Origin: Lachnospiraceae bacterium
GTDB lineage: Bacteria > Bacillota_A > Clostridia > Lachnospirales > Lachnospiraceae
Length of the DNA stretch: 64,000 nt
Reading direction: 5' to 3'
NCBI GenBank assembly: GCA_021770615.1
Contig: JAETQR010000019.1
Location: forward strand, 20,948 to 84,947
Part shown: piece by piece, positions 1 through 64,000 of the stretch
How the letters are laid out: every line of letters begins with the position of its first letter
Numbering within the stretch: the first letter of the stretch is position 1
Program-made: the position numbers and the translations under genes
The notes under the pieces: model-generated
The model's input: only the letters and a program-made list of their open reading frames with translations
Told to the model about the DNA's origin: nothing
The model's database searches: none

Positions 1-1239
1 GATGCTTATCTTCAACAGCTCATTCTGAAAAAAGATAATGGAATGATAAAGGTTGTTACCGGCATACGAAGATCTGGGAAATCTTTTTTGCTTTTCCGTA
101 TATTTAAAAAGTATCTAATGGAAATTGGTATAGATAAAGATCATATCATTGAAATCGCCCTGGATGGTATTGAAAATGAAGAGTTAAGAAATCCACGAAT
201 ATGTTATCAGTATATCAAAGATTCTATAAAGGATGATGACCGCCATTATCTGCTTCTGGACGAAGTACAATTCATGCCCCGGTTTGAAGAAGTGTTGAAC
301 AGTTTGCTCCGAATGAACCAAATCGATGTATATGTAACCGGAAGTAACTCCAGATTTTTGTCCAGTGATATTGTGACGGAATTTCGAGGAAGAGGAGACG
401 AGATCAGGATGTATCCTCTTTCTTTTGCAGAATATTTTTCTGCTTATGAGGGAGAGTATGATGACGCCTGGAATGATTATATGATTTATGGAGGATTGCC
501 GCAAGTTGCTGGTCTTCAAACAGAACGCCAGAAAACAGAATATTTAAAAAATATGTTTACAAATGTATACCTGAAAGATGTAATTGAAAGAAATAACATC
601 CAAAGTACAGATGAATTAAGTACATTGGTTGACATTCTTGCTTCTGCTATTGGAGCCCCGACAAATCCGACAAAGATCTCAAATACTTTTTCAAGTGAAC
701 GCAAGATTGGGTATACCAATAAAACGATATCCAGACATATTGATTATCTTGAGGAAGCTTTTTTGATTTCAAAATCCAATCGTTATGACATTAAAGGCAG
801 GAAATATATTGGCGCAAATCTGAAATACTATTTTACGGATATGGGTCTCAGAAACGCAAGGCTAAATTTTCGGCAGCAGGAAGTTACCCATATTATTGAA
901 AATATTGTTTACAATGAATTGATGATCCGTGGATATAATGTGGACACAGGCGTTATAGATGTATATGGAAAAGATAAAGCGGGAAAACGTGTCCGAAAGC
1001 AGCTTGAGGTTGACTTTGTAGTTAATCAGGGAAGCCAAAGGTATTATATTCAGGTTTCCTATGATATGACATCAAAAGAAAAGCAGCTTCAGGAATTTTA
1101 TTCATTACGCAGTATTCCGGATTCCTTTAAAAAAATAGTAATTATAAACGGAACAGCAAAACCGTGGAGAAACGAAAATGGCTTTGTTATTATGGGAATG
1201 AAATACTTTCTTCTGAATTCAGACAGTTTAGAATTTTGA
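1..1239 (+). CDS. DUF4143-type AAA ATPase, 5' end cut by window
   Basis: The reading frame is open from base 1, and the family usually has about 10 more residues before the first visible methionine (base 43), so the true start lies outside the window. The Walker A motif GIRRSGKS is at bases 61-84, the Walker B LLLDEVQ near base 250, and the conserved VTGSNSRFLSSD near base 336. The C-terminal half is the DUF4143 region with a PD-(D/E)XK-like LEVDFVVN stretch near base 1000. Proteins of this family are common in gut bacteria and archaea; their role is unproven and is often guessed to be antitoxin-like or mobile-element-related. A decayed paralogue lies at 3402-4454 on the other strand. The gene converges with the histidine kinase, only 31 bp away. 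Confidence 0.85.
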   Translation, partial: DAYLQQLILKKDNGMIKVVTGIRRSGKSFLLFRIFKKYLMEIGIDKDHIIEIALDGIENEELRNPRICYQYIKDSIKDDDRHYLLLDEVQFMPRFEEVLNSLLRMNQIDVYVTGSNSRFLSSDIVTEFRGRGDEIRMYPLSFAEYFSAYEGEYDDAWNDYMIYGGLPQVAGLQTERQKTEYLKNMFTNVYLKDVIERNNIQSTDELSTLVDILASAIGAPTNPTKISNTFSSERKIGYTNKTISRHIDYLEEAFLISKSNRYDIKGRKYIGANLKYYFTDMGLRNARLNFRQQEVTHIIENIVYNELMIRGYNVDTGVIDVYGKDKAGKRVRKQLEVDFVVNQGSQRYYIQVSYDMTSKEKQLQEFYSLRSIPDSFKKIVIINGTAKPWRNENGFVIMGMKYFLLNSDSLEF

Positions 1240-1270
1240 TCCGCGGCCCATCTTCAAGATCATGTACCTG

Positions 1271-2323
1271 CTATGCCCGGACAGTGGAGGGAAGCTCCAC
1301 AATAAAAGCGCTTCCTCTTCCGGTCTCGCTTTTTACAGAAATGGTTCCCTTATGTAGTTCTATAATTTTTTTTACAAGGGGAAGCCCAAGTCCATTGCCT
1401 TCCATATGATGAGAAGAATCTCCCTGATAAAATTTGTCAAAAATAAATTTTTGCGTTTTTTTGTCCATACCGGGGCCGTAGTCCTCTACTGAGAAGATTG
1501 CATTTTCATTATCTGAGTGCAGGTTTATGATGATACATCCCTTTGCCGGAGAAAATTTTATAGCGTTATCCAGCAAATTCACCCACGCTTGTTTGAGAAG
1601 CGATTCGTCTGCCTTAATGAGTATTTCATCCATATCAATGTCAAAGGTAATCTGCTTTTCCGACCATTTGCTTTCCAGGAGCAGGATAGCCTCCCGGATC
1701 TGTTCACTCAAGGAATAGTCTGCTTTATCTGTCAATGTAGTCAAGCTTTCGATTTTTGAGAGATTTAATATCGTTGAGGAGAGCTCTGAAAGCCGCCTGG
1801 ATTCTTCAATAATAATATCTAAATATTCCCGGCTTTGCGCAGGGTCGAGCTTCCGGGTTTTCAGCAGCCTGGCAAAACCAAGGATAGAAACGATGGGCGT
1901 CTTAAATTCGTGGGAAAAATTATTAATAAAATCAGAGCGGAACATTTCTATTCCTGCCAGTTCTTCTGTCATTTGGTTAAAGCATTCTGAAAGCTCCTGA
2001 AATTCTTTGGGGTGCTCTAAATGGATCTTTACATGGTAATTTCCGTCTGAGACTTCATGGATCGCCTGGATCAGCGCATGGAGTGGACGAAGTGGAAAAT
2101 GACTCATAAAAAAGGTGAGGGTTGTACCTATGATGATACTGATGACTCCGCTTTGAAATAAAAAGGGCACCAGGGAGCCGCCGGGCCTGGCTGTGATCCA
2201 GCCGTGTTTTATGCCAAAGATGATAATGGTGTTGCTGGCAAACATAGTAAGAACCAGCAAAATAAAGACAAATCCTGTTGTCAGTAAAGTAATTTTAATA
2301 CGGACGCCGGCAGTTTCTTTCAT
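1271..2323 (-). CDS. Sensor histidine kinase
   Basis: This is a 350-aa membrane histidine kinase. Two membrane helices (about residues 10-38 and 51-74) enclose only a very short outer loop, so it probably senses a signal in or near the membrane. A HAMP-like linker follows, then the HisKA helix with SHEFKTP (phospho-accepting His138), an N-box LLDNAIKFSP, the G1 box VEDYGPGMD and the G2 box GNGLGLPLVKKI. The start overlaps the response regulator stop by 4 bp (ATGA) and has GGAGG upstream, so the two are translationally coupled. The two-membrane, short-loop layout recalls intramembrane-sensing kinases that respond to cell-envelope stress, but the ligand is unknown. Confidence 0.93.
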   Translation of the reverse strand: MKETAGVRIKITLLTTGFVFILLVLTMFASNTIIIFGIKHGWITARPGGSLVPFLFQSGVISIIIGTTLTFFMSHFPLRPLHALIQAIHEVSDGNYHVKIHLEHPKEFQELSECFNQMTEELAGIEMFRSDFINNFSHEFKTPIVSILGFARLLKTRKLDPAQSREYLDIIIEESRRLSELSSTILNLSKIESLTTLTDKADYSLSEQIREAILLLESKWSEKQITFDIDMDEILIKADESLLKQAWVNLLDNAIKFSPAKGCIIINLHSDNENAIFSVEDYGPGMDKKTQKFIFDKFYQGDSSHHMEGNGLGLPLVKKIIELHKGTISVKSETGRGSAFIVELPSTVRA

Positions 2324-3003
2324 ACGAATTCCTCCTTCACCTGTGCTTTATAGCCAAGTCCCCGTATAGTAATAATAGAGAAATCGGTACAGGTTTCAAA
2401 ACGTTTCCGGAGCCGGTTAATATGGACACTGACAGTAGCGTCCATAGAATCAGAGTCCGGACCCCAGATATCCTCCATAAGCTGCATACGGGTAAATATT
2501 TTATTTGGATAAGAGAGCAGCTTGTACAAAAGCTGAAACTCTTTCTGAGGCAGTGACAAGATTTTTCCATCTGTTTTTACGGTCATGGCATCGTAGTCCA
2601 GGATCGTTGTGCCGACCGTAAGCCTGCGGTCAGATATGATCTTGGCCCTTCGGAGAAGTGCCTTGATTCTAAGAAGCATAACTGCCTCGTCTACCGGCTT
2701 TGTCATGTAATCATCTGTGCCGGATAAAAACCCTTTTTTGATGTCCTCCGGAAGCTGTCTCGCAGAGAGCATAAATATAGGAACATCATTTTTACAGTCC
2801 CTCAGAAGTTTTGCGAAGGCATATCCGTCAATGCCCGGCATCATAATGTCCAGGACGATCAAGTCAATCTTTGTATTCTCCATAATCTCCAGAGCTTTTA
2901 CAGCACAATCCGCACAGAAAGTCGTATATCCGGCATCGGATAAAACGGCAGACAGATAACGGCGGATATTCTTATCATCATCTACGATTAAAATCTGTAC
3001 CAT
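2320..3003 (-). CDS. OmpR/PhoB-family response regulator
   Basis: This is a 227-aa regulator. The receiver domain has the acidic pocket VDDD (residues 7-10), phospho-acceptor Asp52 in LIVLDIMMPG, a Ser/Thr position near 80 and Lys102 in DDYMTKP. The C-terminal half (about 125-222) is a winged-helix DNA-binding domain. It is the first gene of the operon with the downstream kinase. The divergent intergenic region holds an 11-bp-phased direct repeat of TAGTTTAA, the arrangement OmpR/PhoB regulators typically bind, so autoregulation and control of the 64-aa gene opposite are plausible inferences. Confidence 0.93.
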   Translation of the reverse strand: MVQILIVDDDKNIRRYLSAVLSDAGYTTFCADCAVKALEIMENTKIDLIVLDIMMPGIDGYAFAKLLRDCKNDVPIFMLSARQLPEDIKKGFLSGTDDYMTKPVDEAVMLLRIKALLRRAKIISDRRLTVGTTILDYDAMTVKTDGKILSLPQKEFQLLYKLLSYPNKIFTRMQLMEDIWGPDSDSMDATVSVHINRLRKRFETCTDFSIITIRGLGYKAQVKEEFV

Positions 3004-3104
3004 AGAATCCTCCCTGCGGTTTTTCTCTTAAAAGTGTATCATAAAAAGATAAACAAAACTTAAAGCATTTTTTATTTCACATATTTTTCACAATCATCCG
3101 GCTG

Positions 3105-3123
3105 TAGTTTAAATTTAGTTTAA
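3105..3123. promoter_or_regulatory. Candidate response-regulator operator (direct repeat)
   Basis: TAGTTTAA occurs at 3105-3112 and again at 3116-3123, an 11-bp period, between the divergent response regulator and the 64-aa gene. OmpR-family winged-helix dimers bind such head-to-tail repeats on one DNA face. The operator role is inferred. Confidence 0.5.
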
Positions 3124-3129
3124 CAAATC

Positions 3130-3148
3130 TTCTTATGATTCATAAGAA
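3130..3148. promoter_or_regulatory. Perfect 9-bp palindrome upstream of the 64-aa gene
   Basis: TTCTTATGA and TCATAAGAA form a perfect inverted repeat around a single T, 28 bp before the start codon of the 64-aa gene. It is AT-rich with a 1-nt centre, so it is more likely a dimer-binding operator than an RNA hairpin. It lies next to the direct repeat at 3105-3123. Confidence 0.45.
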
Positions 3149-3176
3149 TCAGTCGAAGAAGGAAGGATGAATTTTC

Positions 3177-3371
3177 ATGAAAGACAATCATTTATCTAAT
3201 GCGATCACCGATATCAGAAAAACAAAGTTTACGACCTTAAAGGATCAGCAGCATTCTCTTAATATGCAGATACGCCTGGCGATGCAGGCCCACGACACCC
3301 GGGCGCAGGCAGATCTGGAAAAAAAGCTGAAAGAAGTTACGGAGCAGATCGATCATATATGCTCCTTCTGA
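3177..3371 (+). CDS. Small helical protein, 64 aa, unknown
   Basis: The protein is charged, has no membrane segment or signal peptide, and is probably helical throughout. Its C-terminal half (ADLEKKLKEVTEQIDHI) looks like a coiled coil. The ribosome binding site GAAGGAAGGA precedes the ATG. I do not recognise a family. Its position opposite the two-component operon, behind two symmetric DNA motifs, suggests it is a target or accessory of that system; this is inference only. Confidence 0.65.
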   Translation: MKDNHLSNAITDIRKTKFTTLKDQQHSLNMQIRLAMQAHDTRAQADLEKKLKEVTEQIDHICSF

Positions 3372-3401
3372 TACAAATAGAAGCACTATAAAATCAGTAA
3401 A

Positions 3402-4454
3402 CTATAATTCCAGGCTATTGGGATTCAAAAGGAAATCCATAATCCCCATCACCACAATTCCTTCCTCATTTCGCCATAATTTAATCCTGTCCTTAACCAC
3501 GATGATGTTCTTGAAAGAATCACTAATATGCACCAATGAATTCTGTTCCTGATGCATTTTGCTACTGTCTGGAATAGCAAAGGCAGATTGGATATAATAC
3601 CTCTGATTGCCACGATTACAGACAAAATCAACCTCTAATCTCTTGCGCACAACTTTTCCATTCTCATTGCGTTCAGAATGCTCCACAACACCAACATCTA
3701 CATGAAAGCCTCTGATCAGCAGCTCGTTGTAAATAATATTCTCCATAATATGGTTTTCTTCCTGCTGTCTGAAGTTAAGCTGGGCATTGCGCAGCCCCAC
3801 ATCAGTGAAATAATATTTAAAAGGGGAAGCAATATATTTTTTCCCTTAATACCATATCTCTCTGCTTTGCAGATAATAAAAGCATCTAACAGATATCCGA
3901 TATAAATTCCTACGGTTTTGTCGCTGACGTTCATTCCTTTGCTGCCAAAAGTATTTGCCAATTTTGTCGGATTAGTCAGCGAGCCCACCGCCGATGCAAG
4001 GATATTTACCAATGTCGCCATGTTATTATCTCTGCGTAGCCTGTGACGCTCCTCAATATCCTTCAAGTACAATTCCCTGCACAGATCAATCAGATACTTT
4101 GACTTCAATTCATCTGTTTTCCTGCTGAGTATCAGCGGCAATCCCCCATAAGTATAATAATCCATCCATGCATCATATTTATCTCCGGAATACGCCGAAA
4201 CATATTCTGAAAAGCACAGCGGATAGACCCGGACTTCATTTCCGCGTCCCCGAAATTCCGTGAGCACATCGGTGGAAAGGAATTTTGATGATCCTGGATT
4301 CCTCAACACCAGAGTCTAAAAGATATTGATAAAATAACTTAAACAGCAGGTAAGACTTCCCGCATCTCCTAATACTGGTAATCACTTTGATCAAGCCATT
4401 TTCCCTGCGTTCAATCAGCCGGTTCAAGTACAGATCCCTCTTAATTGTCTCCAT
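3402..4454 (-). pseudogene. Decayed DUF4143-type AAA ATPase
   Basis: The N-terminal piece (4236-4454) carries the Walker A region SIRRCGKSYLLF. It then jumps directly from the part equivalent to residue ~35 of the first gene in the window to the SKFLSTDVLTEF segment in another frame, so roughly 70 residues including Walker B are missing. The middle piece (3716-4309) continues to the region corresponding to IKGRKYIGANLKYY, where a frameshift near 3840 in an A-rich run moves the reading to the C-terminal piece (3402-3800). The rest, including RLEVDFVCNRG, is well preserved. One deletion plus one frameshift make a functional product unlikely. Confidence 0.88.
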
Positions 4455-4560
4455 TCATTTCTCCTTACTTCGAAATTTTGCAAAATGTTACATTTTCCCG
4501 TAGTTTCATTGTAATAGATTTAAACGGCCGGGGCAAGCCTTTGATCCTAATATAATCGTC

Positions 4561-4646
4561 CACCAAAGTGTACTTTGGCGGACGAAGTCCGCTCGCTCCC
4601 GTCAGGGGGGCTGCATTACGGGATGCCCTTTGGGTATACTTTGGTG
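4561..4646. repeat. Dispersed palindromic element, copy A
   Basis: A 67-bp core (4569-4635) matches the reverse complement of 16427-16493 at about 60 of 67 positions by eye. It contains two hairpin-forming blocks (GCGGACgaaGTCCGC and a CTCCC/GGGGG block). This copy is flanked by a perfect 9-bp inverted repeat: CACCAAAGT at 4561-4569 and ACTTTGGTG at 4638-4646. No coding capacity is apparent. It resembles a MITE- or REP-like unit; mobility is not shown. Confidence 0.75.
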
Positions 4647-4969
4647 AACGGAGAATGTGGCGTAGATATTTGGAGGAGTATGCAAAGAAGATGAACCTTA
4701 TATTAAAACCGATAGATATTCAATCTAACGAGGATACCTTTGCCGGGATCAGTAACATGGGGGATTTGATGCGTCGATGTAGAGAGATACAAAATAGAAG
4801 GTGCCAGGGACTTCCTCTTCACTGTGACACTCTGCAAGGACAAGACGGCGACTGGCCGCCCGGCTGCCATTACACATGAGGTTATACTAGGGACGATCAA
4901 GTCCGCAGTTTATCAATTATAATAAAAATATCATAGTTTATGAAAAAATGAAGAGGATGGCGGAGAAAA
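4647..4969 (+). other. Leader of the polysaccharide operon, possible gene remnant
   Basis: No convincing gene is visible. An open frame crosses copy A of the repeat and runs to 4879; its middle (WRRYLEEYAKKMNLILKPI and following) reads like real protein, but the start lies in the repeat and there is no good ribosome binding site, so I treat it as a remnant or chance ORF. A TATAAT at 4918-4923 is a possible -10 for the polysaccharide operon, but no good -35 is seen at 17 bp. I found no c-di-GMP riboswitch core here. Confidence 0.4.
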
Positions 4970-7150
4970 ATGAACATTTTATTAATCGGTGATGACAACA
5001 AGCTGGTGGATGCCATGATAAATAAGTTCAATAAGAGCAACCACCGAATCTATTGGCTTACAGGACAGAAGGGGAAAAAAACTTCACGGAAACATGTATT
5101 TGAGACATATAATTTTTCCTATACAGACAGTAATGTCAAGGATATTGTAGAAAGTGTACGGCCTGATGTGGTGTTATTTACAGGGGCTTACGATACGGGC
5201 TTTGACTGGAAATATAATGGTCAGGCAGAAGCATTGCGTTATACGACGGCGGTAGTTAATATTCTGACTGCATACTCTATGCTTGGTGAAGGAAAGTTTA
5301 TTTATCTGTCATCCCAGGAGGTCTTTGACGGTTCCTATGCAAATGATATCGCAGAAACAGCTGCAATAACAGCCAAAGGTTTTAAGGCTCCGGCGGTATC
5401 GCAGGGAGAAGGTATGTGCAATAACTACAGGGAGATGCAGGGAGTCAATACGATCATACTGCGTCTGGATCATGTCTACGGTATTCCCGAAAAAGGACAG
5501 ACAGAAGGGGATCCCTGCTTTGAGATGTGCCTGGAGGCGTTAAGAACAGGGAAAATTCCCGCAAACAGCAAAAAGAGATTTTCCATGCTTTATCTGAATG
5601 ATGCAGTGGAGCTGATCTATAAGGTGATCGAGAAGGAAGCTCCCGAATATTCATGTTATCACATCTCATCAATGGAAGAGATTGATGGACTTGAACTTGC
5701 CGGGATCGTGAGGGATAAGATGGGCGGAGAGGTTGCGATCGTAGACCGCCCGGTAGGGGAAAATCAGCGGTTGGTGCTGGATGGGCGAAGGTATCAGAAG
5801 GAATTCGGACAGGATATTTTTACCCATTATGACAAGGGAGTAGATAAGGTTGTCCAGTATATGAAACAGTACAGTGATTTCTTCATCAAGACCGGTGATG
5901 CAGGAGGGAAGTGGAGCGGCAGTACCTGGCATGCTGCTAAGAAGGTCTTCAAAAGCCTGCTTCCGTTTATTGAGAGCTTCGTTTGTTTTATCCTGTTTTA
6001 CATACTGAATCAGCAGACTGTGGGAAGTCAGTATTTCAATAAACTGGATTTTTATTTGCTGTATGTTCTGTTGTTTGCAATCGTACATGGACAGCAGCAG
6101 GCAATTTTTTCTGCATTGTTGTCCGTGGTAGGTTACTGCCTGCAACAGTCGCACATTCATAGTGTATATGAGGTATTGCTGGATTATAATACATATGTGT
6201 GGATGGCGCAGTTGTTTATTGTAGGAATGGCGGTAGGCTACATGAGGGATTACCTCAGGCATATACGTGATGATAATGCGGAGGAGGTTCGCCGCCTTTA
6301 TGAAAAGATAGAAGGTATTGCAGAGATCAATGACAGTAATGTGCGGATGAAGCAGAATTTTGAGACGCAGCTTGTGAATCAGAAGGACAGCCTTGGAAAA
6401 GTATATGAGATTACATCACAGCTGGATCAGTACGGACCGGAGGAAGTGCTGTTCTATGCTGCCCAGATGCTGGGGCGGCTGATGGACAGCCGGGATGTAG
6501 CGGTATATCTTGTGGTAAATGATGACTATGCCCGCTTATACTCTGCGACCTCCGCAGATGCACGGAAACTTGGAGGTTCGATTCAATATACGGCAATGGA
6601 TGAGATGTATAATGAGTTAAAGGAAGGCAGAGTTTATGTCAATAAGACGATGACAGAGGAGCTGCCGCTGATGGCCAGTGCAGTGTTCTCTGAGGGAGAT
6701 ATGCAGTTGATCTTAATGCTCTGGGGAATCCCGTGGCAGCGTATGACTCTGGCAGAAACTAACCGTTTGACAATTATAGGGACACTTGTCCAGAACGCAA
6801 TGGTACGTGCAAGCCGTTATCTGGAAAGCCTCAGGGAGCAGCGTTACATGGAGGGGACAAATGTATTGAATGAGGAGGCGTTTACAAAGTTGGTATTTGC
6901 CTTTCTGGAGGCCAGGAAAAAAGGCCTGACGGAATGTGCATTGCTGGAGATTCAGGCAGGCAGTCAGGGATATGAGCATGCAGCGGATGTGCTGAGCAAT
7001 AATATAAGGTCGACAGATTATCTGGGCGTATTGGAAAACGGAAAGCTGTACGCGTTGCTCTCTAATACAAATGAAGAGAGTGCAGAAGGTGTTATAAAGC
7101 GGTTCCGGTCTGCCGGATATGACAGTCTGTTAAAGGAGGCAGAGGTATGA
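4970..7150 (+). CDS. pelD: PelD-like c-di-GMP receptor with N-terminal SDR-like domain
   Basis: The order of domains in this 726-aa protein is: an extended-SDR/epimerase-like fold (about 1-300; MNILLIGDD, FIYLSSQEVFDG, ILRLDHVYG), three or four membrane helices (about 330-430), a coiled coil (about 430-470), a GAF-like region, and a degenerate GGDEF domain. The GGDEF signature is gone, but the inhibitory-site motif RxxD survives as RSTD (residues 680-683), which in Pseudomonas PelD contributes to c-di-GMP binding. The SDR domain appears catalytically dead: the glycine-rich loop is GDDNKL, and the expected YxxxK site reads near APAVSQGE. It is first in the operon, with GGCGGAG upstream, and overlaps the next gene by 4 bp. 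By family knowledge it would activate polysaccharide polymerisation and export at the inner membrane. Confidence 0.8.
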   Translation: MNILLIGDDNKLVDAMINKFNKSNHRIYWLTGQKGKKTSRKHVFETYNFSYTDSNVKDIVESVRPDVVLFTGAYDTGFDWKYNGQAEALRYTTAVVNILTAYSMLGEGKFIYLSSQEVFDGSYANDIAETAAITAKGFKAPAVSQGEGMCNNYREMQGVNTIILRLDHVYGIPEKGQTEGDPCFEMCLEALRTGKIPANSKKRFSMLYLNDAVELIYKVIEKEAPEYSCYHISSMEEIDGLELAGIVRDKMGGEVAIVDRPVGENQRLVLDGRRYQKEFGQDIFTHYDKGVDKVVQYMKQYSDFFIKTGDAGGKWSGSTWHAAKKVFKSLLPFIESFVCFILFYILNQQTVGSQYFNKLDFYLLYVLLFAIVHGQQQAIFSALLSVVGYCLQQSHIHSVYEVLLDYNTYVWMAQLFIVGMAVGYMRDYLRHIRDDNAEEVRRLYEKIEGIAEINDSNVRMKQNFETQLVNQKDSLGKVYEITSQLDQYGPEEVLFYAAQMLGRLMDSRDVAVYLVVNDDYARLYSATSADARKLGGSIQYTAMDEMYNELKEGRVYVNKTMTEELPLMASAVFSEGDMQLILMLWGIPWQRMTLAETNRLTIIGTLVQNAMVRASRYLESLREQRYMEGTNVLNEEAFTKLVFAFLEARKKGLTECALLEIQAGSQGYEHAADVLSNNIRSTDYLGVLENGKLYALLSNTNEESAEGVIKRFRSAGYDSLLKEAEV

Positions 7151-8103
7151 CACTGACAAGAGAAGAGAGTGCTTTTTTGTGGGTTCTTGTTTTTAATCTG
7201 GTATTGGCAGTGATTTACCTGTTGTATGGGATGTTTTTTGCGGCAAAGTCCGATATAGATGAGGGTGAAAAAGAGGAAAATGGCTCCCGAAGCAGCAGAA
7301 GGACCTATCTGCTTCAGTTTATTATATTAGTACTATGCCCGGTCATCGGTTTTGTGTTTTTCTTTTTAGCAAAATTGCTTGAAAAAACCATCTTCCGGTT
7401 TAGTGTAAATCTGGATGATGTTATTTTCAGTAAGGATCGTGTTGATACGCAGGTAAAAGCGGATGAGGAGCAGGGCCGTAATATCATCCCCATTGAGGAG
7501 GCTCTTATAGTAAACGATAAAAAAAGCCTCCGTACAGCAATGCTGAGTATCATCAGAGGAGAGGTTCAGGGATCTCTTTCTTCTATTGCGCTGGCACTCG
7601 ATTCGGGAGATTCCGAGACAGCTCATTATGCGGCATCGGTGCTGAGCGACAAGCTGAACGAATTTCGTATAAATGTGCGGAAACTGTATTCAGAAATTCT
7701 GGAGGAGTCCGAGGAGCCGGGGCGTGAGGAAGCATTACTTGCTTATATGGACAGCTTTTTGAAGCAGAATATTTTTACGCAGCTGGAGCAAAACGGGTAT
7801 GTCCGGATGATGGCGGAGATTGCGGATACGATTTATGAGAGAGACCCATCCCGACTTACGGCAGAATTGTATGAGGGTGTCTGCCTGAGATTGATGGAGT
7901 CGGAGGAATTTGAAGCTTCAGAGAAGTGGTGCCTGCGGCTTTCACAGCAGCATCCGGAAGCTTTGTGCGCGTACACCTGCAGATTAAAGCTATATTTTAT
8001 ATTAAAAAACCGGAAAGCATTTTTGCAGACGCTCCGTGTTTTGAAAAAAGCAGATGTAGTTATTGACAGCGAAACTCTGGAGATAATCCGTATTTTCAGT
8101 TGA
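7147..8103 (+). CDS. pelE: PelE-like membrane/TPR protein
   Basis: This 318-aa protein starts with two membrane helices (about residues 10-32 and 52-75) followed by a helical cytoplasmic region whose repeats resemble TPRs, as in PelE. It overlaps the PelD-like gene by 4 bp (ATGA), which fits the PelD-PelE complex known from Pseudomonas. Sequence similarity to PelE is not obvious by eye, so the call rests on topology, size and gene order. Residues ~115-170 include a helical segment (KSLRTAMLSIIRGE) that may contact PelD. Confidence 0.65.
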   Translation: MTLTREESAFLWVLVFNLVLAVIYLLYGMFFAAKSDIDEGEKEENGSRSSRRTYLLQFIILVLCPVIGFVFFFLAKLLEKTIFRFSVNLDDVIFSKDRVDTQVKADEEQGRNIIPIEEALIVNDKKSLRTAMLSIIRGEVQGSLSSIALALDSGDSETAHYAASVLSDKLNEFRINVRKLYSEILEESEEPGREEALLAYMDSFLKQNIFTQLEQNGYVRMMAEIADTIYERDPSRLTAELYEGVCLRLMESEEFEASEKWCLRLSQQHPEALCAYTCRLKLYFILKNRKAFLQTLRVLKKADVVIDSETLEIIRIFS

Positions 8104-8116
8104 GGAGAGAAGGAAA

Positions 8117-9904
8117 ATGATATCACGCAGGAATTATTTAACAATTACGGCGGTAATGGTTGTTGTATTTTTCATGTTTCAGTTTACGAATGCCGTGCTG
8201 GAAGGCTGGAATGGTTATGAGAAAAATGTCTACGCCCAGGACAGAGAGAGCTTAGCCGGACAGGGAAATGCTTACAGGCAGGGACAGGAAAGCAGCTTAG
8301 GAAACTCCCGTGAGAAAGTTGTGTATATCGGAAATCCGGACGGGGCTCTTGGGAAAGTTGTACATAGCTGGGTGAACTATACGAAACGGGAGTCGGAAAT
8401 GTATAGCACCGTGGAGGAGTATAAAGGAGATGGTCCTCTGCCGGCGATGTTAGTGGTGGACGCGGAACATCTCGGCTGGGAGAAGGAATCTTGTGAGCGG
8501 CTAAAGGAATATGTGGAGCAGGGAGTCAATCTTGTTTTCTGTAATCTTCCGGATGTGTCTGTGATAAAGGACAACCAGGCGCTTAAAAATCTTCTGGGAA
8601 TTAAGGAGGTGCGGCAGGAGGAAACAACCGTTGAGGGAATTCATTTATATGAGGGTTTCCTTTTGGGGGGAGAGATTGTCTATCGGACTGAGGATGAGGA
8701 GGAATATGAGAAAAAGCAGGATATGGAACTGACTTTTCCATGGTATGCACTTTCTTCAAATACCAAGGCGTATATGCGCGGGGTTCCTGAGAAGGAGATG
8801 GATGTAAAGGATTATCCGCCGGTGATCTGGAAGAAAAATTTTGGAGATGCACATGTATTTGTCGTGAATGGCGGATATATGAATGATGCGGCAGGATTGG
8901 GTCTTTTATCTGCAATGTCTGCGGAATCGAAAGACTATGAATTATATCCGGTAGTGAATGCACAGAATATGGTGATCACGAATTGTCCGGGGATGGCGCC
9001 GGAGAATGAAAAGGAGATTGAAAAACGGTACGGACAGTCCATGCCGGAGGTGTTTCGGAATGTGATCTGGCCGTCGGTGGTATCTGTTTACCGCAGGAGC
9101 ACATTAGGACTTTCCTGTATGATCGCTCCGCAATATGATTATGAGGATGATAATTTCCCCAGTCAAACAGAGTTTGAATTTTATATGAAGCGTTTGAAGG
9201 AGCAGAGCGCAGAGGCGGGCTTATCCGGAGAAAGTGTATCGGATACACCGATCAGGCAGAAATTAAATGAGGATGAACGTTTTGTGAAAAAAGCGCTTCC
9301 GGATTATAAATTTTCTTCCTTTTATGCAGGGGATCTGACAGAGCTCGAACTGGATTCCGTCTTGCAGGAAAAAATGCTGGAAACGGTAAGGACTGTTGTC
9401 AAAGACTATGATGGCGGCAGCGAGGTCATAGGATATCAGTCAGAGTATATTACCGACCAGAGTATTCTCTCGGACGGTGTGGAATATACCTATCGTGAAG
9501 ATTTCAGGATGCGGAGCGTGCAGACAGCGTTAGGGTATGCCAATGTGGGAATGGATATTGGTACCGCTGTTTATCCGGACAGTTCCCAAGTCGAAATAGA
9601 CAAGATGATTTCGGATTTCAGTTGGAATGTAAGAACCTATTGGGAGAATTTTAACGGCTTTTCCGGAACAACATTATCTGAGTCCGATCAGAGGATCCGG
9701 AATTTTCTGGCACTCGATTATAAGGAAAGCCGGGATGGCAACGTAATCCGGTTGGATTTTACCGGTACAGATGCTCCGGTCTGGTTCATCCTGAGGACAG
9801 ATGATGAAAGGATCAGGCGGATCGAAGGCGGTGACTGGAAGTTGTTGGAGGAAGGAGTTTATCTGATTGAGGCAGATAGTACACATGTGACGATTGAGCT
9901 TTAA
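8117..9904 (+). CDS. DUF2194 protein, PelA-like
   Basis: This 595-aa protein has an N-terminal membrane anchor (about residues 8-28), then a large region expected outside the cell. It has the layout of DUF2194 proteins found in Gram-positive pel-like operons at the position of PelA: an early glutamine-amidotransferase-like segment (VVDAEHLGWEKE, YVEQGVNLVFCNLP), a middle region (APQYDYEDDNF) and a C-terminal beta-rich tail. In Pseudomonas PelA deacetylates and hydrolyses Pel. I cannot identify the deacetylase metal ligands, and there is no separate hydrolase domain, so activity is uncertain. It starts 13 bp after the PelE-like gene, with GGAGAGAAGG upstream. Confidence 0.7.
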   Translation: MISRRNYLTITAVMVVVFFMFQFTNAVLEGWNGYEKNVYAQDRESLAGQGNAYRQGQESSLGNSREKVVYIGNPDGALGKVVHSWVNYTKRESEMYSTVEEYKGDGPLPAMLVVDAEHLGWEKESCERLKEYVEQGVNLVFCNLPDVSVIKDNQALKNLLGIKEVRQEETTVEGIHLYEGFLLGGEIVYRTEDEEEYEKKQDMELTFPWYALSSNTKAYMRGVPEKEMDVKDYPPVIWKKNFGDAHVFVVNGGYMNDAAGLGLLSAMSAESKDYELYPVVNAQNMVITNCPGMAPENEKEIEKRYGQSMPEVFRNVIWPSVVSVYRRSTLGLSCMIAPQYDYEDDNFPSQTEFEFYMKRLKEQSAEAGLSGESVSDTPIRQKLNEDERFVKKALPDYKFSSFYAGDLTELELDSVLQEKMLETVRTVVKDYDGGSEVIGYQSEYITDQSILSDGVEYTYREDFRMRSVQTALGYANVGMDIGTAVYPDSSQVEIDKMISDFSWNVRTYWENFNGFSGTTLSESDQRIRNFLALDYKESRDGNVIRLDFTGTDAPVWFILRTDDERIRRIEGGDWKLLEEGVYLIEADSTHVTIEL

Positions 9905-9927
9905 ATTAGGGAAAAGGAAGGAACAAG

Positions 9928-11391
9928 ATGAGGATTTGTATAGTAGCGGAAGGGTGCTACCCTTATGTAGTGGGTGGTGTGTCTGAGTGGATACATAGCC
10001 TGATACACTCTTACCCGGAGCATGAATTTGTGATTCTTGCAATTGTGGCAGACCGTTCATTGCGGGGGAAATATGTATATGAACTGCCGGAAAACGTGTC
10101 AGAAGTACATGAGCTGTACCTGAATGATTCTGACTGGGACAGCAGAAAGAGCAGAAAAAGAATCCGGATGAAAAAGGAACAGTACCAGGCGCTGGTAAAC
10201 CTGATGCTTGGCCAGCAGGTAAAGTGGGAGCCGCTTATTGATTATTTCCGGACAACGAAAGCCTCCCTGAATGACGTACTGATGGGTGAAGATTTTTTGA
10301 ATGCAGTTACGGAATATTATCGTCTGCAGTATAGCCAGATTGTATTTGTTGATTTCCTTTGGATGATACGTTCCATCTATCTGCCATTGTTTACTGTCTT
10401 AAAAATGGAGATCCCAAAAGCGGACGTGTATCATTGTACTGCTACCGGTTACGCGGGAGTGCTGGGAAGTATGGCGAAGTATATCCATGGCGGGCGCCTT
10501 CTGATATCAGAGCACGGTGTATATACACGTGAGCGTGAGGAAGAACTGATTAAGGCAAAATGGGTACAGGGGATCTACAAAAATATATGGATCGACCAGT
10601 TTAAGAAAATGTCGGCATTTGCCTATGACAGGGCAGATCTGGTGGTAGGTCTTTATAACCATGCAAGGGAACTTCAGATAGAATTGGGATGTCCGGCCGG
10701 AAAGCACAGAGTTATACCAAACGGAATCCGGGTGGAGAATTTTCAGGATCTGCCTGGAAAACAGAAAGAAGATGAGGGCAGGATCAATATTGGTTCTGTA
10801 CTGCGTGTGGCTCCGATCAAGGATATTATGACACTGATTCAGGCATTCGGCTTTGCGAAAGAGAGAGATCCAAGGCTAAAGCTCTGGATCATGGGAACCT
10901 GGGAGGAAGAAGAATACGCAAGGAACTGCTTTGAGCTGGTACGTATTATGGGGATCCAGGATGTAGAATTTACCGGGCGGGTCGATGTCAGAGAATATTA
11001 CGGACGGATGGATATGACAATTCTGACCAGCATCAGTGAAGGACAGCCGCTTACCATTTTGGAAAGCTTTGCGGCACATAAGCCTGTGATCGCTACAGAT
11101 GTAGGGAACTGCCGCGGTCTGATCCTTGGAGAGAATGACAGCTATGGCGCGGCGGGCATTGTTACACGCATTATGCATGTAGGAGAGATTGCCAATGCAA
11201 TGCTTATGCTGGCTCAGGATGAAGCGTTGTGCCGGCAGATGGGTGAGAACGGTTACCGGAGAGTTGTGGAAGGTTACCAGTTTGCCCATATGCAGGGGGC
11301 TTACCGTGAGATCTATCAGAGATTTGCAGATGAGCTGCAGATACCGTCAGATGGAGAGGAAAGCGAGGAAAATGAATTATGGCAGGCGTAG
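9928..11391 (+). CDS. pelF: PelF-family GT4 glycosyltransferase
   Basis: This is a 487-aa cytoplasmic retaining GT4 enzyme. The N-terminal EGCYPYVVGGVSEWIHSLI is the hallmark of the PelF/DUF3492 group. The C-terminal Rossmann half shows VIPNGI, VLRVAPIKDI and the nucleotide-sugar site SEGQPLTILESFAAHKPV with its two glutamates nine residues apart. PelF builds the Pel backbone with PelG; the donor here cannot be read from sequence. AAGGAAGG precedes the ATG by 6 bp, and the 3' end overlaps pelG by 13 bp. Confidence 0.9.
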   Translation: MRICIVAEGCYPYVVGGVSEWIHSLIHSYPEHEFVILAIVADRSLRGKYVYELPENVSEVHELYLNDSDWDSRKSRKRIRMKKEQYQALVNLMLGQQVKWEPLIDYFRTTKASLNDVLMGEDFLNAVTEYYRLQYSQIVFVDFLWMIRSIYLPLFTVLKMEIPKADVYHCTATGYAGVLGSMAKYIHGGRLLISEHGVYTREREEELIKAKWVQGIYKNIWIDQFKKMSAFAYDRADLVVGLYNHARELQIELGCPAGKHRVIPNGIRVENFQDLPGKQKEDEGRINIGSVLRVAPIKDIMTLIQAFGFAKERDPRLKLWIMGTWEEEEYARNCFELVRIMGIQDVEFTGRVDVREYYGRMDMTILTSISEGQPLTILESFAAHKPVIATDVGNCRGLILGENDSYGAAGIVTRIMHVGEIANAMLMLAQDEALCRQMGENGYRRVVEGYQFAHMQGAYREIYQRFADELQIPSDGEESEENELWQA

Positions 11392-12848
11392 GTGTTAAAT
11401 TAAACCGTTTTTTTGAAAAGAAGTCAATTGCGGCAGACGTTCTCGGAATTACCTATAGTGTTGTTATTACGATCGCTCCGATACTTATGGTTGTTGTAGG
11501 TATTCTGTTAATGGGCAGCATGTTGGAAATCGGGCAGGCGTCTTATCTGGAGAGGGAATTGTTTTCCTGTACAATGATGTATATTCTGATTTTTGCACTT
11601 CTGGTAGTCGCTCCGTTTAGCGCGGTATTCTCCAGGTATATGCAGGATGTGATGTATGAAGAAAAATTTCAGGATATTCTTCCCTGCTATTATCTGGGGG
11701 CAGCTATGACAGTAGCGTTGGGATGTCTTCTGGGAATTCCGTTTTGTATCCGGGAGCATTTTGCAGGCGGAGTAGATGTATTTTATGTGTTCATCAGCTT
11801 TTGCGCTTACATTTCTATGATACTGGTGTTCTATTCCGTGACCTATCTGTCCTGCTGTAAGGACTATGAAAGGATTTCTCTTTTCTTTTTCATCGGAATG
11901 GCAGCAGCATTCGGAGTCGCGTGGATCCTGCGTTTCTGGTGCCGTTGGGAAATTACGGAGAGCATGCTGTTTGCATTGATGGTCGGATTTCTGCTGATCG
12001 CAGTGCTGCAGTATACGGCTATTAAAAGCTATTTTAGCGGAAACAGCCACAACTACAGACCAATACTGAGATATTTTAAAAAATGCGGATATTTGGTCGT
12101 CACGAACTTTTTATATGTGTTGGGCCTTTATATTCACAATTTTGTGCTCTGGACAGGTGATGGGCGGAGAGTGGTTGCGGAGAGCTTTGTATTTAACCAG
12201 TCGTATGACATGGCAACCTGCCTTGCAGCTGTGTTTACCAATGTGTCTGCGACCGTTATCTTTGTTACACATATGGAAATGCATTTCCATGAAAAATACA
12301 AGCTTTATTCGGAGGCCGTGATCGGCGGGAAGAAAGTGGATATCGAGAATGCCAAAAGCCAGATGTTCTGGCAGCTCGGGAATGAGTTAATGAATCTGGC
12401 ACGTGTGCAGTTTATTATATCCGTAGTGGCTTATCTGCTGTGTATCGTAATCGCTCCGCAGTATGGGTTTGCGGGAAATGTCATGCGTATATACCCATGT
12501 CTGGCTGCAGGATACTTTATTGTGTTTATTATGTATGCCGCACTTCTGTTCTTATATTATTTCAATGATGTGTCAGGCACGATTTTGACGGTTTTGAGCT
12601 TTTTCTTTGTCACCTTTGTTGGAAGCGTAATTTCTATGCGTCTTCCGGAGATCTGGCAGGGAATGGGGCTTGTGGCGGGAGCTCTTGCAGGATGGACGGT
12701 GGCATATATGAGATTGCGCTGGGTGGAAAGGAACCTGGATATGCATATTTTCTGCCGGGGAACCATTATAAAACAGGAAAGCGGACAGATGCCTTCCAGT
12801 TTGGTCTATCATAAAGCAGATGAGAATGAGGAGAAGGAAAACAGATAA
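11379..12848 (+). CDS. pelG: PelG-family exopolysaccharide exporter
   Basis: This 489-aa polytopic protein has about twelve hydrophobic helices and the charged N-terminus GVGVKLNRFFEKKSI followed by a long helix, typical of PelG (a MATE/Wzx-like flippase relative). Together with PelF it would synthesise and move the glycan across the membrane. It overlaps pelF by 13 bp and uses GAGGAAAATGAATT as its translation-initiation region. The PelD-E-A-F-G order seen here matches the Gram-positive pel-like arrangement and gives high confidence. Confidence 0.9.
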   Translation: MAGVGVKLNRFFEKKSIAADVLGITYSVVITIAPILMVVVGILLMGSMLEIGQASYLERELFSCTMMYILIFALLVVAPFSAVFSRYMQDVMYEEKFQDILPCYYLGAAMTVALGCLLGIPFCIREHFAGGVDVFYVFISFCAYISMILVFYSVTYLSCCKDYERISLFFFIGMAAAFGVAWILRFWCRWEITESMLFALMVGFLLIAVLQYTAIKSYFSGNSHNYRPILRYFKKCGYLVVTNFLYVLGLYIHNFVLWTGDGRRVVAESFVFNQSYDMATCLAAVFTNVSATVIFVTHMEMHFHEKYKLYSEAVIGGKKVDIENAKSQMFWQLGNELMNLARVQFIISVVAYLLCIVIAPQYGFAGNVMRIYPCLAAGYFIVFIMYAALLFLYYFNDVSGTILTVLSFFFVTFVGSVISMRLPEIWQGMGLVAGALAGWTVAYMRLRWVERNLDMHIFCRGTIIKQESGQMPSSLVYHKADENEEKENR

Positions 12849-12850
12849 AC

Positions 12851-13216
12851 ATGGAATACGCAATGCAGGCAGCAGGAATCATCATACTATTGTCCGTCAC
12901 CTGGCTTCGGGCGGTAAGGAAAATGACAACAGACCTTACCGCTTTTTGGGGGATCGTGGGCATAGTGCTGGCTGCATTGAGTATGGTAATTTCGCGGTTC
13001 GACCGGATTGCAGCGCTGGAGGCCGAACAAAAGAGAGTTTTGATTTTTCTCGGAATTATGATATTGACCGGAGGGGTTATTGCCAGCCTTTATTTTTCAA
13101 GTAAGATCATGAGAGATCAGGAGCTGGCTATTTGGCGCTCCCTGTCATTGCAGGAAAAGGAACAAATATCAGGCAGGTTGGATGAAATGAATGAAAAAAA
13201 TTCTCTTTGTAATTAA
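12851..13216 (+). CDS. DUF2304-like small membrane protein
   Basis: This 121-aa protein has three hydrophobic helices (about residues 5-20, 31-48, 60-82), then a charged helical tail containing SLQEKEQISGRLDEMNEKN. The size and plan match DUF2304 proteins, which sit beside glycosyltransferases in polysaccharide loci. It starts 2 bp after pelG and its end overlaps the next glycosyltransferase by 26 bp in another frame. Its biochemical role is unknown. Confidence 0.75.
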   Translation: MEYAMQAAGIIILLSVTWLRAVRKMTTDLTAFWGIVGIVLAALSMVISRFDRIAALEAEQKRVLIFLGIMILTGGVIASLYFSSKIMRDQELAIWRSLSLQEKEQISGRLDEMNEKNSLCN

Positions 13217-14405
13217 TACGATGGGACGGGCAGGCGCAGAGACGGCCTTTCTGGAATTATTGAAGAATATAGACAGATCTGAATATGAGATTTTTCTTTA
13301 TGTACTTATGGGTCAGGGTGAGATGAGCAGTAAGCTGCCGGAATATGTGCAGGTATTGAATCAGTCACTCAGCAGCTTGTCTGTATTGACAGACAGGGGA
13401 AGAATGCGGATGGCGCTGACTGTTTTCCGCGCATTCTGGGCACATGGAGCATGGGGCGGAAAATTATACGGTATGATTCAGAATCTTGCAGGCATGATGA
13501 AAAGGAAAAGGATTCAGGCCAGTAAATTATTCTGGCGTGTACTTTCCGATGGGGCGGATCGTTTTGAGACAGAGTTTGATCTTGCGGTTGCATGGCTGGA
13601 GGGCGGTTCTGCCTATTATGTGGCAGATCATGTGCGGGCAGGAAGAAAGGCGGCGTTTCTTCATATTGACTATGAAAATGCGGGATACACGAGAAAAATG
13701 GATCGGGCGTGCTGGCGGCAGTATGACCGGATTTTTGCAGTTTCGGGGGAGGTAAAAGAGCATTTTCAGTCATTTTATCCGGAGTATGCCCAAAAGGTCT
13801 GTGTTTTTAATAATTATATTAACCAGGATGCCATCCGTGCCCGTGCGAAGGAGCCGGGAGGATTTTCAGATAATTTTGATGGGATCAGACTCTTAACAGT
13901 AGGAAGGCTGACCTATCAGAAAGCTTATGATATTGCCGTCGAGGCAATGAATATTTTAAGAGCGGCGGGCTGGAACGTGAGATGGTACGTCCTTGGGGAG
14001 GGGGAACAAAGGAGATTCCTGGAAAAAAAGATTGCTGCGTTTGGACTGCAGGAAGATTTCCTGCTTTTGGGCGCTGTTGAAAATCCATATCCTTATTATG
14101 AACAGTCGGATATTTATATACACGCAACCAGGTTTGAGGGAAAAAGCATTGCACTTCAGGAAGCTCAGACGTTAGGGTGTGCGATCGTGGCTTCTGATTG
14201 CGACGGCAACAGGGAGCTGATCGAGGACGGGAAGGACGGAATACTTTGTGCACTTATCCCCGGGCAGATTGCAGCTCATGTTGCCATGCTTTTGGAGGAC
14301 GAAAGGAAACGAAAAGAACTTGGAAGGGCGGCAGGGGCCAGAAAAATACCGCAAGGACAGGAGTGTTTCCTAGAGTTTTTGTTTGAAGAAAATAATTATG
14401 AGTAA
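13191..14405 (+). CDS. GT4-type glycosyltransferase
   Basis: This 404-aa enzyme has the GT-B fold signature: N-terminal ILFVINTMGRAGAETAFLELL, a C-terminal TVGRLTYQKAYDIAVEAM, and the donor-site stretch FEGKSIALQEAQTLGCAIV. GT4 enzymes transfer sugars with retention; donor and acceptor are unknown. It starts inside the DUF2304 gene and its stop overlaps the next GT2 start by 8 bp, so these genes are co-translated. Confidence 0.9.
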   Translation: MKKILFVINTMGRAGAETAFLELLKNIDRSEYEIFLYVLMGQGEMSSKLPEYVQVLNQSLSSLSVLTDRGRMRMALTVFRAFWAHGAWGGKLYGMIQNLAGMMKRKRIQASKLFWRVLSDGADRFETEFDLAVAWLEGGSAYYVADHVRAGRKAAFLHIDYENAGYTRKMDRACWRQYDRIFAVSGEVKEHFQSFYPEYAQKVCVFNNYINQDAIRARAKEPGGFSDNFDGIRLLTVGRLTYQKAYDIAVEAMNILRAAGWNVRWYVLGEGEQRRFLEKKIAAFGLQEDFLLLGAVENPYPYYEQSDIYIHATRFEGKSIALQEAQTLGCAIVASDCDGNRELIEDGKDGILCALIPGQIAAHVAMLLEDERKRKELGRAAGARKIPQGQECFLEFLFEENNYE

Positions 14406-15186
14406 ACAGAAAGAGTTGCTGGTGATCATACCGGCGTATAATGAACAGGAAAATATATCGGGAGTATTGCGGCAGCTTAAGCAGCAGCGGATTGAAGATA
14501 TTGCGGACGTTCTTGTGATAGACGATGCCTCTGCAGACGCTACAGGGTATCTTGTCCAAAGAGAACGATGTACCCTTATCAGAAATGTACGAAGAATGGG
14601 ATATGGAAATTCCCTGAGGCTGGGATATCAGTATGCGGTGCGCAAAGGTTACCAATATGTCATTCAAATGGACGCGGACGGTCAGCATGATGCCTGCAAC
14701 ATCCCGGTAATTTATCGTAGGCTGCTGGAAAAGGATGTGGAGGGGCGCCGTCCGGATGTTGTGCTGGCCTCCAGATTCATGAAAGGAAGCACGGATTTCC
14801 CTGTCAGCGTATTAAAAAAAATCGCTTATGCATGGTTCCGATTTCTGGTTCGTGCAATATCGGGGCAAAAGATCGCAGACCCCACTACGGGCCTTCAGGG
14901 ACTCAGTCGAAAGGCATTTTGCTATTATTCTGATCCCGGGCATTTTGACGACAGATATCCGGATGCAAATATCATCATACAGATGCTGCTGCTTCAGTTT
15001 TATGTGACAGAGATTCCGGCAGTCATGTATGTAAGGTCCGGAGGGCAAAGCATGCATAAGGGTTTTTCGGCATTTTGGTATATGTGTCGTATGTTTTTTG
15101 ATATTCCCGCAGTTATTTTTCGGATAAAAGTATTGAAAATAGATGCTAAGGCAGGTTTGCAGGATGTGGATCAGACAGAAATATAA
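14398..15186 (+). CDS. GT2 glycosyltransferase, DPM/polyprenyl-phosphate type
   Basis: I start this 262-aa protein at ATG 14398 (MSKQKELLVIIPAYNEQENI), where the fold begins. It shows the GT-A pattern VIDDASADAT and the metal-binding MDADGQHD, as in dolichol-phosphate mannosyltransferase-like enzymes that charge a lipid carrier, and DPTTGLQGLSR. There are no strong C-terminal membrane helices, so it is the soluble form. It could supply a lipid-linked sugar to the 726-aa membrane protein two genes downstream, but that is inference. Confidence 0.88.
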   Translation: MSKQKELLVIIPAYNEQENISGVLRQLKQQRIEDIADVLVIDDASADATGYLVQRERCTLIRNVRRMGYGNSLRLGYQYAVRKGYQYVIQMDADGQHDACNIPVIYRRLLEKDVEGRRPDVVLASRFMKGSTDFPVSVLKKIAYAWFRFLVRAISGQKIADPTTGLQGLSRKAFCYYSDPGHFDDRYPDANIIIQMLLLQFYVTEIPAVMYVRSGGQSMHKGFSAFWYMCRMFFDIPAVIFRIKVLKIDAKAGLQDVDQTEI

Positions 15187-16498
15187 GGTGCGTTTCCGAA
15201 AAGCAGAATTTCGGGAAAGCAGTAAAGAATTAGATCATCCGGGCTGTGGGTGGTATCATGTTTATCCCTTTGTACTACAGACACCGACAGAGCTTTCGCT
15301 TGAAGAGACAGCAATCTGTATTTCCGATATCAGCAAAAGGGAACAGCTGGTATTGGTGCGGATTGATATTGGTGCTTTTCGATCCTGTGAAATACCTCAG
15401 GAGGCACTGGATGATGTCTTTCGTATCTTTGATTTATTCCGTACCTGCCGGAAGCAGATGATCGTGCGGTTTACTTACGATTCTGAGGGAAAGGGAATGG
15501 AGAGGGAACCACAGAATATTTTTCTGGTGAAAAAACACATGGAGCAATTAGGCGGGATGATCCGCAGGTTTGCATCAGATATTCTGGTTCTTCAGGGAAT
15601 CTTTGTGGGCAGCTGGGGGGAGATGCACCATTCAAAATTTCTTACAGTCCCCGATATGTCAGAACTGATATGCAGCCTGTATCATGCTGTAGGGGACAGC
15701 TGCTATCTTGCTGTCCGCACACCTGGGCAATGGCGGGATATTATAGCTACCGTAGGGAATGAACATGCACTGAAAGAACAAATGGGCCTGTTTAACGATG
15801 GGATGTTTGGATCCTCTACGGATCTTGGGACATATAAAGAGGGGACTAGACAAGAGGAACTTGAATGGCAGGAGCGTTTTATTACCAAGGCGCCGAATGG
15901 GGGAGAAGCGCTGGCCGGAGAGACGCCGATGGGTTATTTCAGAGCGGCCAAAGAGATGCAAAAAATGCATCTGAGCTATTTAAACAGCAGCTATCAGCCG
16001 GAGCAATTGGAGTACTGGAAAAAAGAATGTGTCAGGCATCCGGGATGCTGGAATGGACTTAGCGGTTACGAATATATCGGCCGTCATCTGGGCAGCCGCT
16101 TTATGGTCAGTGATGCCAGGGTGAAAGGGAAGAAGCTGGAGGTTGTTATTGAAAATCACGGTTTTTCCGGATTTTATGAGGAAGCAGAGTGCTCTCTGGA
16201 GCTGGAGGGGGAAAACGGAAGTGCATACTGTAAGTATCTTGATACAAATGTATCTGAGTGGGGAAATGAAAAAAGGATAGTATTGCAGATATCATTGTCT
16301 GAGGAAGAAATGGAAGCAGAGGAATGTAAAGTTTATTTTCAGATGAAGAGGAAAAGAGACGGAAGGCCTGTGCGGTTTGCAAATCAGGATGCCGGAGACA
16401 GAGTACTGCTTGGGGGTTTTAACCTTACCCAAAGGGCATCCCGTAATGCAGGCTCCCTAACGGGAGCGGGCGGACGTCGTCCGTCAAAGTATAGATAG
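15143..16498 (+). CDS. DUF4874/DUF4832 protein with repeat-derived C-terminus
   Basis: This is one of two paralogues in the locus (the other at 18703-20136). It shares HPGCGWY/NRGFY, the VRFTYD strand, LQGIFVGSWGEMH, YLAVRTPGQWR, LFNDGMFG, NGGE and YLNSSYQPEQLEYW. The conserved acidic and aromatic residues on apparent barrel strands suggest a TIM-barrel glycosidase-like fold, but the activity is unknown. Unlike its paralogue it has no N-terminal membrane anchor. ATG 15164 is an alternative start. The last 22 residues before the final Arg (from TQRASRN) are encoded by a dispersed repeat element, while the paralogue ends near the position where the repeat begins. Confidence 0.82.
   Translation: MLRQVCRMWIRQKYKVRFRKAEFRESSKELDHPGCGWYHVYPFVLQTPTELSLEETAICISDISKREQLVLVRIDIGAFRSCEIPQEALDDVFRIFDLFRTCRKQMIVRFTYDSEGKGMEREPQNIFLVKKHMEQLGGMIRRFASDILVLQGIFVGSWGEMHHSKFLTVPDMSELICSLYHAVGDSCYLAVRTPGQWRDIIATVGNEHALKEQMGLFNDGMFGSSTDLGTYKEGTRQEELEWQERFITKAPNGGEALAGETPMGYFRAAKEMQKMHLSYLNSSYQPEQLEYWKKECVRHPGCWNGLSGYEYIGRHLGSRFMVSDARVKGKKLEVVIENHGFSGFYEEAECSLELEGENGSAYCKYLDTNVSEWGNEKRIVLQISLSEEEMEAEECKVYFQMKRKRDGRPVRFANQDAGDRVLLGGFNLTQRASRNAGSLTGAGGRRPSKYR
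16427..16493. repeat. Dispersed palindromic element, copy B, inside a coding end
   Basis: This 67-bp unit is the reverse complement of copy A (4569-4635) with about 7 mismatches. It starts in frame inside the DUF4832 gene and ends 2 bp before its stop codon. The blocks GGCTCCC-TAAC-GGGAGC and GGACgtcGTCC can form adjacent hairpins, so it may also act as a 3' structure of the message. Confidence 0.8.
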
Positions 16499-16520
16499 AA
16501 TACAGAAAGGAGAGCTCTGC

Positions 16521-18701
16521 ATGGAATCATGGTATTGGATGGCGGAATACGGGAAGGTGCTCTGCGGGTATTTGTTTTTCATGTTCCTTTGGCCGTCTGT
16601 TGTGTTTGGCGGGCATTTAAAAGGGAAAAGTAAGACATACCGCTTTAGTTTTTGCGTTACAGTCCCGGTTGTAATTGCCGGTACAGTAGTTTTGACACTG
16701 GGATTATTCCATATCCTCCGTCCGCAGGTGATTGTTATTTTGTTTTACGGGGCCTTTTTTCTTGCGCTTCTGAAAGGAATCATACAGCGCTCTTTTACAT
16801 TTCCGGTAAAGAAGACACGGTGGGAATTTTGCAAACAAATAGGAGAATACGGTGTTCTTGCCGTTCTTGTAATATTTGGAATGATTTATTTTTCTTATGG
16901 AGCATTTCAGATACATTCTTATGGATTCGGAGATCTGTACACGCATCACGAGTGGATCTATGGTCTGAAGGAGGGGAAGATTTTTGCAGGCGGGGTATAT
17001 CCGGAGGCAATGCATTGTTATATTTATTGTCTGAATGCACTGTTTGGGATTCGGGTGTACAGTTGTCTGATGTTTCTGCAGGGAATTCATGTGGCTACAT
17101 TTTTGATTGCAGGGTATTTGCTGATGAGGGAGATTTTTCATTGGCGTTATACACCGCTTTTAGTATTAACATTATTTTTGACACTGGATGTAGTCAGTGC
17201 AGATTTAATTTATAGCATATACCGCCTGCAGATTACTCTTCCGTTGGAGTTTGGCCTGTATACGCAGTTCTTATGTGCGTTATATCTTGTGCGCTATTTA
17301 AAGGATGACCACAGACTTGAAAAAAAAGGGCGGCTCTCCCGGTATTGCTGGGATGAAAATCTTTTTATATTTTTGGTGTCGTTGACGGCATCGGTTTCGA
17401 TTCATTTTTATACTGTTATTATGGCATTTATTTTGTGTGGTTCTTTTGGAGTGTTTTTGATCAAGAGATTGTTTTCGAAAGAGCATTTTGTCCCATTGGC
17501 AGTTTCCGTTTTGTGTGCATGCATCGTTGCCGGGGCGCCTATGGCAGGGGCTATGGCGTCAGGGACGCCTTTTAACGCGTCTATCAACTGGGCAGTGGGA
17601 GCTATGGACGGTGAAGAAACCAGAGCGCTGGAGGAAAAGAATGCACCGGAAGAACCTGTGCCTGCGGATAAGCCGATTGTGATTACTGTACTGAAAATAG
17701 TGAAGGGGATATATACAGAAGGATATGCTGAGCTTTATGGGGCGCGCGGAGCATGTATGATTCTGTTGGTAACAGGAGTCGGCATTGTATTGTGCTTCTT
17801 TTCAGGGAAAAAATCATCAGATGGGCTGAGAGAAATATGCGCTGGATATCCACCGTTGATTTTCTTTACAGTCTTGTTTGTATTTCTTTATGCGGCGCCG
17901 CGTTTAGGACTTCCGGAAATTATTTCTGATTCCCGTTTTTGTTCGACAGGACATATGATGCTCATGGCACTTATGATGATACCTGTGGATGTTTCTTTTT
18001 CTTTATCTAGCCGATTTTTTAAGGCTGTGCCTATGAAAGCAGTATCATTTTGTTCTGTTGTCGGTATTTATGGACTGACTATATTGACGGGACATTTTCA
18101 CGGATATTTGTTTTTTGAATTGTCGCGGTATAACGCAGCAGTTGAAATGACAAACCTGGTCATAGAACAATTTCCAGAAAAAAGCTATGTGATTGTTGCG
18201 CCGACCGATGAACTATATCCGGTCATTGAATATGGATGGCATGAGGAATTACTGACATTTGTATCTAAAATAGCAGATGAAGGTTATACATTTGCACCGG
18301 AGCACGTATTTTTCTTTGTTGAGAAAAAGCCGTTGCAGTATGCTCAGGCCTACTTTTTTGATGGGCCTTCGTGGCTGGCACAGTCAAAGTATAAAGATAT
18401 TTACTGGGATAAATATTCGGGCAAATATCCTGATACAGGGGCAACGCAGGCACCGGAGATTAATACTTCTGAAGTATCAGAGGAAGAGGCTCAGAAGGAT
18501 CTGATTATATATGAGAATCCATGGTTTTCTTATACAAGGCTTCCGTCCCGTACGATTCTGGAGTCAAAGGTCTATGACTGGTGCCGGAAATTTGCAGAGA
18601 TTTATCCGGAAAATATGAAGATATATTATGAGGATGATGCTTTTGTCTGCTATTATTTAAGACAGAATGAGGGCGCACAATATAATCTGAAGGTAGAATA
18701 A
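16521..18701 (+). CDS. Large polytopic membrane protein, unknown
   Basis: This 726-aa protein has about 12-14 hydrophobic helices spread over residues ~10-540, then a C-terminal domain of ~180 residues with no further helices, probably outside the cell. The overall plan resembles lipid-sugar-dependent GT-C glycosyltransferases or polymerases, and an early loop has acidic residues (GFGDLYTHHEW) that could be catalytic; I cannot assign a family. AGAAAGGAGAG precedes the ATG. It lies between two DUF4874/4832 paralogues, 22 bp after the first and 1 bp before the second, so the three probably form one functional unit. Confidence 0.7.
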   Translation: MESWYWMAEYGKVLCGYLFFMFLWPSVVFGGHLKGKSKTYRFSFCVTVPVVIAGTVVLTLGLFHILRPQVIVILFYGAFFLALLKGIIQRSFTFPVKKTRWEFCKQIGEYGVLAVLVIFGMIYFSYGAFQIHSYGFGDLYTHHEWIYGLKEGKIFAGGVYPEAMHCYIYCLNALFGIRVYSCLMFLQGIHVATFLIAGYLLMREIFHWRYTPLLVLTLFLTLDVVSADLIYSIYRLQITLPLEFGLYTQFLCALYLVRYLKDDHRLEKKGRLSRYCWDENLFIFLVSLTASVSIHFYTVIMAFILCGSFGVFLIKRLFSKEHFVPLAVSVLCACIVAGAPMAGAMASGTPFNASINWAVGAMDGEETRALEEKNAPEEPVPADKPIVITVLKIVKGIYTEGYAELYGARGACMILLVTGVGIVLCFFSGKKSSDGLREICAGYPPLIFFTVLFVFLYAAPRLGLPEIISDSRFCSTGHMMLMALMMIPVDVSFSLSSRFFKAVPMKAVSFCSVVGIYGLTILTGHFHGYLFFELSRYNAAVEMTNLVIEQFPEKSYVIVAPTDELYPVIEYGWHEELLTFVSKIADEGYTFAPEHVFFFVEKKPLQYAQAYFFDGPSWLAQSKYKDIYWDKYSGKYPDTGATQAPEINTSEVSEEEAQKDLIIYENPWFSYTRLPSRTILESKVYDWCRKFAEIYPENMKIYYEDDAFVCYYLRQNEGAQYNLKVE

Positions 18702-18702
18702 A

Positions 18703-20136
18703 ATGGCAAAAAGACGTAAGGCGAAATTCATATTTTTTTCCTGCAGTTTTATCATAATAATGTTAATGCTAGTATTTATGTTTTCTATGCTCAGGGACGG
18801 TGAACAGGAGATAGAAATAAAGAACGAAACTTTTACAGCATCCTCTAGGGAATTGAATAATCCTAACAGGGGATTTTATAGGCTGTATAGTTTTCTGATT
18901 ACAGATGAAAAGCAAGACTACACAGAGATGGTCTCGACGCTTTTTCAGGAGGATCGGGATACAAGGCTGGCCTTGATTCAAGTCTGCCTTAAGTCGTACC
19001 GCCGCGGAAGTATTACGGAAGAGGGACTTGACAATATTGAAGCATTGTTTGATGTTTTGGGGGCGCTGAATAAAAAGCTGATCGTTCGGTTTACGTATGA
19101 CAACGAGGGAGAAAATGAGAGGTATGAACCGGAAAGTATGGACATTATTCTGGCACATATGGAGCAACTATCTTATATCCTGCGTAAATACAGCAAAAAT
19201 ATTTTTAGTCTGCAGGGGCTTTTTATTGGTAACTGGGGGGAAATGAACGGCACACAGTACAACTCGGATGAGGAGTTGAGGAGACTTGCGGAAAAGCTGG
19301 CAAGGGTCACAGACCAGACGACCTACCTGGCTGTGCGTTCGCCGGCTCAGTGGAGAGGTATCATGCAGTCACAGGAGACCGATTCGGGAAATATTTTTGC
19401 GGGAAGATTCGGGCTTTTTAATGATGGAATGCTTGGGAATGAAAGTGACTATGGAACATACAGGACAGGTGAAAATGCAGATGACGGCGTACCGTTTCCC
19501 CGCCTGGAAAGAGAGGAGGAACTGATGTTTCAAAATGAACTGTGCAAGAGAGTTCCTAATGGCGGAGAGGTTATTCATGATAATATATATAATGATCTGG
19601 AAAATGCAATCAAGGATTTTGAGGTCATGCATGTAACATATCTGAACAGTGGGTATGATCAGGCAGTTCTGGAAAAATGGGCTGAGACAGCGATAACAGA
19701 GGCTGGATGTTTTGAAGGGATGGACGGGCTCACTTATATAGAGAGGCACCTGGGATACCGTCTGATGATTGTGAATGCCGGCCTTCAATACAATAGCGGG
19801 GAGAATAAACTGAGTGCAGAGGTGACGTTAAAGAATGTCGGATTTGCACCTATCTATGAGGAAACAGAGATTCAGATAATTTTATATAATGAAAAAACAG
19901 AACAGACAATTGTCTATCCGGTTGTTCAGGATTTATACACATTAAGCGGGGGGAGTGAAAAAGAAGATGAGCTGACACTTTCGGTGGAGATCCCTTTTCA
20001 GGAATTGTTGGAAAAGGGATATACAGTATATTTTTCAATCGTAGATTCAGATACAGGGGAGCTTATTTTATTGGCCAATGAGGAGGACGCAGAATGGTAC
20101 GGTTATCGGATAGCTTCCTTTTCTGTCAGTAAATAA
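18703..20136 (+). CDS. Membrane-anchored DUF4874/DUF4832 protein
   Basis: This 477-aa protein has a basic N-terminus and one hydrophobic helix (about residues 7-29), so the body is exported and tethered. It shows the same landmarks as the 15143-16498 protein: NPNRGFYRLYSF, KKLIVRFTYDNEGE, LQGLFIGNWGEMNG, YLAVRSPAQWRG, RFGLFNDGMLG, RVPNGGEV, HVTYLNSGYDQAVLEKW. The C-terminal ~110 residues look like a beta-sandwich (DUF4832). A barrel with conserved Asp/Glu suggests a glycan-active enzyme or a binding protein, unproven. It starts 1 bp after the membrane protein stop. Confidence 0.82.
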   Translation: MAKRRKAKFIFFSCSFIIIMLMLVFMFSMLRDGEQEIEIKNETFTASSRELNNPNRGFYRLYSFLITDEKQDYTEMVSTLFQEDRDTRLALIQVCLKSYRRGSITEEGLDNIEALFDVLGALNKKLIVRFTYDNEGENERYEPESMDIILAHMEQLSYILRKYSKNIFSLQGLFIGNWGEMNGTQYNSDEELRRLAEKLARVTDQTTYLAVRSPAQWRGIMQSQETDSGNIFAGRFGLFNDGMLGNESDYGTYRTGENADDGVPFPRLEREEELMFQNELCKRVPNGGEVIHDNIYNDLENAIKDFEVMHVTYLNSGYDQAVLEKWAETAITEAGCFEGMDGLTYIERHLGYRLMIVNAGLQYNSGENKLSAEVTLKNVGFAPIYEETEIQIILYNEKTEQTIVYPVVQDLYTLSGGSEKEDELTLSVEIPFQELLEKGYTVYFSIVDSDTGELILLANEEDAEWYGYRIASFSVSK

Positions 20137-20226
20137 ATCGCGTTACAATACAGATACATGAAGTACGATTGATCGAGAGGCAGGAGTATAAGACTTAGAA
20201 CAGATAAAATGTAGAGGGAGAAGAAA

Positions 20227-21300
20227 ATGAATGTGGATAAGAAAATATGCTGCGGCTGTCAGGCTTGTCAGGATATTTGTCCGGCAAAGGCGGTGCACAT
20301 GCATTTAGACTCAGAAGGCTTTTGGTATCCGGTCAAAGAGGAAGAAAAATGTATTCATTGTATGGCTTGTGAAAGGGTTTGTCCGATAAAAAATTCAGAG
20401 GAAAAAAGAGGGGAACGGATTTATGTCGGCGTGCAGGCGAAAGAAGATACAATTCGATTTGCCGGTTCGTCCGGAGGAATGTTTTTTCTTCTTGCGAATT
20501 TTGTCTTGAAAAGACAGGGAGTGGTGTATGGGGCAGGATTTGATCAGGAGATGTCGGTAGTCCATAAAGGGGTTTATGATGAGAGAAGTCTGAGACATAT
20601 TCTGAAAACAAAATATGTCCAGAGCGACATGAGTGGCATATATCGCGAGGTATTGGAGCATTTGAGACAGGGGGAATGGGTATTGTATTGCGGAACACCC
20701 TGCCAGGTACGGGCGATGAAACTTTTTCTGGGAGAAGACTTTCCCAAGATGATCCTGGTAGATCTAATTTGCTACGGGGCAGCTTCCCCGGGTATCTGGA
20801 AAGCTTATGTGAATTATCTGGAACGAAGAGATAAAGGGAGGCTTGAGAGCTTTTCTTTTCGGGATAAGAGAAACAAAGATTCAGGAAGGAGTTGTTCTTA
20901 TGTAATAGGCGGAAAAGAGAAAACGGAGGCATTGGCTGAGAATCTTTATTGCCAGTTGTATTTTGGGAACTACCTGATGCGTTATAGTTGCCATACTTGC
21001 AGGTTTTGTACGGTAGAGAGAGACAGTGATTTTACACTTGGAGATTTTTGGGGGATTGAGAAATGTAATCCTTCATGGGATGATGGAATGGGAACATCTC
21101 TTGTTATGCTGCATACTAAAAAGGCAGAAGAGGTTTGGGGGTCTGTCAAGGAATCAGTCAGATGGTTTGCATGCAGCAAGGAGGAGATACTTCAGCCGCG
21201 GCTTTTAGAGCCGACCAGACAGGCGAAGCATCGCAAACTTTTTATGAAAGCGTATCAGGTGTTGCCTTTTTGGCTATTAGCGAAAATAGGAGACCGATGA
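20227..21300 (+). CDS. F420-hydrogenase-beta-like iron-sulfur protein
   Basis: This 357-aa protein begins with two 4Fe-4S clusters (CCGCQACQDICP and CIHCMACERVCP), followed by the coenzyme-F420 hydrogenase/dehydrogenase beta-subunit fold (FAGSSGGMFFLLANF, YCGTPCQVRAMK, DLICYGAASPGIWKAY, CRFCTVERDSDFTLGDFWG). Clostridia lack F420; such proteins repeatedly sit next to polysaccharide pyruvyltransferases in glycan loci, as here two genes downstream. It may be a redox partner or sugar oxidoreductase; the reaction is not known. AGGGAGAAGAAA precedes the ATG. Confidence 0.85.
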   Translation: MNVDKKICCGCQACQDICPAKAVHMHLDSEGFWYPVKEEEKCIHCMACERVCPIKNSEEKRGERIYVGVQAKEDTIRFAGSSGGMFFLLANFVLKRQGVVYGAGFDQEMSVVHKGVYDERSLRHILKTKYVQSDMSGIYREVLEHLRQGEWVLYCGTPCQVRAMKLFLGEDFPKMILVDLICYGAASPGIWKAYVNYLERRDKGRLESFSFRDKRNKDSGRSCSYVIGGKEKTEALAENLYCQLYFGNYLMRYSCHTCRFCTVERDSDFTLGDFWGIEKCNPSWDDGMGTSLVMLHTKKAEEVWGSVKESVRWFACSKEEILQPRLLEPTRQAKHRKLFMKAYQVLPFWLLAKIGDR

Positions 21301-22313
21301 TGAATAAAATGATTTCGATTATTGTTCCGGTTTATAATTCTGCGCCTTTTTTGAAAGAGTGCATTGTATCTGTGTTAAAACAGAACTACTCAAATCTTGA
21401 ATTGCTTTTAATATCGGACGGTGCTACGGATGGGTCAGAAGAACTTTGCAGGAGATTCGCCTGTAAGGATCATCGGATTCGTTTTTTACCGCAGACACAT
21501 AAAGGGGTTTCTGCCGCGCGGAATGTCGGGCTGGAACAAGCGGCGGGAGAATATCTGTTTTTTTTAGACAGTGATGACGCCATACATCCACAGCTTCTGG
21601 AAAGGCTTATGTGGCTGGAGGAAAAAACCGAAGCAGTGATTATTTCGGAGAATTTCCTCAGGATCCCTTCCAGACATTTTGAAAAAAAAGTATCCCGGCT
21701 GTCGGTTCTCGCCGGACGATTTGGGGAAGGCACATATCAATATCTGGATTATCAGAAAGCGTTGGAGTATTTCATATCTGACTGTCCGCAAGGACGGTTA
21801 TATGCAATAGGAGGGAAGCTGATCAGGAGGATGCCCGCCGGGAAAATCAGATTTGATGAAGGGTTGTCAAGCGGCGAGGATACGAAATATATGTACCAGC
21901 TTCTATCGCAAGAGGCTGACGTGGCAGTGCTCAATAAGAAGTGGTATTATTACAGAAAGCATCGGCAAAGTAGAAGTATGGAACGGACGATAGAGACATG
22001 CAGGAGCATGTACACATGTGATAAATATATTTTGTGGCAGGAAAAAAGAAAGGGAAGAGAACAGTATGCCCAAAGATGGGAAGAGAAAATGGTGAGAAAA
22101 ATTGCTGCATGGCATGTGGCGGCCCATATGAGGAGGAATCAATCCCTGCTGCAGTATACATGCCGCCTTATAAAAAGAGAGTTGAGTTGTTTGGCAGGCG
22201 GACAAATGGGATGGAGGACAAAGCTAGAATACCGGTTGGCGTTTTATTGTTATCCGGTATATCATCTTTGCTATGTGATATCTGACTTCCTGAATAGTAT
22301 AGAAAAAAAGTGA
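21297..22313 (+). CDS. GT2 glycosyltransferase
   Basis: I start this 338-aa protein at ATG 21297, which overlaps the previous stop and has AGGAG 5 bp upstream. It shows the GT-A core: ISIIVPVYNSAPFL, ISDGATDGSEE, AARNVGLEQAAGEYLFFLDSDD (metal-binding DSDD) and a downstream SSGEDTKY acid. The C-terminus has an amphipathic basic helix, probably membrane-associated. Sugar specificity is not predictable. Confidence 0.88.
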   Translation: MMNKMISIIVPVYNSAPFLKECIVSVLKQNYSNLELLLISDGATDGSEELCRRFACKDHRIRFLPQTHKGVSAARNVGLEQAAGEYLFFLDSDDAIHPQLLERLMWLEEKTEAVIISENFLRIPSRHFEKKVSRLSVLAGRFGEGTYQYLDYQKALEYFISDCPQGRLYAIGGKLIRRMPAGKIRFDEGLSSGEDTKYMYQLLSQEADVAVLNKKWYYYRKHRQSRSMERTIETCRSMYTCDKYILWQEKRKGREQYAQRWEEKMVRKIAAWHVAAHMRRNQSLLQYTCRLIKRELSCLAGGQMGWRTKLEYRLAFYCYPVYHLCYVISDFLNSIEKK

Positions 22314-22329
22314 TGAAAGAGATGGTACT

Positions 22330-23469
22330 TTGATAGGAATTTTGACATTTTATTGGGCGGACGATTATGGAGCAATGCTCCAGACGTATGCATTGAAGAC
22401 ATATTTGGAAAGGCGGGGGAAGCATGTAGAAGTGATTCCCTATGCTCCGTTGAAGCTGCGGGGAAGATATCAGCTTATACCTGTGAATGCAGTATATAGA
22501 GGAGGAAAATGGAAGACATATAGAGACTTTCGAGGTTTTTGCTGGAAGTTGTGTTTCTTCAGAAAGTTTTGCAGAAGAAGAGTATCTATGTGCCGTTTTC
22601 GAAAAAGGTATTTGACTGGAAAAAGACCGGTAGAAAGTGTGCAGAGTTTAAGGCTTCAGCCATATGAAGTTGTATTTGTTGGAAGCGACCAGGTTTGGAA
22701 TTCAGAGAATACTTTTGGGTTAGATGACGCCTATATGGGATATGTTGAAAGGGGAGAAGCGTGCAGGTTTGTTGCTTATGGTGCAAGCATTGGAAAGGCG
22801 AGCCCCCCAAGACGGGAATGGAAGGAATTTAAAAACGCGCTTGACAACAATTTTACAGCAGTTTCATTTCGTGAAAGGGAAGGGGCAGATTTTGCAGAAC
22901 GGCTTTTGAAAAGACCGATAGCAGATGTTCTGGATCCGGTATTGCTGTTGGACAGGCGGGAATGGAGAAGACTGGGCAAGAGACCCCAGGATAAGGAGTA
23001 CATTCTCTTATATATTACAGAGCCTCAGGAATTTATGCTCCAGTTCACGAAAGAGCTTTCGGAGTCATCGGGCAGGCCAGTGATACAGTTATCCTTGCCT
23101 TTTAGGAGGAAGCAGGAGAAAGACTTTTGGCTTCGTATGGATGCAGGGCCGGAGGAGTTCATAGGATATTTCCAATGTGCGTCCTGTGTTATTACGAATT
23201 CATTTCATGGACTGGCTTTTTCCATATTGTTTGAGAAACAGTTCCTTGTATTTGAACATAGTGCCTATCATACAAGGCTTAAAAATCTTCTTGAGAAGTT
23301 TTCTCTGGAACAACGTCTTATGCGGCAGGATGAAATGATAGATCTGTCTCGTATGGATGAAATCATAGATTGGCGGTCAGTCGGGAAGAGCCTTCAGGAA
23401 GAACGGAAGAGTTCTGAGAATTTTATAAGTGAAGGAATGAAAGGAATATGGAAAGACAGGATATATTAA
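22330..23469 (+). CDS. Polysaccharide pyruvyltransferase
   Basis: This 379-aa CsaB/WcaK-type enzyme transfers pyruvate from phosphoenolpyruvate to a glycan sugar to make a ketal, giving the polymer a negative charge. Visible motifs are ILTFYWADDYGAMLQTYAL at the start, FVGSDQVWNSENT, and NSFHGLAFSILFEKQF near the C-terminus. The start is TTG at 22330, weakly supported by AAGAGATGG. Its end overlaps the next glycosyltransferase by 22 bp. Confidence 0.9.
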   Translation: MIGILTFYWADDYGAMLQTYALKTYLERRGKHVEVIPYAPLKLRGRYQLIPVNAVYRGGKWKTYRDFRGFCWKLCFFRKFCRRRVSMCRFRKRYLTGKRPVESVQSLRLQPYEVVFVGSDQVWNSENTFGLDDAYMGYVERGEACRFVAYGASIGKASPPRREWKEFKNALDNNFTAVSFREREGADFAERLLKRPIADVLDPVLLLDRREWRRLGKRPQDKEYILLYITEPQEFMLQFTKELSESSGRPVIQLSLPFRRKQEKDFWLRMDAGPEEFIGYFQCASCVITNSFHGLAFSILFEKQFLVFEHSAYHTRLKNLLEKFSLEQRLMRQDEMIDLSRMDEIIDWRSVGKSLQEERKSSENFISEGMKGIWKDRIY

Positions 23470-24545
23470 AAGTCAGCGTTATCATCCCGGTTTATCGGAC
23501 TGAGGATTATTTGGAAGAATGCGTGGAAAGTGTACTGGGACAGGATTATAAAAATCTGGAGATCATACTGGTAAACGACGGCTCACCGGACAGATGTCCT
23601 GTATTGTGCGATTGGTATGCAAAGGAATATAGTCAAATTAGGACATTGCATCAGGAAAATCAGGGGGCTGGTGCGGCCCGGAATGCAGGGGTCAAAAAAG
23701 CAGAAGGAGATTTTGTGCTGTTTCTTGATTCAGATGATGTCTTAAGCAGGCCTAATTCGATTCGGGTACTGGCTGAAACAGCCCTCAGAGAAAAGGCAGA
23801 TGTTGTGGTAGGCAATTTCAGACGTTTTCGAGGAGAAAGATATGGTTCGATAAACCGACATCATTTACGGGGAGGGAATTATGCGAAAACAGTGGATTTT
23901 CGCTTTCGGGGGTTCCTGACAGAGGGTCATTTGCTTATGGATGGGGGAAAGTTTTATCGAAAAGAGTTCTTGGTTCAGAACCATCTATGGTGTAAAAGAC
24001 ATATTTGTATGGAAGATAAACTTCGCAATATGATGTGTTGTGTCTGCGAACCTGCATATGCATTTGTGGAAGACTGCGTTTATCTTTATCGTATTACCGA
24101 AAACTCCACTACATGCAGGTATCAGAAGAAAATGCGAGTTCTTCAAAGAGACTGGATCTATGTGGCAGAATACTTTTATCAATTTCTGAAAGAACGAAAA
24201 AAGTTGAAGGAATTTGGAGATTTGCTGGCTTTCCACGTATTTTGCGGGGTCTTTACGATCGGAAGGCAGCCTTTTCGGGCTGAAAGAGGTGGAGGAAAAG
24301 AGGCGGCCGCATTATTAAAAAGCTATGGAGACAATCAGTTGGTACGCTGTATGATGCTTTCTCTGGCCAGGGGTAAGTATCTGGGAGAAATACGTTCTTT
24401 TGGCTGGAGAATTTTGATACAAAGTGCATCGGTACTCTTTTGTATGAAACTTTATAGATTGCTTGCGTGTGGTATCTATCTACTGCAGGGTCTGGGTACA
24501 GAGAAGAAAGAAAGCAGGTTACGGGATGGGAAAAAATATTGTTGA
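23448..24545 (+). CDS. GT2 glycosyltransferase
   Basis: This is a 365-aa GT-A enzyme with VSVIIPVYRTEDYLEECV, LVNDGSPDRCP, GAGAARNAGVKKAEGDFV and FLDSDDVLS. AAAGGAAT precedes the ATG and the start overlaps the pyruvyltransferase by 22 bp. The C-terminal part is basic and partly hydrophobic. Acceptor and donor are unknown. Confidence 0.88.
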   Translation: MERQDILKVSVIIPVYRTEDYLEECVESVLGQDYKNLEIILVNDGSPDRCPVLCDWYAKEYSQIRTLHQENQGAGAARNAGVKKAEGDFVLFLDSDDVLSRPNSIRVLAETALREKADVVVGNFRRFRGERYGSINRHHLRGGNYAKTVDFRFRGFLTEGHLLMDGGKFYRKEFLVQNHLWCKRHICMEDKLRNMMCCVCEPAYAFVEDCVYLYRITENSTTCRYQKKMRVLQRDWIYVAEYFYQFLKERKKLKEFGDLLAFHVFCGVFTIGRQPFRAERGGGKEAAALLKSYGDNQLVRCMMLSLARGKYLGEIRSFGWRILIQSASVLFCMKLYRLLACGIYLLQGLGTEKKESRLRDGKKYC

Positions 24546-24607
24546 CATCGCTGCTTTTCGGAAATGGAACCTGATGCGTAAAAATTGGGAATGGAGAGAC
24601 ATATGAG

Positions 24608-26317
24608 ATGATAGAAATGTTTCGATATTTGACGGGGATCATAGGAAAAGAGGACAAGAAGACATGGAGAAGGTTGGTTATCACCAGTTTCGTAACTCCG
24701 GTCGCTGATATTTTTAGCTTTTCTTCATTGATCTATATTGTGAATACAATTGTCAGTGAAGAGAGAGTATCATTGGAAATGACCTTGTTTGCCTTTTTTA
24801 TGGGGATCGTATCACTGCTTGTTGGATTTTTTGAATTATATAAGTGTGAGATCAGTAATCGGCTTGAATTTTTCGGCGCACATAGGTTGTCGGTGAAAGT
24901 CTGTGAACTGTTTATAAAGGAGGATCTGCTCCGCCACAATCAAAAGGATGCAATACAGGCGCTGTCTATGGTGCGGACAGATACTCAGAATTGCATTGAT
25001 ATTCTTATTATTGGCGTTCGATTATGGCCGAATGTCATTACTATGACAGGCTGTTTTATAGTTTTGATCTATGTATCAAAGTGGATTGGTGTAATCAGCT
25101 GTATTCTACTGATTGTGTTTATGATGGGAATGTTTTATAAGTATCGGACACAGATTAAAGATTATGGTGAAAGCTGCAGGAAAAATTTGATTAAGACGAA
25201 TGCACAGGTAACGATCACATACGGCGTATTTAAGGAAATAAAGCTTTCGGATAGACCGGAACTTGTGTTAGAGCGCTATGAAAATGCCAGCAGTGAATAT
25301 GCGAAGGTGCAGAGGAAATTTAAATTTAGGATCAGTGCGATCGGCGTAATCATGCAAAATTCGGTTATGAGTATTCTTTTCATGCTGCTTGCGTTTTTTA
25401 TGTGGAGTCAGGAAGAAGCATTGCTCCATATTCTTATATCAATAGTAGTTTATATTACGGCCTTGATCCGGGTAATACCGCTTGCGTATTTTCTTGTGGA
25501 TGGAATGAATAATATAGAATTTAAAAAGAAATCTTATGAGGTATTAAGAGAAAATTTAAAGCAGTATGATGAAATGAAACGGAGAGAGAAGATGTCTGCT
25601 CAGAACAGGCAGAAAAGGATTATCTTTCAAAAGGGGATTCAGATTCGGGATCTTTCGTTTCAATATAATACTCATACGCAGATATTTCAAGACGCATCCA
25701 TAGATATTCCGAGAGGATGTTCGGTTGCGCTTATCGGAGTGTCAGGTGCGGGGAAGACGACATTACTGGATCTGGTTCTTGGTTTGCTAAAGCCACAATC
25801 CGGAAGTATCTGGTATGATGATTATGACATTGTTTCTCAAAGTGACGCTGCGGGAAATTGCCAGGCAGAGCTTGGAGCGGTGGTAAGTTATATTCCGCAG
25901 ATTGTGTATCTGAATGGGGAAACGATCCGGAACAATGTGGCTTTTTTTGACCGTGAGAACGAAATAGATGATGACAGAGTCATTGAATGCCTGAAATATG
26001 CACAGATTTGGGAAGATGTTGTTAGGATGCCGGAGGGGATTTATACTTTAATCGGAGAAAATGGGACGGCACTTTCTGGAGGACAGAGACAGAGAATCGC
26101 ATTGGCGCGTGCCCTGTATAAAGAATTTGAGCTTTTAGTCATGGATGAGGCAACGGCGGCACTGGATGTGGACACGGAAAAAGCAGTGATAGATTCCATT
26201 CGTAAAATGAAGGGAGATAAAGTAACGATACTTATCGCAACACATCATATGAGTCTGGCAAATGAGTGTGATTCCATATATAAGATTGAAAATCAGAAGC
26301 TTATACAGGTGAAATAA
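24608..26317 (+). CDS. ABC exporter, fused permease-ATPase
   Basis: This 569-aa half-transporter has about six membrane helices (residues ~20-320) and a C-terminal nucleotide-binding domain with Walker A GVSGAGKTTLLDL, signature LSGGQRQRIALARAL, Walker B LLVMDEATAALD and switch His in ATHH. It would act as a homodimer. In this setting it probably flips a lipid-linked glycan (PglK-like), giving the locus a second export route besides PelG. A 62-bp gap separates it from the previous gene. Confidence 0.88.
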   Translation: MIEMFRYLTGIIGKEDKKTWRRLVITSFVTPVADIFSFSSLIYIVNTIVSEERVSLEMTLFAFFMGIVSLLVGFFELYKCEISNRLEFFGAHRLSVKVCELFIKEDLLRHNQKDAIQALSMVRTDTQNCIDILIIGVRLWPNVITMTGCFIVLIYVSKWIGVISCILLIVFMMGMFYKYRTQIKDYGESCRKNLIKTNAQVTITYGVFKEIKLSDRPELVLERYENASSEYAKVQRKFKFRISAIGVIMQNSVMSILFMLLAFFMWSQEEALLHILISIVVYITALIRVIPLAYFLVDGMNNIEFKKKSYEVLRENLKQYDEMKRREKMSAQNRQKRIIFQKGIQIRDLSFQYNTHTQIFQDASIDIPRGCSVALIGVSGAGKTTLLDLVLGLLKPQSGSIWYDDYDIVSQSDAAGNCQAELGAVVSYIPQIVYLNGETIRNNVAFFDRENEIDDDRVIECLKYAQIWEDVVRMPEGIYTLIGENGTALSGGQRQRIALARALYKEFELLVMDEATAALDVDTEKAVIDSIRKMKGDKVTILIATHHMSLANECDSIYKIENQKLIQVK

Positions 26318-26342
26318 GGTTATAAAGGAGAGCGGATGAAGA

Positions 26343-26966
26343 ATGCTTGTAACAGACAGGATAATAAAAGAACTGGAATGGAGGATCTATAGGGCGAGGA
26401 AGCGCAGGAAGCTGAGAAATCATCATTTTTCCATCATATCAGCCAATTGCTGCGGAACGTTTATATATTATGATTTGGGGTTGCCATATTCTTCTCCGAC
26501 AATCAACCTGACCATTGAAATGGATGATTTTGTGAAGCTGGCGGGCAACCTGAAGTGGTATATGGATCAGAAGCTTATACAGGCGGAGATCCAGGAGCAG
26601 CATCCGGTCGGCATGCTTGGAGATGTTAAAGTACACTTTATACATTATAAGACCTTTAAAGAAGGGGCGCAGAAGTGGGAGGAGAGGAAAACAAGGATCA
26701 ACTGGGAGAATCTGTTTATCATAGGAACAGACAAAGACGGCTGTACGTATGAGACCATCCGCCGGTTTGAACAGCTTCCGTATAAGAACAAGGTGATTTT
26801 TACACATGTCAGATACCCGGAATTTCCATCGGCGTATTATATAGAAGGATTCGAGGGAGAAAAGGAGTTGGGGGTTGTCACAGATTTCAAAAGTCAGTTT
26901 TTAAAGAGACGTTACCTGGACGATTTTGATTATGTGAACTTCCTGAATGATGCAGATGTTCGTTAA
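26343..26966 (+). CDS. DUF1919 polysaccharide-locus protein
   Basis: The 207-aa protein matches the DUF1919 plan: FSIISANCCGTFIYYDLGLPYSSPTINL, then MDDFVKLAGNLKWYM, HFIHYKTFKEGAQKW, and FIIGTDKDGCTYE. The family recurs in exopolysaccharide and capsule loci and may be a transferase, but has no proven activity. AAAGGAGAG lies 12 bp before the ATG. It overlaps the following GT2 gene by 20 bp. Confidence 0.82.
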   Translation: MLVTDRIIKELEWRIYRARKRRKLRNHHFSIISANCCGTFIYYDLGLPYSSPTINLTIEMDDFVKLAGNLKWYMDQKLIQAEIQEQHPVGMLGDVKVHFIHYKTFKEGAQKWEERKTRINWENLFIIGTDKDGCTYETIRRFEQLPYKNKVIFTHVRYPEFPSAYYIEGFEGEKELGVVTDFKSQFLKRRYLDDFDYVNFLNDADVR

Positions 26967-27894
26967 GGATAGAGTTTCGATAGTTACACCGGTTTATAAC
27001 GGAGAAAATTATCTGTCGCCGATGCTGGACTCGGTACTGAGTCAGACGTATTCGGAGATTGAGATGATCCTGGTGGACGATGGTTCGACGGATCGGACAG
27101 TTCAGGTTGCGGAGGGATACAAGGAAAGGTTTGCCGGCAGGGGGTATAGATACCGGATCGTACGGGCAGAGCATAAATGCGCTGCCGCTGCTATTAATCA
27201 GGGACTGCCTTTTGTGACGGGGGAATTTCTGATCTGGCCGGACAGTGATGACAGGCTGGAGAAGGAGTCTGTAGAGAAAAGAGTGAAGTTCTTGAGACAA
27301 TCCCCCCAATATCAGTGCGTCAGGACACTGCCCTATTATTTTAAGCAGAGTACCGGAGAATTGACGCGGGCGGATGAAAATACAGAGAATTATGTGAAGG
27401 AGGATTTGTTCTGGGATCTTCTGGAGTATCGGACATTTGTGTGCTGCGGCTGTTACATGCTGAGAACGGATGCTTTTTTTAAGATCTATCCGAAGCGCCG
27501 CATACCCGAATACCATGTGGGACAGAATTATCAGATGCTGCTGCCGTTTATGTACTGGAACAGGTGCCCTACAATACCGGAAAAGCTCTATGGGGTATGT
27601 GTCAGAGAGGGCAGTCATTCCAGAACCAGGCTGACACGTGAACAGGAGGAGAAGAGAGACCGGGAATATGAGGATCTGGTAGATGAGATTGCAGATATCT
27701 GCCATATAGATGACGAGACTTCAAGGAAACGCATTGAGTATTGGAAAGCCAGACGGAGATGCGCCTTTGCTGTAAAGTACAGATGTGTAAGTCAAGTAAT
27801 CAGAGCCGGTTGTCAAATGTATCGGTGTAAAGGAGTAAATATAGGCAAAATATTAAAAAATGTGGTACAATATACAAGAAGCCGCATATACTGA
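26947..27894 (+). CDS. GT2 glycosyltransferase
   Basis: This 315-aa enzyme has VSIVTPVYNGENYLSPML, LVDDGSTDRT, and an unusual metal-site context FLIWPDSDDRLE in which Trp-Pro precedes DSDD. ATG 26956 is an equally possible start; no clear ribosome binding site is visible, so it probably depends on translational coupling with the DUF1919 gene. It is the last glycosyltransferase of the locus. Confidence 0.87.
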   Translation: MMQMFVKDRVSIVTPVYNGENYLSPMLDSVLSQTYSEIEMILVDDGSTDRTVQVAEGYKERFAGRGYRYRIVRAEHKCAAAAINQGLPFVTGEFLIWPDSDDRLEKESVEKRVKFLRQSPQYQCVRTLPYYFKQSTGELTRADENTENYVKEDLFWDLLEYRTFVCCGCYMLRTDAFFKIYPKRRIPEYHVGQNYQMLLPFMYWNRCPTIPEKLYGVCVREGSHSRTRLTREQEEKRDREYEDLVDEIADICHIDDETSRKRIEYWKARRRCAFAVKYRCVSQVIRAGCQMYRCKGVNIGKILKNVVQYTRSRIY

Positions 27895-27911
27895 TAAAGG
27901 AGGAAGCAGCC

Positions 27912-28550
27912 ATGAATGAAAACCGGGTAAAAAGAAATAAATTATTGGGAGAACGTATCGTTAAAGGTCTGGAATCACGCAATATGGAGGGGTATTACGC
28001 AAAGTCCAAGGAAGAAGCGTTGGAAAAGGCGCTCCAATGGATCCCGGAGGGCAGCAGTGTTGCTTGGGGCGGTTCTGTGTCGATCGCGGAGATTGGTCTG
28101 AAGCAGGCGATCTGCGAGGGAAATTACAGAGAATATAACAGGGACGATGCTAAGGACCGAGAAGAAAAAAGGAAGATCGAACTGGCAACCTATGACTGTG
28201 ATTTCTTCCTCACAAGCGCCAATGCAATTTCTGAGGACGGTGTTATAGTAAATATCGATGGATTTGCAAACAGAGTATCGGCTATCGCAGCAGGTCCCAG
28301 GAATGTCATTATGATCGTGGGCATGAATAAAGTAGCAAAGGACGTGGAGAACGCCATGTCAAGAGCCAGGAATGAGGCGGCTCCCATCAATGCACAGCGT
28401 TTTCACCTGGATACTCCGTGCTCAAAAGCAGGAACCTGTTTTGACTGCAAGAGTCCGGACACTATATGCTGCCAGATCCTGATCACCAGGTTTTCCAAGA
28501 TTCCAAACAGGATTAAAGTGATTCTCGTAAATGAGGAATTAGGATTTTAA
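27912..28550 (+). CDS. LUD-domain (LutC/YkgG-like) protein
   Basis: This 212-aa protein has the LUD fold: KSKEEALEKALQWIPEGSSVAWGGSVSIAEIGL, FFLTSANAISEDGVIVNIDG, and a C-terminal cysteine cluster CSKAGTCFDCKSPDTICC. Stand-alone members are common in clostridia; LutC takes part in lactate oxidation, but no lutA/lutB lies nearby. AAAGGAGGAAGCAGCC precedes the ATG, 17 bp after the last glycosyltransferase. It may simply be read through from the polysaccharide operon. Confidence 0.85.
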   Translation: MNENRVKRNKLLGERIVKGLESRNMEGYYAKSKEEALEKALQWIPEGSSVAWGGSVSIAEIGLKQAICEGNYREYNRDDAKDREEKRKIELATYDCDFFLTSANAISEDGVIVNIDGFANRVSAIAAGPRNVIMIVGMNKVAKDVENAMSRARNEAAPINAQRFHLDTPCSKAGTCFDCKSPDTICCQILITRFSKIPNRIKVILVNEELGF

Positions 28551-28571
28551 CAAAAATTGTAATTTGATGTG

Positions 28572-28600
28572 TTGACGAATATAAGAGCATTTGTTATAAT
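28572..28600 (+). promoter_or_regulatory. Promoter of tRNA-Cys
   Basis: TTGACG (28572-28577) and a perfect TATAAT (28595-28600) are separated by exactly 17 bp. Transcription should begin near 28607, so the structured element upstream of the tRNA would be part of the precursor. Confidence 0.85.
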
Positions 28601-28604
28601 GAAC

Positions 28605-28710
28605 AAGTGCTCATAGCGAACCCTCTGGTAAGCTCGTGAGAAACCTCGCTAACGGCGAGTGCATGCATCGCACGTAAATGACCGAAGGACGGTCATTAAG
28701 TGCTCATAGC
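28605..28710. repeat. Structured element flanked by 13-bp direct repeats
   Basis: AAGTGCTCATAGC occurs at 28605-28617 and 28698-28710, a 93-bp period ending 2 bp before the tRNA. The 80 bp between contain two hairpins: CTCGC-taacg-GCGAG and a perfect AATGACC-gaaggac-GGTCATT. The direct repeats resemble a target duplication or a recombination product. The stem-TAAC-stem block recalls the palindromic element at 16427-16493. Confidence 0.7.
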
Positions 28711-28712
28711 AA

Positions 28713-28783
28713 GGCGCCATAGCCAAGTGGTAAGGCAGAGGTCTGCAACACCTTCATCACCAGTTCAAATCTGGTTGGCGCCT
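28713..28783 (+). tRNA. tRNA-Cys (GCA)
   Basis: The acceptor stem GGCGCCA/TGGCGCC, D-arm, anticodon stem GAGGT/ACCTT with loop CTGCAAC (anticodon GCA), and T-arm ACCAG-TTCAAAT-CTGGT all fold. The discriminator is T and CCA is not encoded. It is a single-gene transcription unit with its own promoter and terminator. Confidence 0.96.
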
Positions 28784-28790
28784 TTATAAC

Positions 28791-28827
28791 AAAACCCGCA
28801 GTCTTTTATGAAGATTGCGGGTTTTGT
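28791..28827 (+). terminator. Intrinsic terminator of tRNA-Cys
   Basis: AAAACCCGCA-GTCTT pairs with AAGATTGCGGGTTTT (one wobble) around a short TTATG loop, 7 bp after the tRNA. The A/T-flanked stem ends in a T-run. Confidence 0.85.
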
Positions 28828-28883
28828 ATGTCTGTCAGGAGCAGGAATCATTTTGAGAAGCAAAAATAATATTGTATGGTAAG

Positions 28884-28926
28884 AAGGATGGAAGAGATGA
28901 GAAATTGTCTTTTCCATCCTTTTTTG
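28884..28926 (+). terminator. Second terminator hairpin without an obvious gene
   Basis: AAGGATGGAA pairs perfectly with TTCCATCCTT, followed by TTTTT. It lies 57 bp after the tRNA terminator and no gene ends in between. It could be a back-up terminator or the end of a very short unrecognised transcript. Confidence 0.65.
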
Positions 28927-29059
28927 TTAAAAACTGCAGATTCTGAAATCTCAGGTGGAGTTGGAACGGATGCTATAGATCGGCAGCAGAGTTACAGTTA
29001 AAACCGAAGTTGTGCATAATGCATAATTTCTTTTTTAAAAAATTGTCTATTATTCCATC

Positions 29060-29088
29060 TTGCACAAAATCATTGGGCAGGGTAATAT
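29060..29088 (+). promoter_or_regulatory. Promoter of the polyol operon
   Basis: TTGCAC (29060-29065) and TAATAT (29083-29088) are 17 bp apart, about 110 bp before the first start codon. The rest of the interval 28927-29200 holds no visible gene. Confidence 0.65.
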
Positions 29089-29200
29089 AATAGCAACATA
29101 ATTAGTAAAATGCGTTTGTAAAATTATTTTCCAAAATCAGACGAATAAAATATTTCTGATAGTGGAAGGGATTGCGGCAAGGAATAAGGAGGAAAGTAAA

Positions 29201-29977
29201 ATGGGCATTATTGAAAAAATGAGACTGGATGGAAAGGCAATTTACGTAACAGGAGCCGCCAGCGGTATTGGAAAAGCGGCATCTTATGCGTTTGCAGAGG
29301 CGGGCGCAGATGTGGCGATCGTGGATATCAACATTGAGGGCGCTGAAGCTGTTGCAAAGGAGATTGCGGCTGCGACGGGTTCAAAGACGATTGCGATTGC
29401 GTGTGACGTAACCAAGCAGGATCAGGTGGAAGCAATGGTCGCAAAGGTTGTAGATACATATGGAAAGCTGGACGCCTGCTACAACAATGCAGGGATCGCC
29501 CTGAATGTTGCGGCAGAGGAAATGACATATGAGCAGTGGAGCAAGGTTATCGACATAAACTTGAACGGGGTGTTCCTGTGCGCAACGGCGGCAGGAAGGC
29601 AGATGCTGAAGCAGGGGTACGGTTCTATTATTAATACGGCTTCCATGTCCGGCCATATCGTCAATGTGCCTCAGCCACAATGTGCATACAATGCCTCAAA
29701 AGCCGGAGTGATCATGCTTACAAAATCGCTGGCAGTTGAGTGGGCAAAAACGGGCGTGCGTGTGAACTGCATCAGCCCCGGATACATCGGAACAGAGTTA
29801 ATTATGAATGCAGAGAACCTGAAACCGCTCATTGAGCAGTGGAACGCAATGGCTCCAATGGGAAGGCTTGGAAAGCCGGAGGAGCTTCAGTCGATCCTGG
29901 TGTACCTGGCGGGGGATTCCAGTACATTCACAACAGGGTCTGATATCGTGGTTGACGGAGCATTTACCTGCTTCTAG
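29201..29977 (+). CDS. Short-chain dehydrogenase/reductase
   Basis: This 258-aa classical SDR is started at ATG 29201 because AAGGAGGAAAGTAAA precedes it. The NAD(P) loop is TGAASGIG, followed by NNAG, the catalytic Ser in NTASMSG, and YNASK; an acidic residue after the second strand (VDI) favours NAD. The likely substrate is a polyol or its keto form (sorbitol-, gluconate- or arabitol-type). It is the first gene of an operon that also encodes an Rbs-type importer and two further dehydrogenases. Confidence 0.9.
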   Translation: MGIIEKMRLDGKAIYVTGAASGIGKAASYAFAEAGADVAIVDINIEGAEAVAKEIAAATGSKTIAIACDVTKQDQVEAMVAKVVDTYGKLDACYNNAGIALNVAAEEMTYEQWSKVIDINLNGVFLCATAAGRQMLKQGYGSIINTASMSGHIVNVPQPQCAYNASKAGVIMLTKSLAVEWAKTGVRVNCISPGYIGTELIMNAENLKPLIEQWNAMAPMGRLGKPEELQSILVYLAGDSSTFTTGSDIVVDGAFTCF

Positions 29978-30044
29978 GAAATCACCTTAATCTCAGGATA
30001 GCCAAAGCGAAGGCTATAAAATAAAAGTTCAAGGAGGACATATT

Positions 30045-31058
30045 ATGAAGAAAAAAGTTTTAGCAGTGGTTTGCTGTGTGGCAATGATCGCAGCCATGGC
30101 AGTGGGGTGTACCACAAAGTCGCCGACATCCGGCGGAGACAAAAAGGAAGAGGGCGGCGAAGGCGGAAAGAAGATCGGCATCACCATCCAGAATTATGAG
30201 AATGCTTACTGGGCAGGAGTTATGAGCAAGCTGGAAGAGATTCTTGAAAAAGAAGGGTATGATGCAACGATTGTCGGCTGTGAGGAGAATTCAGCAAAGC
30301 AGATTGAACAGATCGAGAACTTTATTACATCAGGATGTGACCTGATCATGGTTCACCCAAATGATGCAGACGCAGTGGAAGAGGTGTGCGGACGTGCGCT
30401 TGATGAAGGCATTAAGGTTATGTGCTGGGACAATCCGATGGAAAATACAACAGCTAACTGGGTGCTTGACAACACAGAACTCGGAAAAGAGATCGGTAAA
30501 ACAGCGGCAGCTTTTATTAATGAACACTATTCTGCTGACAACAAGGCCCAGGTATGTGTGATTGGTAAGCCGGATACCCAGGTTCTTTTAGAGAGGCAGA
30601 ATGGTATTGAGGCCGGCCTGAAAGAAAACTGTAAAGATAACTATGAGATCGTAGCTACGATTGACGGAGTTGTAAACAACGAAGTGCAGTCTAAAGCAGA
30701 GACAGTGCTTCAGGCAAACCCGGACTGTAAAGTATGGGTAGGCGTAGGCGCCGGTGCTATGATCGGTTCTAACACGGCTCTTCTTGCTGAGTATGGCGGA
30801 GCCGGCAAGATCCCGGAGGATGTCGGAGTTATTACAACAGACGTTACTTCTGAGCAGTTGAACTCTCTGGAGGCAGGAGACGAAGCTGTAAGAGCTATCG
30901 TAGGGTTTGAGGGATCAAACACAGATACTGCCCAGGCATGTTTTGAAATGTTTGAGAGGATCCTCTCAGGAGAAGATTTCTCTGCAGATAAAAATGTATA
31001 CAGACCTACTATGGAGATCAACAGCGATAATATCGCAGATATCCAGAAGGGAATGTAG
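30045..31058 (+). CDS. Sugar-binding lipoprotein of Rbs-type ABC importer
   Basis: This 337-aa protein has a lipoprotein signal with Cys22 in MAVGC, then a Gly/Lys/Glu-rich linker and a type-I periplasmic-binding fold (KKIGITIQNYENAYWAGVM, LIMVHPNDADAVEE, VMCWDNPMEN, VCVIGKPDTQV). It captures the sugar or polyol outside the cell. CAAGGAGGACATATT precedes the ATG. A strong hairpin at 31104-31126 after the gene may raise its level relative to the permease genes. Confidence 0.92.
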   Translation: MKKKVLAVVCCVAMIAAMAVGCTTKSPTSGGDKKEEGGEGGKKIGITIQNYENAYWAGVMSKLEEILEKEGYDATIVGCEENSAKQIEQIENFITSGCDLIMVHPNDADAVEEVCGRALDEGIKVMCWDNPMENTTANWVLDNTELGKEIGKTAAAFINEHYSADNKAQVCVIGKPDTQVLLERQNGIEAGLKENCKDNYEIVATIDGVVNNEVQSKAETVLQANPDCKVWVGVGAGAMIGSNTALLAEYGGAGKIPEDVGVITTDVTSEQLNSLEAGDEAVRAIVGFEGSNTDTAQACFEMFERILSGEDFSADKNVYRPTMEINSDNIADIQKGM

Positions 31059-31103
31059 TCATTCCATAATCTGGGACGACAGGCAGTAAACGATAGTCAT
31101 CTG

Positions 31104-31126
31104 GGAGGCGGTTACAGACCGCCTCC
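31104..31126 (+). promoter_or_regulatory. Intercistronic hairpin after the binding-protein gene
   Basis: GGAGGCGGT-TACAG-ACCGCCTCC is a perfect 9-bp stem between the binding-protein and ATPase genes. It has no T-run, so it is better explained as an mRNA-stabilising or processing structure than as a terminator. Confidence 0.65.
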
Positions 31127-31152
31127 AAATAATATAGCCACGGGGGTAGAAT

Positions 31153-32676
31153 ATGAGCGAAAATTATGTATTGCAATTACAGCATATCAGAAAAGAATAC
31201 CCAGGTGTCGTTGCGCTGAAAGACGTTACTCTTGAATTAAAAAAAGGGGAGATCCTGGCCTTGATCGGAGAAAATGGAGCCGGGAAATCAACTCTGATCA
31301 AATGTTGTTCCGGGGCAGTTGTTCCGACTTCGGGCAAAATTATAGTCAACGACAAGGAATTCACGAGTATGACGCCTACGCTGGCGGCGGAGAATGGAAT
31401 TGCAATTATCTATCAGGAGTTCAATAATGTAAAAGAGCTGTCCGCAGCAGAGAATTTATTCCTCGGACGTCCGATCAGGAAGGGGATCGTGGTAGACAAA
31501 AAGGCTATGGAAGCTGAGGCTGCCAAAGCTTTTGAACGTTTACATATTAAGATCAATCCGAAGGACCTTATGAAAAATCTGACAGTCGGATACCAGCAGA
31601 TGGTGGAGATAGCAAAGGCGATCCAGCAGAATGCCAAGATCCTTATTATGGATGAGCCTTCTGCCCCGCTTACCAGCGCAGAGGTTGAGAGCATGTTCGA
31701 GGTCGTTGAGCAGCTTCGTGAGGAGGGGATCTCAATTGTATATATTTCTCACAGGCTGGAAGAGATCTATCGGTTATCCGATCGGATTCTTGTGCTGAGG
31801 GACGGAGAATATGTAAAAACTCTGATTACGAAGGACAGCCAGGTTCAGGAGCTGATCCAACTGATGGTCGGACGTGAATTGACCGAGTCCTATCCGCTGA
31901 GAAAGGACTGCGTTGATAAGAATGATGTGCTTCTGGAGCTTCAGGATGTTACAGGCAATGGGGATGAGAATATCAGTCTGAAGATCCACAGAGGAGAAAT
32001 CCTGGGGCTGGGAGGACTGGTCGGCGCAGGACGGACAGAGCTTGCACAGTTGATCTTCGGGGCAGCACCAAAGGAGTCCGGGAAGATGATATATAAAGGA
32101 AAGGAAATCAACCCGAAAAGTCCGAGAGAGGCAATTGACCTGGGGATAGCGCTGGTTCCTGAGGACAGGAAACGTCATGGCGCTATGCTGGGTATATCCA
32201 TTAAAAACAATATCAATATGCCGATATATGAGAAAAATTCAAAATTTAGTATTATTAATTCGAGAAAAGAGAGGGAGATTGCAGAAAAGTACCAAAAAAG
32301 CATGGCAATTAAAACTCCGTCCCTGAATCAGCTGGTCAAGAATTTAAGCGGTGGTAACCAGCAGAAAGTAATCCTGGGAAGATGGCTCGCTGCAGACTCA
32401 GAGTTGATCATCTTTGATGAACCTACACGAGGTATTGATGTTGGGGCAAAATATGAGATCTACAAATTGATGAATGACCTGGTGGAAAAAGAAGGTAAAG
32501 CAATCTTGATGATTTCTTCTGAGATGGAAGAATTAATGGGAATGTCTGACCGAGTGATCGTTTTGGCAGAAGGAAAAATGACCGGTGAACTTAGCAAAGA
32601 GGAGTTCAACCAGGAGACAATTATGGCATATGCATCAGCAGCCGATATTGAGGAGGTCAAGAATGAAAACGAATAA
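31153..32676 (+). CDS. Rbs/Mgl-type ABC importer ATPase (two domains)
   Basis: This 507-aa protein has two nucleotide-binding domains, as in RbsA/XylG/MglA. The N-terminal one has Walker A GENGAGKSTLIKC and Walker B ILIMDEPSAPLTS; in the latter, the usual Ala-Ala-Leu is Pro-Leu. The C-terminal one has the family's altered Walker A LVGAGRTELAQLIFG, signature LSGGNQQKVILGRWLA and LIIFDEPTRGIDVG. It powers import of the operon's substrate. A weak GGGGGTAG site precedes ATG 31153. Confidence 0.94.
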   Translation: MSENYVLQLQHIRKEYPGVVALKDVTLELKKGEILALIGENGAGKSTLIKCCSGAVVPTSGKIIVNDKEFTSMTPTLAAENGIAIIYQEFNNVKELSAAENLFLGRPIRKGIVVDKKAMEAEAAKAFERLHIKINPKDLMKNLTVGYQQMVEIAKAIQQNAKILIMDEPSAPLTSAEVESMFEVVEQLREEGISIVYISHRLEEIYRLSDRILVLRDGEYVKTLITKDSQVQELIQLMVGRELTESYPLRKDCVDKNDVLLELQDVTGNGDENISLKIHRGEILGLGGLVGAGRTELAQLIFGAAPKESGKMIYKGKEINPKSPREAIDLGIALVPEDRKRHGAMLGISIKNNINMPIYEKNSKFSIINSRKEREIAEKYQKSMAIKTPSLNQLVKNLSGGNQQKVILGRWLAADSELIIFDEPTRGIDVGAKYEIYKLMNDLVEKEGKAILMISSEMEELMGMSDRVIVLAEGKMTGELSKEEFNQETIMAYASAADIEEVKNENE

Positions 32677-33616
32677 AGTTGCGAATCAAATAAAAGACAA
32701 GGCAATCTGGCTTGTGCTAATAGTCCTTGTGATTGTGTTTACTATTGCTAATCCGAGATTTATTAATCCGAATAACCTGCTTACATTGCTGCGCCAGGTA
32801 TCAATGTATGGTATTGCTTCTATTGGTATGACTTTTGTCATTCTGCTTGGAGATATTGACCTTTCTACAGGTGCGGTCATCTCATTTGTTAATATTCTGT
32901 GTGCTTATATGATGGTAGAGATGGGGGTTCATCCTGTGATCGCAGTACTTGTTTCATTAGCGGCGGCAACCTTGATCGGGGTACTGAACGGTTTTATGGT
33001 GTCCACGATAGGTATTCCGGCGTTGATTGCTACATTTGCGTCTCAGACCTCTTTTATGGGACTTGCGCTGATCATGTGCGGCGGTATGCCGATCAGTGGG
33101 TTTTCTAAGGGATTTGCCATGATCGGGCAGGGATATATCTGGGTGGTACCTATTCCGGTAATTATTATGATTATCTGTTTCGCCTTGGGATCGTTTATTT
33201 TAAACAAAAGTTATTTCGGCCGATATTTTTACGCAGTAGGAGGAAATGCCGAAGCAGCGAAGCTTTCTGGTATCCGTGTGGGAAGGATTAAATATCTGGT
33301 ATTTGCAATCGCAGGTTTCTTTTCAGGACTTGCAGGTATCGTTTTACTGTCTCGTACGGCATCCGGCAACACCTCGACCGGCGGTGAAGGATTCGAGTTC
33401 GAGGTTATCACCTGTGTGGTTTTAGGCGGGGTATCTGTGACAGGCGGTTACGGTAAGATGTCAGGCGTTATTGCCGGTACATTTATTATCGGCGCACTGA
33501 AAAACGGTATGGTGCTTATGGATGTAAGTTCTTATGCCCAGAAGATCGTTATGGGTGTTGTCCTTGCACTTGCTGTTGGCTTTGACTGTATACAAAAAAA
33601 GAAAAGGGAAAGTTAA
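32663..33616 (+). CDS. Rbs-type ABC importer permease
   Basis: I start this 317-aa protein at ATG 32663 (MKTNKVANQIKDK) behind GAGGAGGTCAAG; this overlaps the ATPase stop by 14 bp. It has about 8-10 membrane helices and the RbsC-family signature LLGDIDLSTGAVISFVNI, plus GGNAEAAKLSGI and CVVLGGVSVTGGYG. It would form a homodimeric channel with the preceding ATPase. Confidence 0.93.
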   Translation: MKTNKVANQIKDKAIWLVLIVLVIVFTIANPRFINPNNLLTLLRQVSMYGIASIGMTFVILLGDIDLSTGAVISFVNILCAYMMVEMGVHPVIAVLVSLAAATLIGVLNGFMVSTIGIPALIATFASQTSFMGLALIMCGGMPISGFSKGFAMIGQGYIWVVPIPVIIMIICFALGSFILNKSYFGRYFYAVGGNAEAAKLSGIRVGRIKYLVFAIAGFFSGLAGIVLLSRTASGNTSTGGEGFEFEVITCVVLGGVSVTGGYGKMSGVIAGTFIIGALKNGMVLMDVSSYAQKIVMGVVLALAVGFDCIQKKKRES

Positions 33617-33636
33617 TAGACGAAGGTGTGGAAGAT

Positions 33637-33670
33637 AAATCCCGGCAGATATTTGCATTTGCTGGGATTT
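33637..33670 (+). terminator. Hairpin after the permease gene
   Basis: AAATCCCGGCA pairs with TGCTGGGATTT (one G-T pair) around a 12-nt loop. The tail is TGAATA rather than a long T-run, so termination may be partial, with read-through to the dehydrogenase genes. Confidence 0.5.
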
Positions 33671-33738
33671 TGAATATCTGGTATAGTAAAACAAGCCACA
33701 GATCATTTGCTGTACCAGGAGAAGAGAGGAGGAAAGAA

Positions 33739-34233
33739 ATGGAGAATACAGTGAAAGCAATACCTGTAAACAGAGAAGCATTTGCACCGTATGGGGTTTA
33801 TTATGATATGCTTCGGCCGGACGGTTACGCCCTGGAGGGTGAGATACATAAGTTTTACCCGGATCGTATCAGTGAGTCGGCAGCGACCCGCATCGGCTAT
33901 TCCCCGATCACGGTAAAGAAGGAGGAACACATGAAGGTGAAGGCTGTGGAATATCACACAACAACGCCGGAAATGATCCTTCCGCTGAATGACGATATGA
34001 TCATCCATGTTGCGCCGGCCTCGGGGGGAACACCGGTTACCGGGCTTACGGAGGCGTTTATCATACCCCGGGGAACGTTGGTGAAGATCAATACCGCAAT
34101 TTGGCATCTTGCACCTCTCCCGGTGCATGAGGAGGAACTGCATGCGATGATCATTCTTCCGGAATGTACCTATGCCAATGACTGCACAGTCGTTGAGCTG
34201 AAGGAAGAGGAACAGTTTGAGATTGTATTATGA
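33739..34233 (+). CDS. Ureidoglycolate-lyase-like cupin
   Basis: I start this 164-aa protein at ATG 33739 behind AGAGGAGGAAAGAA. It resembles the AllA superfamily: IPVNREAFAPYGVY at the start, a beta-barrel with VEYHTTTPEMILPL, AFIIPRGTLVKINTAIWHLAPLPV and a hydrophobic end. The family releases urea from ureidoglycolate, yet no allantoin genes lie nearby; in this operon a role on a sugar acid or keto-sugar is more likely. The IPRG and WHLAP stretches are the family's active-site neighbourhood. Confidence 0.72.
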   Translation: MENTVKAIPVNREAFAPYGVYYDMLRPDGYALEGEIHKFYPDRISESAATRIGYSPITVKKEEHMKVKAVEYHTTTPEMILPLNDDMIIHVAPASGGTPVTGLTEAFIIPRGTLVKINTAIWHLAPLPVHEEELHAMIILPECTYANDCTVVELKEEEQFEIVL

Positions 34234-34300
34234 TTTTTTGAGTGGATATTTCCAGAAAAATGTAATGGGTTAAAGAGACTGCAAATCAGGAGGTAGTACC

Positions 34301-35353
34301 ATGGACGGTAAAATGAAAGTGGCAGTGATGAACGGAATCGGCCAGATTGGTTTTGAGGAGAGGGATATCCCGAAGCCAGAGGCAGATGAGGTTCTTGTAA
34401 AATTGGAATATATAGGCATCTGCGGATCGGATATGCATTATTATGAGACAGGAGCAATCGGAGATTATGTAGTGGAGCCTCCATTCGTACTGGGACATGA
34501 GCCGGGGGGAGTGGTCGTCGAGGTGGGAGCGGGCGTAAAGCATCTTAAGGCCGGTGACCGGGTAGCATTGGAACCTGGAAAGACATGTGGGCATTGCGAG
34601 TTCTGCAAAGAAGGGAAATACAACCTGTGCCCGGATGTTATTTTCTTTGCGACTCCGCCGGTGGACGGTGTGTTCCAGGAATATGTGGCACATGAGGCGG
34701 ATCTGTGCTTCAAGCTGCCGGATAATGTCAGCACGCTGGAGGGGGCATTGATCGAGCCTCTGGCTGTCGGCTTCCATGCGGCGATCCAGGGTGATGCACA
34801 TCTGGGTCAGAAAGCGGTTGTTATGGGTGCAGGCTGCATCGGCCTGGTATCTATGATGGCTCTGAAAGCAAGAGGTGTGTCAGAGGTGTATGTAGTGGAT
34901 ATTATGGATAAGCGTCTGGATAAGGCCATGGAATTGGGGGCTGCAGGCGTAATTAACGGTGCGAAGGAAGATGTCCTTGCAAAGGTGCAGGAGTTGACGG
35001 GCGGCAAAGGAGCGGATCTGGTCATTGAGACGGCAGGCACCCAGGTTACTACAGTTCAGGCAATTCACATGGCGAAGAAAGGTTCCGTCATTGTTCTGGT
35101 GGGATATAGCAAGAGTGGTGAGATGACGCTGCCGATGAGCCTTGCACTTGACAAAGAGCTTACCTTTAAGACGGTATTCCGCTACCGTCATATCTATCCC
35201 CTCGCAATTGATGCTGTTGCATCCGGCAAGGTGGATCTGAAGGGGATTGTTACAGACATATTCTCGTTGGATGAAGCCCAGAAGGCTATGGATTACAGCA
35301 TGAATCATAAGGCGGACATTGTAAAAGCAGTGATCAGGATTACAGAGGAATAG
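34301..35353 (+). CDS. Zinc-dependent polyol dehydrogenase (MDR)
   Basis: This 350-aa medium-chain dehydrogenase has catalytic zinc ligands Cys41 and His66/Glu67 (GHEPGG), structural zinc cysteines 96, 99, 102 and 110, and the NAD-binding VVMGAGCIG followed by an acidic VVDIMDKR that favours NAD. It is of the sorbitol/xylitol dehydrogenase type, oxidising a polyol to a ketose. AGGAGGTAGTACC gives a strong start; the next gene follows 14 bp later. Confidence 0.92.
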   Translation: MDGKMKVAVMNGIGQIGFEERDIPKPEADEVLVKLEYIGICGSDMHYYETGAIGDYVVEPPFVLGHEPGGVVVEVGAGVKHLKAGDRVALEPGKTCGHCEFCKEGKYNLCPDVIFFATPPVDGVFQEYVAHEADLCFKLPDNVSTLEGALIEPLAVGFHAAIQGDAHLGQKAVVMGAGCIGLVSMMALKARGVSEVYVVDIMDKRLDKAMELGAAGVINGAKEDVLAKVQELTGGKGADLVIETAGTQVTTVQAIHMAKKGSVIVLVGYSKSGEMTLPMSLALDKELTFKTVFRYRHIYPLAIDAVASGKVDLKGIVTDIFSLDEAQKAMDYSMNHKADIVKAVIRITEE

Positions 35354-35367
35354 AAGGAGAGGGTCGC

Positions 35368-36984
35368 ATGAAACTTACGATTGAAGGTTTAAGGGAACGG
35401 ACAGCCTGGGAAGCTGCGGGAATTACACTTCCATCCTATGATGTGGCCAAGGTGGCGGAAAGGACCAGGAGGGAGCCGGTATGGGTACACTTCGGGATTG
35501 GAAACATCTTCCGCATTTTCCTTGGTGGAATTGCGGATCAACTGCTGAATGACGGAAGTATGGACAAAGGTATCACCTGTGTAGAGAGTTTTGATTTTGA
35601 TCTTGTTGATAAAATCTACCAGCCATTTGACAACCTTGGGTTAAGTGTGATACTTCACAATGACGGTTCTGTGGATAAAAGAGTACTTGGATCTATGACC
35701 GAGGCGGTGAAGGCAATGCCCGGCGAGGCAGGAGATTGGGCACGCTTAAAGGAGATATTCAGTGACTCTAGCCTCCAGATGGTATCCTTTACTATTACAG
35801 AAAAGGGATACGCATTGAGGGATGCAGGCGGTGAGTATTTTGCTTATGTGAAAGCGGATATTGAAAATGGGCCGGAGAAGGCTCAGTGTGCAATGGCTAT
35901 TGTGACAGCTATGCTGCTGGAGCGCTTTAAAGCGGGCGGAGCTCCGCTTGCACTGGTGTCTATGGACAATTGTTCCAGGAATGGGTCGGTTCTTCGCAAC
36001 TCCGTCCTGGAGATGGCGGCGGCATGGAAGGAAAAGGGATATGTGGAAGATGCGTTCATAGAATATATCGGTGATGAAGGGAAAGTGGCTTTCCCATGGA
36101 CGATGATCGATAAGATCACACCGCGTCCAAGTGAGGAGATCGCAAACGAGCTTGAAGGGTCGGGTGTTGAAGAAATGCATCCGGTGATCACGTCCAAGAG
36201 GACTTATATTGCACCGTTTATCAATGCCGAAGGCCCCCAATACCTAGTGGTGGAGGACAATTTCCCAAATGGGCGTCCTCCGTTGGAAAAGAGTGGTGTA
36301 TATATGACAGACCGGGCTACCGTCAACAAATCAGAACGTATGAAGGTGACGGCCTGCCTGAACCCTGTGCACTCCGCACTGGGGCCGTACGGATGTGTCC
36401 TGGGGTATACGCTGTTTTCTGACCAGATGAAAGACCCGGCGTCCCTCAGGTTTGCGGAGGCAATCGGTGCAGAGGGAATGGAAGTTGTGCCAGATCCGAA
36501 GATTATTTCTCCTAAGGAATTTCTGGATGAGTGTCTGTATGAGCGGTTTCCGAACCCATATCTGGGCGACACGGTGCAGAGGCTTGTGACAGATATTTCC
36601 CAGGGGGTTGGGATCCGTTTTGGGGAGACGGTAAAAGCATATGTAGAAAGAGACGGAGACGCCGGTAAATTAAGGGCTATCCCCTTTGCCATCGCAGGCT
36701 GGCTCAGATATTTGCTTGCAATTGACGATGAAGGGAACCGTTACGAGCTGTCTCCGGATCCGATGAATGAGGAACTGGGTGCGCAACTTTCTGGTGTAGT
36801 TGTCGGGGATCCGGAAAGCCTTGGAGACAAGGCAAAGAAGATCCTGTCTAATGTCAATATTTTCGGTGTGGATCTGTATGAGGCGGGCATCGGAGAGCGG
36901 ATTGAGGAGATCCTGCGGTCTGAGCTGAAAGGGCCGGGGGCAGTCCGGAAGGCACTGGATACATATCTGCCGGCAGATCAATAA
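35368..36984 (+). CDS. Mannitol-dehydrogenase-family long-chain oxidoreductase
   Basis: This 538-aa protein has an N-terminal Rossmann domain (VWVHFGIGNIFRIFLGGIAD) and the polyol long-chain signature K-x5-N-x2-H as Lys326, Asn332 and His335 in KVTACLNPVH. Relatives interconvert mannitol and fructose, arabitol and xylulose, or mannonate and fructuronate; the substrate here is unknown. GAAGGAGAGGGTCGC precedes the start. It is the third dehydrogenase of an operon that encodes no kinase, so later steps must be elsewhere. Confidence 0.92.
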   Translation: MKLTIEGLRERTAWEAAGITLPSYDVAKVAERTRREPVWVHFGIGNIFRIFLGGIADQLLNDGSMDKGITCVESFDFDLVDKIYQPFDNLGLSVILHNDGSVDKRVLGSMTEAVKAMPGEAGDWARLKEIFSDSSLQMVSFTITEKGYALRDAGGEYFAYVKADIENGPEKAQCAMAIVTAMLLERFKAGGAPLALVSMDNCSRNGSVLRNSVLEMAAAWKEKGYVEDAFIEYIGDEGKVAFPWTMIDKITPRPSEEIANELEGSGVEEMHPVITSKRTYIAPFINAEGPQYLVVEDNFPNGRPPLEKSGVYMTDRATVNKSERMKVTACLNPVHSALGPYGCVLGYTLFSDQMKDPASLRFAEAIGAEGMEVVPDPKIISPKEFLDECLYERFPNPYLGDTVQRLVTDISQGVGIRFGETVKAYVERDGDAGKLRAIPFAIAGWLRYLLAIDDEGNRYELSPDPMNEELGAQLSGVVVGDPESLGDKAKKILSNVNIFGVDLYEAGIGERIEEILRSELKGPGAVRKALDTYLPADQ

Positions 36985-36987
36985 ATG

Positions 36988-37049
36988 CAACAGTGGACAA
37001 GTGGGAGACGCTTCGCAAAGAGGCAGTCTCCCATCTGTTAACTGTTTTT
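36988..37049 (+). terminator. Terminator of the polyol operon
   Basis: A long imperfect hairpin pairs TGGGAGAC (37002-37009) with GTCTCCCA (37026-37033), with outer AACAGT/ACTGTT pairing, and ends in TTTTT. It overlaps the 3' end of the convergent zinc-ribbon gene. Confidence 0.75.
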
Positions 37050-37454
37050 AATAAATGTAGTGCCACATTTGGGGCACCGCACTTCAATCCGCCCTTTTCC
37101 TCTTGGGATCCGGATCTTCTGCCTGCATCCCGGGCATCTGTATATATGATGTGTTTTCCGTTGGGCAGCCATGCCTTTCTGACGGGAAAACCAGCTGCGT
37201 ATCCTGACAGTCTTGTTCAGAAAGGCCTGGTTCTCAGCGGAACGTTTATAGATATTTTTGGAAAACATCCTGAAATATGCATAGATGATGCAGGCCCAGG
37301 ATATGAGGAACAGGGTGTAGTTGTCCCTAAGGTTTGAAAGAAGCATGGCAAGAAGTCCTGCCCCGATCGTCCATTTCCCCAGAGTATCCATTCCATATCT
37401 TCCATACATAAAACGTGTGAGTTTTTCTCTCAAATCAATCACCTTCCCGATCAT
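37038..37454 (-). CDS. Zinc-ribbon membrane protein
   Basis: I prefer the start at 37454 (MIGKVIDLREKLTRFMYGRYGMD), behind GGAAGGA; an in-frame ATG exists at 37505. The 138-aa protein has two hydrophobic helices near residues 28-62, a basic loop, then a C-terminal zinc ribbon with CPGC and CPKCG pairs. Similar small proteins are frequent in Lachnospiraceae; function unknown. It stands alone on the minus strand. Confidence 0.75.
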   Translation of the reverse strand: MIGKVIDLREKLTRFMYGRYGMDTLGKWTIGAGLLAMLLSNLRDNYTLFLISWACIIYAYFRMFSKNIYKRSAENQAFLNKTVRIRSWFSRQKGMAAQRKTHHIYRCPGCRQKIRIPRGKGRIEVRCPKCGTTFIKNS

Positions 37455-37673
37455 GTTGTCCTTCCGGATCATCGAATTCCATCCGGTAATGTTTATATCC
37501 ATCATACCCCGTTAGCCTGTAAAGTCAATAAACCTGCAATTAAAAAAGTATAAACTATAACGGAACTGTCTGTGCCATAAACCATAATTGTAAAATATAA
37601 ATTGCAACTTGGACTGGTCACCAGGGCGGGCATTTGATACAATTAAGAGAAAACAAGGCGGGAGGGAGAAATT

Positions 37674-38960
37674 GTGGAAGAGTTAACGAGACTGATCAGG
37701 GAGGATATGAAACCGGCGCTCGGAGTGACAGAGCCGGGCGCTATTGCATTTGCGGTGGCAAGTGCGAGAAAACATACGAAAGGTGAAGTGAAAAGAGTCA
37801 GGCTGGCCTTAAATTCCGGTATGTATAAAAATGCTTTTACCTGTGGAATTCCGAACTCCCAACGTTATGGCAACCTCTATGCCGCAGCGCTTGGGGCGGT
37901 GGCGGCAGATGCGGACGCGGGACTTGAGTCTCTGGCCCGGATTACGCCAACGGATGATGAAAGGGCGGCGCAGCTGGTGTCTGCCGGCAAGGTGGAGGCA
38001 GTCCTTGACCATATCGGTTCTGATATAACGATCGATGCTGTCGTCGAGACAGAAGAGGATATCTGCACAGTGCACATTCGGGGGAGCCATACAAATATCA
38101 CAGGAATTGAGAAAAACGGTGAATATATAGAAGGGCGTCCCTGTGCCGCCAAGGAGGAAGGCAGTGGGGAAGCAGCAGAAATGCCGGTCATCCATACTTA
38201 TACGCTGCATGAGATCCTGGAGTATGTCCGTTCCGTACCGGAAGAAGAGATCAGCTTCATTGAGGAGGCATTTTCTATGAACCTGGAGCTTCTTAAAGAG
38301 GGGCTTCGGTCGGACAGGACAATATTTACAAAGCAGCTTTTAGAGGAAAACGGAAAAGAAATTATTTCCGAAGATGTGAAGGCAACTGCACAGCTTTTGT
38401 GTAACGGGGCCATTGAAGCGAGAGTGCTCGGCCTTGGAAGGCCGGCCATGAGTATCACCGGCAGCGGCGCACATGGTATTATTGCGACGATGCCCCTTTG
38501 GGCACAGTATAAGGTGGAGTGTGGGGGTGAAGGCCGGGAGAGGCTTCTCCGTGCCGCTGCGCTCAGCTATCTCGTTACCATGTACATCAAAGAATATTCC
38601 GGCAGGCTTTCAGCTTTTTGCGGGTGCGGGATCGCGGCGGGCACCGGAATGGCGTGCGGGCTTGCCTTTATGAGGCACGCAGGGGAAACAGAGACCGACA
38701 TGGTGATCCGCAATATGGCCAGCGGCCTTACGGGCATGATCTGTGACGGCGGCAACCATGGATGTACGATGAAAGGGATTGTAGCCGTGGATGCTGCTTT
38801 TCGGGCTGTGGATCTGGCAATGGGCGGTGTATGCATTGAGGGTATCCATGGGATCAACGGTCATACGCCGGAGGAAACCATGCGGCATATGGGGCTGATC
38901 GCCTCCCCCGGAATGGTGGGTACGGAAAAGACTATTGTGGAAATTATGGAGCAAAAATAA
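37674..38960 (+). CDS. L-cysteine desulfidase-like (UPF0597/CyuA family)
   Basis: This 428-aa protein belongs to the serine-dehydratase-alpha-like/UPF0597 family. It opens with IREDMKPALGVTEPGAIAFAVA and has GNLYAAALGAVAAD, ITGSGAHGIIATMPLWA, and cysteine motifs for a labile 4Fe-4S cluster (FCGCGIAAGTGMACG, MICDGGNHGCTMKG). Members split L-cysteine to pyruvate, ammonia and sulfide. The start is GTG 37674 behind GGGAGGGAG. It has its own upstream spacer of ~170 bp and ends 11 bp before sortase. Confidence 0.88.
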   Translation: MEELTRLIREDMKPALGVTEPGAIAFAVASARKHTKGEVKRVRLALNSGMYKNAFTCGIPNSQRYGNLYAAALGAVAADADAGLESLARITPTDDERAAQLVSAGKVEAVLDHIGSDITIDAVVETEEDICTVHIRGSHTNITGIEKNGEYIEGRPCAAKEEGSGEAAEMPVIHTYTLHEILEYVRSVPEEEISFIEEAFSMNLELLKEGLRSDRTIFTKQLLEENGKEIISEDVKATAQLLCNGAIEARVLGLGRPAMSITGSGAHGIIATMPLWAQYKVECGGEGRERLLRAAALSYLVTMYIKEYSGRLSAFCGCGIAAGTGMACGLAFMRHAGETETDMVIRNMASGLTGMICDGGNHGCTMKGIVAVDAAFRAVDLAMGGVCIEGIHGINGHTPEETMRHMGLIASPGMVGTEKTIVEIMEQK

Positions 38961-38971
38961 CAGAAAGGGGG

Positions 38972-39772
38972 ATGGATATGTTCCAGAAACGAAATCGGGA
39001 ACGCCACCACAGAGGGCGGCGGAAAAAGAAAGGAAGCCTGGCTTTGCGTATTGCATTTTTCGTGTCGGCCCTTGTGTTCTGTGTGTCTGTCTGGCAGTTG
39101 GTTAAAATCGGGAAAGGATATCTGGACGGACAAAGTGAATATAAAAAACTGCGGAAGATTGTAGTGGACAGCAATGGGAATAAGGATCGGTTCCGGGTGG
39201 ATTTTTCGGAACTGCTGAATATAAATGAAGATACTGTGGGCTGGATCCGCTTCTATCCGGAACCATCAGTGATCAATTACCCTATCGTTCAGGGGAAGGA
39301 GCAGGAGTATTATCTGCACCGGACATTTCAAAAAAAGGAAAATGCTTCCGGGGCCATTTTCCTTGATGTGGAAGCAAGTTCGGATTTCCGGGATAAAAAT
39401 ACGATCATCTACGGACACCGGATGAAAGACGGCTCCATGTTCCGACATCTTCAGGATTACAGTGAGAGGGAGTTCTGGGAGAAAAATCAATATTTTTATA
39501 TTTATACTCCGTACGGTACAGAAATTACATATCATATCTATTCTGTGGGGGAGGTGGACGCGATGTCAGATACGTATCTTACTTCTTTTGCTGGGGCGGA
39601 GGAATATACCGGGTTTTTGAATATGACGAAGGAGACGGCGCTGTATGATACCGGCGTGGACGTTCGGTCAGGTGATACCATCGTTACACTTTCTACCTGC
39701 ACCAGCGCCAGTGATGATCACAGGTTTGTCGTACGTGGAGTGAAAGAAAAAGAAGTGAAATTGGAGGAGTGA
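38972..39772 (+). CDS. srtB: Class B sortase
   Basis: This 266-aa enzyme has a basic N-terminus and one membrane anchor (about residues 25-45). The sortase barrel shows VGWIRFYPEPSVINYPIVQ, the catalytic His in IIYGHRMKDGSMF, the catalytic Cys in LSTCTSASDDHRFVVRG and its Arg. It is of the SrtB type, with the N-terminal helices and the long region before TLSTC. No protein with a sorting signal is seen in the window, so its substrate lies elsewhere. The 3' end overlaps the DUF951 ORF only at its weak upstream start. Confidence 0.92.
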   Translation: MDMFQKRNRERHHRGRRKKKGSLALRIAFFVSALVFCVSVWQLVKIGKGYLDGQSEYKKLRKIVVDSNGNKDRFRVDFSELLNINEDTVGWIRFYPEPSVINYPIVQGKEQEYYLHRTFQKKENASGAIFLDVEASSDFRDKNTIIYGHRMKDGSMFRHLQDYSEREFWEKNQYFYIYTPYGTEITYHIYSVGEVDAMSDTYLTSFAGAEEYTGFLNMTKETALYDTGVDVRSGDTIVTLSTCTSASDDHRFVVRGVKEKEVKLEE

Positions 39773-39777
39773 TATTT

Positions 39778-39966
39778 ATGGCGTACCATTATGAAGTGGG
39801 CGATATCGTGACACTGAAAAAGCAGCATCCCTGTGGCAGCAAAGAATGGGAGATCCTCCGTGTGGGGGCGGATTTCCGGTTAAAGTGCAAAGGCTGCGGG
39901 CACCAGATCATGATCGCAAGAAAACTGGTAGAAAAAAACACCAGAGATTTGAAGAAAAAGGCTTGA
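39778..39966 (+). CDS. DUF951 protein (YyzM-like)
   Basis: I start this 62-aa protein at ATG 39778 (MAYHYEVGDIVTLKKQHPCG). It has the DUF951 pattern HPCGSKEWEILRVGADFRLKCKGCG, with a CxxC pair that could bind metal. In Bacillus the orthologue yyzM lies near rpsF, as here, which supports the identity and the ancient neighbourhood. Function unknown, possibly nucleic-acid-binding. Confidence 0.88.
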   Translation: MAYHYEVGDIVTLKKQHPCGSKEWEILRVGADFRLKCKGCGHQIMIARKLVEKNTRDLKKKA

Positions 39967-40014
39967 AACAAGTACCTGCCTGTGGTATCATGTTTAATTG
40001 TGATACACTATAAT
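39963..40014 (+). promoter_or_regulatory. Promoter(s) of the rpsF-ssb-rpsR operon
   Basis: TTGAAA (39963-39968) and TATCAT (39986-39991) are 17 bp apart. A separate TATAAT stands at 40009-40014 but without a good -35. Both precede the rpsF start by 80-105 bp. Confidence 0.6.
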
Positions 40015-40035
40015 CTGCAGAGTTACTTTGCAGAT
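40013..40035 (+). promoter_or_regulatory. Leader hairpin upstream of rpsF
   Basis: ATCTGCA pairs perfectly with TGCAGAT around a 9-nt loop. A leader where S6:S18 autoregulation acts is known in many bacteria, but I cannot see its full consensus, so only a hairpin is claimed. Confidence 0.4.
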
Positions 40036-40095
40036 ATCCTTGCTCCCACATAAGCTGAGCGGGGGCCAAAAGACCAAAAGGAGGTGCAGGACGAC

Positions 40096-40383
40096 ATGAA
40101 CAAATATGAATTAGCTGTTGTTGTCAGTGCAAAAATCGAAGACGACGAAAGAGCTCAGGTGATCGAAAAGGTAAAAGCATTAGTAGAACGTTTCGGCGGC
40201 AAGATCTCTGACGTTGATGAATGGGGTAAGAAGAGATTAGCTTACGAGATTCAGAAGATGAAAGAAGCATACTATTATTTCATCCACTTCGAGTCTGATG
40301 CTGAGACTCCGGGCGAAATCGAGCAGAGAATTCGCATCATGGATAATGTCATCAGATATTTATGCGTTAGACAGGAAGCATAA
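40096..40383 (+). CDS. rpsF: 30S ribosomal protein S6
   Basis: This 95-aa protein reads MNKYELAVVVSAKIEDDERA, with WGKKRLAYEIQKMKEAYYYF and a short C-terminal tail, the normal length for S6. S6 binds 16S rRNA together with S18, encoded two genes downstream. ATG 40096 is chosen over the in-frame GTG 40084, which overlaps the AAAGGAGG ribosome binding site. It opens the rpsF-ssb-rpsR operon. Confidence 0.97.
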   Translation: MNKYELAVVVSAKIEDDERAQVIEKVKALVERFGGKISDVDEWGKKRLAYEIQKMKEAYYYFIHFESDAETPGEIEQRIRIMDNVIRYLCVRQEA

Positions 40384-40403
40384 GCAGGAAGTAGAGGTAT
40401 TAT

Positions 40404-40859
40404 ATGAATAAAGTAATTTTGATGGGACGCTTAACAAGAGATCCGGAGATCAGATATTCACAGGGAGACAGTTCTATGGCTATCGCGAGATATACATTAG
40501 CTGTGGACCGCAGGTTCAGGCGCAGCGGGGACGGTGAGCAGACTGCCGACTTCATCGGGTGTGTGGCATTCGGCAGAAGTGCGGAATTTGCAGAGAAGTA
40601 TTTCCGCCAGGGCCTGAAGGTGATCGTGACCGGACGTATCCAGACCGGAAGCTATACGAACAAGGACGGCCAGAAGGTCTATACAACCGATGTTGTGGTG
40701 GAAGATCAGGAATTTGCTGAAAGCAAGGCAGTCAGCGACGCCAATGCAGGCGGTTTCCGCCAGGCAGCGCCCACACCGGCTCCGGCACCAGTCTCTGATG
40801 CAGGTGACGGCTTCATGAATATTCCGGATGGAATTGACGAAGAATTACCGTTTAACTAG
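40404..40859 (+). CDS. ssb: Single-stranded DNA-binding protein
   Basis: This 151-aa protein has the OB fold MNKVILMGRLTRDPEIRYSQ, FIGCVAFGRSAEFAEKYF and VTGRIQTGSYTNKDG, a Pro/Ala-rich linker, and the acidic partner-binding tip DEELPFN. It is sandwiched between rpsF and rpsR as in most Firmicutes. It coats single-stranded DNA in replication and repair. Confidence 0.97.
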   Translation: MNKVILMGRLTRDPEIRYSQGDSSMAIARYTLAVDRRFRRSGDGEQTADFIGCVAFGRSAEFAEKYFRQGLKVIVTGRIQTGSYTNKDGQKVYTTDVVVEDQEFAESKAVSDANAGGFRQAAPTPAPAPVSDAGDGFMNIPDGIDEELPFN

Positions 40860-40890
40860 AGCGCTTAGTGAAAACAGGAGGTAAAGTGAA

Positions 40891-41157
40891 ATGGCTTACG
40901 AAAAAGGCAATCGCCCGGAAGGCGGCTTCAAGAGAAGAGGCGGCGGACGCAGAAGAAAAAAGGTATGCGTATTCTGTGGGAAAGAGAATAACGAGATTGA
41001 CTACAAGGATGTAGCAAAATTAAGAAAATACATCTCTGAGAGAGGAAAGATTCTTCCAAGAAGAATTACAGGAAACTGTGCAAAGCATCAGAGGGCTCTT
41101 ACAGTAGCTATTAAGAGGGCGCGTCACATTGCCCTGATGCCATATGTACAGGAGTAA
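40891..41157 (+). CDS. rpsR: 30S ribosomal protein S18
   Basis: This 88-aa protein has [37 protein letters not shown] and [20 protein letters not shown], diagnostic of S18. It retains a CxxC pair (CVFC), the zinc-type form. GGAGGTAAAGTGAA precedes the ATG. It ends the operon and is followed by a strong terminator. Confidence 0.97.
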
Positions 41158-41180
41158 TCATCAGTAGATCAGTTAGGTTC

Positions 41181-41208
41181 GGCGGGAAAGCTTTCCCGCC
41201 GTTTTTTG
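41181..41208 (+). terminator. Intrinsic terminator of rpsF-ssb-rpsR
   Basis: GGCGGGAAAG pairs perfectly with CTTTCCCGCC and is followed by GTTTTTTG, 24 bp after rpsR. Confidence 0.93.
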
Positions 41209-41261
41209 ATTTATGAGAACGGTTGCACAGCGCGTTTTGGAGTTATTATGAGAAAGGTGGG

Positions 41262-41841
41262 ATGATAGTTATGTGCGGGAAGAGAACGAAAAAGCAAAAG
41301 ATATTGATTGCGGATGACGAGCAGGGAATCCTGCAGCTGCTGAGGGACTATTTTGAAATACAGGATTATCAGGTGATAGAGGCGGTAAACGGCGTAGAGG
41401 TTTTGGAAAAACTCTCCCGGGAACCGGATCAGAGGCTTTATGTCCGGCGGGGATGATTATATCCTGAAGCCTTTTAGTATCGATGAGCTTGGTGCCAGGG
41501 TGGAGGCTCATCTGAGGCGCGAGAACCGCAAAAAGACAGATGGCGCGGTGCGGATCTTTGACCGCCTGGCCATACACTATGAGGAAAGAAGTATATACTA
41601 TGGAGAACAGCCTGTGGCGCTCACGAAGACGGAATATGGACTTGTGGAATTGCTGTCGTTAAATCCCGGGCAGGTGTTCAGTAAGGATCAGCTCTATGAA
41701 AAGGTTCGTGGATTTGACGGGGACGCCGACAGCAGCATTGTCACAGAGCATGTCCGCAGGATCCGCGGGAAGATCGGAAGGTATACAGACAAGACATATA
41801 TAGAGACGGTGTGGGGAGTGGGATACAGATGGATTGGCTAG
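41262..41841 (+). pseudogene. Response regulator with internal deletion and frameshift
   Basis: The N-terminal part (41262-41456) reads KILIADDEQGILQLLRDYFE up to LEKLSREPD and then goes out of frame. The remaining frame (from 41440) continues as MSGGDDYILKPFSIDELGARVEAHLRRE, followed by a complete winged-helix domain ending at 41841. The residues normally lying between (the phospho-acceptor strand and alpha3-beta4, roughly 40 residues) are missing. The upstream bases AGAGGCTTT fit the usual RGF before MSGGDD, placing the junction near 41429. The C-terminal frame alone could encode a free DNA-binding domain, but loss of phosphorylation control is certain. Confidence 0.85.
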
Positions 41842-42482
41842 AGGAAAAAGTAGAGAAACTAAAAACATTGATCCGAAATCTTTCTTTCCGGAGGGCAATG
41901 ATCGCGTATATCCTTGTGCTTGCTGTTGTTGTGTGGGGATTGTCATATCTTACCATTATCTATTGCTGGCAGCAGGAATCGGGAATCTGGGCAGAGTACG
42001 GCGGGCAGGACAGCCTGAGAAATGTTATCTTAGAAAAAGGGGTTCGGTGGGTATACCAATTGGATCCTTTGCCGGTATCGGATAATATGAAGGCGTCCCA
42101 CGTGTACCTGGTAAGGCTTATGGGAAATATGCTCATACACGCTGCTTTTCTGGGACTCTATATTTTTATGCTTCGCAATAACCAATGTGAATTTCCGGCT
42201 GCAAAGTTTTATTTCGGAGTATTTGCAGAAATGTTTTTTTTCGGTGGACTGGGATTGTGCTTGTATGGTCTCTCTGATAACCTGGTGATCGGCTATATGG
42301 CGCCCATCGTCTATTACATTACCGCTATAGGGGGCGGAAATAAATACCTGAAAATGTTCTATCCATTCTCCATGTCCATGGGGAGGTATGCAGAAAAGAT
42401 TTACCTGTTTGCAGCGGCTGTTCTTCTGCTTGCAGCGGGGATTTATTGTCGATGCCGGCGGGCGGGGGGATGGAAGGGATGA
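41829..42482 (+). CDS. Probable fusion of histidine-kinase start and ABC permease end
   Basis: Started at ATG 41829, this 217-aa frame overlaps the response-regulator end by 13 bp, as a partner kinase would. The first ~55 residues (MDWLEEKVEKLKTLIRNLSFRRAMIAYIL, a membrane helix, then YCWQQESGIWAEYG) resemble the beginning of a Lachnospiraceae sensor kinase. From about residue 60 (LEKGVRWVYQLDPLPVSDN) it switches to a four- to five-helix protein resembling the C-terminal half of an ABC-2-type permease. No kinase catalytic domain or ABC ATPase remains. I infer a deletion that joined two genes of one operon; expression is unknown. Confidence 0.6.
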   Translation: MDWLEEKVEKLKTLIRNLSFRRAMIAYILVLAVVVWGLSYLTIIYCWQQESGIWAEYGGQDSLRNVILEKGVRWVYQLDPLPVSDNMKASHVYLVRLMGNMLIHAAFLGLYIFMLRNNQCEFPAAKFYFGVFAEMFFFGGLGLCLYGLSDNLVIGYMAPIVYYITAIGGGNKYLKMFYPFSMSMGRYAEKIYLFAAAVLLLAAGIYCRCRRAGGWKG

Positions 42483-42491
42483 CATGCACAA

Positions 42492-42511
42492 GGGCCGCAT
42501 TTCGTGCGGCC
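42492..42511. terminator. Hairpin between convergent genes
   Basis: GGGCCGC-ATTTCG-TGCGGCCC separates the fusion ORF from the convergent lnbP gene. No T-run follows on either strand, so termination strength is uncertain. Confidence 0.45.
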
Positions 42512-42530
42512 CCAAACATCATGTGGACGG

Positions 42531-44687
42531 CTATCTCCACAATATTTCACATGGTTTTAGCGTGATTTGTTCGCAATTACCATCTCCGTCATAAAAATTT
42601 GTAGTCTGTGCTTTGTTCGAGTTATTTAAGATGGCATGTTTTTTGCTTTCAGGATATGCATGGACTTCGCAGTGTAGGTTATCGGTGTGCCATCTGTAAA
42701 GCAAGTCTTCCTTGTGTGCCGCATAGTACAGGCAACGCATCAGCAGCCGTGTGTTCTCATGGCTGTACGGGAGGCCGGCCAGATATACGCCCCGTCCGCT
42801 GCCATAAGCATTTGCGGCAATGTGGACTTCATGGTCAGAATATTCAATGATTTCCGTGGATTCGGCCAAGGCATAAATATCGTGTTTACTCTCCCCGAAA
42901 TCAAAAGGTATGCTGCGATCCTCCGCAATAAAATGCGATCTGAGGGCAGTTTTGAAATATTTGTCTGTGGACAGTGTAAATCCAAGCTCTTTATCCACAC
43001 CCAATATATCTGCCAGCTGAAAGAACCGTCCGCCGTGATGGACGGCTGTCGGCTCTCCGACTCCCACGAATCCGCCGCCGTTATATACCCATTTGCGGAC
43101 GGCTGTGATGACTTTTTCATCCAGCCATTCTCTGCCGCCTGAGAAGGCAGTGCCGGCATCCCCGGCATTGATCATCACGTCAAGATCCGCTGGGATTCCG
43201 GCTTCGCGGATATCGTCAAAGCTGATAAAACGGACATCGACCGGAGCGCCGCTTAAAGCTTCCAGAATGCCGAAGTAAGAATAGGTCTGCTTGTACCACA
43301 GAGCATGGGCTACCATATATGGCTGCCAGGAACGCAAGGCGCCCCATGAGTTTAAAATGCCGACTGTCAGGCCGCAATATGGTTTTTTGCCCTTTACATT
43401 GTCATAGATCAGCCGGAATTCGTCCGTTATTTTTTCGATATAGTCTACGAATTTCGGGAATTTATATGCCAGGCTTAAGTAGCCGCCGTATCCGATCCGG
43501 TCCACCGGGCTTCTCATAATTGCGCGCCGGGCCGAGAGCCAGTTGTCCATTGCTTCAATACATGGGTCGTTCCCCTCATAGAAGGTATCAGGGAAGAAAT
43601 AAGGCAGAAAACGGCCTTCTGTATATTTCACCCCGGGGATGTCTGAAATAAGGCGGAGAGTAGCGCCGCCGCCGACACTTCCTACTACGGCATCGAGGCC
43701 GATATTTTTGAAATAAGGGCCGTACGGTTCTGTACCGATCCAGTTGTCACCGAGGAACATCATTGCCTCCCGGCCGGCCGCATGGGTCAGATCCACCAGT
43801 TCTTTTGCCTTTCTTGCAACAAATCTCTGGATAAAGTCCATATAATCCCGGTATGCTTTCGTTGGTACGCGGAAGGTGGAATTATAATAGCCGTTGTCTA
43901 CAATATCCTCCGGCCTGAGGGCATACCCGTATTCTGCCTCAAATTCTTCAAAGGCCTTGATGGAAACCGTTGCTCCGTATCCGAACCAGTCTACGAATTT
44001 CTCTTTCGCCTGTGCGTTGAATACCAGTGTAAAATGATAGAAAAATGTAGTAAATCTGACGACGTCTGTGTCGGGATTATCAATCAGCCACTGTGCCAGA
44101 TAGTCTTTTGCGAATTGCCCGGAGTTAGCCTGACGGACATCAAAGGGGATGTCGTGTGGCTTGTCCCCCCAGTTATTCGTAATATGATTGTACATTTGTG
44201 TCGGATCCCAGATTGCGTAAACAAAAAAGGAAACAGTATATTCGTGGAACGGGACGGCCTCTCTGACCGTGACGAGACCAAGCTCTGTGTCTACATCCCA
44301 GCAAGAGGGGGCGACAATCTGACCGGTTGTCCGGTCGATCACCTCCCACCACTTTTTCGGGTCATGCGTGTAATCCGGGATAACCTGTTCGCGAAAGTAA
44401 CCATCGAGGAAATCTATGGAAACAGAAGCGCCGGATGCCAGGTTATGTTTGGACATCAAAAGCATCTGCTGGCACTCATCCATGTGGTTCCTGGCAAATT
44501 CATTGTGTGCCCTTGAAACGAAATAGGTGGTGTAGATTTTAGCGTCCAGGGACTTAATATCATCATCCAGTTTTGTGCCATCGCTGTCCCGCAGGGCGTC
44601 GGCGCCCCAGCGGTCAAGCATTTCTTTTGTCTCCGCCAGGAAATCAGATTCGCTTGGTAAAGTAACTCTGCCTTTTGTCTTTGACAT
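42531..44687 (-). CDS. lnbP: 1,3-beta-galactosyl-N-acetylhexosamine phosphorylase (GH112)
   Basis: This 718-aa cytoplasmic enzyme phosphorolyses lacto-N-biose or galacto-N-biose to galactose 1-phosphate and GlcNAc or GalNAc. It shows the GH112 plan over its full length: SISHNEFARNH-type start, a TIM barrel with FLGDNWIGTEPYGP, whose Asp314 aligns with the catalytic general acid of bifidobacterial LnbP, then a glutamine-amidotransferase-like domain (VDVRFISFDDI, GGGFVGVGEPTAV) and a small beta domain. ATG 44687 is chosen for AAGGAGAACATT. It is transcribed divergently from the DUF5107 gene. Which of the two disaccharides is preferred cannot be read directly. Confidence 0.95.
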   Translation of the reverse strand: MSKTKGRVTLPSESDFLAETKEMLDRWGADALRDSDGTKLDDDIKSLDAKIYTTYFVSRAHNEFARNHMDECQQMLLMSKHNLASGASVSIDFLDGYFREQVIPDYTHDPKKWWEVIDRTTGQIVAPSCWDVDTELGLVTVREAVPFHEYTVSFFVYAIWDPTQMYNHITNNWGDKPHDIPFDVRQANSGQFAKDYLAQWLIDNPDTDVVRFTTFFYHFTLVFNAQAKEKFVDWFGYGATVSIKAFEEFEAEYGYALRPEDIVDNGYYNSTFRVPTKAYRDYMDFIQRFVARKAKELVDLTHAAGREAMMFLGDNWIGTEPYGPYFKNIGLDAVVGSVGGGATLRLISDIPGVKYTEGRFLPYFFPDTFYEGNDPCIEAMDNWLSARRAIMRSPVDRIGYGGYLSLAYKFPKFVDYIEKITDEFRLIYDNVKGKKPYCGLTVGILNSWGALRSWQPYMVAHALWYKQTYSYFGILEALSGAPVDVRFISFDDIREAGIPADLDVMINAGDAGTAFSGGREWLDEKVITAVRKWVYNGGGFVGVGEPTAVHHGGRFFQLADILGVDKELGFTLSTDKYFKTALRSHFIAEDRSIPFDFGESKHDIYALAESTEIIEYSDHEVHIAANAYGSGRGVYLAGLPYSHENTRLLMRCLYYAAHKEDLLYRWHTDNLHCEVHAYPESKKHAILNNSNKAQTTNFYDGDGNCEQITLKPCEILWR

Positions 44688-44720
44688 AATGTTCTCCTTC
44701 ATAATATAAAGTATAATCTG

Positions 44721-44749
44721 AGTATAGGGAATGGATGCTGATATTTCAA
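44721..44749 (-). promoter_or_regulatory. Promoter of lnbP
   Basis: Read on the minus strand, TTGAAA (44749-44744) and TATACT (44726-44721) are 17 bp apart. A GCACAAT/ATTGTGC heptamer (44752-44758) touches the -35 and recurs before the ABC-importer operon. Confidence 0.75.
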
Positions 44750-44812
44750 TAGCACAATCTGCGGCTTTTTTTGTACATTTGTGATTTTCGCCGCCCGGCC
44801 CGTCTCTGCTGA

Positions 44813-44842
44813 TTGACAAGCATCAGACCAATGAAGTATAGT
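44813..44842 (+). promoter_or_regulatory. Promoter of the DUF5107-nagB side
   Basis: A perfect TTGACA (44813-44818) and TATAGT (44837-44842) are separated by 18 bp, 38 bp before the DUF5107 start codon. Confidence 0.75.
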
Positions 44843-44880
44843 TGAAGGCGGAAGGAAAAAAGGAGTATAGGAGGAAGAAT

Positions 44881-46833
44881 ATGAAGCCCGAACTGAGATT
44901 TGAGAAGAGAACCATGAGAGTTTCATCAGTCGGTAAGACAGCTGGTGTACCGGATTTGGTCGGCGGAAAGATTCTGCAGAATCATCTGGAATTTTCGGTG
45001 GAGGAAGAAGATGAATTATATGAGGCATACGGGACATGCAGTAGTTCCTACCCTTATTGTCAATATGTGGAATATACCCGTGAACTTAAAGAGCGGGAGG
45101 TAAAAACCGCCGTGCTGGAAAATAACTGTCTCCGGGCTGTATTTTTGCCTGAGTTTGGCGGAAGGTTGTGGGAGCTTATAGACAAAATTACAGGAAAGAA
45201 TTTGCTCTATACGAATGATGTCATCCGGTTCAGTAACCTTGCCATAAGAAATGCATGGTTTAGCGGCGGCGTAGAGTGGAATGTGGGAATTATCGGACAT
45301 ACGCCCCTTACTGCCGACCCTTTGTACACAGCAAGGCTTGAGGATGGGGCGGGGAATCCGGTGCTGCGGATGTATGAATATGAGCGTCTTCGGCAGATCG
45401 AGTACCAGATGGATTTCTGGCTGGGGGAAGAGGATCGGTATCTGAACTGCCGGATGCGGATCGTCAATTCCGGCCGGGAGGTGGTTCCGATGTACTGGTG
45501 GAGTAATATGGCGGTTCCGGAATATCCGGGAGGAAGGATCGTAGTCCCTGCATGGGAAGCTTATACCAGTACATCCGGTAAAGTTTTTAAGGTGGACATT
45601 CCGCAGGTGGACGGGGCAGATATTACATACTATGAAAATATTCCTGCGCAAATAGACTATTTTTTCCATGTTCCGAAAGAGAGCCCGAAATACATTGTAA
45701 ATGCGGATTCAGAGGGATATGGACTTCTGCAGTTTTCCACGCAGAGGCTTCAGGGGAGAAAATTGTTTTCCTGGGGGCATAAAAGAGGTGGAATGCGATG
45801 GCAGGAATTTTTAACGGAAGATGCGGGGCGGTATGTGGAGATACAGGCCGGCCTTGGAAAGACACAATATGGTTGTATTCCTATGCCGCCTCACAGTGCA
45901 TGGGAATGGATGGAACAGTATGGCAGTATTTCTCTCGGGGAGGAAGAAAGACAGCTCCCATTTGAACAGTTGAGAGAGAGGGTCACAGGGTATGTGTCTG
46001 ACAAGTTGAGAGATACCGGATTGGAACAGCGGCTTGAAGCTTCCAAAGCAATGGCGTCAGAAAAAGCTGAATTGATCTATGAGGGAAGCAGTTATGGGGC
46101 TTTGGCGAATGCCCAGAGGGAACTTGCAGGGGAAAGGCCGCTGTCAGAGCATCTGGAATATCATTTTACAGATAACGGGAAGAAAAGGTGGCTGGAATTT
46201 TTAGAAACCGGCAGATTTTTTGCGCACGACCCGGAAGAACGGCCGGATGATTTCATGTGCGACCGGATGTATTATGAGAGGCTGAATGAGACAATAAAGA
46301 CAGATAATTTCGATAACTGGTATGCCCACTATCAGCTTGGTGTCATGCATTTGTATTATGGGAAAAAGAAAAAGGGAAGAAAAGAACTGAAAAAATCCTG
46401 GAAGATTGCCAAAAACTGTTGGGCCTGCCATGGATTGGGCTGTGCATATATCAAAAAGGGTGAACCCGAAAAAGCGGTAAAATGGCTTCAGCGTGGAATT
46501 CGGCTGCGGCCGGGAGACCTGGGCTATGTAAAGGAAGGGATGAGGCTTCTTGTGATGGCCGGAGGCTTTGAAGAGGTGAAGGAGTTGTATGGGATTCTGC
46601 CGGAAGTGATCCGGAAGGAAAGCCGTGTGATCTATAATTATCTGAATGCGTTGGCACATACGGGTCAGCAGAAGGAGGTCTTTGATTATCTGAGCAGGCA
46701 TCCGGAATATGTACTTGATGATCTGAGGGAATGTGAGGACAGTGTAAGCAGTTTATGGAAAGAAGTGTATGAATCTGTACACGGATTCCAGCCAAAGGAA
46801 ATTCCGAAACAATGGGATTTTGATTCTCTGTAA
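44881..46833 (+). CDS. DUF5107/TPR protein
   Basis: I start this 650-aa protein at ATG 44881 behind TAGGAGGAAGAAT. Residues ~1-330 form the DUF5107 region, a galactose-mutarotase-like beta-sandwich fold (YCQYVEYTREL, FLPEFGGRLWELIDKITGKNLLY, GVEWNVGIIGHTP, MYWWSNMAVPE). The C-terminal ~250 residues are helical with TPR-like units (YAHYQLGVMHLYYGKKKKGRKEL, CHGLGCAYIKKGEPEKAVKWL). No signal peptide is seen, so it acts in the cytoplasm. Members cluster with host-glycan genes; a carbohydrate-active role is likely but unproven. Confidence 0.85.
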   Translation: MKPELRFEKRTMRVSSVGKTAGVPDLVGGKILQNHLEFSVEEEDELYEAYGTCSSSYPYCQYVEYTRELKEREVKTAVLENNCLRAVFLPEFGGRLWELIDKITGKNLLYTNDVIRFSNLAIRNAWFSGGVEWNVGIIGHTPLTADPLYTARLEDGAGNPVLRMYEYERLRQIEYQMDFWLGEEDRYLNCRMRIVNSGREVVPMYWWSNMAVPEYPGGRIVVPAWEAYTSTSGKVFKVDIPQVDGADITYYENIPAQIDYFFHVPKESPKYIVNADSEGYGLLQFSTQRLQGRKLFSWGHKRGGMRWQEFLTEDAGRYVEIQAGLGKTQYGCIPMPPHSAWEWMEQYGSISLGEEERQLPFEQLRERVTGYVSDKLRDTGLEQRLEASKAMASEKAELIYEGSSYGALANAQRELAGERPLSEHLEYHFTDNGKKRWLEFLETGRFFAHDPEERPDDFMCDRMYYERLNETIKTDNFDNWYAHYQLGVMHLYYGKKKKGRKELKKSWKIAKNCWACHGLGCAYIKKGEPEKAVKWLQRGIRLRPGDLGYVKEGMRLLVMAGGFEEVKELYGILPEVIRKESRVIYNYLNALAHTGQQKEVFDYLSRHPEYVLDDLRECEDSVSSLWKEVYESVHGFQPKEIPKQWDFDSL

Positions 46834-46970
46834 AGTCGGAGAGGGGAGCCGGTGGGGCGGTGGCACAATTGTTCATTTTTTTTGCACATTTATTGCGGGT
46901 TACATAGAGGGATAACCTTGTATTTTGCTCTGGTATTTGTTATATTTAATAGTAGAAGTACAGTGTGTTC

Positions 46971-47013
46971 TGGCTCCCTGCCGGGAGCTGGCGGACTTTG
47001 TCCGAAAAAGTAT
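46971..47013. repeat. Dispersed palindromic element, partial copy C
   Basis: These 43 bp match the GGCTCCC...GGGAGC...GCGGAC...GTCCG...AAAGTATA half of copy B (16450-16493), with a few differences. The other half (CCCAAAGGGCATCCCGTAATG) is absent. It lies in the 207-bp gap before the sugar-binding-like gene, and its end comes within 30 bp of that start codon. Confidence 0.65.
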
Positions 47014-47040
47014 ATGAAAGGGCAACGCAAGGTATCGGTG

Positions 47041-47655
47041 ATGAAGGTTAAAATGATAAAAAGTGCTGGAGAATTGGAAAGTGTAACTCCGTTCCAGGTG
47101 GAGTGCCTGTTGTGGGGAACAAAGAAGATTCCGAAAACATATGGATATTTAGGGTTTGTGCCGGAGGATGGCTTTTATCTGAAAATGATATGTGAGGAAA
47201 GGGATCCGCTCTGCGCCTATGAGGATGACCAGGCTCCGGTATACAGGGATAGTGCCATGGAGGCTTTTTTTCAGTTTGAGACGGAGATGTCGAGAGGAAG
47301 GCGGGAGCTCTATCTGAATTTTGAGATGAATGCAAAGGGGGCGCTTCTTGCGGCGTACGGGGAGGCCCGGATCTACCGCTCTTATTTCAGCCCGGACGAT
47401 ATGAAAGAGTTTGCGTGCAGAGCCACAAAGGAAAAAGACAAGTGGAGTGTGGAACTTAAGATACCTGTTGTGATCCTGGAGAAGATCTATGGTTCGCTTC
47501 ATCTGGGGTGCGGAAGTACGTTTACCTGTAACTTCTATAAGATATCGGAGACAGCCGAGATTGAGCATTATGCATCCTATTCGCCGATTCAGACAGACAC
47601 ACCGAGTTTCCATCTTCCGGAATTTTTTGCGGCGGCAGAGATTGTAGAAGAGTAG
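47041..47655 (+). CDS. CBM9/DOMON-like carbohydrate-binding protein
   Basis: Started at ATG 47041 (another ATG lies at 47053), this 204-aa protein has a single beta-sandwich: VECLLWGTKKIPKTYGYLGFVPEDGFYLKMICEE, then SAMEAFFQFETEMSRG, YLNFEMNAKGALLAAYGE and FTCNFYKISE. This is the CBM9-like pattern of proteins sometimes annotated as endoxylanase-related. No signal peptide is seen. Open frame extends upstream through the repeat to 46852 but looks non-coding there. It lies between the DUF5107 and nagB genes. Confidence 0.7.
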   Translation: MKVKMIKSAGELESVTPFQVECLLWGTKKIPKTYGYLGFVPEDGFYLKMICEERDPLCAYEDDQAPVYRDSAMEAFFQFETEMSRGRRELYLNFEMNAKGALLAAYGEARIYRSYFSPDDMKEFACRATKEKDKWSVELKIPVVILEKIYGSLHLGCGSTFTCNFYKISETAEIEHYASYSPIQTDTPSFHLPEFFAAAEIVEE

Positions 47656-47687
47656 GGCAATTGGGCAGGATATATCTGGCCATAGCA

Positions 47688-47712
47688 TGCCGGGGCTGTT
47701 TGGCCCCAGGCA
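47688..47712 (+). promoter_or_regulatory. Hairpin upstream of nagB
   Basis: TGCCGGGGC and GCCCCAGGCA can pair (one bulge) around TGTTTG, 33 bp before the nagB start. No T-run follows. It may be a processing or stabilising structure. Confidence 0.4.
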
Positions 47713-47745
47713 TTATAATATTAAGTATATCAAGGAGGATATCAC

Positions 47746-48477
47746 ATGAGGATTTACAAAGCAGCAGATTACAAAGACATGAGCAGAAAGGCAGCCAATA
47801 TTATTGCGTCGCAGGTGATGATGAAGCCGGATTGTGTGCTCGGGCTGGCAACAGGTTCCACACCGATCGGTACCTATCAGAACCTGGTTGAGATGTACCA
47901 AAACGGAGACCTGGATTTTTCCGAGGTGACAACGGTGAACCTGGATGAGTATAAAGGACTTCCGCGAGAAAATGACCAGAGCTATTATTATTTCATGCAT
48001 GATAATCTGTTTGACCATGTAAATATAAAATCTGAAAATACCAACCTTCCGGACGGTACAGTGTCGGACGCGGACAAAGAATGCGGGAGATATGAAGAAT
48101 TGATCCGTGCATTAGGAGGTCAGGATCTGCAGCTTCTGGGTCTTGGACATAATGGCCATATTGGTTTTAATGAGCCGGCAGATGTATTTGAGAAAGATAC
48201 ACACTGTGTGGATCTTCAGGAGAGCACCATTGAGGCGAATAAGCGCTTTTTTGCTTCCGCGGATGACGTGCCGAGGCAGGCATACACCATGGGGATCGGA
48301 ACTATCATGCAGGCGAAGAAGATCCTGCTTGTGGTAAGCGGCGAGGATAAAGCAGAGGCTGTGGCAAAAGCTTTCTTCGGGCCCGTGACGCCGAAGGTTC
48401 CTGCATCCATCCTGCAGCTTCACAATGATGTGGTGTTGGTTGCAGATGCAGCGGCATTATCCAAAGTTCCGCAATAG
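47746..48477 (+). CDS. nagB: Glucosamine-6-phosphate deaminase
   Basis: This 243-aa enzyme converts glucosamine 6-phosphate to fructose 6-phosphate and ammonia. Motifs: LGLATGSTPIGTYQ, TVNLDEYKGLPREN, LLGLGHNGHIGFNEPAD and the TMGIGTIMQAKKIL segment. Length is normal for the short Gram-positive form. AAGGAGGATATCAC precedes the ATG. It links HexNAc released by lnbP to glycolysis; a partner nagA is not in the window. Confidence 0.96.
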   Translation: MRIYKAADYKDMSRKAANIIASQVMMKPDCVLGLATGSTPIGTYQNLVEMYQNGDLDFSEVTTVNLDEYKGLPRENDQSYYYFMHDNLFDHVNIKSENTNLPDGTVSDADKECGRYEELIRALGGQDLQLLGLGHNGHIGFNEPADVFEKDTHCVDLQESTIEANKRFFASADDVPRQAYTMGIGTIMQAKKILLVVSGEDKAEAVAKAFFGPVTPKVPASILQLHNDVVLVADAAALSKVPQ

Positions 48478-48502
48478 AGAAATGGGGTTTGGGATTTTTT
48501 CC

Positions 48503-48536
48503 GGAAAGGCAGCTGCCGTAATACAGCTGCCTTTCC
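48503..48536. terminator. Hairpin between convergent nagB and araC-type gene
   Basis: GGAAAGGCAGCTG and CAGCTGCCTTTCC form a perfect 13-bp stem around CCGTAATA. Neither strand has a proper T-run, but the position between convergent genes suggests a shared terminator. Confidence 0.65.
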
Positions 48537-48541
48537 AAATG

Positions 48542-49459
48542 TTATTGAAAACTGCCTTCCGCCATTGCCTTGATGGAGGAAGCGTACTCAGACGGTGTCA
48601 TGCCGGTAATTTTTTTGAACTGCCTGGAGAAGTAGTGGATGGACGTATAACCAAGGTGTTCGGCTATTTGGGTAAAATTCATATGGCTTGTCCGGATCAA
48701 CTCTTTGGCGGTATTGATCTTGAGGGTAGAGAAATATTCTATGATGCCAAGATTGCATTGCTCCTTGAATATTTTCTGCAGCTGGGAGCGTCCTACCAGA
48801 TTATCGCGGCAGATCTGTTCAATACAGATATGTTGGTCAAGGTTGTCTTCCAGATAATCCGTCACCCGCCGAAAGATCTCCGCCTCCCCTTTATTTTTGG
48901 TCGATTTAAAGGATCCCTGTTTTATGATTCCTTTTTTCAATACGGGCAGTGATTGGTATCTTCTGACCAGGTGAATGAGGAAGTGTTCTAAATGTAAACG
49001 GATCAGTTGTTCTGAACCAAAGGAATTGATTTCTTTTAGCTGCATGTTTTGAAGATACGGGTCGTCCAGGCGGCAGTTAAACAGACGCCGGGCCTCTATG
49101 ATGATATCGGCGAGAAGATTGTGTTCTGTCTCGTCTATTTTAAATATCTTCCTTTTAAAAAACTGTATAGCCGGGTTGTCACAGCTGAAGGAAATGACAA
49201 CAAGGTTTGGGGCTATTCCGCTGACAGCCCTGACGTTGTGGAATTCGTTGGGACTGTGAAACATAATCTCGCCTCTTTTCAGGATGGAGAAGTTGGTGCC
49301 GGCAGTCACACCTACCTCCCCTTTATCTACGCAGATAAATTCCCAGAAATCATGGGATTCACCCTCAAAAGAAAAATCATTCATGTATTCAAAATAATGG
49401 ATGCTGTATATTTTGTTGATGGAAATTACAGTATCCTGCTCAATACCTTCATAACCCAT
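48542..49459 (-). CDS. AraC-family transcriptional regulator
   Basis: This 305-aa protein has an N-terminal cupin-like ligand-binding domain (FEGESHDFWEFICVDKGEV, GEIMFHSPNEFHNV) and a C-terminal pair of helix-turn-helix units (ICRDNLVGRSQLQKIFKEQ, IAEHLGYTSIHYFSRQFKKITGMTPSEY). It is divergent from the ABC-importer operon and probably activates it in response to a LNB/GNB-derived sugar; this is inferred from position. Confidence 0.93.
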   Translation of the reverse strand: MGYEGIEQDTVISINKIYSIHYFEYMNDFSFEGESHDFWEFICVDKGEVGVTAGTNFSILKRGEIMFHSPNEFHNVRAVSGIAPNLVVISFSCDNPAIQFFKRKIFKIDETEHNLLADIIIEARRLFNCRLDDPYLQNMQLKEINSFGSEQLIRLHLEHFLIHLVRRYQSLPVLKKGIIKQGSFKSTKNKGEAEIFRRVTDYLEDNLDQHICIEQICRDNLVGRSQLQKIFKEQCNLGIIEYFSTLKINTAKELIRTSHMNFTQIAEHLGYTSIHYFSRQFKKITGMTPSEYASSIKAMAEGSFQ

Positions 49460-49541
49460 AAAAGCCCTCTTTTCTGAAATTTTGTTTAACTTGACTAATA
49501 GTATATATTATTTTTGTCATAAAAGCAAAATAAAAATGCAG

Positions 49542-49583
49542 ATAGTGCAAATTAATATGTTTTTAGGACAAAGATTATTGTGC
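49542..49583. promoter_or_regulatory. Candidate AraC-type operator pair
   Basis: ATAGTGC (49542-49548) and ATTGTGC (49577-49583) lie 35 bp apart, upstream of the ABC-importer operon; the same ATTGTGC heptamer abuts the lnbP -35 (44752-44758, minus strand). A shared regulator is plausible but not shown. The binding-protein operon promoter itself is not clear. Confidence 0.4.
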
Positions 49584-49650
49584 ATGTTTGTAATAGAATA
49601 TAAACATAGACAACATAATGTTAATTATGAATAACAGGAGGTAAAACATT

Positions 49651-50937
49651 ATGAAAAAGAAAATTTTAAGTGTGCTCCTTGCGACAGCAATGGTTGCATC
49701 CCTTGCAGTAGGATGCGGCAGTTCAGGCGGAGGCGGCTCCGACTCTGACAGCAAAAAGCTTGTATACTGGGCTATGTGGAGTGAAGAGGAGCCACAGGCT
49801 AAGGTGATCAAAGAAGCTGTTGAAAAGTATACGGAGGACACAGGCGTAGAAGTTGACCTTCAGTTTAAGGGCCGTAACGGACAGCGTGAAGGACTTCAGC
49901 CGGCGCTTGATGCAAAGCAGAACATTGATTTATTTGATGAAGATGTGAACCGTGTCAATGGTTCCTGGGGCGCGTATCTGATGGATCTTGAGGATCTGGC
50001 CAAAGACTATGAGGCGGAGCATGGTAACGAGACATTGTTCAATATCGCACGTACAGCAGGCGGCGGAACATTAAAGTCTATTCCTTATCAGCCATCTATT
50101 TTTGGGTTCTTCTACAATAAGACATTATTTACAAAGGCTGGTATAGATGCGGCTCCTACAACCTGGGCAGAATTCGATGCAGCTTGTGCGAAGTTAGTGG
50201 AAGCAGGTATTACTCCGATTACCGGCGATACTACATATCAGACATCCGCACTTGGATATCATTTTGGACGTTACCTTGGACAGGATGGGGTAAAGGCGCT
50301 TGTAAACGACCCTGCATGTGAGGATCCGGATTCCGTAAACTGGGATGACCCGAGAGTCCTTCAGGCTGTAAAGGATTATGAGGATTTTGCTTCCAAAGGT
50401 TATTTCTCCAAGAATATTGCATCTAACGTATATCCGGACGGCCAGAACAAAGAGTTCGCACCTGGCAATGCAGCAATTGTGATCTGCGGATCCTGGCTGC
50501 CGAACGAGATCAAGAAGATGGTAGCAGACGACCTTGAGTGGGGTTACTTCAACTATCCATCCGTAGAGGGCGGCACAGATGACAATACAGCAAATAACAT
50601 TGCAAACCAGGTATTCGCAATCAACAAAGAGAGCAAGATGTCCAAAGAAGCTTTTGAGTTGATCACTTATATTACAACCGGCGAATTCGACAAGAAGATG
50701 ACCGAGGAAGCTCTCTGTATCCCGACCGATAAGGCAAATGCGGATGCATGGCCGGAAGCGCTGGCAGAAGTAAAACCATCCTTCGATGCTACTACTACAT
50801 ATTATGACTGGGCAGTAGGCGCAGAGAATAATGCTGACCTGACATCTGCTATGCAGGAGGCTTTTGTTAAGGTAATGGCAGGAGACATGACAGCAGAAGA
50901 TTTTGTGGCAGAGTGTGCAGGCATCTGCGGCGAATAG
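49651..50937 (+). CDS. Sugar-binding lipoprotein, LNB/GNB importer
   Basis: This 428-aa family-1 solute-binding protein has a lipoprotein signal with Cys22 (SLAVGCGSS), a Gly/Ser linker, and KLVYWAMWSEEEPQAKVIKEAVEKY at the start of the fold. It is followed by two MalF/MalG-type permeases and sits in a GH112 locus, so lacto-N-biose/galacto-N-biose is the likely ligand, as for the bifidobacterial GL-BP. AACAGGAGGTAAAACATT precedes the ATG. No ATPase gene is in the operon, as is usual where a shared MsmX-like ATPase is used. Confidence 0.9.
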   Translation: MKKKILSVLLATAMVASLAVGCGSSGGGGSDSDSKKLVYWAMWSEEEPQAKVIKEAVEKYTEDTGVEVDLQFKGRNGQREGLQPALDAKQNIDLFDEDVNRVNGSWGAYLMDLEDLAKDYEAEHGNETLFNIARTAGGGTLKSIPYQPSIFGFFYNKTLFTKAGIDAAPTTWAEFDAACAKLVEAGITPITGDTTYQTSALGYHFGRYLGQDGVKALVNDPACEDPDSVNWDDPRVLQAVKDYEDFASKGYFSKNIASNVYPDGQNKEFAPGNAAIVICGSWLPNEIKKMVADDLEWGYFNYPSVEGGTDDNTANNIANQVFAINKESKMSKEAFELITYITTGEFDKKMTEEALCIPTDKANADAWPEALAEVKPSFDATTTYYDWAVGAENNADLTSAMQEAFVKVMAGDMTAEDFVAECAGICGE

Positions 50938-50980
50938 TCCAAAAGAGACTGTTATTTTAACATGAATAATAACTAATAAA

Positions 50981-51019
50981 TATGGTGGCTAAGCGTAAAG
51001 CGCTGCCACCATATTTTTA
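50981..51019 (+). terminator. Attenuator hairpin after the binding-protein gene
   Basis: ATGGTGGC pairs with GCCACCAT and is followed by ATTTTTATT, between the binding-protein and permease genes. Partial termination would make more binding protein than permease. Confidence 0.65.
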
Positions 51020-51045
51020 TTAAATCTAGCAAAGGGGGAAGACCG

Positions 51046-51951
51046 ATGAAGAAAAATAAAGGAATGATAATTGGTTTCCTTACACCGGCTGTTCTTATAT
51101 TCCTGGTGGTGTTCTTGTACCCGATCGTCAGAACGATACTTATGAGTTTCTTTAGGATTGGTTCGGTGACAGATTCGTTTGAGTTTTGGCAGTTTGTCGG
51201 GATTGAAAATTATCAAAAACTGTTTCGGACGCAGATTTTTGTGCTGGCTATGAAAAATATTATGATGATCTGGCTGCTGGGCGGGATTATCGTTATGGTA
51301 TTGTCGCTGCTGTTTGGCGTAATTCTGACAAGCGGGATCAGAGGAAAGAAATTTTTCCGCGCCATTATCTATCTCCCGAATATTGTCAGTGCAGTTGCAC
51401 TTGCAACGATGTGGAGGCAGTACGTTTACAGCCCGGATTTTGGACTTCTGGCGAGCTTTTTTAAGCTGATCGGCGCGGATAAACTGGCAGAGATTCAGTA
51501 TCTTGCTCCAGAGAACGCTTTTTGGGCATTGCTGTTTGCGTATTGTTTTGGTATGGTTGGATATCATATGCTGATCTGGATGAGCGGAATTGAGAGGATC
51601 AGCCCGGATTATTATGAGGCGGCAACAATTGACGGAGCCAATAAGATTCAGCAGTTCCGCTATATGACACTTCCGCTCCTTAAAGGGGTTTTCAAAACAA
51701 ACATTACGATGTGGACGGTAAGTACGGCGGCATTCTTTGTATGGTCGCAGTTGTTTTCATCCGTTACGGCAAATAAAGCAACGATCGTTCCGGTCCAGTA
51801 TATGTATATGCAGATCTTTGGCGCCGGCAATGCGGTAACAGAGCGTAACGCGGGATACGGCGCGGCAATTGGTATTATCCTTTGTCTCTGCGTAGTCGCG
51901 ATCTTTACGGTCTGCAATGCAGTGCTGAAAGATGACGACCTGGAATTTTAG
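51046..51951 (+). CDS. ABC importer permease, MalF-type
   Basis: This 301-aa protein has six predicted helices and the EAA loop YYEAATIDGANKIQQFRYMTLPLLK, which docks to the ATPase. AAAGGGGGAAGACCG precedes the ATG. It pairs with the next gene to form the channel of the LNB/GNB importer. Confidence 0.93.
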   Translation: MKKNKGMIIGFLTPAVLIFLVVFLYPIVRTILMSFFRIGSVTDSFEFWQFVGIENYQKLFRTQIFVLAMKNIMMIWLLGGIIVMVLSLLFGVILTSGIRGKKFFRAIIYLPNIVSAVALATMWRQYVYSPDFGLLASFFKLIGADKLAEIQYLAPENAFWALLFAYCFGMVGYHMLIWMSGIERISPDYYEAATIDGANKIQQFRYMTLPLLKGVFKTNITMWTVSTAAFFVWSQLFSSVTANKATIVPVQYMYMQIFGAGNAVTERNAGYGAAIGIILCLCVVAIFTVCNAVLKDDDLEF

Positions 51952-51966
51952 AAGGGAGGGGAAGTT

Positions 51967-52851
51967 ATGGCTAAGGAAAAAGAACATAAAGTAAAAAATA
52001 AAATCAATTGGAAAAAAGAAGCACGGCTTGCTCCCGGATATATTATTATCATCTTGTGGGTAGTATTTACATTTGTACTTCTTGGGTGGATCGTCGCGGC
52101 CAGTTTGTCTACAACGGCAGATATTTTTGCGGGGAATGCGTTAAAATTCCCGACAGGCCTTCATTTTGAAAATTATGTGGCAGCCTGGGGATCCGGCGGT
52201 GTGGCAACGTTTTTCCTGAACTCTCTGGTATATTCTCTTGTGTCATGTGCACTGTTGATCGTGATCTGTGCGCCTGCGGCATATGTGCTTGCAAGATTTA
52301 CCTTCCTTGGGAATAAGGTCATACAGACCAGCTTTGTGTCGGCCATGGGGGTTCCGATTACGATGATCGTCCTTCCTCTGTTCTGCCTGGTGGCTAATAT
52401 GGGAATTTTAAATAGTGTATTTGCAAGTAAGGTCACACTGATCTTTTTGTATATTGGTATCAATATACCGTATACGACAATTTTTCTTTTGACGTTTTTT
52501 TCTAATCTGTCACGTACATATGAAGAAGCGGCAGCTATTGACGGGTGCCCTCCGACGAAAACCTTCTGGAAGATCATGTTCCCGATGGCACAGTCAGGGA
52601 TCGTTACCGTAACGATTTTTAATTTTATTAATATCTGGAATGAGTATTTCCTTTCGTTGATTTTTGCAAACAACGATACGCTCCGCCCGGTAGCGGTAGG
52701 TTTGTATGGGATGCTTCAGTCTATGCAGTACACGGGTAACTGGGCAGGCATGTTTGCAGCTGTTGTTATTGTATTCCTGCCGACATTTATACTGTATCTT
52801 TTCCTCTCAGAAAAGATTATTGGCGGTGTTACCGGTGGTATTAAGGGATAA
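51967..52851 (+). CDS. ABC importer permease, MalG-type
   Basis: This 294-aa protein has six helices and the EAA loop YEEAAAIDGCPPTKTFWKIMFPM. A charged basic start (KEKEHKVKNKINWKKEA) precedes the first helix. It lies 15 bp after the MalF-type gene with GAAGGGAGGGGAAGTT upstream. Confidence 0.93.
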   Translation: MAKEKEHKVKNKINWKKEARLAPGYIIIILWVVFTFVLLGWIVAASLSTTADIFAGNALKFPTGLHFENYVAAWGSGGVATFFLNSLVYSLVSCALLIVICAPAAYVLARFTFLGNKVIQTSFVSAMGVPITMIVLPLFCLVANMGILNSVFASKVTLIFLYIGINIPYTTIFLLTFFSNLSRTYEEAAAIDGCPPTKTFWKIMFPMAQSGIVTVTIFNFINIWNEYFLSLIFANNDTLRPVAVGLYGMLQSMQYTGNWAGMFAAVVIVFLPTFILYLFLSEKIIGGVTGGIKG

Positions 52852-52899
52852 AGGGATTGTCGCAGCGCAGATATGGTAGTGAACTTGGAGGTAGAAGTG

Positions 52900-53829
52900 A
52901 TGAATAAACCAGTATTGGTTATTATGGCGGCCGGAATGGGAAGCCGTTACGGCGGATTGAAACAGATTGATCCGGTGGACGAATACGGACACATTATTAT
53001 GGATTTTTCTATGTACGACGCAAAGCGGGCAGGCTTTGAAAAGGTGATTTTCATAATCAAAAAAGAGAACGAAGAAAGCTTTAGAGCGGCAGTGGGAGAC
53101 CGTATGTCAGGGTATATGGAAGTTTCCTACGCGTTTCAGGAGATCGGCAGTATTCCGGATGGATACGAAGTTCCACAAGGACGTACAAAGCCGTGGGGAA
53201 CAGCCCACGCTGTACTCAGCTGTATAGATCAGATCGACGGCCCGTTTGCGGTGATCAATGCGGATGATTATTATGGCGTGGAAGCATTCCGTCTGATCTA
53301 TGATTATCTGGAATCTCACCCGGACGATGGAAAGTACCGGTACACGATGGTGGGATATTATCTTGGCAATACAGTGACAGATAACGGTCATGTTGCCCGC
53401 GGGATATGTGTTGTGAATGAGAAGGGTGAGCTTACGGATATCCATGAGAGGACGAGGATCGAGAAACACGAGGGCCAAATTGCGTATACGGAAGACGAGG
53501 GGGAGACATGGACTACGGTTCCGGAAAATGCAATTGTGTCTATGAACATGTGGGGATTTACGAAAAGCATCCTGAGTGAGATCCGGGATCGGTTCCCTGC
53601 GTTTCTAGATAAGGGAATCCGGGAGAATCCGATGAAATGCGAGTATTTCCTTCCGGCAGTTGTCGATGGTCTGCTGAAGGAAGAAAAGGCCACTGTCGCT
53701 GTGCTGGAATCTGCGGATAAATGGTACGGAGTGACGTACAAGGAAGACAAACCGGTGGTGATGGAAGCAATTAAAAAAATGAAAGAAGATGGCCTTTATC
53801 CGGAACATCTGTGGGAGGAGCAGTCATGA
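52900..53829 (+). CDS. NTP-transferase (sugar-1-phosphate nucleotidyltransferase-like)
   Basis: I start this 309-aa protein at ATG 52900 behind TTGGAGGTAGAAGTG. It carries the pyrophosphorylase signature MAAGMGSRYGGLKQI (nucleotide loop), then GRTKPWGTAHAVLSC, the metal site VINADDYYG and a downstream NMWGF. Proteins of this type make UDP- or dTDP-sugars from sugar 1-phosphates. In this operon it may uridylylate GlcNAc-1-P/GalNAc-1-P or Gal-1-P, taking the place that galT has in bifidobacteria; specificity is unproven. It overlaps nahK by 4 bp. A close paralogue is at 62889-63809. Confidence 0.85.
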   Translation: MNKPVLVIMAAGMGSRYGGLKQIDPVDEYGHIIMDFSMYDAKRAGFEKVIFIIKKENEESFRAAVGDRMSGYMEVSYAFQEIGSIPDGYEVPQGRTKPWGTAHAVLSCIDQIDGPFAVINADDYYGVEAFRLIYDYLESHPDDGKYRYTMVGYYLGNTVTDNGHVARGICVVNEKGELTDIHERTRIEKHEGQIAYTEDEGETWTTVPENAIVSMNMWGFTKSILSEIRDRFPAFLDKGIRENPMKCEYFLPAVVDGLLKEEKATVAVLESADKWYGVTYKEDKPVVMEAIKKMKEDGLYPEHLWEEQS

Positions 53830-54953
53830 AACAGATAACGCCAAAACAGATGGAAGAAGTAATCAGCCATTTCCAATATAAAGGTGATCTGCTCTCGCAG
53901 GAGCCTTACGGAAGCGGCCATATTAATGATACGTTTTTGCTGGTGTTCAAAACGGAAGTCACAAAAGAGCTGAAAGTGATTCTCCAGAGGATGAACAAGG
54001 AGGTTTTTGAGAATCCGGTGGAGTTGATGGAGAATATTGTGGGCGTGACTTCTTATCTGAGAGAGCGCATTATTGAAAACGGCGGAGATCCGGAGAGAGA
54101 GACGCTTAATGTGCTTCCGGCCGTGGATGGGAAGTTATATTATCTGGATTCGCTGGGAGATTATTGGCGTTCGTACAAGTTTATTGATCATGCCACCAGC
54201 TATGATCAGGTGGAGAACCCTGATGATTTTTACCAAAGCGCAGTTGCTTTCGGCAATTTCCAGCGGCTTCTGGCTGATTATCCGGCGCAAACTCTGCATG
54301 AGACGATCAAAGGGTTCCATGATACAAAAGCCAGATTTGAGGTTTTTAAAAAAGTTGTTGAAGAAGATGTCATGGGGAGAGCGAAGGAGGTTCAGAAGGA
54401 AATTCGGTTTGTGCTTGACCGGGAGGAAATTGCAGACTTTTTCTGTGAGCTTCTGGAAAAGGGAGAACTTCCGCTGCGTGTTACCCACAATGACACAAAG
54501 CTCAACAACATTATGATTGATGACGAGACCGGCAAAGGAATCTGCGTCATTGACCTGGATACAGTTATGCCGGGGCTGGCGATGAACGATTTCGGTGATT
54601 CGATCCGGTTTGGGGCGAGCACCGCCGCAGAAGATGAACAGGATCTGTCGAAGGTTTCCTGCAGTATGGAATTGTTTGATCAGTATGCGAAGGGGTTCAT
54701 AGAAGGCTGCAAAGGGAAGCTGACCCGAAAAGAGATAGAATTGATGCCTATGGGAGCGAAGACCATGACCTTTGAGTGCGGGATGCGGTTTTTGACAGAT
54801 TACCTTCAGGGAGACACTTATTTTAAGATTCACAGGGAGAAACAGAACCTGGATAGATGCCGTACCCAGTTTAAGCTGGTTGAGGATATGGAACAAAAGT
54901 GGTATACTATGCAGGAAATTGTGAAAAAGTATAGTAACAGTCAGGAGGTATAA
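53826..54953 (+). CDS. nahK: N-acetylhexosamine 1-kinase
   Basis: This 375-aa protein is an aminoglycoside-phosphotransferase-like kinase: [14 protein letters not shown] at the start, VILQRMN (ATP-site Lys region), the catalytic loop [13 protein letters not shown] and metal-binding [17 protein letters not shown]. NahK phosphorylates the HexNAc released by GH112 at C1. ATG 53826 overlaps the previous stop (ATGA) and has GGGAGGAGCAG upstream. It ends 2 bp before galE. Confidence 0.92.
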
Positions 54954-54955
54954 AG

Positions 54956-55975
54956 ATGGCAAAAGTATTGATCACAGGAGGCGCCGGATATATTGGAAGC
55001 CACACAGCACTGGAACTTTTGAACGAAGGATATGAGGTTGTAGTATATGATAACCTCAGCAATGCATCGGAAGAATCTATAAAAAGAGTAGAGGAACTTA
55101 CGGGGAAGAAAATTGCGTTTTACGAGGGCGATGTCCTGGACGGTGATTCGCTGGAAGCAATGTTCCGGACAGAAAAGGTAGATGCGGTGATCCATTGTGC
55201 GGCGTTGAAGGCAGTCGGGGAATCGGTGCAGAAACCATTGGAATACTACCATAATAATATTACAGGGACCCTTTCGCTGATGGGCGTAATGGACAAGGTG
55301 GGCGTTAAAAATATTGTATTCAGTTCTTCCGCTACCGTGTACGGAAGCCCGGAGGAGATTCCGATCACAGAGAATTGCCCGAAGGGGGCATGTACCAATC
55401 CGTATGGCTGGACAAAGTCCATGATGGAACAGATCATGACGGATGTACAGAAGGCAAAACCGGACTGGAATGTAATTTTGCTCCGTTATTTCAACCCGGT
55501 AGGCGCGCATGAGAGCGGGCGCATCGGAGAAGATCCGAAAGGAATCCCGAATAATCTGATGCCGTATATTTCCCAGGTGGCCGTCGGAAAGCTGGAGAAG
55601 CTGGGCGTATTTGGAGATGATTATGATACTCCGGATGGTACGGGAGTGCGCGACTATATCCATGTGGTTGATCTGGCTATCGGACATGTGAAGGCGATTA
55701 ATTATATTTTCACGAACCCGGGGCTTGATGTGATCAATCTCGGTACGGGAGTGGGATACTCGGTCCTGGATATGGTGAAAGCCTTTTCCAAGGCGTGCGG
55801 GAAGGAGATCCCGTATGAGATTAAGCCAAGAAGAGCCGGTGATATCGCAATGTGCTATGCAGATCCGGCAAAAGCCCTTAAGGTTCTTGGCTGGAAGGCT
55901 GAAAGGGGACTTGAGGCAATGTGCGAGGATACTTGGAGGTGGCAGTCTCAGAATCCGAAGGGATACAGTGAATAA
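54956..55975 (+). CDS. galE: UDP-glucose/UDP-HexNAc 4-epimerase
   Basis: This 339-aa extended SDR has the NAD loop [31 protein letters not shown] and the active-site YGWTKSMME (YxxxK). It interconverts UDP-Gal/UDP-Glc and possibly UDP-GalNAc/UDP-GlcNAc; the pathway needs the latter if GNB is used. GGAGGTATAAAG precedes the ATG, 2 bp after nahK. It ends the importer operon. Confidence 0.95.
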
Positions 55976-56003
55976 ATAGCATAGTAATGTAAAGAAAAGC
56001 CGA

Positions 56004-56065
56004 GGGGCGGATCGTTTCGGGGCATGGTGCATGATAGTGTGCCGTCAGAAGAGAAGGTCCGCCCC
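56004..56065 (+). terminator. Possible terminator after galE
   Basis: GGGGCGGA (56004-56011) pairs with TCCGCCCC (56058-56065) with a long internal loop, followed by TGCTTTG. The long loop makes it a weak call. The remaining 150 bp to gdpP hold only its promoter. Confidence 0.4.
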
Positions 56066-56163
56066 TGCTTTGCGTGCCGGCAAAAGTAAGTCAACGTTTT
56101 TGAGTCGGTGGACTTATAATGTTTATGGTAATATGATGTTATGCAGTGGCTTTTAATTGTATC

Positions 56164-56192
56164 TTTTATTTTTGCATTAAAGATGCTATAAT
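56164..56192 (+). promoter_or_regulatory. Extended -10 promoter of gdpP-rplI-dnaB
   Basis: TGCTATAAT (56184-56192) is a perfect extended -10. A weak TTTTAT stands 17 bp upstream. It precedes the gdpP start by 30-50 bp. Confidence 0.7.
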
Positions 56193-56222
56193 GATACCGT
56201 ATATCTTGGAATTCAATCTATA

Positions 56223-58307
56223 ATGGATCAGAGGAAAATCATGAAAGAGAAAAAAAAGGCAAACCAAAGAGTAAAAATAAAGGGGCAGCTTCGACTGTAT
56301 ATGCAATGGCCGGCCATCATGGCAATTTTGTTGATCTGTATGAATGGCTGGATCTATAGGGTGGACAAAAGGGCGGGGATTCTGATGTCCCTGTTTCTGC
56401 TCATTTATATCGTGATGATCGCGATACTGTATCTGTACACCAAATCCCTGGTTGTGAAGGATCTTGTACAGTTTGCCGCCCAGTATGGCATTGTCCAGAA
56501 TACACTTCTTAAAGAACTGGCAGTGCCATATGCGATCCTTCTGGATGACGGAAGGGTTGTCTGGATGAATAACCAGTTCAGGGATACTTTGGGAATGGAT
56601 CTGAAAGCCGGAGTATATATCGGGAAATATATGCCCGAACTTAATACGTCCATTTTTCCACAGGAGGAGAATGATATTGTCCAGATGGACGTGTATTATA
56701 GAGAATGTGAATATCAGGCGGAACTCAGAAAAGTGTCCATAGAAGGCTTTAGTGAGACGGAACGGCTTATGGAGATGCCTGAAGAGAAGGAATATTTTAT
56801 TGCGGTTTATCTGCAAGACGTTACAGAACTCAACCGATGTATCCGGGAGAGTGAGGAACAGCGCCTGGTGGCAGGCCTGATCTACATTGACAATTATGAC
56901 GAACTGGTTGACAGTGTGGAGGAGGTGCGGCAGTCCCTTCTGGTTGCTTTGGTGGAGAGGAAGATTACCCAATATATTGCCAGAGGCAACGGGATCGTGA
57001 AAAAGATGGAGGCGGACAAATATTTCTTTGCCGTGCAGAAGCAATATTTTAAGCAGTTTGAAGCGGATAAGTTTTCGCTACTGGAGGATGTGAAGTCTGT
57101 AAACATCGGTAACGATATTCCGCCGACTCTTAGTATAGGTATGGGGTTAAGCCCGGAGTCGTATTCCCAGAGTTATAACTATTCCCGCGTAGCCATTGAC
57201 CTGGCGCTGGCCAGAGGCGGAGACCAGGCAGTTATAAAAGAAGGCGGCGGGATCACCTATTATGGCGGCAAACAGGAACAGACGTCAAAGAAAACCCGTG
57301 TAAAGGCAAGAGTGAAGGCGGAGGCCTTGAGAGAACTTATTACGGTAAAAGACAGGATTTTTGTCATGGGGCATAAATTTACGGATGCCGATTCTTTTGG
57401 GGCGGCCATCGGGATTTACCGTGCGGCGGGGGCATTGAAGAAGCGGGTATATATTATCATCAATGAGGTGTCGGCGTCTCTGAAGCCGTTGTATAGCTCT
57501 TATGAAAATAATCCAGACTATCCCCAGGACCTGTTTCTGACATCTTCAGAGGCGATTGAGATGGCAGATGAGAATTCCATGGTTATAGTCGTGGACACGA
57601 ACCGCCCTCAGATGACAGAGTGTGAAGAACTTCTGGAAATTTCCAAGACGATCGTTGTTCTGGACCACCACAGGCAGAACAGTGATAATATTGAGAATGC
57701 CCTGTTGTCATACATTGAACCTTATGCGTCGTCTTCCTGTGAGATGGTTGCCGAGGTTCTGCAGTATATTGAGGATGATATCAGGATTCCGAAGCTTGAA
57801 GCGAGCAGTCTGTATGCCGGGATTATGATTGATACCAATAATTTTGTGAGCCGGACAGGAGTGCGCACGTTTGAGGCGGCTGCATTTTTGCGAAGGAGCG
57901 GTGCAGATATTACTCTGGTACGTAAAATGTTCCGGGACGATATGGAGTCCTATCAGGCAAAAGCGAAGATTATCAGCAGCGTAGAGGTATACCGCGACAA
58001 ATTTGCCATTGCACAGGGGCAGGATCTCCAGATCGAGAGCCCGACGATCATAGGCGCACAGGCGGCCAATGAACTTTTGGACATTAATGCAATCAAGGCA
58101 TCCTTTGTCCTGACAACATATAATGGCAGGATCTACATCAGCGCTCGTTCGATAGATGAGGTGAATGTACAGATCATCATGGAACGGCTTGGCGGCGGCG
58201 GACATATGAATGCTTCCGGCGCGCAGTTCAACCATACAGATATGGGAAGAGCGTTGGGTGACCTTAAACGTGTCATAGACGAAATGGTAGAAGGAGGAGA
58301 TATCTAG
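56223..58307 (+). CDS. gdpP: Cyclic-di-AMP phosphodiesterase
   Basis: This 694-aa membrane protein hydrolyses c-di-AMP. In order: two membrane helices (about residues 18-68), a PAS-like region, a degenerate GGDEF domain (VAGLIYIDNYDELVDSV), a DHH domain with GHKFTDADSFGAAIG, VDTNRPQ and VVLDHHRQN, and a DHHA1 domain ending GGGGHMNASGAQF. ATG 56241 is an alternative start with better spacing to AGAGGA. The stop overlaps the rplI start by 1 bp, the usual gdpP-rplI-dnaB order. Confidence 0.95.
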   Translation: MDQRKIMKEKKKANQRVKIKGQLRLYMQWPAIMAILLICMNGWIYRVDKRAGILMSLFLLIYIVMIAILYLYTKSLVVKDLVQFAAQYGIVQNTLLKELAVPYAILLDDGRVVWMNNQFRDTLGMDLKAGVYIGKYMPELNTSIFPQEENDIVQMDVYYRECEYQAELRKVSIEGFSETERLMEMPEEKEYFIAVYLQDVTELNRCIRESEEQRLVAGLIYIDNYDELVDSVEEVRQSLLVALVERKITQYIARGNGIVKKMEADKYFFAVQKQYFKQFEADKFSLLEDVKSVNIGNDIPPTLSIGMGLSPESYSQSYNYSRVAIDLALARGGDQAVIKEGGGITYYGGKQEQTSKKTRVKARVKAEALRELITVKDRIFVMGHKFTDADSFGAAIGIYRAAGALKKRVYIIINEVSASLKPLYSSYENNPDYPQDLFLTSSEAIEMADENSMVIVVDTNRPQMTECEELLEISKTIVVLDHHRQNSDNIENALLSYIEPYASSSCEMVAEVLQYIEDDIRIPKLEASSLYAGIMIDTNNFVSRTGVRTFEAAAFLRRSGADITLVRKMFRDDMESYQAKAKIISSVEVYRDKFAIAQGQDLQIESPTIIGAQAANELLDINAIKASFVLTTYNGRIYISARSIDEVNVQIIMERLGGGGHMNASGAQFNHTDMGRALGDLKRVIDEMVEGGDI

Positions 58308-58756
58308 TGAAAGTAATATTGACGGAAGATGTAAAATCTCTTGGAAAAAAAGGTGATATTGTAAATGTAAATGACGGCTATGCGAGAAATTTCATCCTTA
58401 AGACAAATAAGGGTGTGGAGGCTACCGCAAAGAACCTTAATGATCTGAAGCTGAAAAAAGCAAATGCCGACAAGATTGCCCAGGAGCAGTATGAGGCGGC
58501 AGCAGAGCTTGGCAAAAAGGTGGAGGCAGGGAAAATTGAGGTTTCCATCAAAACCGGAGAAGGCGGAAAGGCTTTTGGTTCTGTATCGTCCAAAGAGATC
58601 GCAGCGGAGGTAAAAGCCCAGATGGGCCTGGAGGTGGATAAAAAGAAGATCCAGTTAAAGGATACGATCAAAGCGCTTGGGACCTATGAAGTACCGGTCA
58701 GGCTTCACCCTAAGGTCACGGCAAAACTGAAGGTCGTAGTGACGGAAGAAGTTTAG
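58307..58756 (+). CDS. rplI: 50S ribosomal protein L9
   Basis: This 149-aa protein reads MKVILTEDVKSLGKKGDIVNVNDGYARNFI with the connecting helix and VPVRLHPKVTAKLKVVV. It begins at GTG 58307 overlapping the gdpP stop, with GAAGGAGGAGATATCTA upstream. It binds domain V-side 23S rRNA. Confidence 0.97.
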   Translation: MKVILTEDVKSLGKKGDIVNVNDGYARNFILKTNKGVEATAKNLNDLKLKKANADKIAQEQYEAAAELGKKVEAGKIEVSIKTGEGGKAFGSVSSKEIAAEVKAQMGLEVDKKKIQLKDTIKALGTYEVPVRLHPKVTAKLKVVVTEEV

Positions 58757-58768
58757 GAGGAATTGCAG

Positions 58769-60109
58769 ATGGAAGAGGCGCTTATCAAAAGAGTGATGCC
58801 CCACAGTATAGAGGCGGAGCAGTCAGTCATAGGCGCGATGCTGATGGATAAGGACGCCATTCTTGAGGCGGCAGAATTGATCAGTGGACAAGATTTTTAT
58901 CAGACTGCTTATGGAGTCATCTTTGATTCCATGGTAGAACTGTTTAATGAGGGGAAACCGGTGGATCTGATCACATTGCAGGAACGTCTGAAGGAAAAGG
59001 ATGTGCCTCCGGAGATCGCAAGCCTTGAGTTTGTAAAAAATCTGCTCACAGAGGCGCTGACTTCGGCGAATGTAAAGTATCATGCAGAGATTGTGGCGGA
59101 TAAATCCATGCTGCGGAAACTGATCAGGTTAAACGATGAGATATCCAATATATGTTACGCGGGGAAAGAGCCGTTAGAGGCGGTTCTGGAGAGGACAGAA
59201 AAATCTGTGTTTGAATTGCTGCAAAAGAGAAACACGAGTGATTATGTGCCTATCCGGCAGATCGTCTTAAACGCCCTTGACAGGATTGAGAAGGCATCGA
59301 AAAATAAAGGCTCTGTGACAGGGCTTCCTACGGGGTTCATTGATCTTGATTATAAGCTGTCCGGACTGCAGCCGGCAGATCTCATTCTTGTGGCGGCAAG
59401 GCCGTCTATGGGAAAAACGGCATTTGTCCTGAATATTGCCCAGTATGTTGCATTTAAAAAGGGCAGGAAGGCAGCGATTTTCAGCCTGGAGATGTCAAAG
59501 GAGCAGTTGGTGAACCGTTTGTTTTCACTGGAATCCCAGGTAGAGGCGCAGGCTCTGAGAACCGGAAATATGAAGGATTCCGACTGGGAGAAATTAATTG
59601 AAAGTGCAGGGATTATTGGGAAGTCAAAGTTGATCATTGACGATACACCGGGAATATCTGTATCGGAGCTTCGCTCTAAGTGCAGGAAGTATAAGCTGGA
59701 GCATGGCCTGGATCTTATTATCATTGACTATCTGCAACTGATGAGCGGAAGTGTAGGAGGACGTTCGGAATCCAGACAGCAGGAGATTTCGGAGATTTCC
59801 CGGTCTCTGAAGGCGCTGGCCAGGGAATTGAATGTCCCGGTAATTGCACTGTCGCAGCTCAGCCGTGCGGTTGAAGCGAGGCCGGATAAGCGGCCTATGC
59901 TTTCGGATCTCAGGGAGTCCGGAGCCATTGAACAGGACGCAGATGTGGTGATGTTTATTTACCGTGACGAGTATTACAATAAGGATTCTGAATATAAAAA
60001 GCAGGCGGAGATCATCATTGCAAAACAAAGAAACGGTCCTGTGGGGACCGTTCATCTGGCCTGGCTCGGTGAATACACAAAATTTGCGAATTTAAGCAGG
60101 CAGGAATAA
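58769..60109 (+). CDS. dnaB: Replicative DNA helicase
   Basis: This 446-aa hexameric helicase has the N-terminal PHSIEAEQSVIGAMLMD collar domain and the RecA-like motor with ARPSMGKTAFVLNIA (Walker A), FSLEMSKEQLV, IIIDYLQLM (Walker B) and LSQLSRAVEARPDKRP. ATG 58769 is chosen because AGGAGG lies 8 bp upstream; an in-frame TTG at 58763 is too close. The 3' end overlaps the convergent 118-aa gene by 18 bp. Confidence 0.97.
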   Translation: MEEALIKRVMPHSIEAEQSVIGAMLMDKDAILEAAELISGQDFYQTAYGVIFDSMVELFNEGKPVDLITLQERLKEKDVPPEIASLEFVKNLLTEALTSANVKYHAEIVADKSMLRKLIRLNDEISNICYAGKEPLEAVLERTEKSVFELLQKRNTSDYVPIRQIVLNALDRIEKASKNKGSVTGLPTGFIDLDYKLSGLQPADLILVAARPSMGKTAFVLNIAQYVAFKKGRKAAIFSLEMSKEQLVNRLFSLESQVEAQALRTGNMKDSDWEKLIESAGIIGKSKLIIDDTPGISVSELRSKCRKYKLEHGLDLIIIDYLQLMSGSVGGRSESRQQEISEISRSLKALARELNVPVIALSQLSRAVEARPDKRPMLSDLRESGAIEQDADVVMFIYRDEYYNKDSEYKKQAEIIIAKQRNGPVGTVHLAWLGEYTKFANLSRQE

Positions 60110-60448
60110 TTTTTTTAATTTTTCTACAGGACCACTGCCGGCGGCGGATTTCCGGAAGGATTGCTGCTGTCGGATCAGTTGGTCCAGTTTTTTGAACTGT
60201 TCTTCCTCCTGTCGTTCTTTGGCATCCAGGAGAAACGACATTTCTTTGCTGAACATAGACAACAGGACTTCGTTGTTGTTTTCCAGCATCCGCTTCATAT
60301 GTAGCTGTTCCCTGGTTCTTTTGATGTCTGGGATCAATGCCTTTAATTCTGAAAAAGGTACTCCCTGTTCGTATAATTCTTTAATGCATCCGTATAGCTT
60401 GATGTCATCCTTTGTCTCCCGTTTTAATTGTTCCAATGCATTGCCCAT
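60092..60448 (-). CDS. Small coiled-coil protein, 118 aa
   Basis: The protein is charged and helical, with no membrane segment. LKRETKDDIKLYGCIKELYEQG and the long heptad-like stretch ARERQEEEQFKKLDQLIRQQQ suggest a coiled coil. AAGGGGG lies upstream of the ATG on the minus strand, which supports it as real. I recognise no family. Its end overlaps dnaB by 18 bp tail to tail. Confidence 0.7.
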   Translation of the reverse strand: MGNALEQLKRETKDDIKLYGCIKELYEQGVPFSELKALIPDIKRTREQLHMKRMLENNNEVLLSMFSKEMSFLLDAKERQEEEQFKKLDQLIRQQQSFRKSAAGSGPVEKLKKLFLPA

Positions 60449-60549
60449 AATAAAACCCCCTTATTATTAAATGCTGTGCTTGTCTGCTTTGGCAGGTTCA
60501 TCATAGCATAGGATCATTGCGAAACAAGTCAAAACACGTCATGCAAAAT

Positions 60550-60599
60550 AAAAAAGCATTGCCCTAAAATCCGAAAAACATCAGGACAATGCTTTTTTA
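60550..60599. terminator. Bidirectional terminator before the ferredoxin
   Basis: AAAAAGCATTGCCCT pairs with AGGACAATGCTTTTTT (one mismatch). It has A-run and T-run sides, so it can terminate on both strands, most relevantly the ferredoxin gene on the minus strand. Confidence 0.75.
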
Positions 60600-60614
60600 T
60601 TTCCCAAAATATTA

Positions 60615-60785
60615 TTAGCCCTGAGAGATAGCTCCTGTCGGGCACTGAGCTGCACATGCACCACAGTCAACACAGGCATCAGCATCAATCTCATAGTGGT
60701 CTGCGCCCTGAGAGATAGCGCCTACTGGACATTCAGCTTCGCAAGCTCCGCAGCTAACACATTCATCACTAATTACGTGTGCCAT
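60615..60785 (-). CDS. Ferredoxin, 2[4Fe-4S]
   Basis: This 56-aa gene reads MAHVISDECVSCGACEAECP and continues to a second CVDCGACAAQCPTGAI. Two CxxCxxCxxxCP motifs make it a classical clostridial 8Fe ferredoxin, an electron carrier for pyruvate:ferredoxin oxidoreductase, hydrogenase and similar enzymes. AAAAAGGAGGTACATACC precedes the ATG at 60785. The stop is at 60615, and the bidirectional hairpin follows. Confirmed by direct reading of the minus strand. Confidence 0.97.
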   Translation of the reverse strand: MAHVISDECVSCGACEAECPVGAISQGADHYEIDADACVDCGACAAQCPTGAISQG

Positions 60786-60968
60786 TGGTATGTACCTCCT
60801 TTTTGTGATTGTAAGACGTTTTGCCTTTCCATATCATCATACTAAAAATTAAGAAATTTTTCAAGATTTTTTCATGAATATGGTGTATAGTGATTGGTGT
60901 TTAATTACTGCGCACAGAGTGTGCGGCGGCAATGTTTCATATGATCATGAAAACGGGAGAAAAAAATA

Positions 60969-62189
60969 ATGAAAAAAGGAAAAAAATGGATGGCGGCCAT
61001 ATTATGCCTTGCTTTGCTGTCAGGTGGATGTGCGGCCGAAAACAATGAGGATGACGGGAAGATTCAGAATGCAGAAGAAAACGGGCAGAAAGAAGCTGCA
61101 CCGGAAAAGCCGTATCAGGCAAAGCTGGATGTGATCGAGCCTGCAGCTTATGGCAATGCTGAGGGATTGTCTCTTGAAAAGGGATCCTATATTTCCATCA
61201 TCGGAAAAGCGGAGGATGGGCAGTATTGGAAGGAAGTCCAAAAAGGAGTCAAACAGGCGGCGGCGGATTTGAACGCTCATCTGGGATATGAAGGAAAGGA
61301 TAAGGTGAAAGTAACTTATATTGCGCCTGCCCAGGAGAACAGTGTGGATGAGCAGGTCAATATTTTGGATGAGGAGCTGGCCAGATATCCGGTGGCGCTG
61401 GGGATTTCTATTGTAGACGAACAGGCTTGCGGTGTGCAGTTTGATCTTGCATCCGACAGTGGTATACCGGTGGTGGCCTTTGATTCGGGAAGTAACTATC
61501 AAGGCCTTATAGCCACCGTCTCCACCAACAATACAGAGAGCGCCAAGGTTGCTGCGGACCGGTTGGCGGAACAGATGAGTGCATCCGGGGAAGTGCTGAT
61601 ATTTGCCCATGATTCCAAGTCTAAAACGGCGAAAGAAAGACAGAGCTCTTTTGAGAGTCAGATCCGGCAGAACTATCCGGAAATAACGATGACAGATGTC
61701 TATTATATGGATGACCTGAAACCCTGGCAGGATGCTATAGCAGCGGAGGTGGATGCAGGCACTTATCAGAGAGGCAAAGAAGAAGCCAGGCTCCTTGGGG
61801 GAGGAGAGGCGACAGATCCAGAGAGTATCACGGAGGAAGAGGTTATTGATTATGTCCTGTCCAGGCATCCGGATCTGGAGGGGTGCTATGGCACGAGCGC
61901 AGACGCGGTGAAAGCTATCGTTCATGGCCTGGACCGCATTGAAAAAGAGGATGTCATGGTAGTAGGTTTCGATGCGGACGACGAACAGATCGAAATGCTA
62001 AAGGATGGAAAAGTTGACGGTCTGGTTGTGCAGAATCCGTTCGGAATGGGTTACGCCGCCGTGATCGCAGCCTCCAGGGCAGCGCTGTCTCTTGGAAATG
62101 AGGCGTATATTGATACCGGTTATGTGTGGGTCACAAAAGAAAACCTGAACGACGGGGAGGTACAGAAAATGCTGGACTCAGGTGAATAA
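60969..62189 (+). CDS. Orphan sugar-binding lipoprotein
   Basis: This 406-aa type-I solute-binding protein has a lipoprotein signal (Cys21 in LLSGGCAAE) and an acidic linker, then SYISIIGKAEDGQYWKEVQKGVKQAA and VVAFDSGSNYQGLIATVSTNN, a MglB/RbsB-like fold. Two unusual points: a ~20-residue charged insertion before EEEVIDYVLSRHPDLEG, and no transporter genes nearby. It could serve a distant importer or act as a sensor partner. It stands alone with a short upstream A-rich leader. Confidence 0.85.
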   Translation: MKKGKKWMAAILCLALLSGGCAAENNEDDGKIQNAEENGQKEAAPEKPYQAKLDVIEPAAYGNAEGLSLEKGSYISIIGKAEDGQYWKEVQKGVKQAAADLNAHLGYEGKDKVKVTYIAPAQENSVDEQVNILDEELARYPVALGISIVDEQACGVQFDLASDSGIPVVAFDSGSNYQGLIATVSTNNTESAKVAADRLAEQMSASGEVLIFAHDSKSKTAKERQSSFESQIRQNYPEITMTDVYYMDDLKPWQDAIAAEVDAGTYQRGKEEARLLGGGEATDPESITEEEVIDYVLSRHPDLEGCYGTSADAVKAIVHGLDRIEKEDVMVVGFDADDEQIEMLKDGKVDGLVVQNPFGMGYAAVIAASRAALSLGNEAYIDTGYVWVTKENLNDGEVQKMLDSGE

Positions 62190-62267
62190 TGAACTTCACA
62201 ATGAGGCGGTTGTATGGTACAATTATGTTCAGGCGCAAAAGATATGAGTATACGGGAGGATTTGGAG

Positions 62268-62831
62268 ATGAACAGGGAACAGGCACATGAAATCTTAATG
62301 AAATATATGAAGGGTGAGAATTATATTTTACATTCCTATGCAGTGGAAGCTATCATGAAGGGCCTGGCCAAACGTCTTGCACCGGATGAGGTGGAGTACT
62401 GGGGGATAGCAGGGCTTTTGCATGATCTGGATGAAGAGCAGTGTGACTGGCGCAATGATATGGGCGTACATGGCCCAACATCGGTGGAGCTTCTGAAAAA
62501 GGAAGGCGTGGAGGACAAGGTATTGTTTGAGGCTATCTGTGCACATAACCCGAAATGCGGGAAAAAAGCAAAAACTAAGATAGAGTATGCACTTCTGGCA
62601 GCAGACCCTATGAGCGGGTTTGTGAAAGCTGTAGCACAGATCTATCCGGATAAGAAGATTGCAAGTGTGAAACACAAATCAGTCATGAAGCGGTTTAATG
62701 AGATGAGATTTGCGTCCGGGGCAAACAGAGATTATATGGAAGCAATTGAATTTACCGGACTGAGCCTGGATGATCTGATTGACGTGGCGCTGGAAGAAAT
62801 GGGCGCAATCGCGGATGTACTTGGACTGTAG
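62268..62831 (+). CDS. HD-domain hydrolase
   Basis: I start this 187-aa protein at ATG 62268 behind GGGAGGATTTGGAG. It has the HD metal-site pattern: H in YILHSYAVEAIM, HDLDEEQCDW (His-Asp), ICAHNPKCG and a later Asp in LAADPMSG. Such stand-alone HDIG proteins are metal phosphohydrolases of unknown nucleotide substrate. It is 79 bp after the binding protein. Confidence 0.88.
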   Translation: MNREQAHEILMKYMKGENYILHSYAVEAIMKGLAKRLAPDEVEYWGIAGLLHDLDEEQCDWRNDMGVHGPTSVELLKKEGVEDKVLFEAICAHNPKCGKKAKTKIEYALLAADPMSGFVKAVAQIYPDKKIASVKHKSVMKRFNEMRFASGANRDYMEAIEFTGLSLDDLIDVALEEMGAIADVLGL

Positions 62832-62888
62832 CGGTAAGTTTACCATTATTTATTGGAATGTAAGTTGAAGTTTAGAAAGGGAAGAAAT

Positions 62889-63809
62889 ATGAGAACTACA
62901 TTGGTGATTCTGGCGGCGGGTATCGGCTCCAGATATGGGGCAGGGATCAAACAACTTGCGGTCATGGGGCCTCATGGAGAGATCATTATGGATTATTCCA
63001 TATATGATGCGAGGGAAGCCGGATTTGATAAGGTTGTATTTATCATACGAAAAGATATTGAGGAAGAATTTGATAAAGTCATTGGTCAACGCATCAGAAG
63101 GCATATTGACGTGGAATATGTGTTCCAGGAGATTTCGGATGTTCCGGAAGCTTATGAAAATCTGGCGAAGGGACGCACCAAACCGTGGGGAACCGCACAG
63201 GCCATACTGTGCTGTAAGGATGTGGTGAAGGAGCCTTTTGTGGTGATCAATGCAGATGATTATTACGGGAAAGAGGCGTTTGTGAAATTGCACGATTTTC
63301 TGGTTTCCGATGAAAAGGCCGATGCGGAGCTTGGCATGGCAATGGCCGGCTTTTGCCTGAAAAATACCCTCAGTGATTATGGAACTGTCACAAGAGGTGT
63401 GTGTGTGGTCGAGCAGGGTTTTCTGACCCATGTGATCGAGACCTATGGGATTCGTATGGATGAAGCAGGGCGTGTGATCTGTGATGATCAGGATGTTCAG
63501 AGGTGGATCACGCCAGAGGCCAGAGTGTCTATGAATATGTGGGCGGCAAAGCCGGAGTTTATCGATTGTCTTGAAGCCGGGTTTGCAGAGTTCCTGGAGA
63601 GCCTTGGCGGGTGTCCGGGGAAGAGGGAATATCTTCTGCCGACGATGGTGGATCAGCTGATCCAAAGAGGAAAAGCCAGTGTCAAGGTGCTGGAGACCGG
63701 CGACAAATGGTTCGGGATCACGTACAAAGAGGATAAAGAGCCTGTTCAGAAGGCATTTCGTAAGTTGATTAAAGATGGAGTATACCCTGCCGATCTCTGG
63801 GGGATATAA
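62889..63809 (+). CDS. NTP-transferase, paralogue of the LNB-operon enzyme
   Basis: This 306-aa protein is a clear paralogue of 52900-53829. Shared landmarks: ILAAGIGSRYGAGIKQ, GRTKPWGTAQAILCC, VINADDYYG, VSMNMW, REYLLPTMVDQLIQ and VLETGDKWFGITYKEDK. ATG 62889 follows GGGAAGAAAT. It stands alone after the HD gene, outside any sugar operon, so it may be the housekeeping version with the LNB-operon copy a specialised duplicate, or the reverse. Confidence 0.85.
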   Translation: MRTTLVILAAGIGSRYGAGIKQLAVMGPHGEIIMDYSIYDAREAGFDKVVFIIRKDIEEEFDKVIGQRIRRHIDVEYVFQEISDVPEAYENLAKGRTKPWGTAQAILCCKDVVKEPFVVINADDYYGKEAFVKLHDFLVSDEKADAELGMAMAGFCLKNTLSDYGTVTRGVCVVEQGFLTHVIETYGIRMDEAGRVICDDQDVQRWITPEARVSMNMWAAKPEFIDCLEAGFAEFLESLGGCPGKREYLLPTMVDQLIQRGKASVKVLETGDKWFGITYKEDKEPVQKAFRKLIKDGVYPADLWGI

Positions 63810-63922
63810 GAATTTGATCCGGCCGTATTGGATTTGAAGTGCAGCCTTTGTTGTTGTATTTGTTCCGATACGGCTGGATTGTTGGTTACCATTCACAGTC
63901 GATTTGATGACACGATAAATAG

Positions 63923-63946
63923 AGCGGAGCTATAACGCCGCTTTTT
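63923..63946 (+). terminator. Terminator downstream of the second NTP-transferase
   Basis: AGCGG pairs with CCGCT around a short loop and is followed by TTTTT. Other bases from 63810 to 64000 hold no gene I can support. Confidence 0.6.
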
Positions 63947-64000
63947 CACTCGATATTCTGATATGTATTTAGGGTGATGCAGAGAAGATTTCAGTAACCG

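Follow-up and report, generated by a model that had tools for sequence, protein, structure and literature searches.

A PelD protein of Lachnospiraceae carries a degenerate SDR domain that may descend from an epimerase and may now be kept for docking

Introduction

The fusion of an N-terminal SDR domain to PelD has already been published and is in itself of low novelty. In the sections of their article that deal with PelD, Whitfield et al. (2020; PMC7112168) described such domains in streptococci, clostridia and actinobacteria, where residues of the cofactor site and of catalysis are altered, called the degenerate SDR likely catalytically inactive, and predicted the SDR of Brevibacillus PelD to be functional. 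The clostridial and actinobacterial proteins of those sections carry a degenerate N-terminal SDR within a pelDEADAFG cluster, as does the PelD studied here, which shares the architecture of the Brevibacillus protein but has an apparently dead SDR where the latter has intact catalytic and cofactor motifs. The class IV PelD of S. intermedius resembles ours in its degenerate SDR, TM and GAF parts and is presented without a GGDEF domain in the part of PMC12345266 devoted to it, whereas ours keeps a GGDEF domain with an I-site. PelD of P. aeruginosa (4dn0, 4etz) has the same GAF and degenerate GGDEF domain with I-site but, in that part of PMC12345266, no SDR domain.

Our literature search on the SDR or epimerase domain of PelD found no study of its function, and a search on PelD in Lachnospiraceae found no pel study, the matches looking unrelated by title or abstract. 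Here we analyse a stretch of 64,000 nucleotides from a Lachnospiraceae bacterium (contig JAETQR010000019.1), called the window below, and add a tally of intact, degenerate and SDR-less forms among 150 PelDs, the finding of split SDR genes, and the conservation of one residue, Lys22.

Materials and Methods

The homologue set of the window PelD consisted of the best 80 of 129 relatives, labelled mostly as Lachnospiraceae or related Clostridia. PelG was surveyed in 398 genomes of the phylum, of which 13 scored above the cut-off, and regions were taken from 10 of the 13 (all except G001, G274 and G290). The PelD C-terminal part was searched in 148 genomes of the G114 family, where all 28 genomes with a match at E 1e-50 or better were read, and in 151 genomes of the G183 order, where 37 of the 48 with a match at E 1e-29 or better were read. 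The G183 order holds Selenomonas, by the names of database matches, and its proteins are hence called Selenomonas-type. The 70 fetched regions (one of which, L090, held no PelD ORF) and the loci of the best 80 of 129 relatives yielded 150 PelD ORFs; the N-terminal cuts of L100 and L103 were placed by length. Trees took 18 and 12 of the 82 Lachnospiraceae-type rows. Pocket columns were mapped onto GalE contacts.

Results

The pelD gene and its cluster

The pelD gene of the window (4970..7150; plus strand, as are all features below unless stated) encodes 726 amino acids, arranged as SDR, TM, GAF and degenerate GGDEF according to the ORF, Pfam and structure models. A degenerate extended-SDR domain of epimerase type covers residues 1-305 (4970..5884), followed by a putative membrane-helix region (residues 315-431; 5912..6262) in which the structure model, with pLDDT partly below 60, predicts helices at 315-350, 361-373, 375-393 and 406-431, by a GAF domain (residues ~493-620; 6446..6829) and by a degenerate GGDEF domain (residues ~635-722; 6872..7135) identified by Foldseek and profile matches. 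The fusion of a dead SDR domain to PelD, proposed in the preliminary description, was thus confirmed, and the PelD identity given there agrees with the pel cluster, with the GAF and degenerate GGDEF domains and with the I-site. The nearest named locus among the best 80 of 129 relatives was L001 (uncultured Dorea sp., 89% identity). A plasmid search with the window PelD at E 1e-5 returned no matches. The Pfam family PelD_GGDEF (PF16963) was absent from its matches at E 0.01, and PelD of B. cereus is likewise reported as unmatched by this family in the corresponding section of PMC7112168.

The cluster runs in the order pelD-E-(A)-F-G. The pelE-like gene (7147..8103), named by position, overlaps pelD by 4 bases and has a homologue in all 68 rows of the Lachnospiraceae set with 8 kb of room. 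It is followed by a DUF2194 protein at the pelA-DA place (8117..9904; PF09960, E 4e-25), which we would name PelADA from synteny, by the glycosyltransferase-family gene pelF (9928..11391; DUF3492, PF11997, E 2.1e-78), named by synteny and domains, and by pelG (11379..12848; PF16933, E 2.7e-134). In comparison with the clusters shown in PMC7112168, as far as that source describes them, the window has extra glycosyltransferases, several of them downstream of pelG, and two DUF4874/DUF4832 genes. The first of these (15143..16498; PF16173, PF16116) is a candidate Pel glycoside hydrolase, SIR_1591 of S. intermedius (DUF4832) being described as an active hydrolase in the section of PMC12345266 that treats it; the second (18703..20136; PF16116, PF16173) shares 31% identity with the first across the region that matched. 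A Pfam scan of 19 ORFs, which cover part of the window, gave no CotH match.

Several further observations were made at these loci. Between the two DUF4874/DUF4832 genes lies a conserved pel-cluster protein of 726 amino acids without known domain (16521-18701, plus strand), with no Pfam match at E 0.01 and no PDB match at 0.1, whose homologues occur in 60 of the 68 pel loci of the Lachnospiraceae set with 8 kb after pelD. Just upstream of pelD, on the minus strand, 4570-4686 matches the C-terminal 39 residues of the window DUF4874/DUF4832 protein (54% identity, E 1.6e-5) and is perhaps a gene remnant or repeat. Locus L003 holds back-to-back SDR-pelD genes (6333-8510, minus strand; 10001-12178, plus strand), 76% and 86% identical to the window pelD; together with the multiple pelG matches of G001 (2), G006 (2) and G007 (3), this indicates that duplicate pel clusters occur among these relatives. 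In L074 (Hominisplanchenecus faecis; 10001-22163) pelD, pelE and the DUF2194 gene are accompanied by a best pelF match of only 144 amino acids, and a PelG match sought in the genome was not found, so this cluster is perhaps broken or reduced.

The C-terminal part keeps a putative c-di-GMP site

Since the structure lists of the whole model gave SDR matches only, the C-terminal part was modelled separately. Its top four Foldseek matches were P. aeruginosa PelD (4etz/4dn0; E 6.9e-09 to 3.3e-08), including the c-di-GMP complex 4dn0; mainly the GAF part was aligned in these rows, and at whole-chain TM of 0.33-0.37 and rmsd of 15-16 the domain arrangement is unmatched. The profile of the C-terminal alignment matched 3ign, a diguanylate cyclase (E 1.3e-05); the two RxxD motifs coincide in this match, and GGEEF is replaced. 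This bears out the earlier claim that RSTD (residues 680-683; 7007..7018) was kept and GGDEF lost, Arg680 and Asp683 aligning to the I-site of 3ign and not away from it.

Together with R711 (7100..7102), the candidate equivalent of B. cereus R395 and P. aeruginosa R402, R680 and D683 were invariant in the 81 proteins of the Lachnospiraceae set (best 80 of 129 relatives), in 120/120 among the database matches listed (29 of which lack the first loop and were counted there as gaps), and throughout the 41-row C-terminal alignment, which includes distant PelDs. The spacing between R680 and R711 is 31 in the window versus 32 in B. cereus, whose c-di-GMP-binding residues, with those of P. aeruginosa PelD, are named in PMC7112168. 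We infer from these residues that the window PelD binds c-di-GMP through R680, D683 and R711. A source of c-di-GMP is likely, since 3-9 GGDEF-domain matches were found in each of nine related genomes (9/9).

The SDR domain has lost its catalytic residues

By Pfam and the structure model, residues 1-303 match the extended SDRs 6wjb and 4zrn, and the domain thus resembles UDP-sugar 4-epimerases of the PelX/GalE type in its Rossmann-type fold while differing from them in the loss of Tyr, Lys, Rossmann Gly13 and Asp31. The nucleotide loop (residues 7-13; 4988..5008) reads GDDNKLV in place of GxxGxxG, with N10 and V13 at glycine positions; across the 81 proteins Gly is kept at position 7 in 79, at position 10 in 24 and at position 13 in none. 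At the former YxxxK site (residues 139-143, KAPAV; 5384..5398), aligned to GalE Y149/K153, neither the catalytic Tyr nor the Lys occurs in any of the 81, and the NAD-ribose Asp at position 31 is equally absent, with Thr in 77. The catalytic Ser/Thr position, S115, is kept in 79/81, and E147, C150 and D211 are invariant in 82/82 proteins of the Lachnospiraceae set including the window. Judged from these sequences and from the model, the SDR is catalytically dead with a fold predicted to be intact. The preliminary description had argued for this state, with about 300 residues of SDR before the membrane helices, a degenerate loop and YxxxK site and an intact fold, and profile and alignment checks found no active epimerase with conserved catalytic residues in its place.

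Intact, degenerate, split and SDR-less PelDs

Among the 150 PelDs, 25 had intact SDR motifs (GxxGxxG, Asp31, Tyr and Lys all kept), 117 were degenerate and 8 had no SDR. All 25 intact proteins, which are in the same state as the Brevibacillus PelD described in PMC7112168, fall in the G114 family, out of its 28 PelDs. The degenerate ones comprise the 81 of the Lachnospiraceae set, 35 of the G183 order and L089; Tyr is retained in L086 and L150 and Lys in L149, and most SDRs of the G183 order are without even the Rossmann loop.

In the G114 family, an intact SDR ORF of fused type lies before every SDR-less PelD (L106, L109 and L112). The SDR and PelD genes share 4 bases in L106; in L109 the ORF overlap is about 450 bases, so that a single frameshifted gene and a split one are equally likely there. 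In the tree, fused and split SDRs formed one clade apart from four stand-alone rows (100/99), and L106 was nested among fused rows, which indicates that covalent fusion is not needed, with adjacency being kept. No SDR gene was detected near the SDR-less pelD in the L081, L083, L084, L143 and L148 loci, the upstream flank being below 2 kb in the last two. Given these proteins and the streptococcal PelD without SDR that PMC7112168 mentions from a strain with pel-dependent biofilm, the SDR appears dispensable in some hosts.

In two loci of the G183 order (L086, 3435-6629; L150, 6629-9795) an intact stand-alone epimerase gene lies directly before pelD. Their fused SDRs keep GxxGxxG and Tyr and have lost the catalytic Lys, possibly an intermediate state. 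As a general rule, compensation of a degenerate fused SDR by an adjacent intact SDR gene was rejected, as it held for 3 of the 117 degenerate rows (L015, L086 and L150). The SDR tree favoured two independent catalytic losses, but a single origin was not rejected (AU p 0.229) and the branches are long; there was at least one loss of catalysis, perhaps two.

Lys22 is shared by intact and degenerate SDRs

At least 90% conservation was found at 116 columns of the 25 intact fused SDRs, and six of these columns (G7, K22, L95, L99, E147 and D211) persist in both degenerate sets. Four of the six are also common in stand-alone SDRs; K22 occurred in 4/30 and L95 in 0/30 of a background that combined GalE with the three stand-alone SDRs next to pelD and 26 of the SDRs found elsewhere in the genomes searched. 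Lys22 (5033..5035) was present in 24/25 intact, 82/82 Lachnospiraceae-type (window included) and 32/35 Selenomonas-type fused SDRs. In 120 Selenomonas-type proteins listed of 150 database matches, a set that overlaps the earlier Selenomonas rows, the column held Lys in 117, a gap in two and His in one, alongside F20 (118), E23 (117) and W25 (118), each also with two gaps, although the mean identity of the N-domain was 37% and the Tyr/Lys pair occurred in 0/120 (Lys in 2/120). Intact and Selenomonas-type domains have the motif KE-x-[HYW], the window lineage K-x-x-H; the split SDRs carry the motif, and the intact stand-alone SDRs that neighbour pelD in L015, L086 and L150 lack it.

In the predicted model K22 ends helix 1 (residues 11-22), on a side of the sheet that, by SDR topology, we take to face away from the cofactor cleft, so that Lys22 would sit at the alpha1-beta2 turn and be remote from the active site. 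Its retention across intact and dead SDRs favours a docking or scaffold role older than the catalytic loss. The signal came from a column scan and partly reflects shared ancestry, and an alternative is that Lys22 caps the helix as a trait specific to this family. We suggest only tentatively that PelD SDRs, active or dead, share a docking face which holds the epimerase beside the Pel synthase and has outlived catalysis.

Selection on the SDR domain

Mean pairwise identities of the SDR, TM and C-terminal parts were 0.60, 0.43 and 0.42 in the intact family, 0.50, 0.59 and 0.60 in the Lachnospiraceae set, and 0.27, 0.42 and 0.51 in the Selenomonas order. The median ratio of SDR dN to C-terminal dN was 0.85, 1.35 and 2.17, respectively, and the median whole-gene dN/dS was 0.06, 0.18 and 0.21, all from pairs limited to dS of 0.15-1.3 and hence near saturation (64 pairs in the Lachnospiraceae set, 7 and 34 in the others). 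Between the window and L001, whole-gene dN/dS was 0.054, with a dN of 0.064 in the SDR and 0.045 in the C-terminal part. The faster change of the SDR in the degenerate lines indicates relaxation after catalytic loss; within the limits set by dS near saturation, these rates show it as strong in the Selenomonas order and mild in the window lineage, whose SDR stays constrained.

Such relaxation would be expected of a decaying remnant that persists only by folding, its reaction taken over by epimerases elsewhere. The low identity and the mostly lost Rossmann loop of the Selenomonas order, the higher SDR dN in both degenerate groups, the existence of SDR-less PelDs, the intact SDR beside pelD in three loci and the SDRs found elsewhere in all 12 genomes searched (12/12) fit this explanation. 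The invariant E147, C150 and D211 of the window lineage and the low dN/dS between the window and L001 argue against it, as do the full-length ORFs of 720-807 amino acids at each of the best 80 of 129 loci, although the search favours intact genes; on balance we regard a mere remnant as unlikely.

The former sugar pocket

The GalE-contact columns N179, R231, R292, Y149 and K153 were mostly or wholly replaced in the 81 proteins. Conservation of the sugar-contact columns was no higher than that of the others (permutation P 0.53), and for the NAD-contact columns P was 0.07. At several columns a new polar residue is itself conserved, namely T31, D167 (76/81), H168 (61/81) and K or R139 (74/81), and the pocket may accordingly serve an altered ligand. 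Hydrophobic filling of the pocket was rejected: the Kyte-Doolittle shift was -0.60, a value reached by random sets with P 0.91, which gives no clear sign of a filled pocket.

The preliminary description had suggested that the dead SDR may sense a nucleotide sugar alongside c-di-GMP. Such a sensor would bind UDP-GlcNAc, UDP-GalNAc or some other nucleotide and link the supply of precursor with control by c-di-GMP. The retained S115, the new polar residues and the lack of a hydrophobic shift would suit a sensor. The average conservation of the sugar columns speaks against it, as does the replacement of GalE R231, R292 and N179, which we take to be the diphosphate and sugar anchors, and the Selenomonas-type SDRs carry P167 and E168 at the same columns. 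The proposal is not supported on these points, and we consider it improbable. That the SDR is still an enzyme, of a different mechanism with Lys139 replacing Tyr, is hardly credible: a basic residue is common at that column and Cys150 is invariant (81/81), but the complete absence of the third Rossmann Gly, the NAD-ribose Asp and the active-site Lys leaves no cofactor site of known type.

Discussion

The reading that we prefer, at roughly even chances, is that of a PelD whose degenerate SDR descends from an epimerase and is now kept for docking through the face that holds Lys22. The ancestral domain would have been an active UDP-hexose/HexNAc 4-epimerase, fused to PelD or encoded just before it, a position in which it could supply UDP-GalNAc next to PelF. 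The catalytic residues seen in the intact family were lost in the Lachnospiraceae-type and Selenomonas-type lines. In the window line the SDR would dock PelD to a partner, be it PelE, PelF, PelG or the cytoplasmic part of PelD itself, and the face used would include Lys22 at the alpha1-beta2 turn. At the other end of the protein, c-di-GMP bound at R680-x-x-D683 and R711 would activate PelF, within the PelDEFG membrane complex, to polymerise Pel, a step modelled on proteins of B. cereus and of P. aeruginosa (PMC7112168 and PMC13254593). The docking reading, a hypothesis, suits the sequences and models better than the sensor idea. The SDR-less PelDs without a detected SDR gene at their locus and the relaxed constraint in the degenerate lines weigh against it.

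The face around Lys22 and the pocket residues together offer a concrete and cheap discriminator between scaffold and sensor in a widespread biofilm synthase, here in gut bacteria. If active and dead SDRs do share a docking face, as tentatively suggested above, PelD would represent a natural series that leads from a channelling enzyme to a pseudoenzyme scaffold.
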